Shown here: piece after piece, positions 1-64,000 of the stretch | Layout of the letters: every line of letters starts with the position of its first letter | Position numbering within the stretch: the first letter of the stretch is position 1 | Assembly: GCF_031456545.1 (NCBI RefSeq) | Contig: NZ_JAVDUV010000001.1 | Location: 1,488,001-1,552,000, forward strand | Direction of reading: 5' to 3' | DNA: 64,000 bases | Source of the DNA: Agromyces sp. 3263 | GTDB lineage: Bacteria > Actinomycetota > Actinomycetes > Actinomycetales > Microbacteriaceae | Made by a program: the position numbers and the translations under genes | Notes under the pieces: model-generated | What the model was told of the DNA's origin: nothing | What the model saw: only the letters and a program-made list of their open reading frames with translations | Database searches by the model: none

Positions 1-977
1 CCCTTCACGACTGCCTGCACCGAGGTGGAGAGGTTGTTCTGCGTGAACACGTTCGTCAGCGTCGCGAAGATCAGCACGCCGAGGACGGTGCCGACGATCG
101 TGCCGCGGCCGCCCACGAGCAGGGTGCCACCGACGACGACCGCCGCGATGGCGTCGAGCTCGTACAGCTGGCCGTGGGTGGAGGTGCCGGCGGTGGTGCG
201 CCCGAGGATCATGACCGCGGCGATGCCGGCGCTGAGGCCGACCAGCACGTAGAGCGACACGAGGTGGCGCTTCACGCGGATGCCCGCGAGGCGGGTGGCC
301 TCGAAGTTGCCGCCGATCGCGACCGTGCGGCGTCCGAACGTGGTGCGGCCCAGGAGGAACCAACCGCCGACGGCGGCGAGCACGAAGATCCAGATGAGCC
401 ACGGGATGGCGAGGAAGTCCCCGCGGAAGAACTCGAGGAAGCCCGTGACGCTGACGATCTGCGTCTGCTTGTTGGAGAGGAGCTCGGCGAGCCCTCGGGC
501 GCCCACGAGCATGGCCAGGGTGGCCATGAACGGGACCACCTTGCCATAGGCGATCACGATGCCGTTGACGAGGCCTGCGAGCCCGCCGACCGCGATGGCG
601 ACGACCACCATGAGCAGCCAGCTCGACTGCGTGGCGCCGGTCTGGATCCAGGTGAGTGAGGCGACGACACTCGCGAGACCCATGACGGAGCCGACCGAGA
701 GGTCGATGCCGCCGGCTGTGATGACGAAGGTCATGCCGATGCTGATGACGCCGATGATCGAGGCGAAGCGGATGATCGTCAGCAGGTTCTCGAAGTTCAT
801 GAACGTCTGGCCCGCGGTGATCCATCCGACGACCACGAGCAGGAGCAGCGCGATGATGAGGCCGAGGTTGCGACCGGCCGCGCCGCTCAGCAGGCGGCTC
901 CCGACACCTCCGGACGGCTTCTGGCTGGGCTCGATGACCGTGGTCGCAGGTGCGGGTGCAGGGGATTGCTCGCTCAC
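1..977 (-). CDS. Sugar ABC transporter permease, ribose/RbsC type (3' end cut by window)
   Basis: Membrane subunit of a ribose-type sugar importer (BPD_transp_2 family). The reverse strand encodes repeated hydrophobic segments and the family signature ITAGGIDLSVG, which in RbsC-like permeases contacts the ATPase. A later conserved stretch reads AAVVVGGTLLVGGRGT. The start is taken as the GTG at 977, because it overlaps the stop of the upstream ATPase gene by four bases (GTGA) and the protein then begins MSEQSPAP. The C-terminus lies beyond position 1. It is cotranscribed with the ATPase at 974-2494; the matching binding protein is probably the divergent gene at 2765. The substrate cannot be read from sequence. 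Confidence 0.9.
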   Translation of the reverse strand, partial: MSEQSPAPAPATTVIEPSQKPSGGVGSRLLSGAAGRNLGLIIALLLLVVVGWITAGQTFMNFENLLTIIRFASIIGVISIGMTFVITAGGIDLSVGSVMGLASVVASLTWIQTGATQSSWLLMVVVAIAVGGLAGLVNGIVIAYGKVVPFMATLAMLVGARGLAELLSNKQTQIVSVTGFLEFFRGDFLAIPWLIWIFVLAAVGGWFLLGRTTFGRRTVAIGGNFEATRLAGIRVKRHLVSLYVLVGLSAGIAAVMILGRTTAGTSTHGQLYELDAIAAVVVGGTLLVGGRGTIVGTVLGVLIFATLTNVFTQNNLSTSVQAVVK

Positions 978-2494
978 GCGGCGGTTCCTTTCATGACGAG
1001 GTCGAGCACGCCGTGCTCGTCGATCTCGGTGGCTGGGGTGATGTGGAGGACGCGGCCGTCGCCGATGACGAGCACGCGGTCGGAGAGTCCGAGGACCTCC
1101 TCGATCTCGCTGGACACCACGACGATCGCAGTGCCGGCGTCGGCGAGGCGACGGATGAGGGCGTAGATCTCGGCGCGGGCGCCGACGTCGACACCACGCG
1201 TCGGCTCGTCGAGCAGGAGCACCGACGTGCCGTGCACGAGCCAGCGCGCGAGCATGATCTTCTGCTGGTTGCCGCCGGAGAGCGTGCCGGTGATGCGGTC
1301 GGGGTCGGCCGGTCGGAGCTCGAGCGCGTCGATCTGCTCGCGGGTGACCGCGCGTTCGCGGCGCTCGTTCAGCACGCCGCCGCGCGCGAAGCGGGCGAAG
1401 GAGGAGAGCGTCACGTTCTGGAAGATGGGCTCCTCGAGGAGGAGGCCCTGGCTCTTGCGTTCCTCCGGCGAGAGCCCGACGCCGGCGCCGACCGCCGAGT
1501 TCACGGATCCCGCACGAAGCCGGGCGCCGCTCACCGACACGGTGCCCGCCGTCGGGCGGCGGGCGCCGTAGATGGTCTCGAGGATCTCCGAGCGGCCGGA
1601 ACCGACGAGACCGGCGAGGCCGACCACCTCGCCGGCACGGACCTGGAACGTGACGTCGGAGAAGGTGCCGCGCAGTCCGAGGCCGGTGACGTCGAGGACC
1701 ACGGGCGCATCGGACGGCAGGTCGCGATGCGGCGGGAAGACGAACTCGACGTGGCGGCCCGTCATGAGTCGGATGAGCTCGGGCGTCGGCGTGTCGGCGA
1801 CCTGGAGGCCGGTGGCCATGCTCGAGCCGTCCTTGATGACGGTGATGCGATCGCCGATCTGCCGGATCTCCTCGAGGCGGTGGGAGATGTAGATGATCGC
1901 GATGCCCTGGGCCGTCAGCTCGTGCACGACCCGGAAGAGGTTCTTGACCTCCTCGGCGTCGAGCACCGCGCTCGGCTCGTCCATGATGATGAGCTTCGCG
2001 TCGTGCGACAGTGCGCGAGCCATGCTCACGATCTGCTTGTGGGCGGCGGAGAGCGTGCCGACCTCGCGATGCGGCGAGAGGTCGCCGTGGCCGAGCCGCT
2101 TGAGCAGGTCGCGAGTCGTCTTCGCCGCGCGCGCCCGGTGCAGCACCCCGCCGGTCGCGAGCTCGTGGCCGAGGAAGATGTTCTCCGCGATGGTGAGGCC
2201 GTCGACGACGTCGAGCTCCTGGTACATCGTCGCGACGCCCATGTCGATGGCGGCGACCGGGTTCGGGATGACGCGCCGCTCCCCCTGCCAGATGATCTCG
2301 CCGTCGTCGGGTTGATGCGCGCCCGCGAGGACCTTGATCAGCGTCGACTTGCCGGCGCCGTTCTGCCCGAGTACGCAGTGCACCTCGCCGGCGACCACGT
2401 CGAGATCGACGCCACGGAGGGCGGGAACTCCGGCGAACGCCTTCGTGATCCCGCGCATCGAAAGTAATGACGCTGGATTATCACCTTTGATCAT
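974..2494 (-). CDS. Sugar ABC transporter ATP-binding protein, RbsA/MglA type
   Basis: Energises sugar import at the inner face of the membrane. At 506 residues it has the family's usual two ABC domains. Domain 1 carries Walker A GQNGAGKST and a Walker B ending IIMDEPSAVLD. Domain 2 carries the signature LSGGNQQK and Walker B LLLDEPTRGVD, and lacks a canonical P-loop, as is normal for RbsA. The ATG at 2494 has no Shine-Dalgarno sequence, but TATGTT lies exactly six bases upstream, so the message is probably leaderless. An internal ATG at residue 13 (MRGITKAF) is a possible alternative start. It overlaps the permease gene by four bases. Confidence 0.93.
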   Translation of the reverse strand: MIKGDNPASLLSMRGITKAFAGVPALRGVDLDVVAGEVHCVLGQNGAGKSTLIKVLAGAHQPDDGEIIWQGERRVIPNPVAAIDMGVATMYQELDVVDGLTIAENIFLGHELATGGVLHRARAAKTTRDLLKRLGHGDLSPHREVGTLSAAHKQIVSMARALSHDAKLIIMDEPSAVLDAEEVKNLFRVVHELTAQGIAIIYISHRLEEIRQIGDRITVIKDGSSMATGLQVADTPTPELIRLMTGRHVEFVFPPHRDLPSDAPVVLDVTGLGLRGTFSDVTFQVRAGEVVGLAGLVGSGRSEILETIYGARRPTAGTVSVSGARLRAGSVNSAVGAGVGLSPEERKSQGLLLEEPIFQNVTLSSFARFARGGVLNERRERAVTREQIDALELRPADPDRITGTLSGGNQQKIMLARWLVHGTSVLLLDEPTRGVDVGARAEIYALIRRLADAGTAIVVVSSEIEEVLGLSDRVLVIGDGRVLHITPATEIDEHGVLDLVMKGTAA

Positions 2495-2500
2495 GTGATG

Positions 2501-2506
2501 AACATA
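2501..2506 (-). promoter_or_regulatory. Candidate -10 hexamer (TATGTT) for a leaderless ABC ATPase transcript
   Basis: On the reverse strand TATGTT is followed by six bases and then the ATG at 2494. Transcription would start at or next to the start codon. No convincing -35 is visible. Confidence 0.5.
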
Positions 2507-2618
2507 ACAGATGCGCCCGGCTCTGGGCCAGCCTCACAAGGAGGAAAACGGCGACGATCTGGCGTCCGCCGGAATAAGGACTGCCGGACCGCGCGTCGGC
2601 GATTTATGACGACGAACA

Positions 2619-2657
2619 AACTTAAGTTGCCAACCAAGACGCCACTTATGCTACGTT
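2619..2657 (+). promoter_or_regulatory. Candidate promoter and 10-bp operator palindrome of the sugar-binding protein operon
   Basis: A perfect palindrome AACTTAAGTT spans 2619-2628 and overlaps a possible -35 TTGCCA (2627-2632). Possible -10 elements are TATGCT (2647-2652) and TACGTT (2652-2657), with imperfect spacing (14 and 19). The palindrome is the best operator candidate in this divergent region and could be bound by the ROK repressor at 6228-7454. That link is inference. Confidence 0.35.
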
Positions 2658-2764
2658 GACGTTGTCAGCGCGGACGACGCGGCTGAGCTACCCTCCGGGG
2701 CAGCCGTGCCAGGGTCGAGAATCCTCGCCGGCACGTCTGCGAATCACTCACATTTGGAGGACAC

Positions 2765-3799
2765 ATGCGCACAGCGCGCACCCGACGGCGCATGTTCGCC
2801 GCAGCCGGCGCCCTCGTGGTCGCCGGTCTCGTGACCGGCTGCACGGCCGGCGCCGAGGAGGGCAACAGCGGCCCCACCAACAATGCGAACAACAGCGAGT
2901 CCGGTGACACCGTCACCATCGGCTTCTCCGGCCCCGCAGCCGACCACGGCTGGCTCGGCGCCATCAACTCGGGCGCCATCGCCGAGGCCGAGAAGTACGA
3001 CGACGTCGAACTCGTCGTCGCCGAGGGCACGAACGACGCCAACCTGCAGATCAGCCAGGTCGAGACCTTCATCAACGACGGCGTCGACGCCATCGTGCTG
3101 CTGCCGACCGACGGCGCCGCGCTGACCGAGGTCGCGATCAAGGCGATGGAGGCCGGGATCCCGGTCATCAACGTCGACCGCGAGTTCTCCAGCCCGTTCG
3201 CCGCCCGCACCACCGTGCTCGGCGACAACTACGGCATGGGCGTCAGCGCCGGCACCTACATCTGCGAGAAGCTCGGCGACAACCCCGACGCCGTCGTCGC
3301 GGAGATCGCCGGCATCGACTCGCTCCCGCTCACGCAGGACCGCTCGAAGGGCTTCGCCGATGCGCTCGAGGACTGCGGGCTCGAGGTGAGCAACCGCGTC
3401 GCCGCGGACTTCACGGTCCAGGGCGGTGAGGCCGCCGCTTCGCAGCTGCTGGCCGCCGCGCCGAAGATCGACGCCATCTGGAACCACGACGACGACCAGG
3501 GTGTCGGCGTCCTCGCGGCGATCGACGCCGCGGGTCGCGACGAGTTCTTCATGGTCGGCGGCGCCGGCTCGAAGAACGCCATGGAGGCCATCAAGGCCGG
3601 CAACAGCGTGCTCGAGGCGACGGTCATCTACCCGTCGACCCAGGGTGCCGACGGCGTCGCGCTCGCGCGACTCATCGCCCAGAACAAGGCCCTCGGCGAC
3701 CTCGTCGAGCAGGACGTGCCCAACCGCGTGGTGCTCTACGCGCCCGTCGTCACGGCCGACAACGTCGACACGTACCTGCCGACCGCCTTCACCTCCTAG
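2765..3799 (+). CDS. Sugar-binding lipoprotein of a ribose-type ABC importer
   Basis: Extracellular solute-binding component, periplasmic-binding-protein/LacI fold (type I). The N-terminus is a lipoprotein signal: an arginine-rich start, a hydrophobic run, and lipobox LVTGC with the modified cysteine at residue 26. An Asn/Gly/Ser linker follows, then the fold opening with TIGFSGPAADHGW. The length of 344 residues is typical. The start at 2765 is supported by GGAGG seven bases upstream. It is followed by a very stable hairpin (3844-3881) before the downstream oxidoreductase, which could leave the binding protein more abundant than the enzymes. It probably serves the ATPase/permease pair transcribed divergently at 1-2494. 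Confidence 0.92.
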   Translation: MRTARTRRRMFAAAGALVVAGLVTGCTAGAEEGNSGPTNNANNSESGDTVTIGFSGPAADHGWLGAINSGAIAEAEKYDDVELVVAEGTNDANLQISQVETFINDGVDAIVLLPTDGAALTEVAIKAMEAGIPVINVDREFSSPFAARTTVLGDNYGMGVSAGTYICEKLGDNPDAVVAEIAGIDSLPLTQDRSKGFADALEDCGLEVSNRVAADFTVQGGEAAASQLLAAAPKIDAIWNHDDDQGVGVLAAIDAAGRDEFFMVGGAGSKNAMEAIKAGNSVLEATVIYPSTQGADGVALARLIAQNKALGDLVEQDVPNRVVLYAPVVTADNVDTYLPTAFTS

Positions 3800-3843
3800 C
3801 GCGGCGGTGCCCGGTCGACCGATCGGGAGCCATCGCACCACCC

Positions 3844-3881
3844 GCGGACGCCCGCGTCGCCACTGCGACGCGGGCGTCCGC
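3844..3881 (+). terminator. Strong hairpin between binding-protein and oxidoreductase genes
   Basis: A perfect inverted repeat, with arms 3844-3860 and 3865-3881 (17 bp) and a CACT loop. It lies 44 bases after the stop of the binding-protein gene and has no T-tract. It is either a partial terminator or a 3'-end stabiliser that sets different expression of upstream and downstream genes. Confidence 0.65.
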
Positions 3882-3919
3882 CCCGGACCGGCCCGTCGAG
3901 GCCGATGAGAGAGAGAACG

Positions 3920-5083
3920 ATGACCTCGATGCGGGTAGCCATGATCGGCTACGGATTCATGGGAGCCGCGCATTCGCAGGGGTGGCGCGTGGCGCCACGG
4001 TTCTTCGACCTGCCGGCGAGCCCCGACATGGCGCTGCTCGTCGGCCGCAACGGCGGCGCGGTCGCCTCCGCCGCCGAGAAGTGGGGATGGGCCGACACCT
4101 CCACCGACTGGCGCGCGGCGATCGCGCGCGATGACATCGACGTCATCGACATCGTGACCCCGGGCGACTCCCACGCCGAGATCGCCATCGCCGCCCTCGA
4201 GGCCGGCAAGCACGTGCTCTGCGAGAAGCCGCTCGCCAACTCCGTGGCCGAGGCCGAGATGATGGCCGCCGCCGCCGAACGCGCCGCCGCCCGAGGCGTC
4301 TTCGCCATGGTCGGGTTCACCTATCGCCGGGTTCCCGCTGCGACGTTCGCCCGGGACCTGGTCGCGCGCGGGGCCATCGGCGACGTGCGCAGCGTGCGCG
4401 CCGAGTACCTGCAGGACTGGCTCGTCGACGAGTCCGCGCCCCTCGCCTGGCGCCTCCAGAAGGAGCACGCGGGTTCCGGCGCCCTCGGTGACATCGGCGC
4501 CCACGCCATCGACCTCGCCCAGTTCATCACCGGCCAGCGCCTCACCGGTGTCGCCGGCACCATCGACACCGTGGTCGCCGAGCGGCCGCTCCTCGCTGAG
4601 GGCAGCGGACTCTCGGGCACCGCGGGCGCCGGCTTCGGTGCCGTGACCGTCGACGACGTCGCCCTGTTCACCGGACGCTTCGAGGGCGGTGCCCTCGGCT
4701 CGTTCGTCGCCTCCCGCATGAGCACGGGGCGCAAGAATGCCCTCCGCATCGAGGTCTCGGGATCGCGGGGCGCCGTCGCCTTCGACCTCGAGGACATGAA
4801 CGCCCTGCAGTACTACGACCGCACCGCACCGTCGGACCGCCAGGGGTTCACGAAGATCCTGGTCACGGAGCCGGAGCATCCGTATCTCGACGCCTGGTGG
4901 CCCGCCGGTCATATGCTCGGCTACGAGCACGGGTTCGCCCATCAGGCGAAGGACTTCGTCGAGGCGATCGCCGGGGGCGTGCAGCCGACCCCGTCGTTCG
5001 CCGACGGGCTCCAGGTGCAGCGCGTCCTCGGCGCCGTCGAGCAGAGCTCCCAGGCGAACGGCACCTGGACGCCGACCACCTGA
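3920..5083 (+). CDS. Gfo/Idh/MocA family oxidoreductase
   Basis: Probable NAD(P)-dependent sugar or cyclitol dehydrogenase. The N-terminal Rossmann fold shows MIGYGFMGAAHS, and the family motif CEKPLANSVAEAE carries the catalytic lysine. The C-terminal half has the GDIGAHAIDLAQF pattern of the alpha/beta domain. The start is placed at ATG 3920 (MTSMRVAMIGYG), where GAGAGAG precedes at suitable spacing. An in-frame ATG at 3905 would add MRERT. From 3920 the protein has 387 residues. It lies in a sugar-uptake operon and is followed after 45 bases by a sugar isomerase, so the pair probably processes the imported sugar. Substrate unknown. Confidence 0.88.
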   Translation: MTSMRVAMIGYGFMGAAHSQGWRVAPRFFDLPASPDMALLVGRNGGAVASAAEKWGWADTSTDWRAAIARDDIDVIDIVTPGDSHAEIAIAALEAGKHVLCEKPLANSVAEAEMMAAAAERAAARGVFAMVGFTYRRVPAATFARDLVARGAIGDVRSVRAEYLQDWLVDESAPLAWRLQKEHAGSGALGDIGAHAIDLAQFITGQRLTGVAGTIDTVVAERPLLAEGSGLSGTAGAGFGAVTVDDVALFTGRFEGGALGSFVASRMSTGRKNALRIEVSGSRGAVAFDLEDMNALQYYDRTAPSDRQGFTKILVTEPEHPYLDAWWPAGHMLGYEHGFAHQAKDFVEAIAGGVQPTPSFADGLQVQRVLGAVEQSSQANGTWTPTT

Positions 5084-5128
5084 ACCCGACACGAGCAACC
5101 ACGTCACGAACGCATCAAGGAGGATCCA

Positions 5129-6136
5129 GTGACTCGACCGATCACCCTGTTCACCGGCCAGTGGGCCGACCTGCCGCTCGAGGAGGTCGCACGCCTCGCC
5201 GCCTCATGGGGCTACGACGGGCTCGAGCTCGCATGCTGGGGCGACCATCTCGACCCATGGCGCTGGGACGACGACGACTACATCGCCGACCGGCTCGCGC
5301 TGCTCGAACGACACGGGCTCAAGGTGTGGGCGATCTCCAACCACCTCACCGGCCAGGCCGTGTGCGACGACCCCATCGACGCTCGACACGAGGGCATCCT
5401 GCGCGAACGCGTGTGGGGCGATGGCGATCCCGAGGGCGTCCGTCGGCGCGCCGCCGAAGAGATGCAGAACACCGCGCGCCTCGCCGCGCGCCTCGGCGTC
5501 GACACCGTGGTGGGCTTCACCGGCTCGGCGATCTGGAAGTACATCGCGATGTTCCCGCCCGTCGCCCAGGAGGCGATCGACGCCGGCTACCAGGACTTCG
5601 CCGACCGCTGGAATCCGATCCTGGACGTGTTCGACGAGGTGGGCGTGCGCTTCGCCCACGAGGTGCACCCCTCCGAGATCGCGTATGACTACTGGACGAC
5701 GATCCGCACCCTCGAAGCCATCGGCCACCGACCGGCGTTCGGCCTGAACTGGGACCCGAGCCACATGGTCTGGCAGGACTTGGACCCCGTCGGCTTCCTC
5801 TGGGACTTCCGCGACCGGATCTACCACGTCGACTGCAAGGACACGCGCAAGCGCATGGTGAACGGTCGAAACGGCCGACTCGGCTCGCACCTCGCGTGGG
5901 CCGACCCGCGCCGCGGGTGGGACTTCATCTCCACGGGACACGGCGACGTGCCCTGGGAGGACGCGTTCCGCATGCTCAACACCATCGGCTACCAGGGTCC
6001 CATCTCGATCGAGTGGGAGGATGCCGGCATGGACCGCCTGCTCGGCGCGCCCGAGGCCATCGAGTTCGTGCGACGGCTGGCATTCGACGCTCCTGACGCA
6101 GCCTTCGACGCCGCGTTCAGCACCAAGGCCGACTAA
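5129..6136 (+). CDS. Sugar phosphate isomerase/epimerase (TIM barrel)
   Basis: Xylose-isomerase-like TIM barrel (AP_endonuc_2 family) of 335 residues, probably epimerising or isomerising the oxidised sugar made by the preceding dehydrogenase. Visible family features are [14 protein letters not shown] near the N-terminus, [15 protein letters not shown] (metal-ligand glutamate/histidine region), [10 protein letters not shown], and HVDCKDT with metal-binding His and Asp. GISIEW-like PISIEWED occurs near the end. The GTG start at 5129 is supported by AAGGAGG seven bases upstream. It is the last gene of the rightward operon and ends at a bidirectional terminator shared with the convergent ROK gene. 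Confidence 0.88.
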
Positions 6137-6158
6137 CGCCGAGCGCGGCCCGACTTCT

Positions 6159-6193
6159 GACGGATGCCCCGGGGTGGCCTCGGGGCATCCGTC
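6159..6193. terminator. Bidirectional terminator between convergent genes
   Basis: A perfect 13-bp stem (6159-6171 with 6181-6193) and a 9-base loop between the stop of the isomerase gene and the stop of the ROK gene. Both arms are built from the octamer CGGATGCC/GGCATCCG that is over-represented in this window. Confidence 0.7.
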
Positions 6194-6227
6194 GTATGTC
6201 CTCGCGTGGTGCGGATCCCGCCGCGGG

Positions 6228-7454
6228 TCAGACCTTCGCCGCCGTCGGCGCGCCGACCACCATCTCCTCGATGTTCGCGGGCGACAGCGCGTGGTGGATC
6301 GCGAGCATGCAGGCGCCGAGTACTGCGGCGTCCGCCCCGGCCTTGGACTGCGTGATCTGCAGGTGCTCGGTGGCGAGCGGCATCGAGCGCGTGTAGACGA
6401 TCTCGCGGACCCCCGCGATGAGGTGCTCGCCCGCCTGGGCGAGCGAGCCGCCGATGACGATGACCGACGGGTTGATGAGGCTGACGCAGGTGGTGAGCAC
6501 CTCGCCGATGTCGCGACCGGCCTGGCGCACGGCCTGGATGGCGGTGATGTTGCCGCCCTTCACGAGCTCGACCACGTCTTGGCTGGACTCGGGCGACATG
6601 CCGGTGTCGCGCAGGTCGCGCGCGAGGGCCGGACCCGAGGCGAGCGCCTCGAGGCATCCGCGGTTCCCGCACTGGCAGGGCACGTCGGCGCCGCGTGCCA
6701 CGTGCACATGCCCGATGTCGCCGGCGGTGCCCTGTGCCCCACGCTGGAGGATGCCGCCCGAGATGACGCCCGACCCGATTCCGGTCGCGACCTTGACGAA
6801 GATGAGGTGGTCGACCTCCGGCCAGGACAGCTCGCGCTCGCCCAGCGCCATGATGTTCACGTCGTTGTCGACGAGCACGGGGGCGTCGAAGGTGCCGTGG
6901 AACCAGCCCGGCACGTCGAAGCGGTCCCAACCGGGCATGATCGGCGGGTTGATCGGCCGGCCGGAGCTGTGCTCGACGGGACCCGGGAGCCCGATGCCGA
7001 TGGCGAGCAGGTCGGCGGGCGAACGGCCGAGCCGGTCGAGCAGCTCCTGCGCGGCCCCCGAGACCCACGTGAGCACCGTCTCGGGACCCTCGGCCACGCG
7101 GATGGGCTCGCTGCTCTCGGCCTGGATGCGCCCGGTGAGATCGCTGACGGCGATACGCACGTGGGAGGCGCCGACATCGACGCCCAGCACGACGCGCCCG
7201 CTCGCCGCGATGGCGAACTGGGACGACGGTCGCCCACCGGTCGAGACCGCGTCGCCGACCGGGCCGACGAGCCCGAGCTTCATGAGGGCGTCGATGCGGA
7301 GTGCCACCGTCGACCGGGCGAGGCCCGTCATGGCCGAGAGCTCGGTGCGGGTGCGGGGACGCCCGTCGCGCAGGATCTGGAACAGGTCACTGGCGACGGA
7401 GGAGCCGAGGGCGGTGATGTGCCCGTTCTGGCCGGTGCGACTTATGTCGGTCAT
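6228..7454 (-). CDS. ROK-family transcriptional repressor
   Basis: Likely local regulator of the sugar locus. The N-terminal winged helix-turn-helix includes TELSAMTGLARSTVALRIDAL. The ROK kinase-like domain follows: LGVDVGASHVRIAV (ATP-site-like), the ATGIGSGVISGG glycine motif, and the zinc site CQCGNRGCLEA. The length of 408 residues is typical for ROK repressors. The reading frame stays open far upstream, but the protein proper begins at ATG 7454 (MTDISRTGQNGH). AAGAAT lies exactly six bases before this ATG and no Shine-Dalgarno is seen, so it may be leaderless. It faces the sugar operon and is downstream of the EBO-type operon, so read-through from the latter is possible. Confidence 0.92.
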   Translation of the reverse strand: MTDISRTGQNGHITALGSSVASDLFQILRDGRPRTRTELSAMTGLARSTVALRIDALMKLGLVGPVGDAVSTGGRPSSQFAIAASGRVVLGVDVGASHVRIAVSDLTGRIQAESSEPIRVAEGPETVLTWVSGAAQELLDRLGRSPADLLAIGIGLPGPVEHSSGRPINPPIMPGWDRFDVPGWFHGTFDAPVLVDNDVNIMALGERELSWPEVDHLIFVKVATGIGSGVISGGILQRGAQGTAGDIGHVHVARGADVPCQCGNRGCLEALASGPALARDLRDTGMSPESSQDVVELVKGGNITAIQAVRQAGRDIGEVLTTCVSLINPSVIVIGGSLAQAGEHLIAGVREIVYTRSMPLATEHLQITQSKAGADAAVLGACMLAIHHALSPANIEEMVVGAPTAAKV

Positions 7455-7548
7455 CTGTCCATTCTTCCACAATCGGCGTTCGAAGTTCCCGGATCGTGGT
7501 CGCAAGGGCGCCCCCCTTTCGGTCGTCACGCCGTCGGGCCCACGCTCT

Positions 7549-8118
7549 TCACGGCACACCCCCGAACGCCCCGGCCGCCCGCAGCTCGAGTCCCTGCAGC
7601 ACGCTCCAGGGACTGAGCACCGACGGCAACGCGTCCACCACCCGGAGGAAGTCGGCGGGGTCCACCCAGCGCCAGTCCATGACCTCGTCGGGCGCGGGGT
7701 CGAGGCTGGTCGGCAGCTCGGCGAAGACCACCGGGCAGACCTCGTGCTCCACGAGGCCGTCGGGTGCGACCGCGCGGTAGCGGAAGTCGGGCAGCACGAC
7801 TCGCACCGAGATCGGCGCGACCCCGAGCTCGAACCGCAGCCGCCGCTCGACGGCCGCCTCCAGGTCCTCGCCCGGCGAGGGGTGGCCGCAGCACGTGTTC
7901 GTCCACACGCCGGGCCACGTGCGCTTGGCGAGCGCACGGCGCGTCAGCAGCATCCGCCCGTCGCCGTCGAAGCCGTAGCAGGAGAAGGCGAGGTGCAGCG
8001 GGGTGTCGACGCCGTGCACCCTCGACTTCTCCATCGACCCGATCGGCGCACCCGATGGGTCGAGCAGGACGACCTCCTCGATGTTCCGCGCCTCGGAGTG
8101 GGGAAGGACGGTGCTCAT
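7549..8118 (-). CDS. idi: Isopentenyl-diphosphate delta-isomerase, type I
   Basis: Interconverts isopentenyl and dimethylallyl diphosphate, supplying the primer for prenyl chain synthesis. It is a Nudix-fold enzyme of 189 residues. The active-site motif TNTCCGHP (cysteines 76/77) is typical of type I enzymes, with the downstream EHEVCPVVFAEL carrying the catalytic glutamate. ATG 8118 overlaps the stop of the preceding phosphodiesterase gene by four bases, so translation is probably coupled. It is the last gene of the nine-gene EBO-type operon. Together with the polyprenyl synthase at the head of the operon, it argues that the product is an isoprenoid. Residues near the C-terminus are not diagnostic. 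Confidence 0.93.
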   Translation of the reverse strand: MSTVLPHSEARNIEEVVLLDPSGAPIGSMEKSRVHGVDTPLHLAFSCYGFDGDGRMLLTRRALAKRTWPGVWTNTCCGHPSPGEDLEAAVERRLRFELGVAPISVRVVLPDFRYRAVAPDGLVEHEVCPVVFAELPTSLDPAPDEVMDWRWVDPADFLRVVDALPSVLSPWSVLQGLELRAAGAFGGVP

Positions 8119-9518
8119 GCCGCCCCCACCGGCGCACCGACGCCCGCCGCCTGCAGCACCAGGTCGCGCACGGCGGCCGCGGGCACCGCGTCGCCGACGT
8201 CGTCCCAGAACGGGAGCGCGGCGTCGGAGCACAGCAACAGCGGGGAGTCGGCCTCCGACGACGGCAGCCGACCGTGCGTGCCGCGCACCCACGACGGGTC
8301 GAGCGGCACGACGTTCATCGCGTACCGCAGGCCGAGCTTCTTGCGCACCAACCCGAGCGCCGCCTTCCCCTTCGCCAGGCGGTCGGCCGGGTCGAAGAAC
8401 AGTTCGGCCGGGTCGTACCCGGGCTTGCGGTGGATGTCGACGCCGCGCGCGAACTCGGGCGCACGGTCGTCGTCGAGCCAGTAGTAGTAGGTGAACCAGG
8501 CCCCGGGCTCCGCGACGACGACGAGCTCGCCCGACCGTTCGTGGTCGAGTCCGTATCGCCGCTGAGCGTCGCGGTCGAGCACCTCGTCGACGCCCGGCAG
8601 GCCCAGGAGCAGGTCCCGCACGCGTTCGACGTCGGCGGGGTCGGCCACGTAGACGTGCGCGACCTGGTGGTCGGCGACGGCGAACGCCCGCGACGTCCAC
8701 GGGTCGAGCTGCTCGCGTCCCTGCTGCACGTAGACCTCGAGGAGTCCCTCGCGACGGAGGAACCGGTTGAGGTCGACGGGCCGGTTCGCCGACTCGATGC
8801 CGTACTCGGAGACCGCGATCACGGTGACGCCCGTCGCCTGCGCGTCGTCGAGCAGGGGCGCCATGGCCGCGTCGAGCTCGGCCGCCGCCCGGTCTGCCTG
8901 CAGCGACTCGGGACCGAAGCGCTGCAGGTCGTAGTCGAGGTGCGGCAGGTACGCCATGACGAGGTCGGACCGCCGCTCGCGCATCACCATGCGGGTCGCC
9001 TCCACCATCCAGCGGGTCGACGCGATCGACGCGGTCGGACCCCAGTACTGGAAGAGCGGGAACTCGCCGAGCGCGCCGGTCAGCTCGTCGTGCAGCGCCG
9101 GCGGTCGCACGTAGGCGTCGGGCGACTTGCGTCCGTCGGCGTGGTAGACCGGACGCGGCGTCACGGTCACGTCGGTGGTGGCCCCCATCGCGTACCACCA
9201 GCCGACGTTCGCCGCCGTGAAGCCGGGCTGCTGGCGCCTGGCCGTCTCCCACACCTTCTCGCCCTGCACGAGCGCAGTGTGCTGGCGCCACAGGTGCACC
9301 TCGCCCTGGTCGCGGAAGTACCAGCCGTTGCCCACGATGCCGTGCTGCGCGGGCGCCAGGCCGGTGAGCATGGTGGACTGCACACTGCAGGTCACGGCGG
9401 GCAGCACGGTGCCGAGCCGGGTGCGGGCGCCGGATGCCGCGAGGGCGCTGAGCCTGGGCATGTGCGCCAGCGCACGTGGGGTCAGTCCGACGACGTCGAG
9501 CAGCAGGACCGAGGTCAT
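8115..9518 (-). CDS. eboF: Alkaline-phosphatase-superfamily phosphodiesterase, EboF-like
   Basis: Type I phosphodiesterase/nucleotide pyrophosphatase family, 467 residues. It starts MTSVLLLDVVGLTPRAL, where the Asp is a metal ligand, and the nucleophile region AVTCSVQSTMLTG carries the catalytic Thr/Ser. Further ligands appear in YLPHLDYDLQRFG and IAVSEYGIE. There is no signal peptide, so it is probably cytoplasmic. EBO clusters encode such an enzyme as EboF. Its real substrate is unknown; a phosphodiester- or pyrophosphate-linked prenyl or cyclitol intermediate is a reasonable guess. Starts and stops overlap by four bases on both sides (9515-9518 and 8115-8118). Confidence 0.82.
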   Translation of the reverse strand: MTSVLLLDVVGLTPRALAHMPRLSALAASGARTRLGTVLPAVTCSVQSTMLTGLAPAQHGIVGNGWYFRDQGEVHLWRQHTALVQGEKVWETARRQQPGFTAANVGWWYAMGATTDVTVTPRPVYHADGRKSPDAYVRPPALHDELTGALGEFPLFQYWGPTASIASTRWMVEATRMVMRERRSDLVMAYLPHLDYDLQRFGPESLQADRAAAELDAAMAPLLDDAQATGVTVIAVSEYGIESANRPVDLNRFLRREGLLEVYVQQGREQLDPWTSRAFAVADHQVAHVYVADPADVERVRDLLLGLPGVDEVLDRDAQRRYGLDHERSGELVVVAEPGAWFTYYYWLDDDRAPEFARGVDIHRKPGYDPAELFFDPADRLAKGKAALGLVRKKLGLRYAMNVVPLDPSWVRGTHGRLPSSEADSPLLLCSDAALPFWDDVGDAVPAAAVRDLVLQAAGVGAPVGAA

Positions 9519-10645
9519 GCGGTCACCTCCGAGGGTTCGAGCAGGTCGGCGGCCCAGCGCACCTCGCCGGCGATGCCGGCCACGAGGTCGTCGACCGCAT
9601 CGGGCAGTACGGTCCAGGTGTAGGTCTCGACGTCGACGTGGGCCTCATCGCCATGCGGGATGGAGCGCACGGCGGCGAGCGCGGTGGCGAGCACCTCGGT
9701 CGTCGCGGTGAGCGGCGCTCTCGGCCGGAGGTGCAGCGGCACGTGGAAGTGCACGCGCCACGGTCCCCCGGCGGGCAGCACGTCGAGCGCCTCACCGAGG
9801 TCGTCGGTGGCGAGCACCCTGCCGTCGGGCTGGAGCTCCCGCGTCTGGTGCAGGTAGCGCGGCTCGACGAAGGCGGCGATCGCCTCGCGGTTCGCGGCGT
9901 CCGACGGCCGCTCGACGTGCAGTGCGGCCGAGGCCTGCACCTTCACCACGCGAAGTCCGGCATCGGCGATCTCGCGCACCGCGGCATCCGGGTCGGCGAA
10001 GGAGACCGCGAGGTGGCAGGTGTCGAGGCACACGCCGACGAACTCGGGGTCGATCTCGCCCGAGCGCGTGCGCGGGGCGAGCCAGGCGACGACGTCGTGC
10101 ACCGTATCGAGCACGCAGCCGGGCTCGGGCTCGATCGCGAGCCGCACCGTGCGGCCGGTCTCCTCGCGAAGCGCGCGGAGCCGGCGAGCGACGTGAGCGA
10201 GCGATGCGCTCGCGCGACGGTCGTCGTCGGCCGTCCACGGCGCACGCCACGCAAGCGGCAGCGTCGAGATGCTGCCGGCGCCGCCCTCGGGCAGGAGGTC
10301 GGCGAGCACGGCCGCGCAGTCGAGCGTGTGCGCCACGCGGCGTTCGTCGGTCCAGTCGGGGCGATACACGTCGAGCTTCACGACGTCGGCGTGGAACGCC
10401 CGGTACGGGAACGCGTTGACCGTGCGGAGCTCGAGCCCGTTCGACGCGAGCCGCGCCCGGAGCCGGTCACGATCCGGCGGGCTCGCGGCGAGGCGGGCGG
10501 CGAGGTCGGCCGGAAGCCAGAGGCCCACGCCGAGCCGGTCGAGTCCCGCGGCCGCCCGCACCGGGCCGGCGAAGGCATCGAGCTGCGCGAGCACCCCGTC
10601 GAGGTCCTCGGCGGGGTGGACGTTGGTGCAGTACGAGAGCTCCAT
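9515..10645 (-). CDS. eboE: EboE-like metabolite traffic protein (xylose-isomerase-like TIM barrel)
   Basis: 376 residues from ATG 10645. The N-terminal MELSYCTNVHPAED matches the hallmark YCTN(I/V)HPGE opening of EboE proteins. The barrel includes LAIEPEPGCVLDT, VGVCLDTCHLAVSF and VHFHVPLHL, consistent with the divalent-metal sites of sugar isomerases. EboE is part of the EBO set linked in other bacteria to making or moving a secondary metabolite. Its reaction has not been established as far as I know. The start is chosen because TGATG joins it to the stop of the upstream TatD-like gene; the open frame further upstream overlaps that gene and is discarded. Confidence 0.85.
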   Translation of the reverse strand: MELSYCTNVHPAEDLDGVLAQLDAFAGPVRAAAGLDRLGVGLWLPADLAARLAASPPDRDRLRARLASNGLELRTVNAFPYRAFHADVVKLDVYRPDWTDERRVAHTLDCAAVLADLLPEGGAGSISTLPLAWRAPWTADDDRRASASLAHVARRLRALREETGRTVRLAIEPEPGCVLDTVHDVVAWLAPRTRSGEIDPEFVGVCLDTCHLAVSFADPDAAVREIADAGLRVVKVQASAALHVERPSDAANREAIAAFVEPRYLHQTRELQPDGRVLATDDLGEALDVLPAGGPWRVHFHVPLHLRPRAPLTATTEVLATALAAVRSIPHGDEAHVDVETYTWTVLPDAVDDLVAGIAGEVRWAADLLEPSEVTA

Positions 10646-11520
10646 CAGGCTCGCGCCCCCCGCAGCACGGAGTTGCCCTCGAATGTCGCCGGGACGAGCG
10701 GCTCGTGCTCGACGAACCCCGGGACCGGGTCGAGGTGCAGTCGCCCGCTCTGCCCGTAGAAGGCGACGGGGTTCTGCCAGAGCACGACGTCGACGTCGTG
10801 CTCGGTGAAGCCGGCGTCGAGCATGGCCTGGGCGGTCTTCCGGGTCTTCAGGGGATCGGACTGACCCCAGTCCGCGGCGGAGTTCACCAGCATCCGCTCG
10901 GTGCCGTATTCGCGCAGGATCGCGACCATGCGATGCTCGTCCATCTTGGTGTGCGGATAGATCGAGAAGCCCATCCAGCATCCGGATGCGGCGACCTCGG
11001 CGACCGTGGTCTCGTTGAGGTGGTCGACCACGACCCGCTCGGGGCCGATGCCCGACTCGCGCACCACGTCGAGCGTGCGCGTCGTGCCGGCTGCCTTGTC
11101 GCGGTGCGGCGTGTGCACGACGGCCGGGAGGCCGACGTCGCGGGCGAGCGCGAGCTGGGTGACGAAGACCTCCTCCTCCTCGGGCGTCATCGAGTCGTAG
11201 CCGAGCTCGCCGACGGCGACCACTCCGTCTTTCGCGAGGTACCGCGGCAGCAGCGCGAGCACCTCCCGGCAGCGCGGGTCGTTCGCCTCCTTCGGGTTGA
11301 GGCCGATGGTGCAGTGGTGGCGGATGCCGTACTGCGCGGCGCGGAACCGCTCCCAGCCGATCAGCGCGTCGAAGTAGTCGACGAAGCTGCCGACGCTGGT
11401 GCGCGGCTGGCCGAGCCAGAACGACGGCTCGACGACCGCGCGCACGCCCGACTCGTACATGGCGACGTAGTCGTCGGTGGTGCGCGCGCTCATGTGGATG
11501 TGGGGATCGAAGATTCGCAT
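10645..11520 (-). CDS. eboB: TatD-like metal hydrolase, EboB-like
   Basis: 291-residue amidohydrolase-superfamily protein. The N-terminal HxH metal motif is visible in MRIFDPHIHMS. AVVHTPHRDKA and VVVDHLNETT supply later histidine ligands, and VNSAADWGQSDPL places the final Asp. EBO clusters encode such a TatD relative as EboB. Substrate unknown. The start at 11520 follows EboA's stop by two bases, with AGGAG upstream inside the end of eboA. It overlaps eboE by one base (TGATG). The catalytic metal ligands look intact, so it should be an active hydrolase. Confidence 0.85.
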   Translation of the reverse strand: MRIFDPHIHMSARTTDDYVAMYESGVRAVVEPSFWLGQPRTSVGSFVDYFDALIGWERFRAAQYGIRHHCTIGLNPKEANDPRCREVLALLPRYLAKDGVVAVGELGYDSMTPEEEEVFVTQLALARDVGLPAVVHTPHRDKAAGTTRTLDVVRESGIGPERVVVDHLNETTVAEVAASGCWMGFSIYPHTKMDEHRMVAILREYGTERMLVNSAADWGQSDPLKTRKTAQAMLDAGFTEHDVDVVLWQNPVAFYGQSGRLHLDPVPGFVEHEPLVPATFEGNSVLRGARA

Positions 11521-11522
11521 GC

Positions 11523-12131
11523 TCAGGCTCCTGGGTCGGTGGTGGTGGCGAGCGCCGTCATGTCGTCGCTCACCGTGCGCCCGGCGGCCCGGCGTTCGGC
11601 GATGAGCGCGGCGGCCATGCGGGCGAGCTCGGGGTCGGCGCGGCGGTCGAGGTCGGCCACGACGTCGAGCGGGATGTCCATGAACAGCGCCTTGAGCACC
11701 CCGTGACGCCAGCCGTGCTGGTCGAGGTGCGCCGCGGCGAACGCGCCGAGCGCCGCGGCGACGAGGCGGGGGTCGTTCGTGCGGAGTGCGTCGGCGACGA
11801 GCTCGACGCCGGCCGAGGCCACCTCGGGCCCGACACGAGGCGCAACGTTGAGGCCGTACAGCACGCCCCGTCGCTCGGCATCGTCGCCGTACCGGTAGAG
11901 GTCGGCGAGCTGCGCGGCGGCCTCGCCCGGCGGCAGCACCCGCAGTAGGGCGACCACGAGATCGGCGCGCGCCCGGTCGTCGACCGTGCCGTGCCGGAGG
12001 CCGAGCGGATCGGCCGCAGGCTCGATCGGCGCGCGCCCGACCGCGCGGCCGGCCGCGGGGAACAGCACGACGATGCGCTGCGGCTCGGCGATCACCTCGC
12101 CGACGGCGGCGGTGGTCCAGTCGATCGTCAT
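11523..12131 (-). CDS. eboA: EboA domain protein
   Basis: 202 residues with no known catalytic motif. The pattern VVLFPAAGRAVGR, the RADLVVALLRVLPPGEAA helix, and DPRLVAAALGAFAAAHLDQHGWRHGVLKALFMDIPLDVV is that of the EboA family, an all-helical protein of unknown biochemistry. The start at ATG 12131 has GGAGGG five bases upstream and overlaps the stop of the preceding isomerase gene by four bases. An in-frame ATG four codons further up (12143) is possible. It is a diagnostic member of EBO clusters and the main reason, with eboE and eboC, for naming this operon EBO-type. Confidence 0.85.
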   Translation of the reverse strand: MTIDWTTAAVGEVIAEPQRIVVLFPAAGRAVGRAPIEPAADPLGLRHGTVDDRARADLVVALLRVLPPGEAAAQLADLYRYGDDAERRGVLYGLNVAPRVGPEVASAGVELVADALRTNDPRLVAAALGAFAAAHLDQHGWRHGVLKALFMDIPLDVVADLDRRADPELARMAAALIAERRAAGRTVSDDMTALATTTDPGA

Positions 12132-13015
12132 CGTTCCCTCCATGCGTCGTGGATGGCCTGCATACTCCGCGCGGCCACGCCCGGGGCGTCGTGCGCGTGC
12201 CGTGGCAGCTCGACGGCAGCGACGCCCCGGTAGCCGATCTCCTCCAGCGTCGCGAGCGACGCGGCGAGGTCGAGGCGGCCGCGACCGAGCTCGAGGTGCT
12301 CGTGCGCCTCGGGCAGCATGTCGTCGACCTGGACGTTCACGAGCAGGTCGCCCGCGGCGCGAAGCGCGCCGACGACTCCATCGGGCTCGACGACGACGCA
12401 GTGTCCGAGGTCGACGGTGATGCCGAGCACGTCGGGCGATCCGAGCTGCTCGCGCAGGCGCAGCGCATCGGCGACGGTCTCGACGAGCATGCCGGGTTCG
12501 GGTTCGAAGCCGAGGGCGACCCCGGACGCCTCCGCGTGCGCGACGATCTCGCGCATGCGCGGCACGAGCCGACGCCAGCCCTCGTCGGCGTCGACGCCCT
12601 CGGGAAGCACGCCCGACCACAACGAGACGCAGTCGGCGCGCAGGATCGCGGCGAGGTCGACGGCACGGCGGAGGAACCGGAGGCGCGCGGCCGCGTACTC
12701 GTCGACGAGGGTGGGGCGGTGCTTGGCGTAGGGATCGAGCAGGTACCTGGTGCCGGTCTCCACCACGACCCGCCAGCCCAGTTCGTCGAGGCGGTCGCGA
12801 AGGTGGGCCGCGCGGAGGTCGGCGTCCTCGGCGAAGGGGTCGAGGTGCGGATGCCCCAGGGTGAGCGCCAAGGCGCCGTATCCGTTCGACTCGAGCACCC
12901 GCAGTGCGGCCTCGAGCGGGTGGTCGGTGAAGCCGTTGGTGCCGTAGCCGAGCACGAAGCCGGCGTCGGGCAGCGGTCCGGTGGCGTGCGCGGTGTCGCC
13001 GAGGGCGATCGTCAT
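12128..13015 (-). CDS. Sugar phosphate isomerase/epimerase-like TIM barrel of the EBO-type operon
   Basis: 295-residue xylose-isomerase-like barrel. It opens FVLGYGTNGFTDHPL, then shows VVVETGTRYLLDPY (metal-ligand Glu), LGFEPEPGMLVETVADAL, LGITVDLGHCVVVEP and VNVQVDDMLPEAHEHLELGRG. The E...D-x-G-H...D/H...E arrangement is complete, so it probably acts on a sugar or cyclitol phosphate. It sits where many EBO clusters have the dehydroquinate-synthase-like EboD, but it is not a homologue of that protein. Four-base overlaps couple it to eboC upstream and eboA downstream. The reaction is unknown. Confidence 0.8.
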   Translation of the reverse strand: MTIALGDTAHATGPLPDAGFVLGYGTNGFTDHPLEAALRVLESNGYGALALTLGHPHLDPFAEDADLRAAHLRDRLDELGWRVVVETGTRYLLDPYAKHRPTLVDEYAAARLRFLRRAVDLAAILRADCVSLWSGVLPEGVDADEGWRRLVPRMREIVAHAEASGVALGFEPEPGMLVETVADALRLREQLGSPDVLGITVDLGHCVVVEPDGVVGALRAAGDLLVNVQVDDMLPEAHEHLELGRGRLDLAASLATLEEIGYRGVAAVELPRHAHDAPGVAARSMQAIHDAWRER

Positions 13016-13908
13016 GTGACGTCACCCGCCCGACGCCGGGCGGCGAGCGCGCGGCGGACGAGGTCCAGCGCGCCGATGGCGGCCGCCGGAACCACTGCGC
13101 CGGTGCGGGCGACGAGCGTCGCCTGCAACGGGATCATCGCACCGATGCCGGCGCGAGTCGCCGTGCGCACATTGGCGGCCGACGGGTCGGCGAGCGCCGC
13201 GAGCTGGCTCGGCAGCAGGGTGCCCGCGTAGGCGATGCCGCCCGCCACCGCACCCGCGGTCGCGGCGACGCGGGTCCGGGAGCCGCGGCCGGGGACGTCG
13301 TCGGCGCGGCCGCCGCCCACGGCCGCGATCGTGGTCGCACCGGTGACCGCGAGCCCCGCGAGTGCGACACCGGTGGAACCGCCGTGCACCTCGCCGCGGG
13401 ACTGCGCGGTCACGCCGGCCGTGTGCACTGCGACCACCGTCGCGGCGGGCAGCGCCGTCGCGACGCCGCGCGCACCCATCATCACGTCGAGCCCGCGGCA
13501 CGCCGCCATGCTCAGCGGTCCCGCGGCCGTCTCCTTGAACACCGTGTTGTACGCCACCACGGCGCCGACGAGCGGCACGGCGACGGCGAGCCCCCTTCGG
13601 CCGCCGCCGGTCGCGGCGAGCCCCACGCCGACGGCCATGCAGGCGGCCGCGATGCCGAGGGCACGCCGAGGCGGGACGCGGCCCGACGGGATGGGCCGCT
13701 CGGGCCGCTCGACGGCGTCGAGCCGGCGGTCGGCGTAGTCGTTGAGGGCCATGCCGCCGCTGTAGAGGAAGACGGAGGCGAGCGGCAGCAGCCACCTGCG
13801 GCCGGCGAGACGCCCCCCACCGGCATACCCGCCCGCGATCGCATCGCCGATCACCGTGAGCGCGGCCGGTGCGCGCACGAGCTCGAGGACGTCGCCGACC
13901 GCGGTCAA
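13012..13908 (-). CDS. eboC: UbiA-family prenyltransferase, EboC-like
   Basis: Integral membrane enzyme expected to transfer a prenyl group from a diphosphate to an acceptor. It has many hydrophobic helices; the first Asp-rich motif is NDYADRRLDAVERPERPIPSG (about residues 56-76), and the second region is CRGLDVMMGARG. UbiA enzymes usually have DxxxD in the second site, so the short LDVMMG form is typical of the EboC branch rather than of UbiA itself. No ATG or GTG lies near the expected N-terminus. A TTG at 13908 overlaps the stop of the inositol-phosphate synthase gene as TTGA and gives MTAVGDVLELVRAP, 298 residues. I prefer this start; a GTG 11 codons in is the alternative. Confidence 0.83.
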   Translation of the reverse strand: MTAVGDVLELVRAPAALTVIGDAIAGGYAGGGRLAGRRWLLPLASVFLYSGGMALNDYADRRLDAVERPERPIPSGRVPPRRALGIAAACMAVGVGLAATGGGRRGLAVAVPLVGAVVAYNTVFKETAAGPLSMAACRGLDVMMGARGVATALPAATVVAVHTAGVTAQSRGEVHGGSTGVALAGLAVTGATTIAAVGGGRADDVPGRGSRTRVAATAGAVAGGIAYAGTLLPSQLAALADPSAANVRTATRAGIGAMIPLQATLVARTGAVVPAAAIGALDLVRRALAARRRAGDVT

Positions 13909-15170
13909 CGTGCGACCCGTGCGGGTCGCCGTGCCACGGCGAGGCGTGCGCCCGTCGACTGCGCCCATTCGATCAGGTCGTCGGTCTGCTGCCCGAAGTC
14001 GTGCACGTCGCTGCCCCATGGGTCCTTGAAGAAGAAGCCGAGCTCGGGCACGACGCCACCGGCGCCCGCGGCATCCGCCAGCGCGAGGAGCCGTGCGAGG
14101 TCGAGCACGAGGGGCGCCGCCAGCATCGAGTCGTAGGCGCTCCAGATCGTCTGCATGGTGATGCGCGAGCCGAGGAACCCCTCGGCGTGGATGTGGTCCC
14201 ATGCCGTCTTGATGTCACCGAGGTCGGGCACGTTGTCGATGTGGAGCGGCGCGACGACGTGCTCGCCGACGAGGGTGCGCAGGCCCCGGGTCTTCGAGGC
14301 GAGCTTGCTCTGCACGGCTTCGGGGTCGGCGAGCGTGGCGCCGTCGCCGCCGCCGAGCAGGTTCGCTCCGGCCCAGGAGTGCACGTGCATGCCGCGGGCG
14401 CCGAACATGGGAGCGAGCGCCGTGCGGATGAGGGTCTCACCGGTCTTACCGTCCTGCCCGGCGAACGGGATGCCTCGCTGCGCGGCGAGCTCCTGCAGGA
14501 CGGGCAGCGAGAGTCCGGCGGAGGGCGTGAATCCCGCGTAGGCGCTGCCGGACTCGATCGCGGCGAGCGCGGCGATCGAGCTCGACGGCAGCACGGCCCG
14601 GGCCGGGTCGGCCAGCGCGGCAGCGAGGAGCACCGCATCGTGGAACTCGGGGCGGTCGGCGGCGATGGGCTCGGTCGACGAGATGTCGACGACGACGACG
14701 TGGTCGAGCCCGTGCCGGTCGCGGAACGCCAGGATCTCGTCGGCCAGCCTCGCCACGGCGGCGGCCTGGGTGCCGGCATGGGTCCCCGGGTGGTAGCCCG
14801 GCCGGATCTCGGCGTCGGCCTGCTCGAGCCCTGCGAGGGCGGCGGTGACGTAGCGCTGCGGGATCATGCCCGAGTCGGCCAGCGCCTGCGCGCGATGCGC
14901 CAGCGGCGTGGTGCTGACGTCGTGGCCGCCGAGCACGAGGTCGTCGAAGCCCGGCAGCGGCACGCCCGCGAACTCGGCGCCGGCCGTGGCGCAGCCCGTG
15001 GGAGCCGCGAGGCCGGCGGCGAGGGCGTGCAGTCCGACCGCGACGGCGGTGGCCACCGAGCCGCGGGCGCCGACCAGCCACACGCCCACGCGACCGTCCG
15101 TCCAACCGGTCGTGGGGGTGGGCGCGTTCGAGTCGGTGTCGAGCGGCGGTGCGGTGTCGAGCATGGTCAC
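13905..15170 (-). CDS. ino1: Inositol-3-phosphate synthase (MIPS)
   Basis: NAD-dependent cyclase converting glucose 6-phosphate to inositol 3-phosphate. Visible family features are VWLVGARGSVATAV (NAD-binding Rossmann loop), VVVDISSTEP, FAGQDGKTGETLIRTALAPMF with the catalytic lysines of the GKTGET form, HSWAGANLLGGGDG and HIDNVPDLGDIKTAWDH. The GTG at 15170 is preferred because GGAGG lies six bases upstream; an ATG two codons later is possible. It has about 421 residues. It is second in the EBO-type operon. Cyclitol synthesis here may replace the sugar-phosphate cyclase EboD of other EBO clusters, which I do not find in the window. Confidence 0.92.
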   Translation of the reverse strand: MTMLDTAPPLDTDSNAPTPTTGWTDGRVGVWLVGARGSVATAVAVGLHALAAGLAAPTGCATAGAEFAGVPLPGFDDLVLGGHDVSTTPLAHRAQALADSGMIPQRYVTAALAGLEQADAEIRPGYHPGTHAGTQAAAVARLADEILAFRDRHGLDHVVVVDISSTEPIAADRPEFHDAVLLAAALADPARAVLPSSSIAALAAIESGSAYAGFTPSAGLSLPVLQELAAQRGIPFAGQDGKTGETLIRTALAPMFGARGMHVHSWAGANLLGGGDGATLADPEAVQSKLASKTRGLRTLVGEHVVAPLHIDNVPDLGDIKTAWDHIHAEGFLGSRITMQTIWSAYDSMLAAPLVLDLARLLALADAAGAGGVVPELGFFFKDPWGSDVHDFGQQTDDLIEWAQSTGARLAVARRPARVAR

Positions 15171-15193
15171 GTCATTCCTCCAGGGTGTTCGGA

Positions 15194-16378
15194 TCATCGG
15201 GTGCGGCTTCGCATCGATCGGGCGAGTCGGGCCAGGTGGGTCGCGAGGGGGCCCGGCAGGTCGGCTTCGGCGATGCGGATGCCGCGGGCGACGTGCTCGT
15301 CGACGGCGACCGCCACGGCATCGCGGGCACCGCTGCGGAGCACGAGGTCGCGCACGAGGTCGACGTCCCGGTCGGTGACCGACGGTGCGCCGAGCACGGC
15401 GTCGAGCATCGCGCGGCCAGCGGCGTCGAGCCGCCCGTAGGCCAGTCGGATGAGCTCCGTGCGCGTGCCCTGCTGCAGGTCGGACCGCACCGACTTGCCG
15501 GTGACGGCCTCGGTGCCGAAGAGGCCGAGGTCGTCATCGGCGAGCTGATAGGCGATGCCGAAGGCGAGGCCGACCCGGTCGAGGCTGTCGAGGACGTCGA
15601 CGGATGCCACGCCGGCGGCGATCGCGCCGAGCCGAAGCGGCAGCGACACGCTGTACACGGCGGTCTTCAGCTCGGCGACCCTGAGTGGGTCGGCCAGGTC
15701 GGGGCGGACCAGCTCCGAGCGCACGTCGAGCAGCTCGCCCGCGATCGTGCGCTCCAGCGCCGCCGCGGCCTCGGCGGCGAGCCGCTGCTGCAGCTGCGCG
15801 GGGGCAGGCGCGTCGAGCAGTGCGAGGAGCGCGGCGTTCAGGGCGAGGTCGCCGGCGAGCAGGGCGGCCGCCATCGCGTGCCGGTCGGCCGCGGCATCCG
15901 TCAGCCCCGCTGCGCGGTCACCGGCCTCGTACGCGGCGAGCAGGTTCGGCCGGCCATGGCGCCGCCGGTCGCCGTCGATCAGGTCGTCGTGCATGCAGAG
16001 GCCGAGGTGGAGCAGCTGCTGGGCGCCGGCGACCTCGCCGAGCAGACGGTGGTCAGCGCCGCCGAAGGCGAAGTACGCGGCGGCCACGAGACGCGGTCGG
16101 AGGTGCTTGCCGCCGTCGGACGCCGCCGCCTCGTCGAGCAGCCGGACGACCTCGGGGCCGAACGCCGCGCACCGGGACCGGACGCGGCGCCAGTGCGCGG
16201 CCGTGATGGCCGGTGACGTCGCACCGAAGGCCTCGACCTCGGCATCGAGGCGGGCGCCGGCGTCCGCGGCGGCGTCCGGAGTCTCGATGACGGGGTCGGC
16301 GACCATGCGGCCGTCGAGCGAGGTCAGCAGTGCGCCCTCGATCGTCAAGGGCGCGGTCATCGGCGGTGACGACTTCAT
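15194..16378 (-). CDS. Polyprenyl diphosphate synthase (trans-isoprenyl, IspA/GGPS-like)
   Basis: Elongates allylic diphosphates with IPP. The 394-residue sequence has the KHLRPRLV substrate-binding motif, the first Asp-rich motif MHDDLIDGD (D131-D135), and a second one reduced to YQLADDDLG, a form frequent in bacterial GGPP-type enzymes. Product length cannot be fixed from sequence; geranylgeranyl diphosphate is the best guess. An N-terminal extension of about 50 residues is longer than usual. The ATG at 16378 has GGAGGA at good spacing. It is the first gene of the EBO-type operon, with a clear sigma-70-type promoter and a structured leader upstream. Confidence 0.88.
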   Translation of the reverse strand: MKSSPPMTAPLTIEGALLTSLDGRMVADPVIETPDAAADAGARLDAEVEAFGATSPAITAAHWRRVRSRCAAFGPEVVRLLDEAAASDGGKHLRPRLVAAAYFAFGGADHRLLGEVAGAQQLLHLGLCMHDDLIDGDRRRHGRPNLLAAYEAGDRAAGLTDAAADRHAMAAALLAGDLALNAALLALLDAPAPAQLQQRLAAEAAAALERTIAGELLDVRSELVRPDLADPLRVAELKTAVYSVSLPLRLGAIAAGVASVDVLDSLDRVGLAFGIAYQLADDDLGLFGTEAVTGKSVRSDLQQGTRTELIRLAYGRLDAAGRAMLDAVLGAPSVTDRDVDLVRDLVLRSGARDAVAVAVDEHVARGIRIAEADLPGPLATHLARLARSMRSRTR

Positions 16379-16408
16379 GGAGCTCCTCCGTCGACGTTGA
16401 CAGGCCCT

Positions 16409-16467
16409 GACGCCGGCGGGGTGCCGGCGTCGTCGGTACCGGTGGCGGCGCACCCCCGGTTGGGGGG
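16409..16467 (-). promoter_or_regulatory. Structured 5' leader of the EBO-type operon
   Basis: Two perfect hairpins lie between the predicted transcription start and the first start codon. One pairs 16409-16417 with 16423-16431 (9 bp, 5-base loop). The other pairs 16453-16457 with 16462-16466 (5 bp, 4-base loop). They could regulate translation or elongation, but they may only reflect high GC. Confidence 0.35.
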
Positions 16468-16494
16468 CTTCCGTCGACCGGTGCGATAAAAGCC

Positions 16495-16541
16495 AACCTA
16501 GCTACGACGTAAGTCGAGCGCAATGGTTCATCGTTTTGCGC
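16495..16541 (-). promoter_or_regulatory. Promoter of the EBO-type operon with overlapping dyad
   Basis: Reverse strand: -35 TTGCGC (16518-16523), 17-base spacer, -10 TAGGTT (16495-16500). The -35 is one arm of a perfect dyad, GCGCAA-N12-TTGCGC (16518-16541), with centres 18 bases apart. This fits a dimeric regulator binding at and just upstream of the -35. The regulator is not identified. Confidence 0.6.
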
Positions 16542-16651
16542 ACGGTGGTACAACTTTTGGAACGCGCGTGGCAGCAGGAATACCCCCGCCGCGCCACACG
16601 GCGGCCCATCGGGACGCGACGGCACGGCGTGTGATCGGGGCGGGGGACCAC

Positions 16652-17953
16652 TCAGGCAGCCCGGAGCGAGTCCCGCCCGATCCCGCCGATCGAGCGGTGG
16701 CCCGCGAGCGCCATCGTGAGGTCGAGCTCGGCGAGGTGGTTGCGCACGACCTCGCGCACGCCGGTCTCGCCGGCCACGGCGAGGCCGTACGCGTAGGGCC
16801 TGCCGATGCCGACCGCCGTGGCTCCGAGTGCGAGGGCGATGAAGGCGTCGGCTCCGCTGCGCACGCCGCTGTCGAGCACGATCGGCAGGTGTCCGCCGAC
16901 GCGCTCGACGATGCCCGGCAGCGCGTCGAGGGTCGCCACCGAGCGATCGACCTGACGGCCGCCGTGGTTCGACACCACGATGCCGTCGACACCGGCGTCG
17001 AGGGCCCGGCTCGCGTCATCCGGATGCAGCACGCCCTTGAGCAGCACGGGCAGCGAGGTCCACTCACGCAGCCTGCCGAGGTCGTCCCACGTGAGGCTCG
17101 CGTCCGAGAAGACGTCGAGGAAGGTCTCCACCGCCGCCCGAGGCAGCGGCGAGCGCAGGGCGTCGCGCACGCCGCCCTCGAGCAGCCTCGTGCCGGCGCC
17201 GTGGCGGGCTATCGACAGGGCCGAGCGCAACAGGGTCGGCGTGACGCTGGGCCGCGCTCCCCCGACGGCGCCGCCCGACACCCGTGCGCGCGCGAGCTCG
17301 GCGAACACCGGATCACTCGTGTACTGCGCGATGCCCTGCCCGCGCGTGAACGGCAGGAACGCGGCGTCGAGGTCGCGGGCGCGCCAGCCGAGCAGGTGCG
17401 TGTCGAGGGTGACGACGACGGCCTCGCAACCGGCCGCCTCCGCCCGGCGCAGCAGCGACGCGTTGAGGTCGCGTGAAGCGCTCCAGTAGAGCTGGAACCA
17501 CCGCGATCCGTCGCCCATCGCGGCGGCGACCTCCTCCATCGGGCGCGACGCCTGGTTCGACAGCACGTAGGGCACGTCGAGCGCGGATGCCGCGCGGCCC
17601 ACGGCCACATCGGCCTCGGGGTGCGCGAGCTCGGCGACCCCAATCGGCGAGAGCAGGAACGGCGTGGCGCGTCGCCGCCCGAGGAGCTCGATCGAGAGGT
17701 CGCGCTCGGACACGTCGCGGAGCACGCGCGGCCACACCTGCCACCGCCCAAACGCGGCCCGGTTCGCGGCCATCGTCGCCTCCGACCCGGCGCCGCCGGC
17801 GAGGTAGGCGAACGCCTCGGCGGACGTCGCCTTGCGGGCGGCGCGCTCGAGCGCCGCCACGTCGACGGGCACGGCCGGCTTCGTGCCGCTCACCCCGGCA
17901 CGGTACACGTCGGACTGCACGGTGCGCGCGTACCCGCGGTTCGCCTCGGTCAT
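16652..17953 (-). CDS. FMN-dependent alpha-hydroxy-acid oxidase, lactate 2-monooxygenase-like
   Basis: 433 residues of the FMN-dependent alpha-hydroxy acid dehydrogenase family, which oxidises 2-hydroxy acids such as L-lactate. The catalytic motif SNHGGRQVD includes the active-site histidine (residue 330). Other family segments are LLSPIGVAELAHPEAD, PVLLKGVLHPDDASRALDAG, and VLDSGVRSGADAFIALALGATAVGIGRPYAYG. An extra loop (WRARDLDAAFLPFTRGQGIAQYTSD) resembles that of lactate 2-monooxygenases more than that of short glycolate oxidases. The start at 17953 has AAGGAG nearby. It is a single gene, divergent from the Nudix gene and convergent with nothing; its stop is about 110 bases from the EBO-type promoter dyad. 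Confidence 0.88.
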   Translation of the reverse strand: MTEANRGYARTVQSDVYRAGVSGTKPAVPVDVAALERAARKATSAEAFAYLAGGAGSEATMAANRAAFGRWQVWPRVLRDVSERDLSIELLGRRRATPFLLSPIGVAELAHPEADVAVGRAASALDVPYVLSNQASRPMEEVAAAMGDGSRWFQLYWSASRDLNASLLRRAEAAGCEAVVVTLDTHLLGWRARDLDAAFLPFTRGQGIAQYTSDPVFAELARARVSGGAVGGARPSVTPTLLRSALSIARHGAGTRLLEGGVRDALRSPLPRAAVETFLDVFSDASLTWDDLGRLREWTSLPVLLKGVLHPDDASRALDAGVDGIVVSNHGGRQVDRSVATLDALPGIVERVGGHLPIVLDSGVRSGADAFIALALGATAVGIGRPYAYGLAVAGETGVREVVRNHLAELDLTMALAGHRSIGGIGRDSLRAA

Positions 17954-18045
17954 CGGGCCGCTCCTTCGCGATCGGACTGCGAGCCAGCGTAGCGGGGGCG
18001 CGGAGGGGTGCCCCGTGCGGAGCCGCCCCGCCTAGGGTGGAGAGG

Positions 18046-18453
18046 ATGCCGAAGCTGCCCGATCTCCTCGTCGCCGCCATCGCGCTCGTGCGCGACCGGC
18101 GCGTGCTCATGGTCACCGCGCGCGGCCGCGACGTGCACTACATGCCCGGCGGCAAGATCGACCCGGGCGAGACCGCCGCCGAGGCCGCCGCGCGTGAGGC
18201 CTTCGAGGAGGTCGCACTCGACCTCGACCCCGATGCGCTCGATGAGCTCTTCGAGGTGGTCGTGCAGGCGCACGGCGAGCCCGAGGGCCGGCTGGTGCGC
18301 ATGCGGGTCTTCCGCGCCGAGACGGATGCCGCGCCCGCCGCATCCGCGGAGGTGGGCGCACTGCACTGGGTGACCACGGCCGACGCCCACCGCTGCCCGC
18401 CGGCGGGCGTCGAGGTGCTGCGCCTGCTCGCGGCATCCGACCTCATCGACTGA
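18046..18453 (+). CDS. Nudix hydrolase
   Basis: 135-residue single-domain protein that should hydrolyse a nucleoside diphosphate linked to another group. The Nudix box reads GKIDPGETAAEAAAREAFEE and continues VAL. The expected REUXEEXGU has Ala in place of the conserved Gly near its end, while the metal-binding glutamates of REAFEE are intact. Substrate unknown. TAGGGT ends seven bases before the ATG and GGAGAGG fills the gap, so it may use either a minimal leader or a Shine-Dalgarno. The N-terminus MPKLPDLLVAAIALVRDRRVLMV is the usual first strand of Nudix folds. Confidence 0.85.
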   Translation: MPKLPDLLVAAIALVRDRRVLMVTARGRDVHYMPGGKIDPGETAAEAAAREAFEEVALDLDPDALDELFEVVVQAHGEPEGRLVRMRVFRAETDAAPAASAEVGALHWVTTADAHRCPPAGVEVLRLLAASDLID

Positions 18454-18530
18454 GCGCGTGCCCGGTGCGGGGTCGGACCGCGCATCCGAACGGACGCTGC
18501 GCGGTTCCCGCCACGCTCGGCTCCGCCTCG

Positions 18531-18536
18531 TAGACT
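18531..18536 (+). promoter_or_regulatory. Candidate -10 (TAGACT) for a leaderless double-hydrolase transcript
   Basis: TAGACT is followed by exactly six bases and then ATG 18543. No Shine-Dalgarno sequence lies upstream of that ATG. Confidence 0.5.
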
Positions 18537-18542
18537 GCCGCC

Positions 18543-20183
18543 ATGTCGGTGACTCGCGAGTTCCGCCGCGGCGACGGCGTGACGGTGATCACCGAGTCGG
18601 GCACCGGCACCGGGCCGTGCTACGTGCTGGTGCACGGCATCGGCATGGGACACCGGTACTTCTCGGGCCTCGCCGACGCCCTCGCCCGCGACGGAAGGGT
18701 GCTCGCCCTCGACCTGCCGGGCTTCGGCGAGGCGCCCGAGCCCGACGAGCCGCTCTCGATGCGCGCGTCGGGCGACTACCTCGCCGCGCTGCTCGAGGCC
18801 GAGGACCTGCACGATGTGGTGCTCGTCGGCCACTCGATGGGCACGCAGATCGTCGCCGAGGCGGCCGCCCGGCACCCCGAGCGGGTCGCGCGCGTGGTGC
18901 TCATCGCGCCGACCGTGAACCCGCGCGAGCGCAGCATGGGCATGCAGGCACTGCGCCTGCTGCAGGACGAGTCGATCACGAAGCCCAAGGTCATGGGACT
19001 CGCGGTCTTCACCTACCTGCAGGCCGGCCCCCGGTGGTACTTCGCGAAGCTCGGCCAGATGCTCGACCACCACCTCGAGGAGACGCTTCCGGATGTCGCG
19101 CGGCCGACGCTCGTGGTCCGCGGCGAGGACGACCGCATCTCGCCGAGGGCGTGGGCGCAGGAGGTGGCGCGGCTCGTGCCGCACGCCCGCTACGTCGAGG
19201 TGCCCGGCCGCGGACACGAGACCATGGTGACGGCCGGCGAGCAGGTCGCCATGCTCGTGGCGGCGCACGCCCACGGCGATCGCGTCGGCGACGAGGTGCG
19301 CGCGCCCACCGAGCCCGAGCTGCCACCGGCGGTCGTTCGCGGCTGGTGGTGGGCCAGCGACTACGTGTACGCGGGCGCACGGCAGCTCGCGATCCTCCGG
19401 CCGCCGTGGGGGCTGGGACGCCTCCGCCCGTCGCCGCGCGCGTGGGCCTCGGGCTCCCGGGACCTGCCCGAGGTCATCCTGTTGCCCGGCATCTACGAGC
19501 ACTGGACGTTCCTCCGGCCGCTCGGCGACGCGCTCAACGCCGCCGGCCATCGGGTGCGCGTCGTGCACGGGCTCGGCTCGAACCGCCGGGGCATCTCCGA
19601 GACCTCCGACCGTCTGGGCCGGGCGCTCGCCCGTACGCGCCCGCCCGCCGCGGGCCGGGTCATCGTCGCACACAGCAAGGGCGGGCTCATCGCCAAGCAG
19701 CTGCTGGTCACCTCCGGCGCGGCCGCGGCGGCCGCCGTCGAGGCGGCGAGCGGGGGCGATGCGGCCGCTGCCGCAGCGGCCGCCAGCGCGCCGCCCGACT
19801 CGCCGAGTCCGTCCGCCAGCGCGACGAGCACGTCGGCACCCACGGCCACGTCGACGGGGGGCGGCGCGCCGCTCGGCGTGATCGGCATCGTCGCGATCTG
19901 CACCCCGTTCGGCGGCTCGCGGCTCGCCCGCCTCGTCGTCGACCCCAGCGTGCGCGCCCTGATGCCGAGCGACGAGACGATCGTGACCCTCGGGCGAGCC
20001 TCGTCGGTCAACGGGCGGATCGTCTCGGTGTTCGGCCGCTACGACCCGCACATCCCCGACGGGAGCTTCCTCGAGGGGGCGACGAACGTGCGGGTCCCCG
20101 CCGTCGGCCACTTCCGGGTGCTCGGGGCGCCCGAGACGCACCAGGCCGTGCTGGACGGCGTCGCCCTCCTCGCGCAGGGCTGA
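18543..20183 (+). CDS. Tandem alpha/beta-hydrolase protein (two hydrolase domains)
   Basis: 546 residues holding two alpha/beta-hydrolase folds. Domain 1 (about 1-250) is complete: oxyanion motif VHGIGMGHRYF, nucleophile elbow GHSMG (Ser98), acid in VRGEDDRIS, and a C-terminal GRGHETM histidine. Domain 2 (about 310-546) has LLPGIYEHW, nucleophile elbow AHSKGG (Ser378), FGRYDPHIPDGS and VGHFRVL. Domain 2 is interrupted by a low-complexity Ala/Ser/Thr/Pro segment (about 391-443) inserted just after the nucleophile helix. No signal peptide is seen. Such double hydrolases are uncommon. Function unknown; lipase or esterase activity is plausible for either half. It is convergent with the beta-lactamase-fold gene, 17 bases away. 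Confidence 0.85.
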   Translation: MSVTREFRRGDGVTVITESGTGTGPCYVLVHGIGMGHRYFSGLADALARDGRVLALDLPGFGEAPEPDEPLSMRASGDYLAALLEAEDLHDVVLVGHSMGTQIVAEAAARHPERVARVVLIAPTVNPRERSMGMQALRLLQDESITKPKVMGLAVFTYLQAGPRWYFAKLGQMLDHHLEETLPDVARPTLVVRGEDDRISPRAWAQEVARLVPHARYVEVPGRGHETMVTAGEQVAMLVAAHAHGDRVGDEVRAPTEPELPPAVVRGWWWASDYVYAGARQLAILRPPWGLGRLRPSPRAWASGSRDLPEVILLPGIYEHWTFLRPLGDALNAAGHRVRVVHGLGSNRRGISETSDRLGRALARTRPPAAGRVIVAHSKGGLIAKQLLVTSGAAAAAAVEAASGGDAAAAAAAASAPPDSPSPSASATSTSAPTATSTGGGAPLGVIGIVAICTPFGGSRLARLVVDPSVRALMPSDETIVTLGRASSVNGRIVSVFGRYDPHIPDGSFLEGATNVRVPAVGHFRVLGAPETHQAVLDGVALLAQG

Positions 20184-20200
20184 GCTCAGCGCCGACGGGC

Positions 20201-21151
20201 TCAGTGCACGTACTCCAGCAGGTCGACGCCGACCTGGTGCATGCCGTCGAGCACCGCGAGGCGCGAGGTGAGCATCGTGTCGGCGAAGTACATCGACACC
20301 GCATAGGCCACGCTCGCGCGCGGGCCGCGAAGCACGCCGACCTCGCTGCGCACGCCGCCGTCGGTGCCGGTCTTGTTCATGAGCAGCACGCCGTGGTCGG
20401 GCTTGCGATGCGCGAGGGGGTCGAGGCCGAACGCCGAGGCGACCATCGACAGGTCGGCATTCAGCGACAACCACCCGACGACGCGCTGCGACACCTCGGG
20501 GCTCACGATCTCGCCGCGCGCGAGCGAGGCGAACAGCCACGTGAGCTCCTTCGCCGAGCCGATCGACAGCTGCGGGGCGTCGTCGGGGCCGCGGTGGTCG
20601 CGCACGAGGTCGAGCAGCGCGGTGCGGGTGAGGCCGAGCGCCTCGGTGCGCGCGCGCACCGCCTCGAGGCCGACGTAGCGCAGCAGCACGTTCGTGGCCA
20701 GGTTGTCGCTCGTGCCCGCGACGAGCGCCGCGAGGTCGGCGAGTGGCAGCGACGGCGACTGCATGTGCTGCCAGATGCCGGAGTCGCCGACGGCGTCGCG
20801 CGGGGTGCGGTCGAGGACGGTGAACGCCTCGGCGCTCGTGCCGGTGAGCCGGGACGCGACCTCGACGAGCAGCAGCACCTTGCCGATCGACGCGGTGGGC
20901 ATCACCACGTGGTCGTCGACGGAGAACAGCACCTTCCCGGTGGCGAGGTCGGTCGCCCGGGCCGAGACCTGCACGCCCGCGAGGGCGAGCTCGCCGAGGG
21001 CGTGGAAGCCCCGCGCGAAGTTCTCGTTGGGCTCCTCGGTGCGATGCTTGCCGTGTCGGATGCTGGCGTGGCGCGCTCGGCGTTCGGAACCCTGCGACGA
21101 CGTCACCACAGTGCTTGCACGATCTTCCTCGGACGCTCGGCGCTCCCCCAC
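20201..21151 (-). CDS. Class A beta-lactamase-fold serine hydrolase
   Basis: Contains the three penicillin-recognising motifs in order, counted from a GTG start at 21151: TASIGK (Ser88/Lys91), SDN (148-150) and KTG (260-262). This places it in the class A beta-lactamase (beta-lactamase2) superfamily. No signal peptide or lipobox precedes the domain, whereas secreted beta-lactamases need one, so a cytoplasmic enzyme (esterase or amidase) is as likely as an antibiotic-resistance enzyme. The N-terminal 45 residues are poorly structured, and no start codon there has a good ribosome-binding site, so the true start may be internal. It lies just downstream of the M13 peptidase gene on the same strand. 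Confidence 0.8.
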   Translation of the reverse strand: MGERRASEEDRASTVVTSSQGSERRARHASIRHGKHRTEEPNENFARGFHALGELALAGVQVSARATDLATGKVLFSVDDHVVMPTASIGKVLLLVEVASRLTGTSAEAFTVLDRTPRDAVGDSGIWQHMQSPSLPLADLAALVAGTSDNLATNVLLRYVGLEAVRARTEALGLTRTALLDLVRDHRGPDDAPQLSIGSAKELTWLFASLARGEIVSPEVSQRVVGWLSLNADLSMVASAFGLDPLAHRKPDHGVLLMNKTGTDGGVRSEVGVLRGPRASVAYAVSMYFADTMLTSRLAVLDGMHQVGVDLLEYVH

Positions 21152-21204
21152 CGCGGTCTGCGGCGCGCTCGAAAGAGATGGACTGGACGGATGAGTGGAG
21201 TGGC

Positions 21205-23172
21205 CTACCAGATCGTCACCCGCTCGGCCGGCTCCAGCCAGAGGGCGTCATCCGCGGTCACTCCGAAGCCAGTGTAGAACTCGTCGATGTTGCGGACGAT
21301 CTGGTTGCACCGGAACTCGTTCGGCGAGTGCGGATCGATGGCGAGCAGGCGGATGACCTCCTCGTCGCGGCCCTTCATCTGCCAGGCCTGCGCCCACGAG
21401 AGGAAGAAGCGCTGCGCGCCCGTGAGCCCGTCGATCACCGGCGGCTCGGCGCCGTCGAGCGAGAGCACGTACGCCTTCCACGCGATGGCGAGCCCGCCGA
21501 GGTCGCCGATGTTCTCGCCGATCGTCAGGGCGCCGTTGACGTGGTGGTCCTGGCCGTCGAGCTGCGCCGGCTTCAGCGCGTCGTACTGCGCGATGAGGGC
21601 CTTCGTGCGCTCCTCGAAGGCCGCGCGGTCGGCCTCGGTCCACCAGTCGGTGAGCCGGCCGTCGCCGTCGTACTTCGAGCCCTGGTCGTCGAAGCCGTGC
21701 CCGATCTCATGGCCGATCACGGCGCCGATCGCGCCGTAGTTCGCGGCGGCGTCGCGCTCGGGCGTGAAGAACGGGTACTGCAGGATCGCCGCGGGGAACA
21801 CGATCTCGTTGAACCCGGGGTTGTAGTACGCGTTGATCGTCTGCGGGGTCATGAACCACTCGTCGCGGTCGATCGGCTTGCCGATCTTGCCGAGCTCGCG
21901 GTTGAACTCGAACTCGGCGGTGGCGCGCACGTTGCCCACGAGGTCGTCTGCGGTGATCTCGAGCTTCGAGTAGTCCCGCCACTTCACCGGGAAGCCGATC
22001 TTCGGCGTGAACTTCTCGAGCTTGTCGAGCGCCTTCGCCCGGGTGTCGTCGCCCATCCAGTCGAGCGCGGCGATGGACTGGCGGTAGGCCTCGACCAGGT
22101 TCGCGACGAGGTCGTCCATCGCCTCCTTCGCCGCGGGCGGGAAGTGCCGCTCGACGTAGATGCGGCCCACGGCCTCGCCCATGGCGCCCTCGACGAGCGA
22201 CACGCCGCGCTTCCACCGCTCGCGCATCTGCGGGGTGCCGGTGAGCGTTCGGCCGTAGAAGTCGAAGTTCGCCTCGACGAAGTCGTTCGAGAGGTAAGCG
22301 GCGCTCGACCGGATCACCTGCCAGGCGAGCCAGTCGCGCCACGCCGGCAGCCGCTCCTCGGTGAGCAGCGCGCCGAGGCCCTCGACGAACGAGGGCTCGC
22401 GCAGCACGAGCTCGTCGAACGCGCCCTCGGGCACGCCCATGGCGTCGCGCCACACCTGCAGGTCGACGGATGCCGCGGCCGCGGCATCCGCCCACTGGAA
22501 CAGGTTGTACGTCTTCTCGCTGTCGCGGGTGTCGACGTTGTTCCAGTGCGCCTTGGCGAGGTCGGCCTCGAGGTCGAAGACCCGCACCGCGCGATCCCCG
22601 GCGTCGTCGAGCTGGGCGAGGGCGAACATGCGCTCGAGGTGCTTCGCGTACGCGGCGCGCACCGCCTCGAAGCGCTCCTCGCGGAAGTAGCTCTCGTCGG
22701 GCAGGCCGATGCCGCCCTGCTCCACGAAGACGAGATAGCGCTCTGGGTCGCCCGGGTCGTTGTCGACGTAGAGCTGCAGGAAGCCCGAGACGCCCTGCCG
22801 CTCGAGGCGGCCCAGGGTCTCGAGGAACTGCTCGACCGAGCCGATCAGGGACACGTCGACGAGCTGCCCGGCGATGGGCGTGGCGCCCAGCAGGTCGGCG
22901 CGCTGCTCGTTCATGAAGCTGGCGAAGAGGTCGCCGACCTTGCGGTCCTCCGTGCCCGGCTCGGCCTGCTGCGCCTCGACGATGATGTCGCGCACGGCCG
23001 CCTCGGCCTCCTCGTGCAGCACGAGGAACGAGCCGTAGCGGGCCTTGTCGGCGGGGATCTCGGTGCGCTCGATCCACCTGCCGTTGACGTGGCGGAACAG
23101 GTCGTCTTGCGGTCGCACCTCGCCGTCGAGTTCGTCCTTCGCGATGCCTGAGGGGAGCGTGACGTCGGTCAT
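21205..23172 (-). CDS. M13-family (neprilysin-like) zinc metallopeptidase
   Basis: 655-residue oligopeptidase. The zinc motif HEIGH begins at His488, and ENIGD (from Glu553) supplies the third ligand, as in neprilysin/PepO. The C-terminal end PAERVTIW corresponds to the family's closing P-x-x-R-x-x-(V)W. There is no signal peptide, as in bacterial cytosolic PepO proteins. ATG 23172 is preferred because TAGGCT lies exactly six bases upstream and no Shine-Dalgarno is seen, indicating a leaderless message. A GTG one codon earlier is possible. It should degrade short peptides in the cytoplasm. Confidence 0.93.
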   Translation of the reverse strand: MTDVTLPSGIAKDELDGEVRPQDDLFRHVNGRWIERTEIPADKARYGSFLVLHEEAEAAVRDIIVEAQQAEPGTEDRKVGDLFASFMNEQRADLLGATPIAGQLVDVSLIGSVEQFLETLGRLERQGVSGFLQLYVDNDPGDPERYLVFVEQGGIGLPDESYFREERFEAVRAAYAKHLERMFALAQLDDAGDRAVRVFDLEADLAKAHWNNVDTRDSEKTYNLFQWADAAAAASVDLQVWRDAMGVPEGAFDELVLREPSFVEGLGALLTEERLPAWRDWLAWQVIRSSAAYLSNDFVEANFDFYGRTLTGTPQMRERWKRGVSLVEGAMGEAVGRIYVERHFPPAAKEAMDDLVANLVEAYRQSIAALDWMGDDTRAKALDKLEKFTPKIGFPVKWRDYSKLEITADDLVGNVRATAEFEFNRELGKIGKPIDRDEWFMTPQTINAYYNPGFNEIVFPAAILQYPFFTPERDAAANYGAIGAVIGHEIGHGFDDQGSKYDGDGRLTDWWTEADRAAFEERTKALIAQYDALKPAQLDGQDHHVNGALTIGENIGDLGGLAIAWKAYVLSLDGAEPPVIDGLTGAQRFFLSWAQAWQMKGRDEEVIRLLAIDPHSPNEFRCNQIVRNIDEFYTGFGVTADDALWLEPAERVTIW

Positions 23173-23178
23173 CACCCC

Positions 23179-23184
23179 AGCCTA
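23179..23184 (-). promoter_or_regulatory. Candidate -10 (TAGGCT) for leaderless M13 peptidase transcript
   Basis: On the reverse strand TAGGCT is followed by six bases and ATG 23172. Confidence 0.5.
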
Positions 23185-23201
23185 GGACTCGGGACCGGCA
23201 C

Positions 23202-23257
23202 AGCGGATGCCGCGACGGCACGTCTCACGGTGCACTCGCAGGCGTGGGGCATCCGCT
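23202..23257. terminator. Inverted repeat after the TrkA-like gene
   Basis: Perfect 10-bp arms (23202-23211 and 23248-23257), each containing the common octamer, separated by 36 bases. It lies just downstream of the potassium gene stop at 23262. The long loop makes it a weak terminator candidate. Confidence 0.35.
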
Positions 23258-23261
23258 CGCC

Positions 23262-23960
23262 TCACCGCAGCTGGGCGAAGCCCTCGGCGCTCGAGGTCGG
23301 ACCGACCACCAGGATGGTGTCGCCCTCGTCCAGCACCGTGTCCTGGTCGGCGTTCCTCCACTCGCCCGCCGGCTTCTTGAATGCGGCGACGGTCACCCCG
23401 TACGCCGAGCGGAGTCCGGTGTCGCCGAGGCGCCTGCCGAGCAGCACCGCCGGCGCCGACGCCTTCACGAGTGCGTATCCCTTGTCGACCTCGATGTAGT
23501 CGAGGGCATTGCCGCGCACGAGGTGCGCGAGGCGGCGACCCATGTCCTTCTCCGGGTAGATCACGTGATGCACGCCCAGTTGCTCGAGGATGAGGCCGTG
23601 CCGATCGTCGACCGCCTTGGCCCAGATCACGGGCGTCTTCATGCCGAGCAGCACCGAGCACGTGAGGATCGACGCCGAGATGTCGTCGCCGATCGCCACG
23701 ACCACGCGGTCGAACTCGTCGACCGCGAGCTGGCGCAGCACCTCCTCCTTGGTGGAGTCGGCGCGAACGACCTGGGTGAGCTCACCGTTCAGCGCCTGCA
23801 CGAGCTCCTCGTCGAGGTCGATGCCGAGCACCTCCGTGCCGCCGGCCATGAGCTCGAGGGCGAGCGAGCTGCCGAATCGCCCGAGGCCGATGACGGCCAC
23901 CGAGTCGGCCTCGGCGATGCGTCGGGTCGTGTCACTGCTGAAGATCGAGAACTTAGCCAA
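23262..23960 (-). CDS. TrkA/KtrA-type potassium uptake regulatory subunit
   Basis: 232-residue cytoplasmic RCK protein that gates a partner potassium channel in response to nucleotides. The N-terminal Rossmann domain opens VAVIGLGRFGSSLA (GxGxxG) with the acidic residue in LGIDLDEE binding the ribose. The C-terminal RCK_C domain covers about 135-232, ending ILVVGPTSSAEGF. A single RCK unit (rather than the double unit of E. coli TrkA) matches KtrA. It overlaps the channel gene by eight bases, so the two form a coupled operon with the channel translated first. Confidence 0.92.
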   Translation of the reverse strand: MAKFSIFSSDTTRRIAEADSVAVIGLGRFGSSLALELMAGGTEVLGIDLDEELVQALNGELTQVVRADSTKEEVLRQLAVDEFDRVVVAIGDDISASILTCSVLLGMKTPVIWAKAVDDRHGLILEQLGVHHVIYPEKDMGRRLAHLVRGNALDYIEVDKGYALVKASAPAVLLGRRLGDTGLRSAYGVTVAAFKKPAGEWRNADQDTVLDEGDTILVVGPTSSAEGFAQLR

Positions 23961-25329
23961 CGGCGGGCCTTTCCTTGGGGAACTCGTAGAGGATCCGGCG
24001 GTGGCGCAGGGCGATCGCCGAGCCGAGCGTGAGCGGACCGAGCCGGCCCATGAACATGAGCACCACGAGCACGAGCCTGCCGGGGTCGGGCAGCTCGGGC
24101 GTCAGTCCCGTCGAGAGCCCGACGGTGCCGAACGCGGACACCGCCTCGAACAGGGTGCGGTCGAGGTCCTCCTCGACGAGCAGCATGAGCGCGAGCGTGC
24201 CCGCCATCACCGCCCCCACCGCGATGAGCACGATGGTGATCGCCTGGCGCTGCACCGCACGCGAGAGCCGCTTGCCGAAGATGTTCACGGCGGGGTCGCC
24301 GCGCAGCTCGGTCATCATGACGAAGAAGAGCAGCGCGAACGTCGTCACCTTGATGCCGCCCGCCGTGCCCGCGGGGCCTGCGCCGATGAACATGAGCACG
24401 TCCATGCCGAGCCAGGTCTGGTCGTGCATCGCCCCGATGTCGACCGAGTTGAACCCGGCCGTGCGGGTCTGCACCGACTGGAAGAACCCGGCGAGCACCT
24501 TGGCGCCGGGGTCGAGGGTGCCGAGCGTGGCGACGTTGTCCCACTCGAGCACCGTGATGTAGGCGGTGCCGCCGACGAGTAGCACAAGCGTGCCCCACAG
24601 CACGAGCTTCGTGTTCATCGACCAGTGCAGCGGACGGCGGAACTCCTTGCGCAGCTGCATGATGACCGGGAAGCCGAGCCCGCCGAGGATGACGGCCGCG
24701 GCGATCGGCAGGCAGATGAACGGGTCGTCCACGAACCCGATCAGGTTGTCGGAGTACAGCGCGAAGCCCGCGTTGTTGAACGACGAAATCGCGTGGAACA
24801 CGGCATGCCAAGCCGCCTCGCCCACGCCGTACCCGTAGCCGAGCAGGAAGCGCAGGAACAGCAGGATCGCCGTGGCGCCCTCGATCGTGAACGAGATGAG
24901 CACGATCCCGCGAACGAGGCCGCGCACGTCGTCGAACCCGACGCTCTTCGCCTCGCTCGCCGTGTTGAGTCGCGAACGCACCGACATCTTCCTGGCCAGC
25001 AGCAAGCCGACCAACGACGCGAAGATCATGATGCCGAGGCCGCCGAGCTGGATCATGAGCAGGATCATGACCTGCCCGAACGGACTCCAGAACGTCACCG
25101 TGTCGAGCACGGTCAGCCCCGTGACGCAGACCGCCGACGTCGCCGTGAAGAGCGCGTCGACGAACGACGGCGGCCGCCCGTCGGTCGCGGAGATCGGCAG
25201 GAGCAGGAGGAAGGTGCCCGCGAGGATCACCGACGCGAAGCCCACCACCACGGCCTGCGCCGGGTGCAGGCCGCGGCGGCGCAGGCGGAGCATCCGTCGC
25301 CCGATCCCCGTCGACTCGCGCGTGGTCAC
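23953..25329 (-). CDS. TrkH/KtrB-type potassium transporter
   Basis: 458-residue membrane protein, the ion-conducting subunit paired with the downstream RCK protein. The four pore repeats characteristic of TrkH/KtrB can be seen. Filter-like glycines occur in TATSAVCVTGLTV, SSFNNAGFAL, TRTAGFNSVD and SAFGTVGLSTG, with GPAGTAGGIKVTTF before the last helices. GTG at 25329 is the likely start. TAGTGT sits exactly six bases upstream and no Shine-Dalgarno is present, pointing to leaderless translation. It probably imports K+ driven by Na+ or membrane potential. Confidence 0.92.
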   Translation of the reverse strand: MTTRESTGIGRRMLRLRRRGLHPAQAVVVGFASVILAGTFLLLLPISATDGRPPSFVDALFTATSAVCVTGLTVLDTVTFWSPFGQVMILLMIQLGGLGIMIFASLVGLLLARKMSVRSRLNTASEAKSVGFDDVRGLVRGIVLISFTIEGATAILLFLRFLLGYGYGVGEAAWHAVFHAISSFNNAGFALYSDNLIGFVDDPFICLPIAAAVILGGLGFPVIMQLRKEFRRPLHWSMNTKLVLWGTLVLLVGGTAYITVLEWDNVATLGTLDPGAKVLAGFFQSVQTRTAGFNSVDIGAMHDQTWLGMDVLMFIGAGPAGTAGGIKVTTFALLFFVMMTELRGDPAVNIFGKRLSRAVQRQAITIVLIAVGAVMAGTLALMLLVEEDLDRTLFEAVSAFGTVGLSTGLTPELPDPGRLVLVVLMFMGRLGPLTLGSAIALRHRRILYEFPKERPAVG

Positions 25330-25335
25330 AGCGCC

Positions 25336-25341
25336 ACACTA
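25336..25341 (-). promoter_or_regulatory. Candidate -10 (TAGTGT) for leaderless potassium-uptake operon
   Basis: Reverse strand TAGTGT, then six bases, then GTG 25329. The divergent MATE gene has TAGGCT (25414-25419) nine bases before its ATG. Confidence 0.5.
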
Positions 25342-25428
25342 GCCCCGTAAGGCGCGCCCGACGCGGCCGTGCGGCATGCCGCGCGCGGCGGTCCGGCCGT
25401 CGGCAGGCCCGCCTAGGCTCGTGAGCAC

Positions 25429-26775
25429 ATGACCACTGCGCTCTTCCGTCGCGCCGTCGACCGCGACATCCTCCGGCTCGCCGTGCCGGCGCTCGGCGCG
25501 CTCATCGCCGAGCCGCTGTTCCTGCTCGCCGACACGGCCATGGTCGGGCACCTCGGCGCCGTGCCGCTCGCCGGGCTCGGGCTCGCGAGCGCGGTGCTGC
25601 AGACGATCATCGGCCTCATGGTGTTCCTCGCCTACGCGACGACGCCGGCGGTGGCGCGACGGCTCGGGGCGGGCGACGAGCGGGCGGCCGTGGCATCCGG
25701 GATCGACGGGCTGTGGCTCGCCCTCGGGCTCGGCGTCCTGCTGGCCGCGGCCGGATGGCTGGCGACGCCGTGGCTCGTCGGCGTGTTCGGGGCGTCGGCG
25801 GCGGTGACGGCCGAGGCCTCCGTCTACCTGTCGATCTCGATGGCCGGGCTTCCGGCGATGCTCGTCGTGTTCGCTGCGACCGGCCTGCTGCGCGGGCTGC
25901 AGGACACGCGCACGCCCCTCTGGGTGGCCGGCATCGGCTTCACGGTGAACATCGGCCTCAACGCACTGTTCATCTACGGGCTGGGCCTCGGCATCGCCGG
26001 TTCCGCGATCGGCACCGTGATCGCGCAGTGGGGCATGGTCGTCGTCTACCTGGTGGTCATCGCGCGGCACGCGCGGCGGGTCGGCGCCGGCCCGTGGCCG
26101 CACCACGCGGGCGTGCTGAGCGGCGCGGCCGTGAGCGGCTGGCTGTTCCTGCGCACGGCGAGCCTGCGCGTCGCGCTGCTGCTCGCGACGTGGGCGGCGA
26201 CGTCGCTCGGGTCCGACGAGTTGGCGGCCTACCAGGTGGCCATCACGATCTACTTCACGCTCGGGTTCGCGCTCGACGCGCTCGCGATCGCGGCGCAGGC
26301 GCTCATCGGCAAGGGGCTGGGCTCGGGCGACGTGGCGCACGTCCGGGCCGTGCTGCGGCGATGCGTGGAGTGGGGCATCGGATCGGGCGTGGTGCTCGGC
26401 GCGCTCGTGATCTCCACCGCCTGGGTGCTGCCCGCACTGTTCACGTCGTCGCCCGAGGTCGCCGCGTTGCTGCCGCCGTCACTCGTCGTGCTCGGCCTGT
26501 CGGCGCCCCTCGGCGGACTCGTGTTCGTGCTCGACGGCGTGCTCATCGGCGCCGGTGACGCCCGCTACCTCGCCTGGACCGGCCTCGTGAACCTCGCCGT
26601 GTTCGTGCCGCTGGCGCTCGGCACGGTCTGGTGGGCGGATGCCGCGGGGCTGCCCGGCGCCGCAGCGCTGGCGTGGCTCACCGGCTCGTTCGCGATCGGC
26701 TACCTCGCCGCCCGCGCGGTGACGCTGTCGCTGCGGGCGCGCGGCGCGCGCTGGATGGTGACGGGCGCTCCGTGA
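25429..26775 (+). CDS. MATE-family efflux transporter, DinF-like
   Basis: 448-residue membrane protein with about 12 hydrophobic segments arranged as two related halves. Typical MATE sequence includes LAVPALGALIAEPLFLLADTAMVGHLG at the N-terminus, GLLRGLQDTRTPLWVAG at the end of the first half, and DGVLIGAGDARYL in the second. It should export cationic or amphipathic compounds using an ion gradient. Residues suit the DinF branch found throughout actinobacteria. ATG 25429 is the start; TAGGCT nine bases upstream may be its -10. It is convergent with the unknown gene at 26791, 15 bases away. Confidence 0.92.
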   Translation: MTTALFRRAVDRDILRLAVPALGALIAEPLFLLADTAMVGHLGAVPLAGLGLASAVLQTIIGLMVFLAYATTPAVARRLGAGDERAAVASGIDGLWLALGLGVLLAAAGWLATPWLVGVFGASAAVTAEASVYLSISMAGLPAMLVVFAATGLLRGLQDTRTPLWVAGIGFTVNIGLNALFIYGLGLGIAGSAIGTVIAQWGMVVVYLVVIARHARRVGAGPWPHHAGVLSGAAVSGWLFLRTASLRVALLLATWAATSLGSDELAAYQVAITIYFTLGFALDALAIAAQALIGKGLGSGDVAHVRAVLRRCVEWGIGSGVVLGALVISTAWVLPALFTSSPEVAALLPPSLVVLGLSAPLGGLVFVLDGVLIGAGDARYLAWTGLVNLAVFVPLALGTVWWADAAGLPGAAALAWLTGSFAIGYLAARAVTLSLRARGARWMVTGAP

Positions 26776-26790
26776 CGCGGACGGGCCGGT

Positions 26791-27696
26791 TCAGGCCGAC
26801 GGCGGCTCCCCCACTGGTGCGATCTCGACGATCGCCCCGTCGCCCGTCCAGCGGACCCGGATGAACTCATCTCCGCCGGGCGGCGTGTCACCGGTCGGGG
26901 CGCGGGTCACCGCGGCGAGCCCGCTCGTGCTGACGCCGCCCTCCGCGACACAGCCCGACGCCAGTCGCCCGTCGACGGGGAGGAGCAGCAGGCAGACGTC
27001 GCCCGTGGTGGTCCGGGCGAGGTACACGGCTCCGCGGAACGGCTCGACGGGCAGGCGACGGAAGCTCTCCGCGATGAACCAGGTCGAGACCGGCTGCGTC
27101 GGGAAATCGGTGGGGTCCTGCACCCGATCGAACTCCTGCTGGAGCGCGGCCCCGAGCGAGCGGTCCTCGTACGGGACAACGTCTTCGACCGAGCCCCGCA
27201 CGCCGTCGCCGGTCGGGTCGTGGTCGGTGCCGGGGCTCCCGCCGGCGAGCTGCAGCACGCCCAGCGCCAGGACGACTCCGGCCGCCGCCGCCGCGACGGC
27301 GACGGTCGTGGTGCGGAGGCGGGGCGATCGGCCCCCGCGCGCCGCCTCGACACCGCCGGCCGGCCGTTCCGCCGGGCGCGGGTCGGGCGTGTCCGGAGCG
27401 GAGGCCTCGGCGATCGCCCGGTCGATCTCGAGACGCTGCCGGTCGAGCTCCCCGATCAGGCGTGCGAGCTCCTCCCCCGCGTCCGAGCCGTCGGCGGTGC
27501 GGGTCGAGTACACCACGAGCTCGAGCTCCCGCACCCGCGCGCTCGGCGACGGCTCGCCGCTCGGCAGTGGACGGTCGGGATCCGCGCGCCACGCGAGCGC
27601 GTCGGCCGGATCCCACCCGCCGCGGTACACCGCGCCGAAGCGCTCGAGGAACGCGCCGCGCTGATCGTCGCGCCGTCCGGGTTCCCCGTGCTCCAT
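26791..27696 (-). CDS. Single-pass membrane protein of unknown function
   Basis: 301 residues from ATG 27696, which has GGAG five bases upstream. I do not recognise a family. The N-terminal cytoplasmic part (about 1-125) is charged, with a short helical region LARLIGELDRQRLEIDRAIAEA. One transmembrane segment follows (TTTVAVAAAAAGVVLALGVL). The outer part has a small beta-rich domain with two cysteines (GDVCLLLLPVDGRLASGC) that could form a disulphide. It is 20 bases downstream of a LacI gene on the same strand and may be cotranscribed with it. The open frame continues upstream through the LacI gene in another frame and is spurious there. Confidence 0.75.
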   Translation of the reverse strand: MEHGEPGRRDDQRGAFLERFGAVYRGGWDPADALAWRADPDRPLPSGEPSPSARVRELELVVYSTRTADGSDAGEELARLIGELDRQRLEIDRAIAEASAPDTPDPRPAERPAGGVEAARGGRSPRLRTTTVAVAAAAAGVVLALGVLQLAGGSPGTDHDPTGDGVRGSVEDVVPYEDRSLGAALQQEFDRVQDPTDFPTQPVSTWFIAESFRRLPVEPFRGAVYLARTTTGDVCLLLLPVDGRLASGCVAEGGVSTSGLAAVTRAPTGDTPPGGDEFIRVRWTGDGAIVEIAPVGEPPSA

Positions 27697-27716
27697 GGCG
27701 ACTCCGCTCTGTCGGC

Positions 27717-28787
27717 TCAGGTGCGCGGATCGCGTGGCGGCGCCGTCGTGTCGCCCACGTGCAGCGAGCTCGTGAAGCACACCGACTCGGGCGGCTCGCC
27801 GGCGAGCAGCCGCACCACGGCCTCGCCCGCGGCGCGGCCCTTCGCCACCGACGGCTGCACGAGCGTGGTGAGGTCGTGCTGCAGCCCGTCGACCCGGATC
27901 CCGTCGAACCCCAGCACGCTGAGCTGGGCGGGCACCGCGATGCCGAGCTCCTCCGCCGCCTGGATCACGCCGGCGGCGAGCAGGTCGCTCTGCGCGATGA
28001 TCGCCGTCGGCCGCGTCGCCGGGTCGGCGAGCAGCGCCCGCCCGGCCTCGAGGCCCTCCTCGATCGAGCTCGCGGCCGCCGACCGTCCGGTCACGTGCGG
28101 GAACACCTCGCGGGCCCCGAGCAGCCGCTCGCTCGCGGTCTCGGCGGTGCTGCCGCGTTCGAGCTCGGGCGTCAGCGGGCCGCGCGTGCGGGCGGCGTCG
28201 AACGGGAGCGTGACGAGCGCGACATCCGTGTGCCCGAGGCTCTTGAGGTACTCGGCTCCCCGGCGGGTCGCCTCGCGGTTGTCGATGGAGATCTTCGGCA
28301 CGTCGTCGCCGGCATCGCCCTCGATCGCGACGGCCGGGATGCCGCGACGCCGCAGCGCCTCGACCGAGTGCCCGAGCCGCGGGCTGCAGCCGACCAGCAC
28401 GACCGCGTCGACGGGGGCGCTCTCGATGCCGACGGCGTGACCGCCGGCCTCGCCGGTGTCGGTGAGCAGCAGCAGGCCGGCTCCGAGCGGCGCGATGCCC
28501 TCGGTGATGCCGTCGAGCATCTGGATCTTCACCGGGTCGAGGAAGGCCGCGCGCACGCGCTCCTCGAGCACGACCCCGACGATGCCCGACCGCCCCCGGC
28601 GCAGGGAGCGGGCGCGCGGGTCGGGTCCGGCGTAGCCGAGGGCGGATGCCGCGGCGAGCACGCGCTCCTTCGTGGCGTCCGACACGGGACCGGAACCGCT
28701 GAAGGCGAGCGACGCCGTGGACGCCGACACTCCGGCCTTGGCCGCGACGTCGGCGAGCGTCGGGCGTGGTGGGGCATCCGCGTGCAT
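27717..28787 (-). CDS. LacI-family transcriptional regulator (first of three)
   Basis: 356 residues: N-terminal helix-turn-helix LADVAAKAGVSASTASLAFSG with the hinge GYAGPDPRARSLRRG, then a periplasmic-binding-protein-like effector domain ending in LSVLGFDGIRVD and LTTLVQPS. The second helix reads SASTASLAF instead of the usual TVSRV, so its operator specificity may differ. The gene has no Shine-Dalgarno; TAGAAT lies exactly six bases before the ATG. A perfect palindrome CGAATCGATTCG lies just upstream (28803-28814), and the same palindrome follows the promoter of the MFS gene at 36960. Autoregulation and control of that transporter are therefore likely. Confidence 0.92.
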   Translation of the reverse strand: MHADAPPRPTLADVAAKAGVSASTASLAFSGSGPVSDATKERVLAAASALGYAGPDPRARSLRRGRSGIVGVVLEERVRAAFLDPVKIQMLDGITEGIAPLGAGLLLLTDTGEAGGHAVGIESAPVDAVVLVGCSPRLGHSVEALRRRGIPAVAIEGDAGDDVPKISIDNREATRRGAEYLKSLGHTDVALVTLPFDAARTRGPLTPELERGSTAETASERLLGAREVFPHVTGRSAAASSIEEGLEAGRALLADPATRPTAIIAQSDLLAAGVIQAAEELGIAVPAQLSVLGFDGIRVDGLQHDLTTLVQPSVAKGRAAGEAVVRLLAGEPPESVCFTSSLHVGDTTAPPRDPRT

Positions 28788-28793
28788 GGGCTG

Positions 28794-28799
28794 ATTCTA
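28794..28799 (-). promoter_or_regulatory. Candidate -10 (TAGAAT) for leaderless LacI gene
   Basis: TAGAAT on the reverse strand, six bases, then ATG 28787. It sits in the 48-base gap after kbl, so the regulator has its own promoter in addition to possible read-through. Confidence 0.55.
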
Positions 28800-28802
28800 A
28801 GC

Positions 28803-28814
28803 CGAATCGATTCG
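28803..28814. promoter_or_regulatory. LacI-type operator, perfect 12-bp palindrome (copy 1)
   Basis: CGAATCGATTCG with the central CG typical of LacI-family operators. It abuts the -10 of the LacI gene on the upstream side, where bound repressor would block RNA polymerase. An identical 12-mer is at 36911-36922. Confidence 0.7.
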
Positions 28815-28835
28815 AGCGGGCCCGACCGGAGAACG

Positions 28836-30031
<1,196 letters not shown>

Positions 30032-30032
<1 letters not shown>

Positions 30033-31075
30033 CAGAGTTCCGTCCAATCGAGGATGACCTTGCCGACGCCGCCGGATGCCGCCGCGTCGAACGCGGCACG
30101 CCACTCGCGTGCCGGGTAGCGGTCGCTGATGATCGACGCGACCCGGGAGCGCAGCTCGCCGCTGGTCTGCAGCATCGCGCTCATGGAGTTCCAGGTCTCG
30201 AACATCTCGCGGCCGTAGATGCCCTTGAGGGTGAGCATGTGCGTCACGACCTTGCCCCAGTCGATGGCGTACGGCTCGGACGGCAGGCCGAGCAGGGCGA
30301 TGCGCCCGCCGTGGTTCATGTTCTCGATCATCTCGGGCAGCGCCTTCGCCGATCCCGACATCTCGAAGCCCACGTCGAAGCCCTCGCGCATGCCGAGGCG
30401 CTGCTGCACGTCGCGGACGCGCTCGCGCGACACGTCGACCGCGGCATCCGCCCCCATCTGCATGGCGAGCTGGAGGCGCGCGGGCGAGACATCCGACGCG
30501 ACGATGTAGCGGGCGCCCACGTGGCGGGCGACGGCGATCGACATGAGCCCGATCGGGCCGCAGCCGGTGACGAGCACGTCCTCGCCGACGACCGAGAACG
30601 CGAGCGCGGTGTGCACGGCGTTGCCGAACGGGTCGAAGATGGCGCCGACCTCGGGCTCGACCGAGGCGTGGTGCACCCACACGTTCTCGCCGGGGATGAC
30701 GATGTACTCCGCGAACGCGCCGTCGCGGTGCAGGCCCACGCCCTTGGTGCGGATGCACATCTGGCGGCGTCCGGCCCGGCAGTTGCGGCACATGCCGCAG
30801 ACGATGTGGCCCTCCCCCGACACGTGGTCGCCGACGGCGACGTCGTGCACGAGCTCACCGACCTCGACGACCTCGCCGTAGAACTCGTGGCCCGGGATGA
30901 GCGGCGCCTGGATCTCGGCGGCGGCCCAGTCGTCCCACCGCTCGATGTGGAGGTCGGTGCCGCAGATGCCGGTGCGCAGGACCCGGATCTTCACGTCGGC
31001 GGGGCCCGTCTCGGGCTCCGGCCGGTCGACGTACTCCAGGCCGGCGCCGGGGGCAGGTTTGTAGAGGGCCTTCAT
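30032..31075 (-). CDS. tdh: L-threonine 3-dehydrogenase
   Basis: 347-residue zinc-dependent medium-chain dehydrogenase oxidising threonine to 2-amino-3-ketobutyrate with NAD. Catalytic zinc ligands appear in [15 protein letters not shown] and [13 protein letters not shown]. Structural zinc cysteines appear in [15 protein letters not shown]. The Tdh-specific stretch [14 protein letters not shown] and the Rossmann motif [13 protein letters not shown] are also present. ATG 31075 has GAGG seven bases upstream. It follows the sugar operon's oxidoreductase after about 90 bases on the same strand and is translationally coupled to kbl. Confidence 0.96.
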
Positions 31076-31164
31076 CGATAACCTCGTTGTTCTCTGGGTC
31101 GCGAGCCGGGGGTGTTCGGCTCTGGGTCGGGCACCGGTTCGTGTCCGGTGGCGCCGATCGCCAG

Positions 31165-32430
31165 TCAGTTCATGGTAGCCACGGATGCCGGGGCCACCGT
31201 CACCGTGACCGGCGCCCGCCCTGCGGCATCCGCCGACCCGTCGGCCGGCTCGACCTGGCCCCGCTCGAAGTAGGCGACGAGGTCCGCGTCGAGCGCGGGG
31301 ACGCGGAGGCTCCCGCCGCCGCTGCGAAGCGACTCGGTGGCCCGGATGCCGACCGCGACCGCCTCGCGGGCGGCGACGGGTGAGGTCTCGGTGCGCCCGC
31401 CCTCGCGCACGAAGCGCAGGAACTCGGTGACGAGCAGCGCGTCGGCCCCGTCGTGGCCGGCCTCCTCGCCGGCGGCGGGCACGATGAACGTCTCGTCGGC
31501 CGGGGCCGCGCCGTGGTGGCGGCGGTTCCAGAGCCGCACCTCGGAGCCGGCGGTGTCGCCGAGGTTCTCGATGCGCCCCTCCGTGCCGATGACGGTGTAG
31601 TTGCGCCAGTAGTCGGGCGTGAAGTGGCACTGCTGGTACGAGGCGAGCACGCCGTTGCCGAGTCGCAGGTTCACCATCGAGAGGTCCTCGACGTCGATGA
31701 TCGGGTTGAGCCCGGTCTGCGCGGTCGGCGGCCAGTTGTCGAGGCTGAACCAGTCGCGCATGCGCTCGCCCGAACGGTCGCGGCGGTCGTCGATGCCGCC
31801 GTAGACGGTGAGCGAACCCATCGCCTGCACCTCGGTCGAGTAGGCGCCGGCGAGCCAGTGGATGACGTCGAGGTCGTGCGCGCCCTTCTGCAGCAGCAGC
31901 CCGGTGGTCTTCGACCGCTCGGCGTGCCAGTCCTTGAAGTAGTAGTCGCCGCCGTTGCCCACGAAGTGGCGGCACCAGACCGCCTTCACCTCGCCGATCC
32001 GCCCCTCGAGGATGAGGCGCCGCATGAGCACGACCACGGGCATGTGCCGCATGTTGTGCCCGACGTAGAGCCGGGTGCCAGTGCGGCGGGCGGTCTCGAG
32101 GATCGCGTCGGCGTCCTCGACCGTCACGGCGAGCGGCTTCTCGCAGAACACCGGCACGCCGGCCTCGAGCGCCGCGATCGCGACGGCGGCGTGCTGGTGG
32201 TCGGGGGTCAGCACCATGACGGCATCGAGGCCCATGCCGAGCAGCTCGTCGAGCGATGCGGTGACGGATGCCTCCGGCAGGGCCGCCCGGGCCTCCTCGC
32301 GCGAGCGCTCGGCGAGGTCGCACACCGCGACGACGCGGGCGCCCTGTCCGGGTCGGTGCGCCTCGCGCCAGAGCGAGGCGCGCGCGCCGAAGCCGACGAT
32401 GCCGATGTTCAGGTCCACAGGGTGGTGCAC
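31165..32430 (-). CDS. Gfo/Idh/MocA family oxidoreductase of the second sugar operon
   Basis: 421-residue NAD(P)-dependent dehydrogenase. The Rossmann start is [16 protein letters not shown] (a variant GxGxRA typical of one Gfo/Idh/MocA branch), followed by [15 protein letters not shown] with the catalytic lysine and [17 protein letters not shown] in the substrate domain. GTG 32430 is chosen because AAGGAG lies nine bases upstream; the open frame above it runs into the LacI gene and is not used. It is downstream of and probably cotranscribed with the MalEFG-type transporter and LacI gene, so it likely oxidises the imported sugar. Substrate unknown. Confidence 0.88.
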
Positions 32431-32452
32431 GAGTTGGTACTCCTTCAGGGGG

Positions 32453-33532
32453 TTACAGGTTTCGGGGCGCGCGCGGCGGCGCGTCGAGATCGGTGGAGCC
32501 GCCCGGGAACAGCGACCACGGGAAGTCGTGCAGCCGCGGCTCGGCCGCCTCGGGCTCCAGCGCGCGGGCCACGATGATCTCGGCCTGGCGCTCGTAGAAG
32601 TCGGTCGGACCGACGGTCGTGAGGGTGGGGGCCACGAGCTGGGCGTCGGGGGTGTTGCCCACGCCGACCACGGCGACGTCGTGGGGCACGCGGAGCCCCA
32701 GCATGTGCGCGGCGTTGATCGCGGCGATCGCGGCGAAGTCGGTCGTGGCGTAGATCGCGGTCGGGCGGTGCTCCTGCGAGAGGAGCGCAACCGCGGCGGC
32801 GAACGCGCTCGCCTGCGTCTCGCCGTACGTCGCCGTGAACGCCGGGTCGACGGGAAGCCCGTGCGCGTGGAGGCGCTCCACGTAGGGCGAGTACCGGGAG
32901 CGTCCGGTGGCGCGGAACGCGCCCTCGGCCACGAGGCATCCGATCGCCGTGTGCCGTTCGAGCAGGTGGTCCATCGCCAGCTCGCACCCCGGCAGGGCGT
33001 CGGAGCGGATCACGTCGTAGCCGTCGGGCTCGAGCGTCTCCGAGAACACGACGAGCCGCTGGCCGCGCTCGACGAGCGCCTGCAGCTTCTGCCGACCGTC
33101 GTCGGTGGCGACCGCCCCGTCGAGGTAGGCGACGTCGCTCTCGACCCGGTCGAGCGCGGCGTACCAGTCGCCGTCGGCGAGGATCAGCGTGGTCAGGCCG
33201 TGCCGGTTCGCCTCCTCGTTCACCGCCGCGGCGACCGCGAGCGACCACGGGTCGCTCAGCATGTGCAGCGAGAGCTGCACGGTGTCGCTGCGGCCGGTGC
33301 GGATCGTGCGGGCCGCGCGGTTCGGCCGGTAGTTGAGCTGGCGGGCCGCGGCGAGCACGCGCTCGGCGGTCGGCTCGGCCACGCCCGACTCACCGCCGTT
33401 GCGGCCCGAGAACACGTACGACACCGTCGCCGTGGACACGCCGGCGAGCTCGGCGACCATGCGCAGCGTCGGGCGCCGCCTGGGCGCCGTGTGCCGTTCC
33501 TCGTGCTCGTTCGCCTGCGTCACCCGCGTCAT
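32453..33532 (-). CDS. LacI-family transcriptional regulator (second of three)
   Basis: 359 residues, with helix-turn-helix LRMVAELAGVSTATVSYVFSG and hinge LNYRPNRAARTIRTG, then the effector-binding domain. The N-terminal arm of about 20 residues is longer than usual. It is embedded in the sugar operon, overlapping the permease stop by four bases (ATGA). Its probable target is the dyad AAACGATT-GTT-AATCGTTT downstream of the operon promoter at 36768-36786. This is inference from position and from the CG-containing half sites. Confidence 0.92.
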   Translation of the reverse strand: MTRVTQANEHEERHTAPRRRPTLRMVAELAGVSTATVSYVFSGRNGGESGVAEPTAERVLAAARQLNYRPNRAARTIRTGRSDTVQLSLHMLSDPWSLAVAAAVNEEANRHGLTTLILADGDWYAALDRVESDVAYLDGAVATDDGRQKLQALVERGQRLVVFSETLEPDGYDVIRSDALPGCELAMDHLLERHTAIGCLVAEGAFRATGRSRYSPYVERLHAHGLPVDPAFTATYGETQASAFAAAVALLSQEHRPTAIYATTDFAAIAAINAAHMLGLRVPHDVAVVGVGNTPDAQLVAPTLTTVGPTDFYERQAEIIVARALEPEAAEPRLHDFPWSLFPGGSTDLDAPPRAPRNL

Positions 33533-34437
33533 CCCTTCGTCCCGGAGAACGCGATGCCCTGGATGAACTGCTTCTGCAGGACCATGAACGTGATCAGCAT
33601 CGGCAACGTCGCGAGCAGCGCGCCGGCCATGAGCACAGGGTAATCAGTGCCGTGCAGCCCGACGAGCTGCGACAGGCCCACCGACAGCGGCATCTTCTCG
33701 GGGTCGGTCGTGACCACGAGCGGCCAGAGCAGGTCGTTCCACGACCACAGCACCGTGAACACCGTGAGCGCGATGATGCCGGGCTTGGCGAGCGGCACCA
33801 TGATGCGCCAGAAGGTCTGCCACGGGTTGGCGCCGTCGATGCGCGCGGCCTCCTCGAGCTCGGCCGGCATCGACATGAAGAACTGCCGCATGAGGAAGGT
33901 GCCGAACGCGCTGAAGATGCCGGGCACGATGAGCGCCTGCAGGGTGTTCAGCCAGCCGAGCGACTGGATGATCTCGTACTGCGGCAGCAGGTACAGCTGC
34001 GAGGGCACCATGAGCACCGAGAGGAACACGACGAACACGACGTTGCGACCCCGGAACGGGATGCGAGCGAACGCGTAACCCGCCATCGTGCAGAGGACCA
34101 CCTGGCCGACCGTGCGGCCGATCGTGAGCACCACCGAGTTCAGGAACATCTGCCCGAACGGCATCGACTCGAAGACCTCGGCGAAGTTCGTGAACACCCA
34201 CGGGTCGGGGATGACCACGGGCGGCACCTGCACCGAGTCCTGGAACGTCTTGAACGCCGTGAGCGTCTGCCACACGAACGGGAACACCATGACGACGGCG
34301 CCGGCCGAGAGCAGCACGTGCACGATCCAGTGGCCGCGGTTGCGGCGGCCGGTGCGGGCAGCGGATGCTGCGCGCTGGCGCGCGCCCGCGGCATCCGCGC
34401 CCGTCATCGCCCGGGTGTCCAGGGAGAGGTCACTCAT
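33529..34437 (-). CDS. Carbohydrate ABC transporter permease, MalG type
   Basis: 302-residue inner-membrane subunit with six hydrophobic segments. The cytoplasmic EAA loop reads EEAARIDGANPWQTFWRIMVPLAKPG, which docks the ATPase. No ATPase gene lies in this operon, so a shared MsiK-like ATPase encoded elsewhere is likely, as in many actinobacterial MalEFG systems. It overlaps the MalF-type gene by eight bases and the LacI gene by four. Confidence 0.93.
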   Translation of the reverse strand: MSDLSLDTRAMTGADAAGARQRAASAARTGRRNRGHWIVHVLLSAGAVVMVFPFVWQTLTAFKTFQDSVQVPPVVIPDPWVFTNFAEVFESMPFGQMFLNSVVLTIGRTVGQVVLCTMAGYAFARIPFRGRNVVFVVFLSVLMVPSQLYLLPQYEIIQSLGWLNTLQALIVPGIFSAFGTFLMRQFFMSMPAELEEAARIDGANPWQTFWRIMVPLAKPGIIALTVFTVLWSWNDLLWPLVVTTDPEKMPLSVGLSQLVGLHGTDYPVLMAGALLATLPMLITFMVLQKQFIQGIAFSGTKG

Positions 34438-35425
34438 AGTGCACCCACTTCTTCTGCAGCCTGAACTGCACGACGGTCAGCACGAGGATGATCAGCAGCA
34501 GCAGGAACGCGATCGCGGCCGCGTAGCCGCGCTGGTTGTCGAGGAAGCCGGCCTCGTAGAAGAGGTAGACGATCGTGCGGGTGTTCGGCATCGCCGGGTT
34601 GTTGCGGCCGAGCATCATGTAGACGAGGTCGAAGACCTGCAGGGCGCCGATCACGCCGATGACGCTGACGAAGAAGATGCTCGGCGACAGCATCGGGATG
34701 GTGATCGAGAAGAACTTGCGGATCGGGCCCGCGCCGTCGAGGTCGGCCGCCTCCATGAGCGTGTCGGGGATGCCCTGCAGGCCCGCGAGGAAGATCACGA
34801 TGCTCGTGCCGAGTCCCGCCCAGATCCCGACGACCGCGATGGAGATGAGCGCGGTGCTCGGGTCGGTGAGCCAGCTGCGGCCCTCGATGCCGACGACGCC
34901 GAGCACCTCGTTGAGCACGCCGTAGTCCCCGTTGTAGATCATGCGCCACACGAGCGCGATCGCGGCCGGCATGGTCACGACCGGGATGAAGTAGAGGGTG
35001 CGGTAGACGCCGCGCCCACGGAGCCCGGTGGTGTTGAGCAGCGCGGCGATGGCCACGGCGATCGGGATGCCGACGAGGGTGATGAGGGTGTACACGGCGG
35101 TGTTGCGGAGCGCTCCGAGGAGCTCGGGGTCCTGCAGCAGCGAGACGTAGTTGTCGAAGCCGACGAAGGTGGTGCCGCCGAAGGGGCCCGACTCGGTGAA
35201 CGAGAGGATGAGCGTGCGCACCGTGGGCCAGAGGTAGAACGCCAGGAGCCCGACGGCCGTGGGCCCGATGAAGAGGAGAGCCCACCAGCCCGACTGGCGC
35301 GGGCCGCGGCCGGTACGACCCGCCCGGTCCCCCCGTCGGCCGGGGCGAGGGGCGGCGTCTCCCGGCCGCCCCCCGTCCAGCTCGGCGATCGGCGCGGCGG
35401 TGCGCTGCGCGATCAGGTCGGTCAT
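34430..35425 (-). CDS. Sugar ABC transporter permease, MalF type
   Basis: 331-residue membrane protein whose first 45 residues form a charged, Arg/Gly-rich cytoplasmic tail before the first membrane segment (WWALLFIGPTAVGLLAFYLW). The EAA loop is MEAADLDGAGPIRKFFSITIPMLSP. It pairs with the MalG-type subunit. It lies four bases after the binding-protein gene. Confidence 0.93.
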   Translation of the reverse strand: MTDLIAQRTAAPIAELDGGRPGDAAPRPGRRGDRAGRTGRGPRQSGWWALLFIGPTAVGLLAFYLWPTVRTLILSFTESGPFGGTTFVGFDNYVSLLQDPELLGALRNTAVYTLITLVGIPIAVAIAALLNTTGLRGRGVYRTLYFIPVVTMPAAIALVWRMIYNGDYGVLNEVLGVVGIEGRSWLTDPSTALISIAVVGIWAGLGTSIVIFLAGLQGIPDTLMEAADLDGAGPIRKFFSITIPMLSPSIFFVSVIGVIGALQVFDLVYMMLGRNNPAMPNTRTIVYLFYEAGFLDNQRGYAAAIAFLLLLIILVLTVVQFRLQKKWVHYE

Positions 35426-35429
35426 GGCG

Positions 35430-36704
35430 CTACTCCGACTCCGCGTCGAGCGCGGCCTGCATCTGGTCCGCCAGTTGCGCGAGGCCGTCCTCCGGCGTCA
35501 ACGCGCCCGCCCATACCTGCGAGAGGATCTCGCTCTCGATCGCGTTCCACGCGGCGGTGTTCTTCGACACCGGGTACGGCACGGCGGTCTCGAGCGCGTC
35601 GATGTAGACCTGCAGGTCGTACTGCGGCAGCGCGTCGACCCAGTCCTGCTGGGTGCCGTTGAAGGCGGGAATCACGGTCCCGGTCTCGGCCTGGATCTTC
35701 GCGGCCTGCTCGCCGCTCGCGAAGGCGGCGAACTCCTTGGCGATCTCGAGCTGGTCGCTCTTCGCGTTGGCGACGTTGCCGATGCCGTGGATGACGCTCT
35801 GGTTGCCCTCCGGCCCGGCGGCGAGCGGCGCCACGTTCACCTTGTCGGCGATGTCGGGATTCTCGGCGTAGGCGACGGCGGCCCACGAGCCGTTCTGGAA
35901 CATGGCCGCCTTGCCGGAGAGGAAGAAGTCCTCGGGGCTCGTGTCGGTCATCTGCTGCGCGGTCGGCGACGAGCCGGCCTCGATCAGGTCGGTCCAGAGC
36001 GTGATGCCCTCGAGCGCCTCGGGGGTGCCGTAGCCGGTCTCGGTGCCGTCGGCGCTGACGACCTCGCCGCCGGCCTGGGCGATCGAGTCGTAGAAGTTCT
36101 CCTGGCCGTACTGGGTTGCCGTGATGCCGTAGACGCCGGCCGCCGGGTCGGTGAGCTTCGCCGCGGCGGCCTTCAGGTCGTCCCACGTCCAGCCGGCGCT
36201 CGGGTACTCGACGCCGGCCGCGTCGAAGAGCTCGGTGTTGTACCAGAGCGCGACGGTGTCGAAGTCCTTGGGTGCGCCGTAGAGGGAGCCGTCGTAGGTG
36301 TAGAGGTCGATGAGCCCCTGCGGGTAGTCGGATGCCTCGATGCCCTCGTCGTCGAGCGGCGCGAGCACGCCGTTCGAGGCGTAGAGCTGGAAGTTTGGGC
36401 CGTTCATCCAGAACACGTCAGGGCCGGCGCCGCCCGACACCGCGGTCTGGAGCTTCGTGAAGTACTCCTTGTAGGGCGTGAGCTGGATGTCGACGGTGAC
36501 GTTCGGGTGCTCCTTCGTGAACGCGGCGGCGATCTCCTCCATCGCAGGCTGCTGGTTCTGGTCCCAGATGGCGTAGTCGATCGTGACGTCGCCGCCGTCA
36601 TCGCCGGCCGCGCTGCCGGACGCGCAGGCGCTGAATGCGAGCAGGGCGGCGGCCGATGCGGCCAGGGCCGCGACAGTGCGGCCGGGTCTGGTGGATCGGA
36701 GCAT
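35430..36704 (-). CDS. Extracellular sugar-binding lipoprotein (family 1 SBP)
   Basis: 424-residue binding protein of the MalE-like family. Lipoprotein signal with lipobox FSAC (Cys27) after an Arg-containing start and Ala-rich core. The mature part opens VTIDYAIWDQNQ and includes AAFTKEHPNVTVDIQ and GAGPDVFWMNGPNF, typical of SBP_bac_1. It is the first gene of the operon, behind a promoter at 36795-36824 and an operator dyad. The start at 36704 is preceded by AAGGAG. It would be anchored outside the membrane and deliver sugar to the two permeases. Substrate unknown, probably an oligosaccharide. Confidence 0.94.
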   Translation of the reverse strand: MLRSTRPGRTVAALAASAAALLAFSACASGSAAGDDGGDVTIDYAIWDQNQQPAMEEIAAAFTKEHPNVTVDIQLTPYKEYFTKLQTAVSGGAGPDVFWMNGPNFQLYASNGVLAPLDDEGIEASDYPQGLIDLYTYDGSLYGAPKDFDTVALWYNTELFDAAGVEYPSAGWTWDDLKAAAAKLTDPAAGVYGITATQYGQENFYDSIAQAGGEVVSADGTETGYGTPEALEGITLWTDLIEAGSSPTAQQMTDTSPEDFFLSGKAAMFQNGSWAAVAYAENPDIADKVNVAPLAAGPEGNQSVIHGIGNVANAKSDQLEIAKEFAAFASGEQAAKIQAETGTVIPAFNGTQQDWVDALPQYDLQVYIDALETAVPYPVSKNTAAWNAIESEILSQVWAGALTPEDGLAQLADQMQAALDAESE

Positions 36705-36767
36705 GCGTTTCTCCTTCGAAGTGGTTCTGTCGGGGGTCTACGGCGGGGCCTTGGCCCCGAGCGGGGG

Positions 36768-36786
36768 AAACGATTGTTAATCGTTT
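36768..36786. promoter_or_regulatory. Operator dyad of the MalEFG-type operon
   Basis: Perfect 8-bp arms AAACGATT (36768-36775) and AATCGTTT (36779-36786) with a 3-base centre. It begins about where transcription should start from the leftward promoter, a repressing position. It is the probable site for the operon's own LacI protein (32453-33532). Confidence 0.65.
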
Positions 36787-36794
36787 AGCACGAG

Positions 36795-36824
36795 AAGATA
36801 ACCCGCCACCGACGTGCTGCGCAA
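36795..36824 (-). promoter_or_regulatory. Promoter of the MalEFG-type sugar operon
   Basis: Reverse strand -35 TTGCGC (36819-36824), 18-base spacer, -10 TATCTT (36795-36800). A 7-bp GC hairpin (36744-36750 with 36753-36759) lies in the leader. Confidence 0.5.
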
Positions 36825-36864
36825 GCGTTGCGCGCCGCGGATTTCCGGGCGTGCCGGGCCGCGG

Positions 36865-36893
36865 TTGCGATCATCCCGCGTGATCGATATGGT
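36865..36893 (+). promoter_or_regulatory. Promoter of the MFS transporter gene
   Basis: -35 TTGCGA (36865-36870), 17-base spacer, -10 TATGGT (36888-36893). Transcription would start near 36900, just before the operator palindrome. Confidence 0.6.
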
Positions 36894-36909
36894 TCTCAGA
36901 TCGGCGGTA

Positions 36910-36923
36910 TCGAATCGATTCGA
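36910..36923. promoter_or_regulatory. LacI-type operator, 14-bp palindrome (copy 2)
   Basis: TCGAATCGATTCGA, containing the same 12-mer as 28803-28814. It lies about ten bases downstream of the predicted transcription start of the MFS gene, a classical roadblock position. Confidence 0.7.
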
Positions 36924-36959
36924 CCCCGTCGCCGAGCCGCACACGACGAAGCAGAGCAG

Positions 36960-38231
36960 ATGACCGGAACCCCGCGTGAGAGCGTGACCACCGACCGCAC
37001 GCGTCGCGAACTGATCGCCTGGCGCAACGCGATCTTCACGATCTTCTTCCTCTCGGGGCTGAGCCTCGCGAGCTGGGTCGCCCGACTTCCCGCGATCCGC
37101 GACGACGTCGACCTCAGCACGCAGGGCGTGGGATTCGTCATCCTCGCCGGCTCCGCGGCATCCGTGATCGGCCTCATCGTGGCGCCGTGGCTGATGGCGC
37201 GCTTCGGCACGCGTCTCGGCATGGCGGCGGTGCTCGTGATCGTCGCCGTCGGCCTGATCCTCGTCGGGATCGGCGGCTCGATCCTGCCGTCCGTGCCCCT
37301 CGTCATGATCGGCCTGGCGCTGTTCGGGTTCGGCAACGGCACGGTCGACGTGATGATGAACGTCGAAGGCGCAGAGGTGGAGCGCGAGATCGGCCGCACG
37401 CTGATGCCCCTCATGCACGCGTTCTTCAGCTTCGGCACCGTCGCCGGAGCCGGCGTCGCGGTCGTGGCGTCCGCGCTCGGCATCCCGGTCGCCTTCCACC
37501 TCGCCGTCATGGCCGTGCTCGTGGCGGGAGCCGTGATCGTCGCGGTGCGCTTCGTGCCGGTGCGCGAGGAGCTCGGCGACGACCCGCATACCGACGCGCC
37601 GCGTCCTCCGTGGCGCCGTCGTCTGCGCGAGAGCCTCATGGTCTGGGGCGACGTGCGGCTGCTCCTCATCGGCGTGGTCATGCTCGGCATGTCGTTCGCC
37701 GAGGGCGGGGCGAACGACTGGCTCGCCCTCGCGGTCGTCGACGGGCACGGCTTCGACGCCACCGTCGGTGCGGCGATCTTCACCGTCTTCACAGTGTCCA
37801 TGACCGCCGCACGCGTGCTCGGCGGGCCCGTGCTCGACCGGTTCGGCCGCGTCCCGATCCTCCAGGTGCTCGCGGCCATCGGCGTCGTCGGCCTCGCCCT
37901 GTTCATCTACGGCGACGAGCCGTGGTTGCTCATCATCGGCACCGTGCTCTGGGGCGTCGGCTGCTCGCTCGGGTTCCCCGTCGGCATGTCCGCCGCGGCC
38001 GACGTGTCCGACCGCCGCCTCGCGGCCTCGCGGGTGAGCGCCGTCGCGATCATCGGCTACTGCGCGTTCCTCGCCGGCCCGCCGTTCCTCGGGTTCATCG
38101 GCGAGCACTTCGGCATCCTGAACGCGCTGCTCGTCATCCTCGGCCTCATGGTGATGGCCGGGCTGGCAGCGCCCGCCGCCCGCGAGCAGACCGGTCCGCG
38201 CGCGCGGCCCAAGGCGCCCGCAGCGCCGTAG
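36960..38231 (+). CDS. MFS transporter
   Basis: 423-residue major-facilitator protein with about 12 hydrophobic segments, in the family often annotated as sugar or inner-membrane YbjJ-like MFS. It opens IFTIFFLSGLSLASWVARLPAIRDD, followed by PWLMARFGTRLG (loop 2-3 motif), FGFGNGTVDVMMNVEG and PVLDRFGRVPIL. The start at ATG 36960 fits the first membrane helix; the frame remains open upstream across the promoter and operator and is not used. Its promoter carries the palindrome found at the LacI gene 27717-28787, so that regulator probably controls it. Substrate unknown. Confidence 0.9.
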   Translation: MTGTPRESVTTDRTRRELIAWRNAIFTIFFLSGLSLASWVARLPAIRDDVDLSTQGVGFVILAGSAASVIGLIVAPWLMARFGTRLGMAAVLVIVAVGLILVGIGGSILPSVPLVMIGLALFGFGNGTVDVMMNVEGAEVEREIGRTLMPLMHAFFSFGTVAGAGVAVVASALGIPVAFHLAVMAVLVAGAVIVAVRFVPVREELGDDPHTDAPRPPWRRRLRESLMVWGDVRLLLIGVVMLGMSFAEGGANDWLALAVVDGHGFDATVGAAIFTVFTVSMTAARVLGGPVLDRFGRVPILQVLAAIGVVGLALFIYGDEPWLLIIGTVLWGVGCSLGFPVGMSAAADVSDRRLAASRVSAVAIIGYCAFLAGPPFLGFIGEHFGILNALLVILGLMVMAGLAAPAAREQTGPRARPKAPAAP

Positions 38232-38293
38232 CGCACCGTCCGGGAGCGGGCAAGGGCTCTCGCGCCGGCCGCCCGGACGGCGAGAATCCGAGG

Positions 38294-38851
38294 ATGGATG
38301 CCGACGACCTGCTCGACGACCACGCCCGCCTCGACCCGGCCCGCGACGACCGCGACGGTGACGGTGACGGTGACGGTGACGGTGACGGTGACGGCCGAGC
38401 CGACCTCGACCGCCCCGCCGTCCACCACACCCGGCCGCCGGGCGTCGACGACGCCACCGTCGAGGCGCTCGGCAAGCTCTCCGAGGCGCTCGAGACGATC
38501 GAGGATGCCCGTGGCTCGCTGTACCGGTTCCACCGACTGACCGGCAAGGCCGACCTGGCCATCGGCGAGGCCGCCGAGCTCTTCCGCGCCGCGGGCTACG
38601 AGCGGGTCGCGGACCGTCTCGAACGGGACGTCATCGGTCGCAACGTGCTCGAGGGCCGCTGGACGTTCCAGGTCGTCGAGGAGTACGACGACGGCTACTA
38701 CGCCGAGGTTCGCGACGTCGAGCGCGCGGCCCGCGACGAGCTCGTCGGCGGACGCCGCCACCTCTTCGAGGCCGAGATGAAGGAGGACCGGCGCACCCGC
38801 GGGCGCCGGCACCACGAGGCGCGGCCGCCCGAGGCATCCGCCGGCGCCTGA
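38294..38851 (+). CDS. Conserved actinobacterial-type protein with Asp-Gly repeat
   Basis: 185 residues, not assigned to a characterised family. The N-terminal 50 residues are disordered and acidic, with seven Asp-Gly dipeptides coded by an in-frame hexanucleotide repeat. The remainder looks like a folded helical domain: [39 protein letters not shown], then [35 protein letters not shown]. The last 30 residues are rich in Arg. ATG 38294 has GAGAAT exactly six bases upstream, so it may be leaderless. It lies 17 bases before nucS on the same strand. Confidence 0.75.
38354..38395 (+). repeat. Hexanucleotide tandem repeat, seven units of GACGGT
   Basis: Six perfect GACGGT units and a seventh ending in C, inside the gene at 38294. 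Each unit codes Asp-Gly, so changes in copy number would keep the frame. Confidence 0.9.
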
Positions 38852-38856
38852 CGCCG

Positions 38857-38862
38857 TACACT
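38857..38862 (+). promoter_or_regulatory. Candidate -10 (TACACT) for leaderless nucS
   Basis: TACACT, six bases, then GTG 38869. No Shine-Dalgarno precedes the GTG. Confidence 0.5.
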
Positions 38863-38868
38863 CGACGG

Positions 38869-39564
38869 GTGCGTCTCGTCATCGCCCGCTGCTCCGTCGA
38901 CTACGCGGGGCGCCTCTCCGCCCACCTGCCGCTCGCGACGCGGCTGCTCATGGTCAAGGGCGACGGCAGCCTGCTCGTGCACTCCGACGGCGGCAGCTAC
39001 AAGCCGCTCAACTGGATGAGCCCGCCGTGCACGCTCGAGTCGCTCGAGCCCGACGACGACCAGGCCGCTGCGGGCGTCATCGAGCTGTGGAAGGTCACGC
39101 ACAAGAAGACCGCCGACCAGCTCGTCGTCTCGATCCACGAGGTGCTCCACGACTCCGCGCACGAGCTCGGCGTCGACCCGGGCCTCCAGAAGGACGGCGT
39201 CGAGGCGCACCTGCAGCAGCTCCTCGCCGAGCAGATCGAGCTCCTCGGCGACGGGCACCGGCTCGTGCGGCGCGAGTACATGACGGCGATCGGTCCGGTC
39301 GACATCCTGGCGACGGATGCCTCGGGGGCCTCGGTCGCGGTCGAGCTCAAGCGGCGCGGCGACATCGACGGCGTCGAGCAGCTCACCCGCTACCTCGAGC
39401 TCATGAACCGCGATCCCCGCCTGGCACCGGTGACCGGCATCTTCGCCGCGCAGGAGATCAAGCCGCAGGCGCGCACCCTCGCGGAGGACCGCGGCATCCG
39501 CTGCGTCGTGCTCGACTACGACGCGATGCGCGGCATCGAGAGCGGCCACGCCCGCCTGTTCTGA
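38869..39564 (+). CDS. nucS: Endonuclease NucS (EndoMS), non-canonical mismatch repair
   Basis: 231-residue mismatch-specific endonuclease. In actinobacteria lacking MutS/MutL it makes double-strand cuts at mismatches and lowers mutation rate, working with the sliding clamp. The N-terminal half ([33 protein letters not shown]) is the dimerising DNA-binding domain. The nuclease core reads [36 protein letters not shown] with the D and ExK active residues. The C-terminal GHARLF resembles the clamp-interacting end. GTG 38869 has no Shine-Dalgarno but does have TACACT six bases upstream. Confidence 0.96.
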
Positions 39565-39690
39565 GGGGGCGCGTGGGGCAGTCGACTGACCGTCGCACGA
39601 CGATCGGACGATCGGCATGCAAGCCCCTTGTCGCTCGTTCTGGGGAATGGGAGCGTTCTCTTCCTGAGAAACACTCAGACACGCTCGACA

Positions 39691-39696
39691 TAGGAT
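39691..39696 (+). promoter_or_regulatory. Candidate -10 (TAGGAT) for leaderless HAD phosphatase
   Basis: TAGGAT, six bases, then GTG 39703. A CTGAG/CTCAG dyad lies just upstream (about 39664-39678). Confidence 0.5.
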
Positions 39697-39702
39697 GACA
39701 CG

Positions 39703-40389
39703 GTGACTTCCACGATGCCCCTTCAGACCATCGCGCCCACGCGCACCTGGTCGGCCGTGCTGTTCGACCTCGACGGCACGATCGTCGACTCGGCCTCCGA
39801 CATCACGGCGTCGCTCGCCCACATGTTCACCCAGCTCGGCGTCGACGTGCCGTCCGACGAGGTGCTCCGCTCCTACGTCGGCCCGCCCCTGCTCGACAGC
39901 CTGCGGCTGACCGCCGGCTTCGACGACGCCGAGGCCTGGGAGGCGCTCAACGTCTACCGCGAGCACTACGCGCACCGCGTGCTCTGCTCCCCGGTCTTCC
40001 CCGGCGTCGCGGGCGTGCTCGAGCGGCTGCACGCCGCGGGCGTGCCGGTCGCACTCGCGACCTCGAAGCCCGAGTCGATGGCCCGCAAGGTGCTCGACCA
40101 CGCCGGACTGAGCCAGTACTTCACCGAGATCACCGGCGCGAGCGACGACGAGGAGCTCAGCACCAAGGCCGAGGTCGTGCGCGAGGCGCTGCGTCGCCTC
40201 GAGTCGCAGGGCGTCGACCTCTCGAACCCCGTCATGGTCGGCGACCGCGGCTACGACACCCTGGGTGCCGCCGCGAACGGCGTGCCGACGATCATGGTCG
40301 AGTGGGGCTACGGCTCCCCCGCCGAGGCCGGCGACGCCATGGCGGTCGTGCACTCGGCCGACCAGCTCCGGTCGCTGCTGCTCGGCTGA
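39703..40389 (+). CDS. HAD-family hydrolase, phosphoglycolate phosphatase-like
   Basis: 228-residue phosphatase. Motif I is VLFDLDGTIVDSA (nucleophile and acid Asp), motif II is ALATSKPE, motif III the lysine in STKAEVV, and motif IV VGDRGYDTLGAAANGV. The cap domain between motifs I and II is helical (subfamily IA). Gph/PgmB-like enzymes hydrolyse small phosphate esters; the substrate is open. GTG 39703 is used because the protein then has a short, Thr-rich arm; an ATG four codons on is possible. A weak 6-bp hairpin lies after the stop, shared with the convergent lipoprotein gene. Confidence 0.88.
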   Translation: MTSTMPLQTIAPTRTWSAVLFDLDGTIVDSASDITASLAHMFTQLGVDVPSDEVLRSYVGPPLLDSLRLTAGFDDAEAWEALNVYREHYAHRVLCSPVFPGVAGVLERLHAAGVPVALATSKPESMARKVLDHAGLSQYFTEITGASDDEELSTKAEVVREALRRLESQGVDLSNPVMVGDRGYDTLGAAANGVPTIMVEWGYGSPAEAGDAMAVVHSADQLRSLLLG

Positions 40390-40428
40390 GGCTCCGCCCG
40401 CCCACGGGGCACGGCCCCGGGCGCCGGG

Positions 40429-40857
40429 TCAGGAGCCGCCCGCGGCCTTCGGCACCACGTCGACGGTGAAGGTCACGCTGTCGCCCGTCTCGCCGTTGTC
40501 CAGCGTCACGTTGGTCTCGCCGACGGACTTCGCGGTGAGGCCGGGGTTGAACTGCGCGCTGCCGTCGTCGCGGCCCGCGACGAACTCGACCACGTCGGGA
40601 TCATCGATGTCGGCCGTCCACGCGGCGTAGGTCTCGTCGTCGCCGGTCAGGTCGATCGTGCCGCCCTCGGTCACCTCGACCGTCGTGCCGTCCACGTCGC
40701 CGAGGTCGACGATCACGGGCGGCAGCGCCGACGCGCCCCCCGTGGTGTTCGACGAGCAGCCTGCGAGCGCCAGCGCCCCGACCAGCGCGACCGTCGCCAT
40801 CAGCGCAGCGGATGCCGCAGGCCGCCGCCCTGCGCCTCGAACCAGGATTCCGCCCAT
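40429..40857 (-). CDS. Small lipoprotein with a beta-sandwich-like domain
   Basis: 142 residues. The signal ends in lipobox LAGC (Cys34). The mature part, from SSNTTGGASALPP, contains a single domain rich in Val/Thr/Asp strands (TTVEVTEGGTIDLTG, VGETNVTLDNGETGDSVTFTVDVVP), reminiscent of bacterial Ig-like folds. It should sit on the outer face of the membrane. Function unknown. ATG 40857 is the first start that gives a normal signal peptide. Confidence 0.75.
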   Translation of the reverse strand: MGGILVRGAGRRPAASAALMATVALVGALALAGCSSNTTGGASALPPVIVDLGDVDGTTVEVTEGGTIDLTGDDETYAAWTADIDDPDVVEFVAGRDDGSAQFNPGLTAKSVGETNVTLDNGETGDSVTFTVDVVPKAAGGS

Positions 40858-40925
40858 CCGAACCACCCCCGCGACCGATCGTACGCCGCGCCGGCTGAGC
40901 GGCCGGGAGCCGCGACCGGCGGACG

Positions 40926-40965
40926 GAGCGGGATGCCGCGGGCACGCGCCACGCGGCATCCGCTC
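40926..40965 (-). terminator. Terminator after the alpha/beta-hydrolase gene
   Basis: Inverted repeat 40926-40940 with 40952-40965, about 14 bp with one bulged G, starting two bases after the hydrolase stop. The arms contain the common GGATGCCG-type octamer. Confidence 0.6.
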
Positions 40966-40967
40966 GG

Positions 40968-41831
40968 CTACTGGATGAACCGCTGCACGAAGGCCAGGGC
41001 CTCGTCGGCGACCTCGCGCCACCCCGAGTCGATGGTGAGCGAGTGCCCGCGGCCCGGGATCGTGATCTCCTCGGTCGTGCCCGGGTTCTTCGCCTGGATC
41101 TTGTAGCTCGCGTCGGTGATCGCCGGCGGAACGGTGTGGTCCTTCTCGCCGCCGATGATGAGCATCGGTCCGCGCTCCGGATTCTTCGAGTCGACCGTGG
41201 TCTCGCCGCCGAACGGGTTGAAGTTCGCGAACGCCGCCTGGAAGAGCGGAGCGCCGGCAGCGGGCACATGGAGCGTGTCGTAGAGACGCCTGGCCTCGGC
41301 CTCGTCGAGCGCGTTGGCCCAGCCGTACTGGAACTGCTCGAAGGTGAGCGCCACTCCCCGCTTGGCGTTCGCCGGGTTCGACAGCACCGGTGACGCGGAC
41401 TTCAGCGCGGACGCGGGCAGCGGCAGCACGCCCTTGAACGGCGCGTTGTCGATCGAGACCGTGGCGGCGGCCACGCCCTCGCCGGCGATCTTCTGGGCGA
41501 TCAGGCCGCCGAACGAATGGCCGATCACGACGGGCGCCTGGTCGAGCGCCGCGATCGCCTCGAGGTAGTGATCCGTGACCTGCTGCACCATCTTCTTCGC
41601 GAAGGCCTCGGGATGCTCGCGCGCCTCGGCGACGGTGGCCGGGTCGTCGGGCCATCCCGGTGCGAGGGTGATGAACCCGTTGTCCTCGAAGAAGTCGCGC
41701 CACGGCTGCCAGCTGCTCGACAGCAGCCAGAGTCCGTGCACGAACACGACCGGCGTGAGGTCGGACGCGTTCGCGCGCGCGATCTCCTCCCGCTCCCAAT
41801 CGGCGAGGGTGGAACCGGTGGACTCGCTCAT
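40968..41831 (-). CDS. Alpha/beta hydrolase
   Basis: 287-residue single-domain hydrolase. It shows oxyanion motif FVHGLWLLSSSW, nucleophile elbow IGHSFGG, acid in IGGEKDHTVPP, and catalytic His in PGRGHSLTI. It lacks a signal peptide, so it is cytoplasmic. The pattern around HGLWLLSSSWQPW is common in actinobacterial esterase-like proteins. ATG 41831 has AGAGGA upstream; the frame is open further up but lacks family similarity. It is divergent from the M6 protease gene. Confidence 0.88.
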   Translation of the reverse strand: MSESTGSTLADWEREEIARANASDLTPVVFVHGLWLLSSSWQPWRDFFEDNGFITLAPGWPDDPATVAEAREHPEAFAKKMVQQVTDHYLEAIAALDQAPVVIGHSFGGLIAQKIAGEGVAAATVSIDNAPFKGVLPLPASALKSASPVLSNPANAKRGVALTFEQFQYGWANALDEAEARRLYDTLHVPAAGAPLFQAAFANFNPFGGETTVDSKNPERGPMLIIGGEKDHTVPPAITDASYKIQAKNPGTTEEITIPGRGHSLTIDSGWREVADEALAFVQRFIQ

Positions 41832-42128
41832 GTGTTCCTCTCCGGAATCCGCCGGGCGCGGTCCCGGCTCAGGGTATGCCCGTCTTCCCCACCCGGCCAC
41901 CCCTCGGCCGCACTCTGTAACGGTCCGTTCACAATCGGCGCGGTCACCGAGCAGGGCCCGCGGATGAATCGTGCGCGGCACGCAACGGACTTGCGTCTCT
42001 CTCCACAGATTGCGGAAAGCACTTCCATAGGGGCCGCATGGCAAGGCAGGATGCCGTCTACGTCCGTCTACCAGGCGGGCGTCGTTCGTGCGCCGCGGTC
42101 ATCCCCCGGCGCACTCGGAGGGAGAAGC
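41832..42128. other. Divergent intergenic region, 297 bases, mostly uninterpreted
   Basis: Lies between the hydrolase (left) and M6 protease (right) genes. The only notable element is the odd palindrome AACGG-T-CCGTT at 41919-41929, a possible operator. A TACCCT on the reverse strand could be a -10 for the hydrolase. I see no gene here. Confidence 0.4.
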
Positions 42129-45008
42129 ATGTTTGGAAACACCACTCGCGCGCGCAGGCGCGTGGTGGCGACGATTCCCGTGCTCGCACTCGCGGCCGCC
42201 GGCTTGGCGACCATGGGAGCGACCGGGGCATCGGCAGCGCCATCGCACGTCTCCGCGCCGGTGATCAGCGACGACGAGTACTACATGAACTACGTCGCGC
42301 CGAGAGCCGAAGCGGCGTTCGGCACCGACGACGAGGTCGTCGCCGGATCCGTCGCCAAGCGCACCGCGCCCGAGGCCATCGCCGAGGCCGAGGCCATCGA
42401 CGCGAAGTACTCGCAGGGCAACCCGGTGGCGGCGAAGGGGCTCGCGCAGCTCGAGGCCCAGTCGATCGACACCGGCAAGAGCCCTGGGCAGCTCAAGCGC
42501 GAGGGGCGTTCCGACAAGGGCAAGCACAAGAACCCGCACAAGACGCCCGACTACAAGCAGGCCGAGGAGACGCAGGAGGCGAAGCTCCTCACGATCCTCG
42601 TCGAGTTCAACACCGACGCCAACGACGACTTCACGGGCGTGCAGGTTCCGACCGAGTTCGGCTCGACCGAGTGCAAGCCGGGCGAGGTCCAGAACGGCCC
42701 CCTCCACAACAACATCCCGAACCCCGCCGATTACGAGCTCGAGGACAACAACTCGATGTGGGTCTCCGACTTCTCGTCGGAGCACTACAACACCATGCTC
42801 TTCACCGACAAGGGCATCACCGAGCGCGTGCGCAAGGACCTCGTCGGTCCCGACGGCAAGCCCGGCATCGACATCTCGGGCTACACCATGAAGAACATGT
42901 ACGAGGAGATGTCGCACGGCGCCTATACCGTGCACGGCTCCGCGACCCCGTGGGTCACCGTCCCGCACTCCGAGGCGTACTACGGCGCGAGCACCTGCTT
43001 CCTGAACGACGAGGGCGTGTACGAGGCCGGCGCGATCCAGGACATGCAGGGCCACCCCGACAACCCCATCGGCGCGGGCCAGCTCCCCATCGACGCGGTG
43101 ACGGCACTGGCGGCGGCGCAGCCCGACTTCCCGTGGGCCGACTACGACATCGAGGACCAGGGCGACCGCGACGGCGACGGGAACTACCTCGAGCCCGACG
43201 GCGTGATCGACCACGTCGTGCTCGTGCACGCCGGTGAGGACAAGTCGGGCGGCGGCGGTGCAGAGGGCACCTACGCCATCTGGGCGCACTCCTCCGCTGT
43301 CGCGGGCGGCGCTGCCATCCCCGGCACCGACCTCAAGCTCTCGAACTACATCGTGCAGCCCGAGGATTCGGGCGTCGGCGTGTTCGCGCACGAGTACGGC
43401 CACGACCTCGGCCTGCCCGACCTCTACGACACCTCCAACCAGGGCGACTCCGACGTCGACTTCTGGGACCTGATGTCGTCGGGCTCGCACTCCGGACCGA
43501 TCTTCCAGTCGATGCCGACCCACATGGGCCTCTGGGACAAGTGGGTGCTCGGCTGGGCCGACCCCATCCAGATGAACCCCGGTGAAGCTGCCAAGACCAT
43601 CACCGTCGGCCAGAGCTCGCGCCCGATCAAGGGCACCGAGGACGGCGTGAAGATCAACCTGCCCGCCAAGGTCAACGTCATGGCCGAGCCGACCAGCGGC
43701 GAGAACATGTGGTACACCGGCTCCGACCAGGACTGGGGCGACATCCGCATCGTCCGCGACCTCGACGTGCCCGTCGACGCGAAGCTCTGGATGCAGAACA
43801 ACTACGTCATCGAGGAGGACTGGGACTTCGGCTTCGTCGAGGTCTCGACTGACGGCGGCACCACGTGGAGCGAGCTGAAGGTCCTCAACGAGGACGGCAG
43901 CGAGGCCACCACGCCCGACGGCTACGCCGACCCCAACGGCAACATGGCCACCTTCGGCTCGAACGAGGGCGAGGCCAAGCACTACGGCCTCACGGGCACC
44001 TCCGACGGGTGGAAGCACCAGTACGTCGACCTCGCCGCGTACGCCGGCAGCACGGTCAGCCTCCGCCTCCGCCTCGCCACCGACGCCGCCTTCCAGGAGC
44101 GCGGCTGGTTCGTCGACGACTTCGACCTGCAGAGCGCCGGCACCACCGTCTGGTCCGACGATGTCGAGGGCGGTGACAACGGCTGGGAGAAGCAGGTCGA
44201 GACCTTCGCGGCATCGACCGGTCCCGGCTGGCGCATCGACAGCGGCACCTCCACCACCGCCCAGTACTACCTGGTCGAGTGGCGCAACTTCGACGGCTTC
44301 GACGAGGGCCTGAAGTACGGGTACGACACCGTCTACAGCGCCACGGCCGGTGCGTGGAAGGTCGACAAGATCAAGTACAACGCTCCCGGTGCGCTCGTCT
44401 GGTACCGCGACGCGGGCTACGGCAGCACCAACCACGTCGAGTCCAACGAGACGGCGCTCCCGAGCGCCGGCGCCAAGGGCGGCCTGTTGATCGTCGACAG
44501 CCACTTCGACCCGCTGCGCCGTACCGGCGAGGCGGCCGAGATCGACCCCACGGCGACCGACAACATGCCCTCGCGTGCCCAGTCCTCGAACGCGGCGTTC
44601 GGCCTCACCAAGACGTACCCCTTCACGGAGTGCATCACGGGAGCCGACTTCACCGACGAGTACTGCACCGACGTCAAGTCCCAGAAGCCGGTGAGCGTCT
44701 TCACCGACAACCAGGGCTGGGTCCCCGGCATCGAGATCCGCAACGGCGAGGACCTGTACTACCGCTACCGCAACGGTTCGGTCGTCGTGCCCTCGGTCGA
44801 CAACCAGCCGTACTCCACGCGGGTCGTCGACGAGAACGGCACGCCGCTCACCGAGTTCTACGGCTTGGAGGTCATGCCGGGCATGACGCTCGGCTCGGGC
44901 AACCCGGCCGATGCCGGTGTCGGCTACGGCACCGTCGTCGAGGTGAAGAAGGCGGGCAAGAACAACACGTCCGCCCAGATCAAGATCACCCCGCCCGCAG
45001 CGGGCTGA
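42129..45008 (+). CDS. Secreted M6-family metalloprotease, immune-inhibitor-A-like
   Basis: 959 residues. A signal peptide with an Ala-rich core ends at ASA (about residue 36). A propeptide of about 100 charged residues follows. The zinc motif HEYGHDLGLPDLYD begins at His421, the HExxHxxGxxD of M6 peptidases. The C-terminal third has the jelly-roll-like segments of InhA, such as AYAGSTVSLRLRLATDAAFQERGWFVDDF (VEG-like, calcium sites). It should be an extracellular protease degrading large proteins. ATG 42129 follows GGAGGG at good spacing; the longer open frame upstream overlaps the promoter region and is rejected. No sorting signal is seen. Confidence 0.94.
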   Translation: MFGNTTRARRRVVATIPVLALAAAGLATMGATGASAAPSHVSAPVISDDEYYMNYVAPRAEAAFGTDDEVVAGSVAKRTAPEAIAEAEAIDAKYSQGNPVAAKGLAQLEAQSIDTGKSPGQLKREGRSDKGKHKNPHKTPDYKQAEETQEAKLLTILVEFNTDANDDFTGVQVPTEFGSTECKPGEVQNGPLHNNIPNPADYELEDNNSMWVSDFSSEHYNTMLFTDKGITERVRKDLVGPDGKPGIDISGYTMKNMYEEMSHGAYTVHGSATPWVTVPHSEAYYGASTCFLNDEGVYEAGAIQDMQGHPDNPIGAGQLPIDAVTALAAAQPDFPWADYDIEDQGDRDGDGNYLEPDGVIDHVVLVHAGEDKSGGGGAEGTYAIWAHSSAVAGGAAIPGTDLKLSNYIVQPEDSGVGVFAHEYGHDLGLPDLYDTSNQGDSDVDFWDLMSSGSHSGPIFQSMPTHMGLWDKWVLGWADPIQMNPGEAAKTITVGQSSRPIKGTEDGVKINLPAKVNVMAEPTSGENMWYTGSDQDWGDIRIVRDLDVPVDAKLWMQNNYVIEEDWDFGFVEVSTDGGTTWSELKVLNEDGSEATTPDGYADPNGNMATFGSNEGEAKHYGLTGTSDGWKHQYVDLAAYAGSTVSLRLRLATDAAFQERGWFVDDFDLQSAGTTVWSDDVEGGDNGWEKQVETFAASTGPGWRIDSGTSTTAQYYLVEWRNFDGFDEGLKYGYDTVYSATAGAWKVDKIKYNAPGALVWYRDAGYGSTNHVESNETALPSAGAKGGLLIVDSHFDPLRRTGEAAEIDPTATDNMPSRAQSSNAAFGLTKTYPFTECITGADFTDEYCTDVKSQKPVSVFTDNQGWVPGIEIRNGEDLYYRYRNGSVVVPSVDNQPYSTRVVDENGTPLTEFYGLEVMPGMTLGSGNPADAGVGYGTVVEVKKAGKNNTSAQIKITPPAAG

Positions 45009-45022
45009 TCCGATCGCACGAC

Positions 45023-45062
45023 CGGCGAGGCGTCGGCTCCTTCGGGAGTCGGCGCCTCGCCG
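45023..45062 (+). terminator. Terminator after the M6 protease gene
   Basis: Outer 10-bp arms (45023-45032 and 45053-45062), with further inner pairing closing on a TTCG tetraloop at 45041-45044. It starts 15 bases after the stop. Confidence 0.7.
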
Positions 45063-45157
45063 CATTCCTGCGGAGCGCCGGCCGCGGAGGCGCCGACGCG
45101 CGGATGAGCGCTCGTGAACGCTTGGCGGGCGACCCGGCACGTGCAAGGCTGGAGCGC

Positions 45158-46480
45158 ATGACGCATTCGGGGGAACGTCGGGGAAGGGCCGTCGCCACGG
45201 TCGTGGCAGTGGCTGCATTCGCGGGAGCCGCCGTGCTGCTTCCGGGCGCCGCGGTCGCCGCGCCGGGCGACACGATCGGACCGATCAACCCCGTCGCCCA
45301 GCCGCTCGGCAGCCATGCCGCGAACAGCGGCTTCCTCGTGTTCGTCGAGGGCGACGTGGAGTTGAACGCGGACGAAGCCGAGGGCACGCTCGCGCTCGGC
45401 GGGGACCTCAGCTTCCAGACGCCGTACAACATCGCGGCCGGTTCGGTGCCGCCCGGCACCTTCATCGCCCCCGGCGACACCTCGCCGACGTACCTCTACG
45501 TCGGCGGCGGCGTCGCGTTCCCGGACGACGCCGGGGTCGTGCTCAAGGTGCTCAACAACGGCTTCACGAAGATCGCCGACACGACGACCTACGACGCGTT
45601 CGACACCGACCAGAACAACACCGTCGGTCCGCACCACGTCGTGCCGCCCGGGGGTTCGTACGAGACGCAGCCGCGCATCGAGGGCACGATCACGCAGACG
45701 CCGACCTCGATCGAGACGCCGGTGCCCGCCGACCTCATCGACGTCGACGGGGCGTTCGCCCTCTACCGGGACACGACGACCACGCTCAGCCGCTGCGCTC
45801 CGACCATCGACTTCGCCAACCGAGACGATGGCGCACCCCTGACTCCCCCGTATGCCGAGGGGACGGCGGCCCGACTCACCCTCGTGCCCGGCGAGACGAA
45901 CGTCGTCACGCTCGCGGCGGCCGACCTCGATGCCCTGGCCGAGATCACCTTTCCCGACGGCGGCCCGTCGCCCGACACGCCACTGCTGGTGAACGTCACC
46001 GGCACTGCCTTCAGCGGGACCATCCCGAATCTCGCCGGCCTCTCCGGAGCGAATGCGCCGTTCATCCTGTGGAACTTCCCCGAGGCGACCTCGGTGACGG
46101 TCACGGGCGGCGCGACCCTCGAGGGCACGATCTACGCCCCGAACGCCGACGTGAACTGGCAGGTCACGCAGAACATCGAGGGCAACGTCATCGCGGCCTC
46201 GTTCATCCACGGGCAGCCCGCCGCGACGCCGGTCGGCTCGCCGCGCGAGGTCCACAACTTCCCGTTCGCCGCGGAGCTCACCTGTCTCGAGAGCGGTGAC
46301 TCGATTCCACCGGATCCCACGGATCCCCCGACCGATCCGTCGACGCCCCCGGGTCCGACGAACCCCGATCAGGCCCTGCCTGCCACCGGGACGGACGCGT
46401 TCCCCGGCATGGTGGCGGCGGCCGCCCTCGCCGCGGCCGGAGCCGCCGCCACCGCGATCGGATCGCGCCGACGGGCATGA
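45158..46480 (+). CDS. LPXTG-anchored choice-of-anchor A family surface protein
   Basis: 440 residues. A signal peptide ends near AAVAA (about 35). The main domain (about 40-370) is the choice-of-anchor A type: FLVFVEGDVELNADEAEGTLALGGDLSF, PTYLYVGGGVAF, and LEGTIYAPNADVNWQVTQNIEGNVIAASF. A Pro/Asp/Thr spacer (PPDPTDPPTDPSTPP) leads to the sortase signal LPATG (from Leu407), a hydrophobic stretch and RRRA. It should be covalently fixed to peptidoglycan. No sortase gene is in the window. ATG 45158 is set by the signal peptide; it lies just behind the M6 protease gene, past a terminator. Confidence 0.9.
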   Translation: MTHSGERRGRAVATVVAVAAFAGAAVLLPGAAVAAPGDTIGPINPVAQPLGSHAANSGFLVFVEGDVELNADEAEGTLALGGDLSFQTPYNIAAGSVPPGTFIAPGDTSPTYLYVGGGVAFPDDAGVVLKVLNNGFTKIADTTTYDAFDTDQNNTVGPHHVVPPGGSYETQPRIEGTITQTPTSIETPVPADLIDVDGAFALYRDTTTTLSRCAPTIDFANRDDGAPLTPPYAEGTAARLTLVPGETNVVTLAAADLDALAEITFPDGGPSPDTPLLVNVTGTAFSGTIPNLAGLSGANAPFILWNFPEATSVTVTGGATLEGTIYAPNADVNWQVTQNIEGNVIAASFIHGQPAATPVGSPREVHNFPFAAELTCLESGDSIPPDPTDPPTDPSTPPGPTNPDQALPATGTDAFPGMVAAAALAAAGAAATAIGSRRRA

Positions 46481-46510
46481 CGGCCGCTCCACTGGGCGAC
46501 GGAGGCCCGA

Positions 46511-47197
46511 TCAGGCCTGTGGCAGCAGTCCGTCGAGCAGTCGCTCCAGGCCCCACACGAACTGGTCGGTGGAGTTGTGCTGAGCCGCCACGTCGGCGGT
46601 GCGTGAGCTGAGGGGGAAGGTGGCGAGGTCCGTCCAGAGCGCCGTGCCCGAGGCATCCGGGAACAGGCCGTCGGTCGGTGCGGCCGCCTCGAGGTCGGCG
46701 TCCTGGTCGGCCGACTCGAGGGCGATCGACCCGAGCGCGAAGACCTGCAGCGCGTAGGCAGCCCGCGCGGCGTCGTCGAGGCCGAGGCCGGCAGCGGTGA
46801 ACGACTCGAGGAGCGTCTCGTTCAGGCGCATCGCGTTCGGCCCGTCGAGCGGGCCGCTCATGATGAGGCCGAGCGCGCCGGCGTGCGCGGTGAGGAGCTC
46901 ACGGAGGCGGAGCGCAAGGGCCACGATGCGCCGGCGGATCGCCGCGGCATCCGGAACGTCGACCGTGTCGGAACCGCCGGCTTCGCGCAGGTCGAGGCGG
47001 GCGAGCAGGTGCTCGATCATGCCGCGGAGCAGTGCGTTCTTGCTGGAGTAGTAGGTATAGAGTGCGGTCGGCGTGATGCCGAGCGAGCCGGCGACGCCCC
47101 GCACGGACACCGCGGCGAAGCCTCTCGTCTCGAGCAGGTCGAAGGCGGCGTCGAGGATCTCGGCGTGGGTGAAGCTGCGGCGGGGTCCGGGTCTCAT
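46511..47197 (-). CDS. TetR-family transcriptional regulator
   Basis: 228 residues from ATG 47197 (MRPGPRRSFTHAE). The helix-turn-helix is ILDAAFDLLETRGFAAVSVRGVAGSLGITPTALYTYYSSKNAL, followed by a C-terminal ligand-binding region of helices. An upstream ATG at 47230 would add eleven residues but would fall inside the operator region, so it is less likely. It is divergent from the SDR gene at 47287 and probably represses both it and itself through two tandem sites in between. Confidence 0.9.
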   Translation of the reverse strand: MRPGPRRSFTHAEILDAAFDLLETRGFAAVSVRGVAGSLGITPTALYTYYSSKNALLRGMIEHLLARLDLREAGGSDTVDVPDAAAIRRRIVALALRLRELLTAHAGALGLIMSGPLDGPNAMRLNETLLESFTAAGLGLDDAARAAYALQVFALGSIALESADQDADLEAAAPTDGLFPDASGTALWTDLATFPLSSRTADVAAQHNSTDQFVWGLERLLDGLLPQA

Positions 47198-47226
47198 GCG
47201 GGTGCGATCTGGCGGTTCATCTCCAC

Positions 47227-47258
47227 ACACCGTACAGTGTTGTAACGCCGAACAGTGT
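47227..47258. promoter_or_regulatory. Tandem TetR operator candidates
   Basis: Two related 14-mers at 47227-47240 (near-palindrome ACACCGTACAGTGT) and 47245-47258 (ACGCCGAACAGTGT), 18 bases apart, so a dimer on each would lie on nearly the same DNA face after about 1.7 turns. They occupy the gap between the TetR and SDR genes. Confidence 0.5.
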
Positions 47259-47286
47259 CCAGAGATATCGCGAGATCAGGAGCACC

Positions 47287-48249
47287 ATGAGCGACCCCCG
47301 CCTGCATGTCGTCTTCGGCTCGGGCCCCGTCGGCCGCGCCACCGCGGTCGCACTGCGCTCCCGCGGGCTCGGCGTGCGCATCGTCAACCGAAGCGGCCGC
47401 AACGCGCTGGGGCCCGATGCCGCAGCGCTGGCCGACGTCGAGGTGATCAGCGGTGATGCCGCGGACGCCGCATTCGCCACCCGCGCGGCCGCCGGCGCGG
47501 CATCCGTCTACCAGACCCTGAACCCCGTCTACCACCGGTGGGCCGAGGACTTCCCGCCGCTGCAGCGCGGCGTGCTCGCGGCCGCGGAGGCGAACGGCGC
47601 GCGCCTCGTGAACATGGACAACGTGTACTCGTACGGCCGCACCGGCGGCAGGCCGCTCACCGAGGAGAGCCCTCAGCAGCCGCACACCCGCAAGGGGCGA
47701 GTGCGGCTCGACATGGCGAACGAGCTGTGGGCGGCGCACCGCGAGGGGCGCGTCGAGGTCGTGAGCGGCCGGGCGTCCGACTACTACGGGCCGGGTGCGG
47801 GTATCGCGTCGCCCATCGGCGACCGAGTGCTCGACGCGGTGGCCGCCGGCAAGCGCGTCGACCTGTTCGGTGATCCCGGCCTGGTGCACAGCTACACGTA
47901 CCTGCCCGACATCGGCGAGGGCCTCGCCGTGCTCGGCACGGCGGACGGCGTGAGCGGATCCGCCTGGCACCTGCCGAACGACCCGCAGCCGTGGACGAGT
48001 CGCGCGATGGTCGAGGAGTTCTTCCGGCTCGCCGGCACCGAGCCGCGCATCGGACGCCTGCCGAAGGTCGCGTTGCGCGCCGTCGGCCTCGTCAATCCGA
48101 CCGTTCGGGAGCTCCTCGAGATGGCCTACGAGTTCGAGGAGCCGTTCGTCGTCGACTCGAGTCGCATCGCGGCGCTCGGCGCACGCGCGACTCCGATCGC
48201 CGAGGCGCTCGACCGCACGTTCCAGGCGTACCGGGTCGCGCACGCCTGA
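47287..48249 (+). CDS. NAD-dependent epimerase/dehydratase-like (extended SDR) protein
   Basis: 320 residues. The Rossmann motif is LHVVFGSGPVGRATA (GxGxxG variant). There is no classical YxxxK; the catalytic-like region is MDNVYSYGRTGGRPLTEES, so it may be an atypical SDR of the NmrA or epimerase type. SYTYLPDIGEGLAVLG and WHLPNDPQPWTSR follow in the substrate part. The start has AGGAG six bases upstream. It is controlled most likely by the divergent TetR protein, a common arrangement for detoxifying oxidoreductases. Confidence 0.85.
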   Translation: MSDPRLHVVFGSGPVGRATAVALRSRGLGVRIVNRSGRNALGPDAAALADVEVISGDAADAAFATRAAAGAASVYQTLNPVYHRWAEDFPPLQRGVLAAAEANGARLVNMDNVYSYGRTGGRPLTEESPQQPHTRKGRVRLDMANELWAAHREGRVEVVSGRASDYYGPGAGIASPIGDRVLDAVAAGKRVDLFGDPGLVHSYTYLPDIGEGLAVLGTADGVSGSAWHLPNDPQPWTSRAMVEEFFRLAGTEPRIGRLPKVALRAVGLVNPTVRELLEMAYEFEEPFVVDSSRIAALGARATPIAEALDRTFQAYRVAHA

Positions 48250-48277
48250 CAGGCGACGGCCTGCGGCTCCGACGAGC

Positions 48278-48296
48278 GGCGTCGGACCGAGGTCGG
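48278..48296. terminator. Terminator hairpin between convergent genes
   Basis: 7-bp stem TCCGACG/CGTCGGA with AGCGG loop, between the SDR stop and the monooxygenase stop. Confidence 0.45.
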
Positions 48297-48350
48297 CGAC
48301 GACGCCCGCGTCATGCGCAGGGCGCCGCCGCCGGGTTCGGGCGGTCGGGC

Positions 48351-48704
48351 TCAGCCGAGCCGGGTCAGGAACGTGAGGACCGAGCCGTCCTCCTCGATCA
48401 GGGGCCCGAGCGCCGCATTGAACGGGGCGCCGTACGGGGCGGCGAGATGCTCGGCGAACGCCGCGTCGTCGCGGTAGGCCTCGACGACCACGAAGCCGGT
48501 GCCGATCGGCTCCGGTCCTTCCGTCGCGCCCGACCCCGCCGGAGCAGGACCGACGCGATGCGGCTCGAAGGCGAGGCATCCGGGCTCGTCGCGCACCTTC
48601 GCGGTGAGCGCGAGGAGGAGGCGCTCGACCTCCTCCTCGTGGCCGGGCAGGGCGGTGAACCGGGCCACGAGCTCGACGCGGCCGTCCTCACTCGCCCAGC
48701 TCAT
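48351..48704 (-). CDS. Antibiotic biosynthesis monooxygenase (ABM) domain protein
   Basis: 117-residue small ferredoxin-like fold protein of the quinol-monooxygenase (YgiN-like) type. It reads VELVARFTALPGHEEEVERLLLALTAKVRDEPGCLAFEPHRV, then GFVVVEAYRDDAAFAEHLAAPYGAPF, the usual E-x-Y/W region and helix. It overlaps the fructose-transporter ATPase stop by four bases, so it is the last gene of that operon. Its role there is not obvious; it may be a passenger or act on an oxidised intermediate. Confidence 0.85.
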   Translation of the reverse strand: MSWASEDGRVELVARFTALPGHEEEVERLLLALTAKVRDEPGCLAFEPHRVGPAPAGSGATEGPEPIGTGFVVVEAYRDDAAFAEHLAAPYGAPFNAALGPLIEEDGSVLTFLTRLG

Positions 48705-49507
48705 CCGCGGGCCGCGCCCGTCATGATCGCCACGGCGTCCGTCATGGAGTGCGACTCCGGCGTGATCGTCGCCGCGCGCTTGCCGAGCCGCTGGATGTGG
48801 ATGCGGTCGGCGACCTCGAAGACGTGCGGCATGTTGTGCGAGATGAGGATCACGGGGATGCCGCGCTCGCGCAGGTTCTTGATGAGCTCGAGCACCTGGT
48901 TGGACTCGCGCACGCCGAGCGCCGCGGTGGGCTCGTCGAGCACCACGACCTTCGAGCCGAACGCGGCGGCGCGGGCCACGGCCACGGCCTGGCGCTGCCC
49001 GCCCGAGAGGTTCTCGACCGGCACGGTCACGTCCTGCAGCGTCGAGATGCCGAGCGCGGTGAGCTCGTCCTTCGCCTTCTGCCGCATGCCCTTCTGGTCG
49101 ACGACGCGGAAGACGGAGCCGAGCACGCCCCGCTTGCGCTCCTCGCGACCGAGGAACAGGTTCGCGGCCACGTCGAGCGCCGGCGAGACGGCCAGGTTCT
49201 GGTACACCGTCTCGATGCCCGCGGCCCGAGCGTCCTGCGGGCGCTTGAAGTGCACGGGCTTGCCGTCGAGGAAGATCTCGCCCTCGTCGGGGATCTCGGC
49301 GCCGGTCAGGCACTTGATCAGGGTCGACTTGCCTGCGCCGTTGTCGCCGATCACGGCGAGCACCTCACCCGGGTAGAGGTCGAGGCTCACGCCGTCGAGG
49401 CCGACGACGCGGCCGAACGTCTTCACGAGGCGTCGGGCCCGGAGGATGGGCGTGCGGGTCTCCACGGGCGCGCCGCCCGCGGCATCCGATGCGATGGTGT
49501 CGGTCAT
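48701..49507 (-). CDS. Sugar ABC transporter ATP-binding protein, FrcA-like
   Basis: 268 residues with a single ABC domain, as in the fructose transporter FrcBCA, unlike the double-domain RbsA at 974. Walker A is GDNGAGKST, the signature LSGGQRQ, Walker B VVVLDEPTAAL, and the switch ISHNMPHVFE. It overlaps the permease stop (49504) and the next gene by four bases each. It powers the transporter formed by the permease at 49504 and the binding protein at 50668. Confidence 0.93.
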   Translation of the reverse strand: MTDTIASDAAGGAPVETRTPILRARRLVKTFGRVVGLDGVSLDLYPGEVLAVIGDNGAGKSTLIKCLTGAEIPDEGEIFLDGKPVHFKRPQDARAAGIETVYQNLAVSPALDVAANLFLGREERKRGVLGSVFRVVDQKGMRQKAKDELTALGISTLQDVTVPVENLSGGQRQAVAVARAAAFGSKVVVLDEPTAALGVRESNQVLELIKNLRERGIPVILISHNMPHVFEVADRIHIQRLGKRAATITPESHSMTDAVAIMTGAARG

Positions 49508-50544
49508 TTGCGTACCTTTCGGATCCACTGGTCGACGGAGACGGCGACGATGATGAGCACGCCGACCGCGAAGGTCTGCCAGAGCACGTCGAGCCCGGCG
49601 AGTGAGAGGCCGTTGCGGAAGACGCCCACGATGAGGGCACCGAGCAGCGTGCCCCACACGGTGCCGCGGCCGCCGAAGAGGCTCGTGCCGCCGATGACGA
49701 CGGCCGTGATCGAGTCGAGGTTGAGGTCGGTGCCCGCGTTGGGCGAGGCCGCGTTGGTGCGGCCGATCTGGATCCACGCACCGAGCGCGAGGATGGCGCC
49801 CGCGGCCAGGTACACGCTCATCAGCACGCGGTTCACGCTGATGCCGGCCAGGCGCGCGGACTCCTTGTCGTCGCCCACCGCGTAAACGTGCCGGCCCCAC
49901 GCCGTCTTCGCGAGGATGAAGGAGATGACGACGTAGAGCAGCAGCATCATGACGACGCCGACGGTGAAGTTCACGCCGAGCACGTTGAACGTGTTGCCGG
50001 TCCACGTGAGCAGCGCGGGCATCTCGCCGCCGCGCACGGTGGCGCCGCCCGAGTAGAGCAGCGTCAGCGCGACGAAGATGTTCAGGGTGCCCAGGGTCAC
50101 GATGAACGGCGGCAGCTTGAGCCGGGTGACGAGCGCGCCGTTGAGCGCGCCGGCTGCGAGGCCGACGAGCAGGCCGAGGAACAGGCCGACCGGTGCGGGC
50201 AGTCCGGCCTGCACCGTGGTCTGGGCGATGACCATCGAGCTCAGCACCATCACGGCGCCGACCGAGAGGTCGATGCCCGCGGTGAGGATGATGAGCGTCT
50301 GGGCCACCGCGAGGGTGCCGACCACGGCGACCTGCTGCGTGATGAGCGACAGGTTGGCCGGGTTCAGGAAGCGCTCGTTGAGCAGTCCGAACACGATGAC
50401 GGACAGCACCAGCACGATGGCCGGGCTGATCGCCGGATAGCGGTGCAGCGTGTTGCGGATGCGGCTGAGCGGGGTGGTTCGGTCGAGGAACTCCTCGGCC
50501 AGGTCGAGTGCCGCCGTCGGCGGCTCGGTCGTGTGCTGACTCAC
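49504..50544 (-). CDS. Sugar ABC transporter permease, FrcC/RbsC-like
   Basis: 346-residue membrane protein of the BPD_transp_2 family. The signature region is ILTAGIDLSVGAVMVLS, later ITAVVIGGTSLFGGRGTVWGTL. GTG 50544 is chosen over upstream codons because GGAG lies seven bases before it and the leader hairpins stay outside the gene. It carries the sugar across the membrane with the FrcA-like ATPase. Confidence 0.92.
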   Translation of the reverse strand: MSQHTTEPPTAALDLAEEFLDRTTPLSRIRNTLHRYPAISPAIVLVLSVIVFGLLNERFLNPANLSLITQQVAVVGTLAVAQTLIILTAGIDLSVGAVMVLSSMVIAQTTVQAGLPAPVGLFLGLLVGLAAGALNGALVTRLKLPPFIVTLGTLNIFVALTLLYSGGATVRGGEMPALLTWTGNTFNVLGVNFTVGVVMMLLLYVVISFILAKTAWGRHVYAVGDDKESARLAGISVNRVLMSVYLAAGAILALGAWIQIGRTNAASPNAGTDLNLDSITAVVIGGTSLFGGRGTVWGTLLGALIVGVFRNGLSLAGLDVLWQTFAVGVLIIVAVSVDQWIRKVRK

Positions 50545-50570
50545 GTGAAATCTCCGATGTTGGGTGGTGC

Positions 50571-50647
50571 GGTGGTGCGGCCCCGGTTGGTGTCGACGGA
50601 TGCCCCGGGCGCGAGCTCGCGGCATCCGTCGCCGACGCCGCACCACC
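50571..50647 (-). terminator. Nested double hairpin between binding-protein and permease genes
   Basis: Outer 11-bp arms (50571-50581 with 50637-50647) enclose an inner 11-bp pair (50594-50604 with 50621-50631). All pairs are perfect. As in the first sugar locus, it separates the binding-protein gene from the genes after it and could damp downstream expression. Confidence 0.6.
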
Positions 50648-50667
50648 TCACGGTGCGGTGCGGGGCA

Positions 50668-51765
50668 TCAGCCCCAGCAGATGTCGGCGGCCTCGGTGGT
50701 GTCGATCGAGTCGATGCCCTCCTGCGGGTCGTCGGTCACGAGCTCGACGCCGGTGTTGTAGAAGTCGAGGCCCTCGGTGTTCTCGGGGGTCGTGCCCTTG
50801 GTGACGAGGTCGTGGATCGCCTTCACGCCGAGCTCGGCCATCTTGACGGGGTACTGCTGGCTGGTGGCGCCGATGATGCCGTCCTTGACCGCATCGATGC
50901 CGGCGCAGCCGCCGTCGACGGAGACCACGATGAGGCCGTCGGTGGCGCTCGCGGCCTTGAAGGCCTCGTAGGCGCCGTACGCGGCGGGCTCGTTGATCGT
51001 GTACACCACGTTGATGTCGGGGTTCTTCGAAAGCAGCGTCTCGGCGGCGGTGCGGCCGCCGTCCTCGGCGCCCTGCGAGGCCTCGTTGCCGACGATCTCG
51101 TAGTCGCCGCCGCTGTAGGTGCCGGATGCCTCCTCGTCGCCGTTGGCCGTGTCGTCGGCCAGGTCGATGCCCATGCCGTCGAGGAAGCCCTGGTCGCGGG
51201 CCACGTCGACCGAGACGACCTTGTCGTCGAAGAGGTCGATCATCGCGATCGTCGCCTTCTCGCCTGCGAGCTTCGCCGCGGTCCACTCGCCGATCTTCTG
51301 GCCGGCGAGGAAGTTGTCGGTCGCGAACGTGATGTCGACCGACTCGGGGTCGGCCGGCGGGGTGTCGAGCGCGATGACGAACAGGCCGGCGTCGCGGGCC
51401 TTGACGAGCGCGTCCTCGACGGCCGGGCCGTTGGGGGTGATCAGGATGCCGGCGTCGCCCTTGGAGATGGCGTTCTCGACGGCCTGGATCTGGCTGTCCT
51501 CGTCGCCGTCCTCCTTGCCGGCGGCCATGGTGAGCTCGACGCCCAGGTCCTCGGCGGCGGCCTCGGCGCCGTCCTGCATGGCGACGAAGAAGGGGTTCGT
51601 GGTGGTCTTCACGATGAGCGAGACGCCGACGGTGTCGTCGCCGCCATCCGACGATCCGGTGGCTGTGCCGGACGCGCATCCGGTGAAGGCGAGTGCGGTG
51701 GCCGCGGCGAGCGCGCCCACTGCGATCAGGCGGCGGCGAACGGCGCCGGGTGCTGCGTGATTCAT
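50668..51765 (-). CDS. Sugar (probably fructose) binding lipoprotein, FrcB-like
   Basis: 365 residues; lipobox FTGC (Cys30). The type I periplasmic-binding fold opens VGVSLIVKTTTNPFFVAMQDGAEAAAEDLG, then GDAGILITPNGPAVEDAL and VIALDTPPADPES. INEPAAYGAYEAF and VVSVDGGCAGIDAV are FrcB-like. ATG 51765 has AGGAG eight bases upstream; an open frame further up overlaps the operator. It lies in a locus with a PfkB kinase and a GH32 fructanase, so fructose is the expected ligand. Confidence 0.93.
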   Translation of the reverse strand: MNHAAPGAVRRRLIAVGALAAATALAFTGCASGTATGSSDGGDDTVGVSLIVKTTTNPFFVAMQDGAEAAAEDLGVELTMAAGKEDGDEDSQIQAVENAISKGDAGILITPNGPAVEDALVKARDAGLFVIALDTPPADPESVDITFATDNFLAGQKIGEWTAAKLAGEKATIAMIDLFDDKVVSVDVARDQGFLDGMGIDLADDTANGDEEASGTYSGGDYEIVGNEASQGAEDGGRTAAETLLSKNPDINVVYTINEPAAYGAYEAFKAASATDGLIVVSVDGGCAGIDAVKDGIIGATSQQYPVKMAELGVKAIHDLVTKGTTPENTEGLDFYNTGVELVTDDPQEGIDSIDTTEAADICWG

Positions 51766-51804
51766 CGACGAATCTCCTCTGGTCGTGGGTGACCGTTGTC
51801 GCCC

Positions 51805-51818
51805 TGACAACGATGTCA
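51805..51818. promoter_or_regulatory. Fructan-regulon operator, copy 1
   Basis: TGACAACGATGTCA, palindromic except for the two bases flanking the central CG. It lies upstream of the binding-protein gene. The same 14-mer, or its reverse complement, is at 51883 and 54138. A perfect GGTCTAGACC (51824-51833) lies next to it. Confidence 0.8.
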
Positions 51819-51823
51819 CGTTA

Positions 51824-51853
51824 GGTCTAGACCATGTCGATGTGTATAGTCAA
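51824..51853. promoter_or_regulatory. Overlapping divergent promoters of the fructose transporter and LacI genes
   Basis: Rightward -10 TATAGT (51845-51850) for the LacI gene, with a weak -35. Leftward -35 TTGACT (51848-51853) with a possible -10 TAGACC (51824-51829) for the transporter operon. The two promoters share bases. Confidence 0.45.
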
Positions 51854-51881
51854 GTCCACTTGGCACATTGGAGAGCAGATC

Positions 51882-52943
51882 GTGACATCGTTGTCAGAGG
51901 ACACGTCGGGCTCCGGGGGCGGCCGCTCCCGGCCGACGATGCGACATGTCGCCGCGCTCGCGGGCGTCGGCGTGAAGACCGTCTCGCGCGTGATCAACGG
52001 CGAGCCGAACGTCTCGGCGGCGACGATCGCGAAGGTGACGGCCGCGGCACGCACGCTCGACTACCAGCCCGACCTGCACGCCGGCAACCTCCGCCGCGCC
52101 GACGGACGCACTCGCACCCTCGGCCTGCTCGTCGGCAGCGTCGACAACCCGTTCGCCGGGGCCGTGCACCGTGCCGTCGAGGACGCCGCCCTCGAGCACG
52201 GCGTCGCCGTCTTCGCGTCGAGCCTCGACGACGACCCCGACCGCGAGCAGGAGGCGGTCGCCGCGTTCCTGCGACGACGCGTCGACGGGCTCATCCTCAC
52301 CACCGTCTCCGACAGCCAGGCCTACCTCGCTCCCGAGCTCCGGCGCGGCACGCCAGTGGTCTTCGTCGACCGCGAGCCGGCCGGGATCACCTCCGACGCC
52401 GTCGTCAGCGACAACGCCGACGGCGCCGCACTCGCCACCCGTCACCTGCTCGAGCACGGACACCGCCGGCTCGCCTACCTCGGCGACAAGGCCGGCATCC
52501 AGACCGCCCGCGAACGACGCCGCGGCTTCCTCGAGGAACTCGGCCGGGCCGGCGTCGCCACGCGCGACCTGCCCGTCATCGAGAACCTGCACGACGAGGA
52601 ATCCGCCCGCGCCGCGACGATCGCCCTGTTCGAGGCGCCGAATCCACCCACCGCCATCTTCAGCAGCCAGAACCTCGTCACCATCGGGGTCATCCGCGGC
52701 CTGCGCGAGCTCGGCCGGCACCACGACACCGCGCTGGTCGGGTTCGACGACGTGCCGCTCGGCGACCTCCTCGACCCGGGGGTCACCGTGGTCGCCCAGG
52801 ACCCCCAGGGCATCGGGCGCATCGCCGCCGAGCGCGTGTTCGCGCGGCTCGACGGCGACCACTCGCCCGCAGCACGTACGATCGTGCCCACCCGACTGAT
52901 CGAACGCGGCTCAGGCGAGATCCGTCCGGGCGAGGAAGGCTGA
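51882..52943 (+). CDS. LacI-family repressor of the fructan locus
   Basis: 353 residues. Helix-turn-helix MRHVAALAGVGVKTVSRVINGEPNVS with hinge LDYQPDLHAGNLRR, and effector domain with LVGSVDNPFAG, FVDREPAGI and ALVGFDDVPLGDLLDPGVTVVAQ. The start is set at GTG 51882: GGAGAG precedes it by six to seven bases, and the two ATGs upstream (51834, 51840) lie in the promoter before the likely transcript start. Operator copy 2 covers this start codon. It probably represses the transporter, itself and the GH32 gene until fructose or a derivative binds. Confidence 0.92.
   Translation: MTSLSEDTSGSGGGRSRPTMRHVAALAGVGVKTVSRVINGEPNVSAATIAKVTAAARTLDYQPDLHAGNLRRADGRTRTLGLLVGSVDNPFAGAVHRAVEDAALEHGVAVFASSLDDDPDREQEAVAAFLRRRVDGLILTTVSDSQAYLAPELRRGTPVVFVDREPAGITSDAVVSDNADGAALATRHLLEHGHRRLAYLGDKAGIQTARERRRGFLEELGRAGVATRDLPVIENLHDEESARAATIALFEAPNPPTAIFSSQNLVTIGVIRGLRELGRHHDTALVGFDDVPLGDLLDPGVTVVAQDPQGIGRIAAERVFARLDGDHSPAARTIVPTRLIERGSGEIRPGEEG
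51883..51896. promoter_or_regulatory. Fructan-regulon operator, copy 2
   Basis: TGACATCGTTGTCA, the exact reverse complement of copy 1, lying over the first codons of the LacI gene and 33 bases after its -10. It would give autorepression. Confidence 0.75.
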
Positions 52944-52947
52944 CCGG

Positions 52948-53916
52948 ATGACCGACGCGAACCCCACGGCCGCCACGCCCTCCGCGAGCACTCCTGCGCG
53001 GCGGGTCACCGTCGTCGGCGACGCCCTCATCGACGAGCTGCGCGATGAGCACGGCTCCCGCGAGTTCGTCGGCGGCGCCGCCCTCAACGTGGCCGTCGGC
53101 CTCAGGGTGCTCGGCGAGGACGTCACCCTTGTCGCGATGCTCGGCGACGACGAACCCGCCGAACGCATCCGCGCCTACCTGCGCGACTACGGCGTGCGGC
53201 TCGTCGAGAGTCCCTCGGCGTACGGCACCTCTCGGGCGGTCTCGGATCGCACCGACGGGGAGCCCCGCTACGAGTTCAACGAGGCCGCGAAGCGGCGCGG
53301 CATCCGCTTCGATACCGCGGTGCGCGCCGCGCTCGACGACGCCGACCTCGTCGTGGTGAGTTGCTACCCGTTCGACGACGGTGCGCAGTACGCCGCGCTG
53401 CTCGACGCGGTGGCACGGCCCGAGCAGCGGCTCGTGGTCGACGGCAACCCCCGCGCGGGCATGCTCGCCGACCGGGCGGCGTTCCTCGCGAACTTCGAGC
53501 ACCTCGCCGCGCGGTCGCTTCTCGTGAAGGTGGGTGACGAGGACGCGGAGCTGCTGCTCGGCGACTCGCTCGCCGAATTCGTGCAACGGCTCGGCGGCGA
53601 TGCGGGTGGGACCACCGGACATGGCGGTGGCGCCATCCTCGCCACGGCCGGTCGCGCCGGCGCCGACCTGCACGCCGACGGCTCGTCGGTGCACGCCGAC
53701 ATCGTCACGCTGCCCGGCCCCGTCGTCGACACGATGGGCGCCGGCGACGCCACACTCTCGGCGGTCGTGCACCACATCGCGGCCAACGGCGTGCCGCAGA
53801 CGACGGATGCCTGGACCGACGCCCTGCACGAGGCCATGACGATCGCCGCGGCCACCGTGCGGCACGAGGGCGCCCTGCTGCGGACCCCGGCGCACGACCC
53901 GGTCTTCCCGAGCTGA
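52948..53916 (+). CDS. PfkB-family carbohydrate kinase, probable fructokinase
   Basis: 322 residues. The N-terminal strand RVTVVGDALIDEL and substrate motif EFVGGAALNVAVGL lead to the PfkB signature DTMGAGDATLSAVVHH, where Asp266 is the catalytic base. It ends in helices with HEGALLR. It lies four bases after the LacI repressor gene in the same direction, in a locus with a fructose-type transporter, so phosphorylation of imported fructose (probably to fructose 6-phosphate) is likely. Other PfkB substrates cannot be excluded. Confidence 0.88.
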   Translation: MTDANPTAATPSASTPARRVTVVGDALIDELRDEHGSREFVGGAALNVAVGLRVLGEDVTLVAMLGDDEPAERIRAYLRDYGVRLVESPSAYGTSRAVSDRTDGEPRYEFNEAAKRRGIRFDTAVRAALDDADLVVVSCYPFDDGAQYAALLDAVARPEQRLVVDGNPRAGMLADRAAFLANFEHLAARSLLVKVGDEDAELLLGDSLAEFVQRLGGDAGGTTGHGGGAILATAGRAGADLHADGSSVHADIVTLPGPVVDTMGAGDATLSAVVHHIAANGVPQTTDAWTDALHEAMTIAAATVRHEGALLRTPAHDPVFPS

Positions 53917-54094
53917 CGGACTGCGCGTTCGCCGCGGCACACGCCGCCGCCCGACATCGAGAGGTCGCGGGTGGCCGTATCCGTGGCCAGGTGAGCGCCG
54001 TCTGTGACCGCTCGGCGCGTCGTGGCGGCGCGGCGGTGCGGGGCGGCGCGGCGAGCCGCCGCGCGCCGCCGCGCCGGCGTGCGGCATCCGCCCC

Positions 54095-54124
54095 TTGCAT
54101 TGTCCGGCGGACACTGCGTAGCAT
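54095..54124 (+). promoter_or_regulatory. Promoter of the GH32 gene, with a second dyad in the spacer
   Basis: -35 TTGCAT (54095-54100), 18-base spacer, -10 TAGCAT (54119-54124). The spacer begins with TGTCCG-G-CGGACA (54101-54113), a palindrome that could bind another regulator. The region 53917-54094 holds only GC-rich sequence with loose hairpins. Confidence 0.55.
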
Positions 54125-54137
54125 CGCCGCCGTCGAC

Positions 54138-54151
54138 TGACAACGATGTCA
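54138..54151. promoter_or_regulatory. Fructan-regulon operator, copy 3
   Basis: TGACAACGATGTCA, identical to copy 1. It starts 14 bases after the -10 of the GH32 promoter and 55 bases before the GH32 start codon. Confidence 0.8.
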
Positions 54152-54192
54152 CGAGTCAACCGTGACACGCGCGATGAAGGGCGAAACAGACG

Positions 54193-57141
54193 ATGACGAC
54201 GAAATCACGATGGGCGACAAGCGCGACGGTGACGGCCGTCGCCGCGCTGGTCGCCGGCCTCTTGGGAACAGCACCGGCCGACGCGGCGGAGCCACCGGCC
54301 CCCGACCCCGCGAGCGAGCAGTACCGCCCGTACCTGCACTTCTCCCCGGAGCGCAACTGGATGAACGACCCCAACGGCCTCGTCTACGAGGACGGCACGT
54401 GGCACCTGTTCTTCCAGCACAACCCGTACGGCACCCGCTGGGGCAACATGAGCTGGGGCCACGCGACGAGCACCGACCTCGTGCACTGGGAGGAGCAGCC
54501 GCTCGCGATCCCGCAGACGTTCGACGCGAACGGCGTCGCGATCGAGGACATCTTCTCGGGCTCGGTCGTGCTCGACGAGCAGAACACGAGCGGCCTCGGC
54601 ACGGCCGAGAACCCGCCGATGGTGGCGATCTACACGAGCGCGTACACCCCGGCGCATCCGACGCTCGCCGGCCGCCAGGCGCAGTCGCTCGCGTACAGCC
54701 TCGACCACGGGCAGACGTGGACGAAGTACGAGGGCAACCCGGTGTACGACCGGGGCTCGTCGAACTTCCGCGACCCGAAGGTCTTCCGCTACACGAACCC
54801 GCAGACGGGCGAGTCCTACTGGGTCATGGCCGCCGTCGAGGCGCTGCAGTACCAGGTCGTGCTCTCGCGCAGCGACGACCTCAAGACGTGGACGCACCTC
54901 AGCGACTTCGGCCCGGCCAACGCCACGGGCGGCATCTGGGAGTGCCCCGACCTGTTCCCGCTCGCGGTCGACGGCGACCCGGCGAACACCAAGTGGGTGC
55001 TCGTCGTGAACCTCAACCCGGGCAGCGTCGCGGGCGGCTCGGGCGGGCAGTACTTCGTGGGCGACTTCGACGGCACCACCTTCACGTCCGAGAGCACGGT
55101 AGCGGATGACGCGGTGCCGGCGGGTGAGGTCTTCGCCGGCTTCGACGACGGCACGTACGACGGCTGGACCGTCGCGAACGAGCCCGGCAACTGGAAGAAC
55201 GGCCCGTTCGGCGACGCCCCCGCAGCCGGGACGCTGCCCGGCCAGAACGCGGTGAGCGGATTCATCGGCGCGGGCCTCGTCAACGGCTTCAACGACTTCG
55301 ACTGGCCGGTCGGCACGCTCGAGTCGCCGACGTTCACCGTCGACCAGCCGTTCGTGAACCTCCTCGTCGGCGGCGGCAACCACCCGCACGTCGACGGCAC
55401 CCAGCTCGGCAACGAGCCGCCCGCCGGGCGCCTGCTGTTCGACGGCTTCGAGTTCCCCGACGGCACGACGCTCGCCGACACCGGGTGGACGGCGACCGGC
55501 GACCTCGCGGTCGATCCGAACCGCAACCCGTCGACGGCCGGCGGCGACTACTACCTCGGCCAGAAGCGCATCAACACGTGGGAGGGCGGCCCGAAGGGCG
55601 ATGACAACCTCGGCGACCTCACGTCGCCGGCGTTCACCATCCAGTCCGGCGAGGACCACCTCTCGTTCCTCCTCGGCGGCGGCAAGCGGTTCAACGGCAC
55701 GCTCGAGGTGCGCCTCCTCGTCGACGGCGAGGTCGTGCGCACGGCCACCGGCCCCGAGGGCGGCGCGCTCAACTGGCAGTCGTGGGACGTCTCGGAGTTC
55801 GCCGGCCGTGATGCGCGGTTCCAGGTGCACGACGACGCGACGGGCGGCTGGGGCCACCTCACCGTCGACCACCTCGTCCTCGGCGCCGAGCCGGCGCTGC
55901 CGCGGTCGGAGGAGACGTCGGTCAGCCTCGTCGTCGACGGCGAGGTCGTGCGCACGGCGACCGGGCGCAACAGCGAGACCCTCGACTGGGTGAGCTGGGA
56001 CGTCGCCGAGTACGCCGGCCGCGAGGCATCCGTCCGCATCGTCGACAACAACCGGTTCGGCTGGGGGCACGTGCTCGCCGACCAGGTGATGTTCTCGGAT
56101 GCTGCGGCCGCGCCTCGCCTCGAGGGCTACGACTGGCTCGATTGGGGCCGGGACTACTACGCGACGGTGTCGTTCTCGAACGCGCCCGACGGCCGGCGGG
56201 TGATGCTCGGCTGGATGAACAACTGGGACTACGCGAACGATATCCCGACCGGGACGTGGCGAAGCGCCAACACGCTGCCCCGCGACGTGCGGCTCGTGTC
56301 GACGCCCGAGGGCCCGCGCCTCGCGCAGCAGGTCGTGCCCGAGTTCGCGCAGCTCGAGCAGACCGATCGGGCGTACACGGATGCCTCGCGGCCGATCGCC
56401 GACGGCTCGGAGACGCTGCCCGTGGCGGGCGACGTCGTGCGCATCGACGCGGTGCTCCGGCCCGGTGACGCCGACGCGGTCGGGCTGAGCGTGCTCGGCG
56501 ACGACGAGGCGTCGACGCGCATCGGGTACGACGCGGCATCCGGCCGCCTGTTCGTCGACCGGCGCAACTCGGGGAGCACCGCGTTCCACCCGGCATTCCC
56601 GTCGCTCGACGATGCGCCGGTGGCGCTCCGCGAGGACGGAACCGTGGCGATCACCGCGTACGTCGACCGGTCCTCGGTCGAGGCCTTCACCGCCGACGGG
56701 CGCACGACGATCACCGACCAGGTGTTCCCGAACGCCGGCGCCGACGCGATCGGCCTGTGGGCCGACGGTGACGGCGCGACGCTCGAGTCGCTCACGGTGA
56801 CGCCGCTGCACGGCGCGATGTACAAGGAGGCCGGCGTGGACGATGCGACGGCCGCGCCGCCCACCGCCCAGCTCTCGTCGACGTCGGGGCCGAAGTCGGC
56901 CGACAAGGACGGCGACTACCTCGTGAAGGCGAAGCTCGGCAAGGGCCAGCCGACCACGGTGGTGCGGCTCGTCGAGGGCGACTCGGTGATCGGCCGCGTG
57001 TACCGCACGGCCGACGACGGGCGGATGGTGCAGTTCCCGATCACGCATGCCGCGCCCGGCGAGCACCACTACCGGGTCGAGCTCGAGAACTCGGCCGGCA
57101 CGACCGACGGGGGCTCCCTCGTCGTGCGCGTCGCCGGCTGA
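54193..57141 (+). CDS. Secreted GH32 beta-fructosidase (levanase/inulinase type) with internal domain insertion
   Basis: 982 residues. A signal peptide ends at ADA (about residue 31). Catalytic motifs of GH32 are WMNDPNG (nucleophile Asp59), FRDPKVF (transition-state Asp194) and WECPDLF (acid/base Glu250). After the propeller strand QYFVGDFDGTTF the expected YDWLDWGRDYYA appears only at residue 646. Between them lies an insertion of about 330 residues containing repeated beta-sandwich-like modules (two share a 28-base identical stretch at 55718 and 55931). The GH32 C-terminal sandwich follows, and then a last beta domain of about 90 residues. There is no sorting signal. It should release fructose from fructans outside the cell for the transporter at 48701-51765. 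ATG 54193 has only a weak ribosome-binding site. Confidence 0.93.
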   Translation: MTTKSRWATSATVTAVAALVAGLLGTAPADAAEPPAPDPASEQYRPYLHFSPERNWMNDPNGLVYEDGTWHLFFQHNPYGTRWGNMSWGHATSTDLVHWEEQPLAIPQTFDANGVAIEDIFSGSVVLDEQNTSGLGTAENPPMVAIYTSAYTPAHPTLAGRQAQSLAYSLDHGQTWTKYEGNPVYDRGSSNFRDPKVFRYTNPQTGESYWVMAAVEALQYQVVLSRSDDLKTWTHLSDFGPANATGGIWECPDLFPLAVDGDPANTKWVLVVNLNPGSVAGGSGGQYFVGDFDGTTFTSESTVADDAVPAGEVFAGFDDGTYDGWTVANEPGNWKNGPFGDAPAAGTLPGQNAVSGFIGAGLVNGFNDFDWPVGTLESPTFTVDQPFVNLLVGGGNHPHVDGTQLGNEPPAGRLLFDGFEFPDGTTLADTGWTATGDLAVDPNRNPSTAGGDYYLGQKRINTWEGGPKGDDNLGDLTSPAFTIQSGEDHLSFLLGGGKRFNGTLEVRLLVDGEVVRTATGPEGGALNWQSWDVSEFAGRDARFQVHDDATGGWGHLTVDHLVLGAEPALPRSEETSVSLVVDGEVVRTATGRNSETLDWVSWDVAEYAGREASVRIVDNNRFGWGHVLADQVMFSDAAAAPRLEGYDWLDWGRDYYATVSFSNAPDGRRVMLGWMNNWDYANDIPTGTWRSANTLPRDVRLVSTPEGPRLAQQVVPEFAQLEQTDRAYTDASRPIADGSETLPVAGDVVRIDAVLRPGDADAVGLSVLGDDEASTRIGYDAASGRLFVDRRNSGSTAFHPAFPSLDDAPVALREDGTVAITAYVDRSSVEAFTADGRTTITDQVFPNAGADAIGLWADGDGATLESLTVTPLHGAMYKEAGVDDATAAPPTAQLSSTSGPKSADKDGDYLVKAKLGKGQPTTVVRLVEGDSVIGRVYRTADDGRMVQFPITHAAPGEHHYRVELENSAGTTDGGSLVVRVAG

Positions 57142-57150
57142 GCCATGGGG

Positions 57151-57184
57151 GCGGGGTGCGGCGCTGCTGACCGCCGCACCCCGC
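57151..57184 (+). terminator. Terminator after the GH32 gene
   Basis: Perfect 12-bp stem (57151-57162 with 57173-57184) and 10-base loop, nine bases after the stop. Confidence 0.7.
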
Positions 57185-57271
57185 TCGCCGAGGCGCGGCG
57201 TGCGCGCGGCCACCGCATGCCTCACCGCCGCGGCGCAGCGCATCGTGCCCGTGTCCCCCGATCTCGGGTGA

Positions 57272-57300
57272 TGGACGCCGACGGCCGCTGGCCTCAGAAT
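57272..57300 (+). promoter_or_regulatory. Candidate promoter of the DUF4062-STAND array
   Basis: -35 TGGACG (57272-57277), 17-base spacer, -10 CAGAAT (57295-57300). Six bases after the -10 stands an ATG that opens a 16-codon frame. Confidence 0.4.
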
Positions 57301-57306
57301 GGCAGG

Positions 57307-57357
57307 ATGGGGCGCCGAAGGCGATGCACCCCGGCGACGCTGGAGGCGTCGCCGTAA
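57307..57357 (+). CDS. Candidate 16-residue leader peptide upstream of the STAND genes
   Basis: A short frame, MGRRRRCTPATLEASP, whose ATG lies exactly six bases after the possible -10 CAGAAT. Its stop TAA shares its last base with the next gene's start (TAATG). The arrangement suggests a leaderless leader peptide translationally coupled to the first STAND gene. It could be chance; only position supports it. Confidence 0.3.
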   Translation: MGRRRRCTPATLEASP

Positions 57358-60176
57358 TGGACCGCGCCGCCGGACTTCCGATCCGAACGCCAGACCAGCG
57401 GCTCCGGGTCTTCGTCAGCTCCACCCTGAAGGAGCTCGAACCAGAGCGCCGTGCCGCTCGGGCGGCGATCGAGCGGCTGCGACTCGCACCGGTGATGTTC
57501 GAGCTCGGCGCGCGGCCGCACCCGCCGCAGCAGCTCTACCGCGCCTACCTCGACCAGAGCGACGTGTTCGTCGGCATCTACTGGGAGCACTACGGCTGGA
57601 TCGCGCCCGGCGAGGAGGTCTCTGGCCTCGAGGACGAGTACCTGCTCGCGCCGCGCGACATGCCTAAGCTGATCTACCTGAAGCAGCCGGCGCAGCGCGA
57701 TGAGCGGCTCGACGAGCTCCTCGGCCGCATCCGCGACGACGACACCGCCTCGTACACCCCGTTCTCGACCAGCGAGCAACTGGCCGACCTCATCACGGCC
57801 GACCTCGCGACACTGCTCGCCGAGCGGTTCGACGCGTCGCGGGCGGCGTCCGTGGGGTCCGGCGGAGTCGGCGCGGCGGGGAAGCCCGGCGCGGCTGCGG
57901 CATCCGGCCCGGCGGCCGCATCCGGCGACCCCGCGGCATCCGCTGCCTCGGCCGGCGAGCACGACGCGAGCACCTCGGGAACCGACCACATCCCCGTGCC
58001 GTACACCGAGGCCGTCGGCCGCGACCGCGAGGTGGCGACGCTGCTCGACTGGCTCGGCCACGGCGCGGAGCGCATCATCACGCTGGTCGGTCCGGGCGGC
58101 ATCGGCAAGAGCCGGCTGGCGATCGAGGTGGCGCGCAGCGCGGGCGAGCCGTTCGACCGGGTGACGTTCGTCGCCCTCGAGCACGTGCTCGACCCGGCCG
58201 ACGTGCTGCCCGCGATCGCCCGCGAGCTCGGCGTGCGCGACGCCGGCGACCAGCCACTCAGCCGCCAGCTCGGCGCAGCCCGCGCCGGCCGGCGCGACCT
58301 CATCGTGCTCGACAGCTTCGAGCAGGTGATCTCGGCGGCCGGCGACGTGATGGCCCTGCTCAACGACCTGCCCGACGCGACGTTCCTCGTCACGAGCCGC
58401 GCTCGACTCCGGGTGCGCGGTGAGCGCGTGTTCGACGTGGAGCCACTCGGGCTCCCGCCCGACCCGGCACGCGCCTCACTCGAGGCCATCTCCACGGCCG
58501 ACGCGGTGCGGCTGTTCGTGACGCGCGCCCGCGCCGCCGACCCCCGGTTCGAGCTCACCGACGAGAACGCCGACGGCGTCGCCCGCATCTGCCGCGCGCT
58601 CGAGGGCGTTCCCCTCGCGATCGAGCTCGCCGCCGCGCGGATCCGGGCCCTGACGCCGGCGGCGATGCTGGGGCGGCTCGACAAGATGCTGCCGCTGCTC
58701 GTCACGGCAGCCCGCGACATCCCCGAACGGCAGCGCACCATCCAGGCGACGGTGGAGTGGAGCATCGACCTGCTGAGCCCCGAGGCGCGGGCCCTCTTCG
58801 TGCGCCTGGGCGTGTTCGCGGGCGACTTCAGCCTCGACGCGGTGGAGGCCGTCACGGCGCGCGCGCCCTGGGCGACCGACCTGCTCGGCACGCTCCTCGA
58901 GCTCGTCGACGGCAGCCTCCTGCGCCAGCACGACGACGCGGGCGTGCCGCTGTTCTCGATGCTGGTGCCGGTGCGCGAGATCGCGAGCGCTCGATTCGAC
59001 GCCGAGCCGGATGCCGCGGCGGTGCGCCGCGTGCACGGCGAGCACTACCTGCGCCTCGCCGCAGAGGTGGAGCCGCTGCTGGAGGGATCGACGCAGTCGG
59101 CCGCGCTGCAGCGGCTCGATGCGGAACGCGACAACATCAGGGCCGCGTTCCGGCATCTCATCTCGGTCAGGATGGTGGATCCGGTCGCGCGGGCCGTGTG
59201 GAGGCTGTTCCTCTACTGGTGGATCCGCAGCCAGCTCACCGAGGCGAAGGCCTGGATGGAGGACATCCTGCACGCCGACCTGCCGCTGCGCGACCACACC
59301 CGGGCGATCGCGATGGGCTTCACGTCGTGGGTGGCACTCTCGCAGCCCGGCCCCGAGGTCGACTCCGGTCCGATCGAATGGAGCCTCGCGCTGTTCCACG
59401 CGGTCGGCGATCGGCTCGGCGAGAGCGGCGCCCTCACCGCGCTGAGCATCGCCTGCGCCGCGTCCACGCCGCCCGACCTCGAGCGGGCCGACAAGCTGCA
59501 ACGACGGGCGCTCGAACTCGTGTCGGCCGAGGAGCATCCGACGTTCGCCGCCCTCTTCAAGGACGCGTTCGGCGCCCTCACGCTGCTTCGCGGGGATGTC
59601 GACGGGGCGATCGGCATCTACGAGGAGGTGCTGGAGGATGCCAGGCGCTCGGGCGACGTGTTCGTCGAGAGCATCACCCTGGCGAACTCGGGGTGGGCGC
59701 GGCTGGCGCGCGGCGAGGCGCGCCCCGACCTGTTCTCACGCAACCTCGAGCTGTCGCTCCAGCTCAGCAACGACGACGGCATCGCGTACGCGCTCGAGGG
59801 GCTGGCCGCGTGCGCCGCGGTGGCGGGCGACGTCGACCGGGTGGGCGTGCTCCTCGGCGCCGCCGACACGGTGCGGGTGCGTACGGGACTGGTGGGCCAG
59901 CGCTCCAACACCACCTACCGGCCGTTCGTCGAGCGCATCCTGGCCTCCGACGGGGCCGCCGCGTTCGAGGCGGCGCGGGCACGGGGCCGGGGGATGTCGC
60001 GGCGCGCGGCCCTCGACCTCGCGCTGGCACCCGTGGAGCCGGCCGAGCCGGCCGAGCCTGCCGGGCCGACCGGACCAGCAGAGGCCACCGGGGCGGCAGG
60101 GGCCAGCGGGGCGACCGCGCCGGCAGCGGCCACGCCCGCGGCCGACCGAGCGCCGTCGGTGGAGCCGGTGACCTGA
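57357..60176 (+). CDS. DUF4062-STAND/NB-ARC-like ATPase with helical repeats, paralogue 1
   Basis: 939 residues. The N-terminal DUF4062 domain (about 17-160) reads RLRVFVSSTLKELEPERRAA, then DVFVGIYWEHYGWIAPGEEVSGLEDEY. An Ala/Gly/Ser-rich linker of about 60 residues follows. The STAND ATPase has Walker A GPGGIGKS (245-252), Walker B LIVLDSFEQV, sensor TSRARLRVRGE, and GxP motif EGVPLAIELAAARIRAL, then the winged-helix region TVEWSIDLL. The last 400 residues are helical, probably TPR-like, ending MSRRAALDLAL and a Pro/Ala/Thr tail. DUF4062 occurs on NLR-like prokaryotic proteins, so a defence role is possible; a signalling or regulatory role is the alternative. ATG 57357 is chosen because the paralogues start at the same point. 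Confidence 0.85.
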   Translation: MDRAAGLPIRTPDQRLRVFVSSTLKELEPERRAARAAIERLRLAPVMFELGARPHPPQQLYRAYLDQSDVFVGIYWEHYGWIAPGEEVSGLEDEYLLAPRDMPKLIYLKQPAQRDERLDELLGRIRDDDTASYTPFSTSEQLADLITADLATLLAERFDASRAASVGSGGVGAAGKPGAAAASGPAAASGDPAASAASAGEHDASTSGTDHIPVPYTEAVGRDREVATLLDWLGHGAERIITLVGPGGIGKSRLAIEVARSAGEPFDRVTFVALEHVLDPADVLPAIARELGVRDAGDQPLSRQLGAARAGRRDLIVLDSFEQVISAAGDVMALLNDLPDATFLVTSRARLRVRGERVFDVEPLGLPPDPARASLEAISTADAVRLFVTRARAADPRFELTDENADGVARICRALEGVPLAIELAAARIRALTPAAMLGRLDKMLPLLVTAARDIPERQRTIQATVEWSIDLLSPEARALFVRLGVFAGDFSLDAVEAVTARAPWATDLLGTLLELVDGSLLRQHDDAGVPLFSMLVPVREIASARFDAEPDAAAVRRVHGEHYLRLAAEVEPLLEGSTQSAALQRLDAERDNIRAAFRHLISVRMVDPVARAVWRLFLYWWIRSQLTEAKAWMEDILHADLPLRDHTRAIAMGFTSWVALSQPGPEVDSGPIEWSLALFHAVGDRLGESGALTALSIACAASTPPDLERADKLQRRALELVSAEEHPTFAALFKDAFGALTLLRGDVDGAIGIYEEVLEDARRSGDVFVESITLANSGWARLARGEARPDLFSRNLELSLQLSNDDGIAYALEGLAACAAVAGDVDRVGVLLGAADTVRVRTGLVGQRSNTTYRPFVERILASDGAAAFEAARARGRGMSRRAALDLALAPVEPAEPAEPAGPTGPAEATGAAGASGATAPAAATPAADRAPSVEPVT

Positions 60177-62866
60177 TGGGTCCCGGGCCGGCGATCCGCA
60201 CCCCCGACCAGCGGCTGCGCGTCTTCGTGAGCTCGACCCTGAAGGAGCTCGAGCCGGAGCGGAGAGCGGCCCGGGCGGCGATCGAGCGGCTGCGGCTGGC
60301 ACCGGTGATGTTCGAACTGGGCGCGAGACCGCATCCGCCCCGCGACCTCTACCGTGCGTACCTCGGCCAGAGCGACGTGTTCGTCGGTGTGTACTGGCAG
60401 CAGTACGGCTGGATCTCGCCCGGCGAGGAGATCTCGGGCCTCGAGGACGAGTACCGGCTCACTCCCGGCGACATGCCGAAGCTCATCTACGTGAAGCGGG
60501 CCGCCGAGCGCGAGGAACGCCTGGCCGAACTCCTCGACCGGATTCGGGATGACGGCACCGCCTCGTACACGCCCTTCTCGACGGCCGACGAGCTGGCGGA
60601 GTTGATCGAGTCCGACCTCGCCACCCTGCTCGCCGAGCGGTTCGACGCGTCACGGGGTGCGGTCACCTCAGACGCCGGGGCCGCGGGCGACGAGGCGTCT
60701 GCCGACGAGGCATCCGACGCCAGGGCCGCCGCGGCAGCGCCGCCGACCGGGTCACCGACAGGGCGCATCCCCGCCCCGTACACCGAGGCGGTGGGACGCG
60801 AGTTCGAGGTCACGGCCCTGCTCACCTGGCTCGCCGACGACGCGCAGCGGCTGATCACGCTCGTCGGTCCCGGCGGCATCGGCAAGAGCCGCCTCGCGAT
60901 CGAGGTCGCGCACCAGGCGGGGCCGCCGTTCGACCGGGTGACCTTCGTGACCCTCGAGCACGTGCGCGACCCAGCCGAGGTGCTCCCGGCCATCGCCCGC
61001 GAACTCGGCGTGCGCGACTCGGGCGACGCCCCGCTGAGCGAGCAACTCGGCATCGCGCGGGCCGGACGGCGGGACCTGATCGTGCTCGACAACTTCGAGC
61101 AGGTGCTCGATGCCGCGCGCGACCTCGTGACGCTGCTCACCGACGTGCCCGGCGCGACGTTCCTCGTGACGAGTCGTGCGCGGCTCAGGGTGCGCGGCGA
61201 GCAGGTCTTCGACGTGGAGCCGCTCGCCCTGCCGCCCGACCTCGCCGATCCGGCCGATGACGGGACCGTCGACGAGATCCTCGCCGCCCCGGCGGTTCGC
61301 CTCTTCCGGGACCGTGCACGGGCGGCCGACCCCCGGTTCGAGGTGACGCCCGAGAACGCGGCGGATGTCGTCCACATCTGCCGCGCGCTCGAGGGCGTGC
61401 CCTTGGCGATCGAGCTCGCGTCGGCCCGCATCCGGGCGCTCACCCCGGCCGCCATGCGCGCGCGGCTGGATCGCGTGCTGCCGCTGCTCGTCACCGCCGC
61501 CCGCGACGTGCCGGAACGTCAGCGCACCATCGAGGCGACCGTCGAGTGGAGCATCGACCTGCTCGGCGACGAGGCCCGGGCGATGTTCGTGCGCCTCGGC
61601 GTCTTCGCCGGTGACTTCAGCCTCGACGCGGTCGAGGCGGTGACCGCCGGCGCCCCGTGGGCGACCGACCTGCTCGGCACCCTGCTCGAGCTCGTCGACG
61701 GGAGCCTGCTGCGCCAGCACGGCGACGCCGACGTGCCGCTCTTCTCGATGCTGGTGCCGGTGCGGGAGATCGCGGGAGCCCGCTTCGATCGGGATCAGGA
61801 TGCCGCCGCAGTGCGGCGCGCGCACGCGGACCACTACGCGCGCCTCGCAGCCCAGATGGAGCCGCTGCTGCGCGGAGCGACCCAGGTGGCGGCCCTCGAT
61901 CGCCTCGAGGCGGAGCGCGACAACCTGCGCGCCGCCTTCCGGCACCTGATCGCGGTCGACGCGGTCGACGCGGTCGCGGACGCCGTGTGGCGGCTGCTGC
62001 TGTACTGGTGGATCCGCAGCTACCTCCCCGAGGCGAAGACGTGGACGGAGGACCTCCTCGCGGCGGGACAACCACTCTCGACGCGCACTCGGGCCATCCT
62101 GCTCGCATTCCCGTCGTGGGTCTCGCTGTGGCAGACGGATGCGGAGATCAGCACGGCGAAGCTCGAGGAGAGCGTTCGACTCTTCCGGGAGATCGGCGAC
62201 GAGTTCGGGGAGGGCCTGACCCTGACGGTGCTCTCGCTCGCCTACATGTCGGTGGAGCCGCCCGACCTCGAGCTCGCGGAGGCCCGCCAGCGTGCGGCGC
62301 TCGACCTGGAGGGCGGCCGAGATGCGAGCTTCGACGCGCTGTACCGGGGCGCGCTCGGCCGCATCCGGCTGCAGCGCGGCGACCTGGCCGGAGCGATGAC
62401 GCTGTTCGAGCAGTCGCTCGACGAGGCGGTGCGGGCACAGGACATGTTCGTGGAGAGCATCGCGCTCACCCAGGTGGGGTGGGCGCAGCTCGCCCTCGGC
62501 CAGGACGCGAGCGAGGCGTTCCTGCGCAACCTCGATCTCGCCGTGCGGCTGCGGAACGACAACGGGATCGCGTTCGCGCTCGAGGGTGTGAGCGCATCGG
62601 TGGCCACCACCGGCGACCTCGAGCGCGCCGGCATGCTGCTGGGCGCGGCCGACGCGCTCCGCGCCCGCACCGGACTCTCGGACCAGCGCTCGTACGTGAC
62701 GTTCCAGCCGTTCGTGGACGCGGTGCTCGCCTCCGACGATGCGGCGGCGTTCCTCGCGGGTCGCGCGCGAGGGCGACGGATGTCACGGCGCGCCGTGCTC
62801 GAGTCGGCGCTCGGTTCCCACGCGGCGGCAGCGGCCGGCCCTCGCCCATCCGGGGTGCCGTCGTGA
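60176..62866 (+). CDS. DUF4062-STAND/NB-ARC-like ATPase with helical repeats, paralogue 2
   Basis: 896 residues, with the same architecture as the preceding gene, to which it is joined by TGATG. DUF4062 starts RLRVFVSSTLKELEPERRAA and is nearly the same as in copy 1. The linker (about 47 residues) is unrelated in sequence. Walker A is GPGGIGKS (231-238) and Walker B LIVLDNFEQV, the usual Asn replacing the Ser of copy 1. The helical region diverges most: ILLAFPSWVSLWQTDAEISTAKLEESVRLF and SVEPPDLELAEARQR in place of copy 1's sequence. This pattern suits duplication followed by change in the sensing part. Confidence 0.85.
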   Translation: MGPGPAIRTPDQRLRVFVSSTLKELEPERRAARAAIERLRLAPVMFELGARPHPPRDLYRAYLGQSDVFVGVYWQQYGWISPGEEISGLEDEYRLTPGDMPKLIYVKRAAEREERLAELLDRIRDDGTASYTPFSTADELAELIESDLATLLAERFDASRGAVTSDAGAAGDEASADEASDARAAAAAPPTGSPTGRIPAPYTEAVGREFEVTALLTWLADDAQRLITLVGPGGIGKSRLAIEVAHQAGPPFDRVTFVTLEHVRDPAEVLPAIARELGVRDSGDAPLSEQLGIARAGRRDLIVLDNFEQVLDAARDLVTLLTDVPGATFLVTSRARLRVRGEQVFDVEPLALPPDLADPADDGTVDEILAAPAVRLFRDRARAADPRFEVTPENAADVVHICRALEGVPLAIELASARIRALTPAAMRARLDRVLPLLVTAARDVPERQRTIEATVEWSIDLLGDEARAMFVRLGVFAGDFSLDAVEAVTAGAPWATDLLGTLLELVDGSLLRQHGDADVPLFSMLVPVREIAGARFDRDQDAAAVRRAHADHYARLAAQMEPLLRGATQVAALDRLEAERDNLRAAFRHLIAVDAVDAVADAVWRLLLYWWIRSYLPEAKTWTEDLLAAGQPLSTRTRAILLAFPSWVSLWQTDAEISTAKLEESVRLFREIGDEFGEGLTLTVLSLAYMSVEPPDLELAEARQRAALDLEGGRDASFDALYRGALGRIRLQRGDLAGAMTLFEQSLDEAVRAQDMFVESIALTQVGWAQLALGQDASEAFLRNLDLAVRLRNDNGIAFALEGVSASVATTGDLERAGMLLGAADALRARTGLSDQRSYVTFQPFVDAVLASDDAAAFLAGRARGRRMSRRAVLESALGSHAAAAAGPRPSGVPS

Positions 62867-62882
62867 GCGCGGAGACGCCTCC

Positions 62883-64000
62883 GTGAACAGCCCGACCGGC
62901 TCGGCGGGAATCCGCACGCCCGATCAGCGGCTGCGAGTCTTCGTGAGCTCGACGCTGAAGGAGCTGGCACCTGAGCGCCGGGCGGCTCGGGCGGCGATCG
63001 AGCGGTTGCGACTCGCGCCCGTGATGTTCGAGCTCGGGGCGCGGCCGCACCCGCCGCGCGAGCTCTATCGCGCCTACCTCGCGCAGAGCGACGTGTTCGT
63101 CGGCATCTATTGGCAGCAGTACGGGTGGGTCGCACCGGGCGAAGAGATCTCGGGCCTCGAGGACGAGTACCGGCTGGCGCCGCGCGACATGCCGAAGCTC
63201 ATCTATGTGAAGCAGCCGGCCGAGCGGGAGGGGCGTCTCGGCGGTCTCCTCGGCCGCATCCGCGACGACGACACCGCCTCGTACACGCCGTTCTCGACCG
63301 CGGAGGAGCTCGCCGAGCTCATCGAGTCCGACCTCGCGACCCTGCTCGCCGAACGGTTCGACGCATCACGCGCCGGCGCCGGCCCGGGCGGCCCGGACGC
63401 AGCGACCGATGCGGACGCGGGGGCCGGACTCGGGGACGCGGCCGGGCGCCTCCCGATGCCGTCCGGCGCGGTGCTCGGCCGCGACACCGACCTCCCCACG
63501 CTGCTCGAGTGGCTCGGTGGGGCGGACCCGCGCCGCCTCATCACGCTCGTGGGCCCGGGCGGCATCGGCAAGACCCGGCTCGCGGTCGAAGCCGCCCGGC
63601 TCGCCCGCGAACGGTTCGACCGAGTGACGTTCGTCGCCCTCGAGCACGTGCGGGACCCCGCCGGCGTGCTCCCAGCCGTGGCACGCGCCATCGGCGTGCG
63701 CGAGGGCGACGCGCCGACGATCGAGCGCCTCTCCATCGCACGTCGGGGGCGACACGACCTTCTCCTGCTCGACAACCTCGAGCAGGTGATCGCCGCGGCA
63801 CCCGACATCGCTGCCCTGCTCGCGGCCCTGCCCGACGCCACCGTCATGGTGACGAGCCGCGCGAGGCTCCGTGTCCACGGGGAGCAGGTCTTCGATGTCG
63901 AGCCGCTGGCCCTTCCCACCGACCAGCGCGCGGTCTCGCCCGACGAGGTCTCCGACGCTCCGGCGGTCAGGCTGTTCGTCGACCGTGCGCGCTCCGCCGA
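62883..64000 (+). CDS. DUF4062-STAND/NB-ARC-like ATPase, paralogue 3 (3' end cut by window)
   Basis: Third member of the array; the visible 372 residues cover the DUF4062 domain, a shorter linker (about 36 residues) and most of the ATPase. The start is GTG 62883 with GGAG eight bases upstream, 16 bases after the previous stop. Walker A is GPGGIGKT (224-231), Walker B LLLLDNLEQV. The ATPase has diverged more than in copies 1 and 2 (IGVREGDAPTIERLSIARRGRHD). The helical sensor lies beyond position 64000, and further copies may follow. Confidence 0.85.
   Translation, partial: MNSPTGSAGIRTPDQRLRVFVSSTLKELAPERRAARAAIERLRLAPVMFELGARPHPPRELYRAYLAQSDVFVGIYWQQYGWVAPGEEISGLEDEYRLAPRDMPKLIYVKQPAEREGRLGGLLGRIRDDDTASYTPFSTAEELAELIESDLATLLAERFDASRAGAGPGGPDAATDADAGAGLGDAAGRLPMPSGAVLGRDTDLPTLLEWLGGADPRRLITLVGPGGIGKTRLAVEAARLARERFDRVTFVALEHVRDPAGVLPAVARAIGVREGDAPTIERLSIARRGRHDLLLLDNLEQVIAAAPDIAALLAALPDATVMVTSRARLRVHGEQVFDVEPLALPTDQRAVSPDEVSDAPAVRLFVDRARSA

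Follow-up and report, generated by a model that had tools for sequence, protein, structure and literature searches.

The nine-gene operon at positions 7549 to 16378 of the window (the whole 64-kb stretch of DNA that was analyzed) is a variant of the ebo cluster in which eboD, the gene for a dehydroquinate-synthase-like cyclase, is replaced by a gene for an unrelated inositol-3-phosphate synthase (MIPS) plus a gene for a sugar/cyclitol isomerase-like protein (ISO). The ebo clusters, which are widespread but little understood, were named in 2016, their product has been open since then, and the substrate of EboD is a guess (PMC5133447). The absence of eboD with MIPS in its place is our central observation; it went unremarked in the original prediction, and a replacement of eboD by MIPS plus ISO was not found in the literature that we searched.

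Layout of the operon and comparison with known clusters

All nine genes are located on the minus strand, and zero internal stops were found upon translation. Reading down from position 16378, the first gene encodes a polyprenyl diphosphate synthase (PPS; 15194 to 16378; 394 aa; PF00348), and a GGAGGAGC stretch precedes its ATG. It is followed by the MIPS gene in the place of eboD (13905 to 15197; 430 aa; PF07994 and PF01658), the gene for EboC, an SCO3242-type prenyltransferase of the UbiA family (13012 to 13908; 298 aa; NF045897), and the gene for ISO, a metal-site TIM-barrel protein (12128 to 13015; 295 aa; PF01261). The subsequent genes encode the all-helical protein EboA (11523 to 12131; 202 aa; NF035938), the TatD/amidohydrolase-like metallohydrolase EboB (10645 to 11520; 291 aa; PF01026), the xylose-isomerase-like TIM barrel EboE (9515 to 10645; 376 aa; NF035939), and an EboF-like type I phosphodiesterase/alkaline-phosphatase-like hydrolase (8115 to 9518; 467 aa; PF01663). 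The last gene encodes a type 1 (NUDIX) isopentenyl-diphosphate (IPP) isomerase (IDI; 7549 to 8118; 189 aa; TIGR02150). The start of the EboC gene was placed at the TTG at 13908 because the codon at 13899 is GTC.

All eight junctions between these genes overlap or abut. Specifically, 4-base overlaps were found at PPS/MIPS, MIPS/EboC, EboC/ISO, ISO/EboA, EboE/EboF, and EboF/IDI; the EboB and EboE genes overlap by 1 base, and a 2-base gap lies between the EboA and EboB genes. The family matches and this reading of the junctions bore out the original prediction of a leftward EBO-type operon with overlaps of 1 to 4 bases at most junctions, in which EboA, EboB, EboC-type UbiA, EboE, and EboF-type genes are clustered. 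Positions 7593 to 16159 were collinear with the same-genus genome G237 (blastn, E ≤ 1e-10), and the remainder of the window had zero matches at this threshold to the 19.9 kb of G237 that was compared. On this comparison, the grouping of the genes is not a matter of chance. A consensus scan revealed no promoter-like or terminator-like sites, a result of little weight because of the G+C content here. A flanking FMN dehydrogenase gene (16652 to 17953) was considered as a further member of the operon and rejected, as it had no match in 28 loci at E ≤ 1e-5.

The canonical eboABCDEF cluster (Yurchenko et al. 2016, PMC5133447; Klicki et al. 2018, PMC6282210) shares EboA, EboB, an EboC-type UbiA protein, EboE, and EboF with the operon. 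In contrast to the canonical cluster, the operon has MIPS and ISO instead of EboD, an EboC of a sister subfamily, and its own PPS and IPP isomerase. No EboD-like sequence was detected in the whole 64-kb window when eight EboD proteins were used as tblastn queries (E ≤ 1e-3); because MIPS is present instead, we classified the operon as an ebo variant and not as a canonical ebo cluster. The EboG variant, which has EboG in place of EboA (Yurchenko et al. 2016, PMC5133447), likewise has one swapped component, and the Gemmatirosa MIPS locus contains an EboG-like gene, but the EboG loci L039, L074, and L154 all have EboD. In the CDA region of Streptomyces coelicolor, the "putative transferase" SCO3242, the namesake of NF045897, and the myo-inositol phosphate synthase SCO3243 have consecutive locus numbers; compared by description only, these were handled as CDA-cluster genes, with no link to ebo in the excerpted text of that report (PMC3610822).

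Distribution of EboD and MIPS among ebo loci

Three or more ebo genes were present in 104 of the sampled loci; 69 of these had EboD, 28 had MIPS, none had both, and 7 had neither. Loci L081 to L160 were the top 80 among at least 582 confirmed candidates when scored against a Gemmatirosa EboE, so the ratio of 69 to 28 is not a census. All but one of the 28 MIPS loci were actinobacterial, and the plasmid loci were 10 of 48 records, picked for spread. With a looser search (E ≤ 1e-3), EboD was found in 0 of the 28 MIPS loci, and MIPS was found in zero EboD loci. In the same sample, ISO was detected in 27 of the 28 MIPS-type loci and in 0 of the 69 EboD-type loci (tblastn, E ≤ 1e-6). Three loci had EboC and lacked MIPS in the stretch that was read: L056, which is a second copy within G123; L038, whose EboC is split into two frames plus a stop; and the haloarchaeal L177.

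The original prediction had expected both isoprenoid and inositol genes to be conserved beside the ebo genes. This expectation held for MIPS, which is a neighbor of ebo genes in 25 of the 28 actinobacterial loci, and failed for the isoprenoid genes, as the window and 118 sampled loci yielded the PPS and IDI pair only in the operon and in G237. The nine-gene set was thus rejected as the conserved unit. The conserved actinobacterial unit consists of seven genes (MIPS, EboC, ISO, EboA, EboB, EboE, and EboF), is complete in 24 of 28 loci, and the ebo genes with MIPS and ISO followed a single order in 24 of 28.

The prenyl-supply genes are conserved locally only. PPS was found in 4 and IDI in 2 of the 28 MIPS-type loci; these counts were obtained with a single query for PPS and two for IDI, and five PPS queries plus all of the IDI proteins found returned identical loci. 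In 11 of the 118 loci, including loci of other phyla, an ebo gene had an IPP isomerase, either type 1 or the unrelated type 2, no more than 230 bases away. All of these 11 isomerases but those of L094, L097, and L109 were compared with family models: six were above the curated cut-off, one was just below it, and the G237 copy was above it. The operon-bearing genomes G000 and G237 each contain four polyprenyl synthases and two type 1 IPP isomerases, and the operon-less same-genus genome G206 contains three and one, respectively. Hence, the operon-bearing genomes each exceed G206 by one gene of either kind, in line with the prediction that the operon has its own prenyl-supply genes. PPS itself matched PF00348 with an E of 4.4e-32, as scored on a longer ORF, and its nearest solved proteins were geranylgeranyl pyrophosphate synthase 3lk5 (E 1.7e-29) and then (2E,6E)-farnesyl diphosphate synthase 8f8f (E 1.7e-26). 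IDI scored 146.7 bits against TIGR02150, above the cut-off of 105.8.

For the trees, the best match per gene per locus was used, and translations containing a stop or X were omitted. In the EboC tree (68 rows of 270 to 360 aa), the MIPS-type loci, including that of Gemmatirosa, formed one clade with support of 97/87. In the EboB+E+F tree, which was built from rows in which all three proteins exceeded 230 aa, this Gemmatimonadota MIPS locus was placed among the EboD-type loci; 22 named near-duplicate or surplus loci were omitted from both trees. A single MIPS clade was rejected for EboB+F (dlnL 217, p 5e-112). On these trees, EboC switches together with the cyclase in one case, the Gemmatirosa locus, and such switching is expected if EboC uses the product of the cyclase.

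Three haloarchaeal plasmids carried MIPS, ISO-like proteins, EboC, EboB, and EboF. When archaeal loci were added, the EboC tree needed two cyclase changes, not one; 34 named loci were omitted from these trees and from the clade tests, and L119, L131, and L157 were also omitted from the EboB+F set. The archaeal EboC branch was placed, weakly (90/70), next to EboD-type EboC proteins of cyanobacteria and Bacteroidota, and a single clade of all MIPS-type EboC proteins with the archaeal loci was neither established nor rejected (p 0.46). The MIPS tree was built from rows longer than 360 aa, with eight further MIPS loci omitted, and is used for one point, namely that the MIPS proteins of ebo loci are not an exclusive clade: such a clade was rejected in an AU test (p 0.0005; groups in the AU tests were picked after tree inspection), and a non-ebo MIPS from Halomarina fell inside the archaeal group. 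Two rows of this tree, L168 and L175, were very long and possibly represent wrong reading frames.

EboC, MIPS, and the remaining operon proteins

The NCBIfam scores of EboA, EboC, and EboE were taken on ORFs that were over-long at the 5' end. EboC scored 316.9 bits against NF045897 ("SCO3242 family prenyltransferase"; cut-off 260) and 137.6 bits against NF035940, the model of classical EboC, which has a cut-off of 250. Its nearest solved chain by profile was DGGGP synthase 6m31 (E 6e-24); chlorophyll synthase (2e-10) and the A. pernix UbiA homologue 4od4 (2e-5) gave weaker matches. An AlphaFold2 model of 295 aa, from about position 13896 down, had a pLDDT of 93.5 and contained helices only. 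When this model was used in Foldseek, DGGGP synthase (6m31/7bpu) was first by E-value, and the TM-score was higher for 4od4 (0.67) than for DGGGP synthase (0.59). The first aspartate motif, NDxxDxxxD, was invariant (N53, D54, D57, and D61 in 43/43 rows); together with the NF045897 match and the helical fold, it upheld the assignment of EboC to the UbiA family.

In contrast to DGGGP synthase, EboC lacks the second aspartate motif of the UbiA superfamily and has T164 (43/43) and E170 (42/43) at its place; T, S/A, and E occurred together at this site in 41 of the 43 EboC rows. Given this lack, the binding of the donor may differ from that in DGGGP synthase. The lack is common to both EboC types and is thus not a mark of the variant. 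DGGGP synthase prenylates a polyol phosphate (glycerol phosphate), and the joining of GGPP to inositol phosphate is a plausible candidate reaction for EboC.

The published EboC assay pointed to a different kind of acceptor. Ubi-297, an EboC from Maribacter, farnesylated quinoline-type aromatics, including 8-hydroxyquinoline-2-carboxylic acid in vitro, but the 14 acceptors tried were all aromatic and the comparison set consisted of aromatics, according to the excerpted text of PMC9235831. Klicki et al. assigned ebo a role in exporting the scytonemin monomer, an aromatic compound, but reported no lipid-conjugated monomer in their HPLC-MS (PMC6282210). Such data would fit an EboC that prenylates an aromatic (quinoline-like) acceptor, with MIPS or EboD plus ISO independently producing a polyol moiety or cofactor, either for attachment at a later step or for a role in export. 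We considered this rather unlikely, as no aromatic-ring gene was recognized among the nine proteins, and the one case in which EboC switched with the cyclase also argues against it.

MIPS enzymes are NAD dependent and convert glucose 6-phosphate to 1D-myo-inositol 3-phosphate. The nearest solved chain to the operon MIPS was A. fulgidus mIPS 1u1i (E 9.7e-64), and K298, K302, K330, D356, and K391, which we take to be catalytic from their roles in the A. fulgidus enzyme, were identical in 31 of 31 aligned sequences. The operon MIPS thus keeps the catalytic residues of a myo-inositol 3-phosphate synthase, and the corresponding activity is predicted from its sequence. Against TIGR03450, the mycothiol INO1 model, it scored 27.4 bits, far from the cut-off of 638.

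The single PF01658 gene found in G000 is the operon copy, and a search of G206 with TIGR03450 alone produced no match; both results agree with the prediction that the operon has its own supply of inositol phosphate. Because the operon copy is the sole PF01658 gene of G000, other uses of inositol, if any, would rest on it, and MIPS could conceivably serve general inositol metabolism (phosphatidylinositol, mycothiol, or a solute) and be in the operon by convenience. We judged this to be quite unlikely. The lack of a TIGR03450 match in G206, which has no operon, speaks against it, as do the best MshA match in G000 (155 bits versus a cut-off of 462.5), the separate INO1 genes above the TIGR03450 cut-off that G153, G192, and G143 hold beside an operon-type MIPS copy, and the clustering of MIPS in actinobacterial loci described above. 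That MIPS makes another cyclitol phosphate, such as one with a five-membered ring, is very improbable: the "five-membered-cyclitol-phosphate synthase" 6k96 is among its PDB relatives but was the weakest of 12 rows (E 3.5e-9, compared with 9.7e-64 for the A. fulgidus enzyme), and the presumed catalytic residues of mIPS are kept.

ISO matched PF01261 (E 6e-35), reached the cut-off of no NCBIfam model, and has E171, D202, H205, and E269, which were conserved in 93% or more of the 32 rows. EboA scored 140.5 bits against NF035938 (EboA_domain; cut-off 50), and its AlphaFold2 model (pLDDT 96.0) consisted of helices, save two isolated bridge residues. A Foldseek comparison of this model with the PDB had no match at E ≤ 0.001, and the best rows were mostly helical-repeat proteins. 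EboB is TatD-like (PF01026, E 1.2e-16), its nearest solved chain was AF_1765 3guw (E 2e-27), and it was 79% identical to its G237 counterpart. EboE scored 425.6 bits against NF035939 (cut-off 250). EboF matched PF01663 (E 9.4e-65), and its nearest solved chains were phosphonoacetate hydrolase 3szy (E 5e-8) and nucleotide pyrophosphatase/phosphodiesterase 2gsn (E 2e-6).

A candidate pathway to a prenylated inositol

The swap of the ring-forming enzyme suggested that the missing product has an inositol-like ring with an isoprenoid chain. The idea of a prenylated cyclitol is not new and dates from a 2016 proposal on the usual ebo cluster (PMC5133447). The isoprenoid-cyclitol pathway of BE-40644 likewise combines a sugar phosphate cyclase and a UbiA-superfamily prenyltransferase, but its cyclase is of the EEVS type and its UbiA-superfamily enzyme is other than EboC (PMC5133447).

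We lean toward the view that the operon is an ebo of a second chemical type, whose likely product would be a prenyl ether of inositol or inositol phosphate. In favor of this view are the mutual exclusion of EboD and MIPS, the retained catalytic residues of MIPS, the EboC switch at the Gemmatirosa locus, the haloarchaeal clusters, the profile match of EboC to DGGGP synthase, the recurrence of IPP isomerases near ebo genes, and the extra PPS and IDI copies. Counting against it are the aromatic acceptors of the published assay, the missing second aspartate motif and the better TM-score of 4od4, the lack of PPS and IDI in most MIPS-type loci, the loci with EboC and no MIPS, the two cyclase changes in the EboC tree with archaea, the non-exclusive MIPS clade, and the reliance of the EboC switch on one locus. 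In the usual cluster, EboD, a sugar phosphate cyclase that resembles dehydroquinate synthase, would form the ring; in the operon, this task would fall to MIPS with ISO. We infer reaction steps in which IDI and PPS would supply a C15-C20 prenyl diphosphate, MIPS would supply inositol phosphate, and ISO, perhaps with EboE, would rearrange the stereochemistry of the ring. In the membrane, EboC would then attach the prenyl group to a hydroxyl of the ring, in the manner of DGGGP synthase acting on a glycerol phosphate. EboF may remove or hydrolyze the phosphate, EboB may hydrolyze or trim an intermediate, and EboA may be a helical scaffold; the end product would be a membrane-anchored prenyl-inositol.

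A broader and more tentative possibility is that EboD and MIPS have been substituted for one another in a shared pathway, each paired with a dedicated EboC, and that haloarchaea have a reduced form. The product might then be a cyclitol-phosphate prenyl ether, a membrane lipid of bacteria, archaea, and some algal plastids that would carry or anchor metabolites destined for export; no description of such an ether as a membrane lipid was found in the literature that we searched. If MIPS truly replaces EboD, then the ring substrate of EboC here would be inositol phosphate or a near relative, and the archaeal clusters would make the pathway cross-domain.

The nine-gene block in the Agromyces genome

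The original prediction of a nine-gene ebo-type operon was borne out by gene order, gene junctions, protein families assigned via Pfam and NCBIfam, and collinearity with a second genome of the same genus. The operon ran leftward from position 16378 to position 7549 in the order polyprenyl diphosphate synthase (PPS), inositol-3-phosphate synthase (MIPS), EboC, a TIM-barrel isomerase-like protein (ISO), EboA, EboB, EboE, an EboF-like protein, and IPP isomerase (IDI). Of the eight junctions, seven were overlaps of either 1 or 4 bases and one was a 2-base gap. A blastn comparison of the window with 19.9 kb of G237, an operon-bearing genome of the same genus, revealed collinear DNA at 7593-16159 (two pieces, 75% and 70% identity) and no match outside this interval. 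Because the match was confined to this interval, the nine genes formed one discrete block. No sequence resembling EboD, the dehydroquinate-synthase-like cyclase of the usual ebo cluster, was found within the 64-kb window.

Genes for an ABC transporter ATPase, a sugar-binding protein, a Gfo/Idh/MocA oxidoreductase, and a xylose-isomerase-like protein, together with a ROK-family ORF, were located to the left of the operon (974-7937). These genes, for which blastn gave no counterpart at the G237 locus, may make up an uptake cassette for a sugar or a cyclitol.

The closest solved relative of the operon MIPS was the A. fulgidus enzyme. Four lysines and an aspartate, which we take to be the catalytic residues of MIPS, were identical in all 31 aligned MIPS, including three archaeal proteins. 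The operon-bearing genome G000 had a single PF01658 gene, located in the operon, and no MshA close to the cut-off. G206, a genome of the same genus without the operon, had no TIGR03450 match. Three other genomes (G153, G192, and G143) carried the operon MIPS plus a separate INO1 above the cut-off; in G281, the separate INO1 fell slightly below it (604 versus 638 bits), and in G050 both MIPS/INO1 matches were weak.

In the case of EboA, a high-confidence predicted structure was helical and yielded no significant structural match; Klicki et al. suggested a TPR-like, complex-forming role (PMC6282210). The putative roles of EboB, EboE, ISO, and EboF were read from superfamily membership. The main text of a 2016 paper describes actinobacterial EboA entries annotated as isomerases as fusions to an isomerase-like domain (PMC5133447), whereas ISO and EboA were two separate genes in the window, with a 4-base overlap.

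The cyclase of ebo loci

EboE was detected in 27 of 396 Actinomycetota genomes (E <= 1e-10), and EboC of the SCO3242 type, a UbiA-family prenyltransferase, was above the cut-off in 25 of the 396. Every place where EboE was found, with the window's own left out, gave a sample of 28 actinobacterial loci. MIPS was present in 25 of these loci, and a seven-gene core was complete and in one gene order in 24. The exceptions to the core were L038 (partial matches, without MIPS or ISO), L039 (EboD type, carrying EboG), L054 (ISO without a match at the 1e-5 limit), and L056 (no MIPS). L056 was the second of two ebo copies in G123 and contained a SCO3242-type EboC, ISO, and a FAD-dependent oxidoreductase-like gene at the MIPS place.

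Cyclases were then compared across 118 loci: the 28 actinobacterial loci, 10 plasmid loci, and the best 80 of 582 from a named genome collection. Three or more ebo genes were present in 104 loci. Of these, 69 had EboD, 28 had MIPS, none had both, and seven had neither (L038, L056, L082, L085, L090, L106, and L149; L082 and L085 were contigs of 5.3 and 7.0 kb). The 14 loci with fewer than three ebo genes comprised four with EboD and 10 with neither. Even at a looser limit, no sampled MIPS locus contained EboD and no sampled EboD locus contained MIPS. At 1e-6, ISO was found in 27 of the 28 MIPS loci, in none of the 69 EboD loci, and in L056, and at 1e-3 two EboD loci gave weak 38-bit matches. 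In the Ketogulonicigenium EboD locus (L073), another xylose-isomerase-like gene adjoined EboB.

The prenylated cyclitol product put forward in the original prediction was not a new idea, since the main text of the 2016 paper already proposed an isoprenoid-cyclitol product made via EboD and EboC (PMC5133447). That main text contains no word starting with "inositol," and we found no description of a MIPS variant of ebo in titles and abstract openings, largely outside subscription journals. The exchange of eboD for MIPS and its apparent coupling to EboC are the points for which this search gave no printed account.

EboC and prenyl supply

By profile, the closest solved relative of EboC was DGGGP synthase, which geranylgeranylates a hydroxyl group on a glycerol phosphate. 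In Foldseek searches, DGGGP synthase was first on E-value, and the A. pernix UbiA homologue was higher on TM-score. The first aspartate motif of EboC was invariant (43/43), and the second aspartate-rich motif that UbiA-superfamily proteins carry was absent from the matching columns of the proteins aligned. In alignment A4 of EboC (window 13012-13908), T164, S/A167, and E170 occurred together in 41 of 43 rows.

The operon PPS resembled GGPP and FPP synthases. In the sample that included the best 80 of 582 loci, PPS-like genes adjoined 4 of 28 MIPS-type and 0 of 69 EboD-type loci, and IDI adjoined 2 of 28 and 9 of 69, respectively. Two EboD-type clusters had a type 2 (FMN-type) IPP isomerase above the cut-off beside them (L039:11822-12862 and L100:16888-17916), which was unrelated to the type 1 IDI of other loci. 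G000 and G237 each had four polyprenyl synthases and two type 1 IDI genes, compared to three and one in G206. The adjacency counts and extra copies indicated that prenyl supply was a recurrent, not fixed, ebo partner. In the actinobacterial sample, the predicted nine-gene set held for MIPS and the seven-gene core, and not for the prenyl-supply genes.

L080, the MIPS-type locus of Gemmatirosa, was placed by a 74-row tree of EboB, EboE, and EboF with L039, L074, and L154, which were EboG-bearing and EboD-type; this grouping had full support. L080 lay apart from the actinobacterial MIPS clade, and the cyclase label required two changes. A constraint that kept the MIPS-type rows as one group was strongly rejected for EboB and EboF. 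In the EboC tree (68 rows), L080 joined the actinobacterial MIPS type (support 97/87), and one cyclase change was enough. The simplest reading of these trees, in the one case of L080, is that MIPS, ISO, and EboC moved as a set, which would be expected if the substrate of EboC were the product of the cyclase. When three archaeal EboC proteins were included, two cyclase changes were needed and the archaeal branch was weakly placed; a single clade of all MIPS-type EboC, archaeal proteins included, was not rejected (p 0.46).

MIPS and ISO in other settings

On one Streptomyces plasmid, a gene annotated as ScyD/ScyE family (L078:3930-5129) lay directly before a MIPS-type ebo operon. It had weak matches (73-105 bits) near cyanobacterial ebo loci L138, L146, and L151, and a link to a scytonemin export system is possible. 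On a plasmid of Streptomyces sp. NBC_00376 (L176), the MIPS-type ebo operon adjoined NRPS and phosphopantetheinyl transferase genes, a setting reminiscent of the CDA region with its SCO3242 and SCO3243 genes.

Reduced ebo-like clusters were present in Halobacteria (L169, L171, L172, and L177). Specifically, plasmids of Halobaculum salinum, Natronococcus sp. CG52, and Halocatena salina carried adjacent genes for MIPS, EboF, EboB, EboC, and two ISO-like isomerases. Best-match identities between archaeal and bacterial proteins were 43-46% for EboB, 36-43% for EboF, 45-50% for MIPS, 34-40% for EboC, and 29-33% for the isomerases. EboA was not found in the haloarchaeal plasmid clusters, and EboE gave a single 44.7-bit match, to an L171 isomerase. 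Haladaptatus pallidirubidus had the same gene set without MIPS within the 16.8 kb read, and the Halomarina MIPS was surrounded by glycosyltransferase genes, not ebo genes.

In Roseomonas and Hymenobacter, MIPS was paired with a closely similar ISO (52% and 49%) within a YcaO cluster in which no UbiA gene was found by annotation or by match, and an unannotated Methylobacterium plasmid carried the same MIPS-ISO pair; the three stretches were L173:5638-12825, L174:5797-12423, and L175:5887-12795. Given their pairing in both haloarchaeal and YcaO clusters, MIPS and ISO look like a portable cyclitol module.
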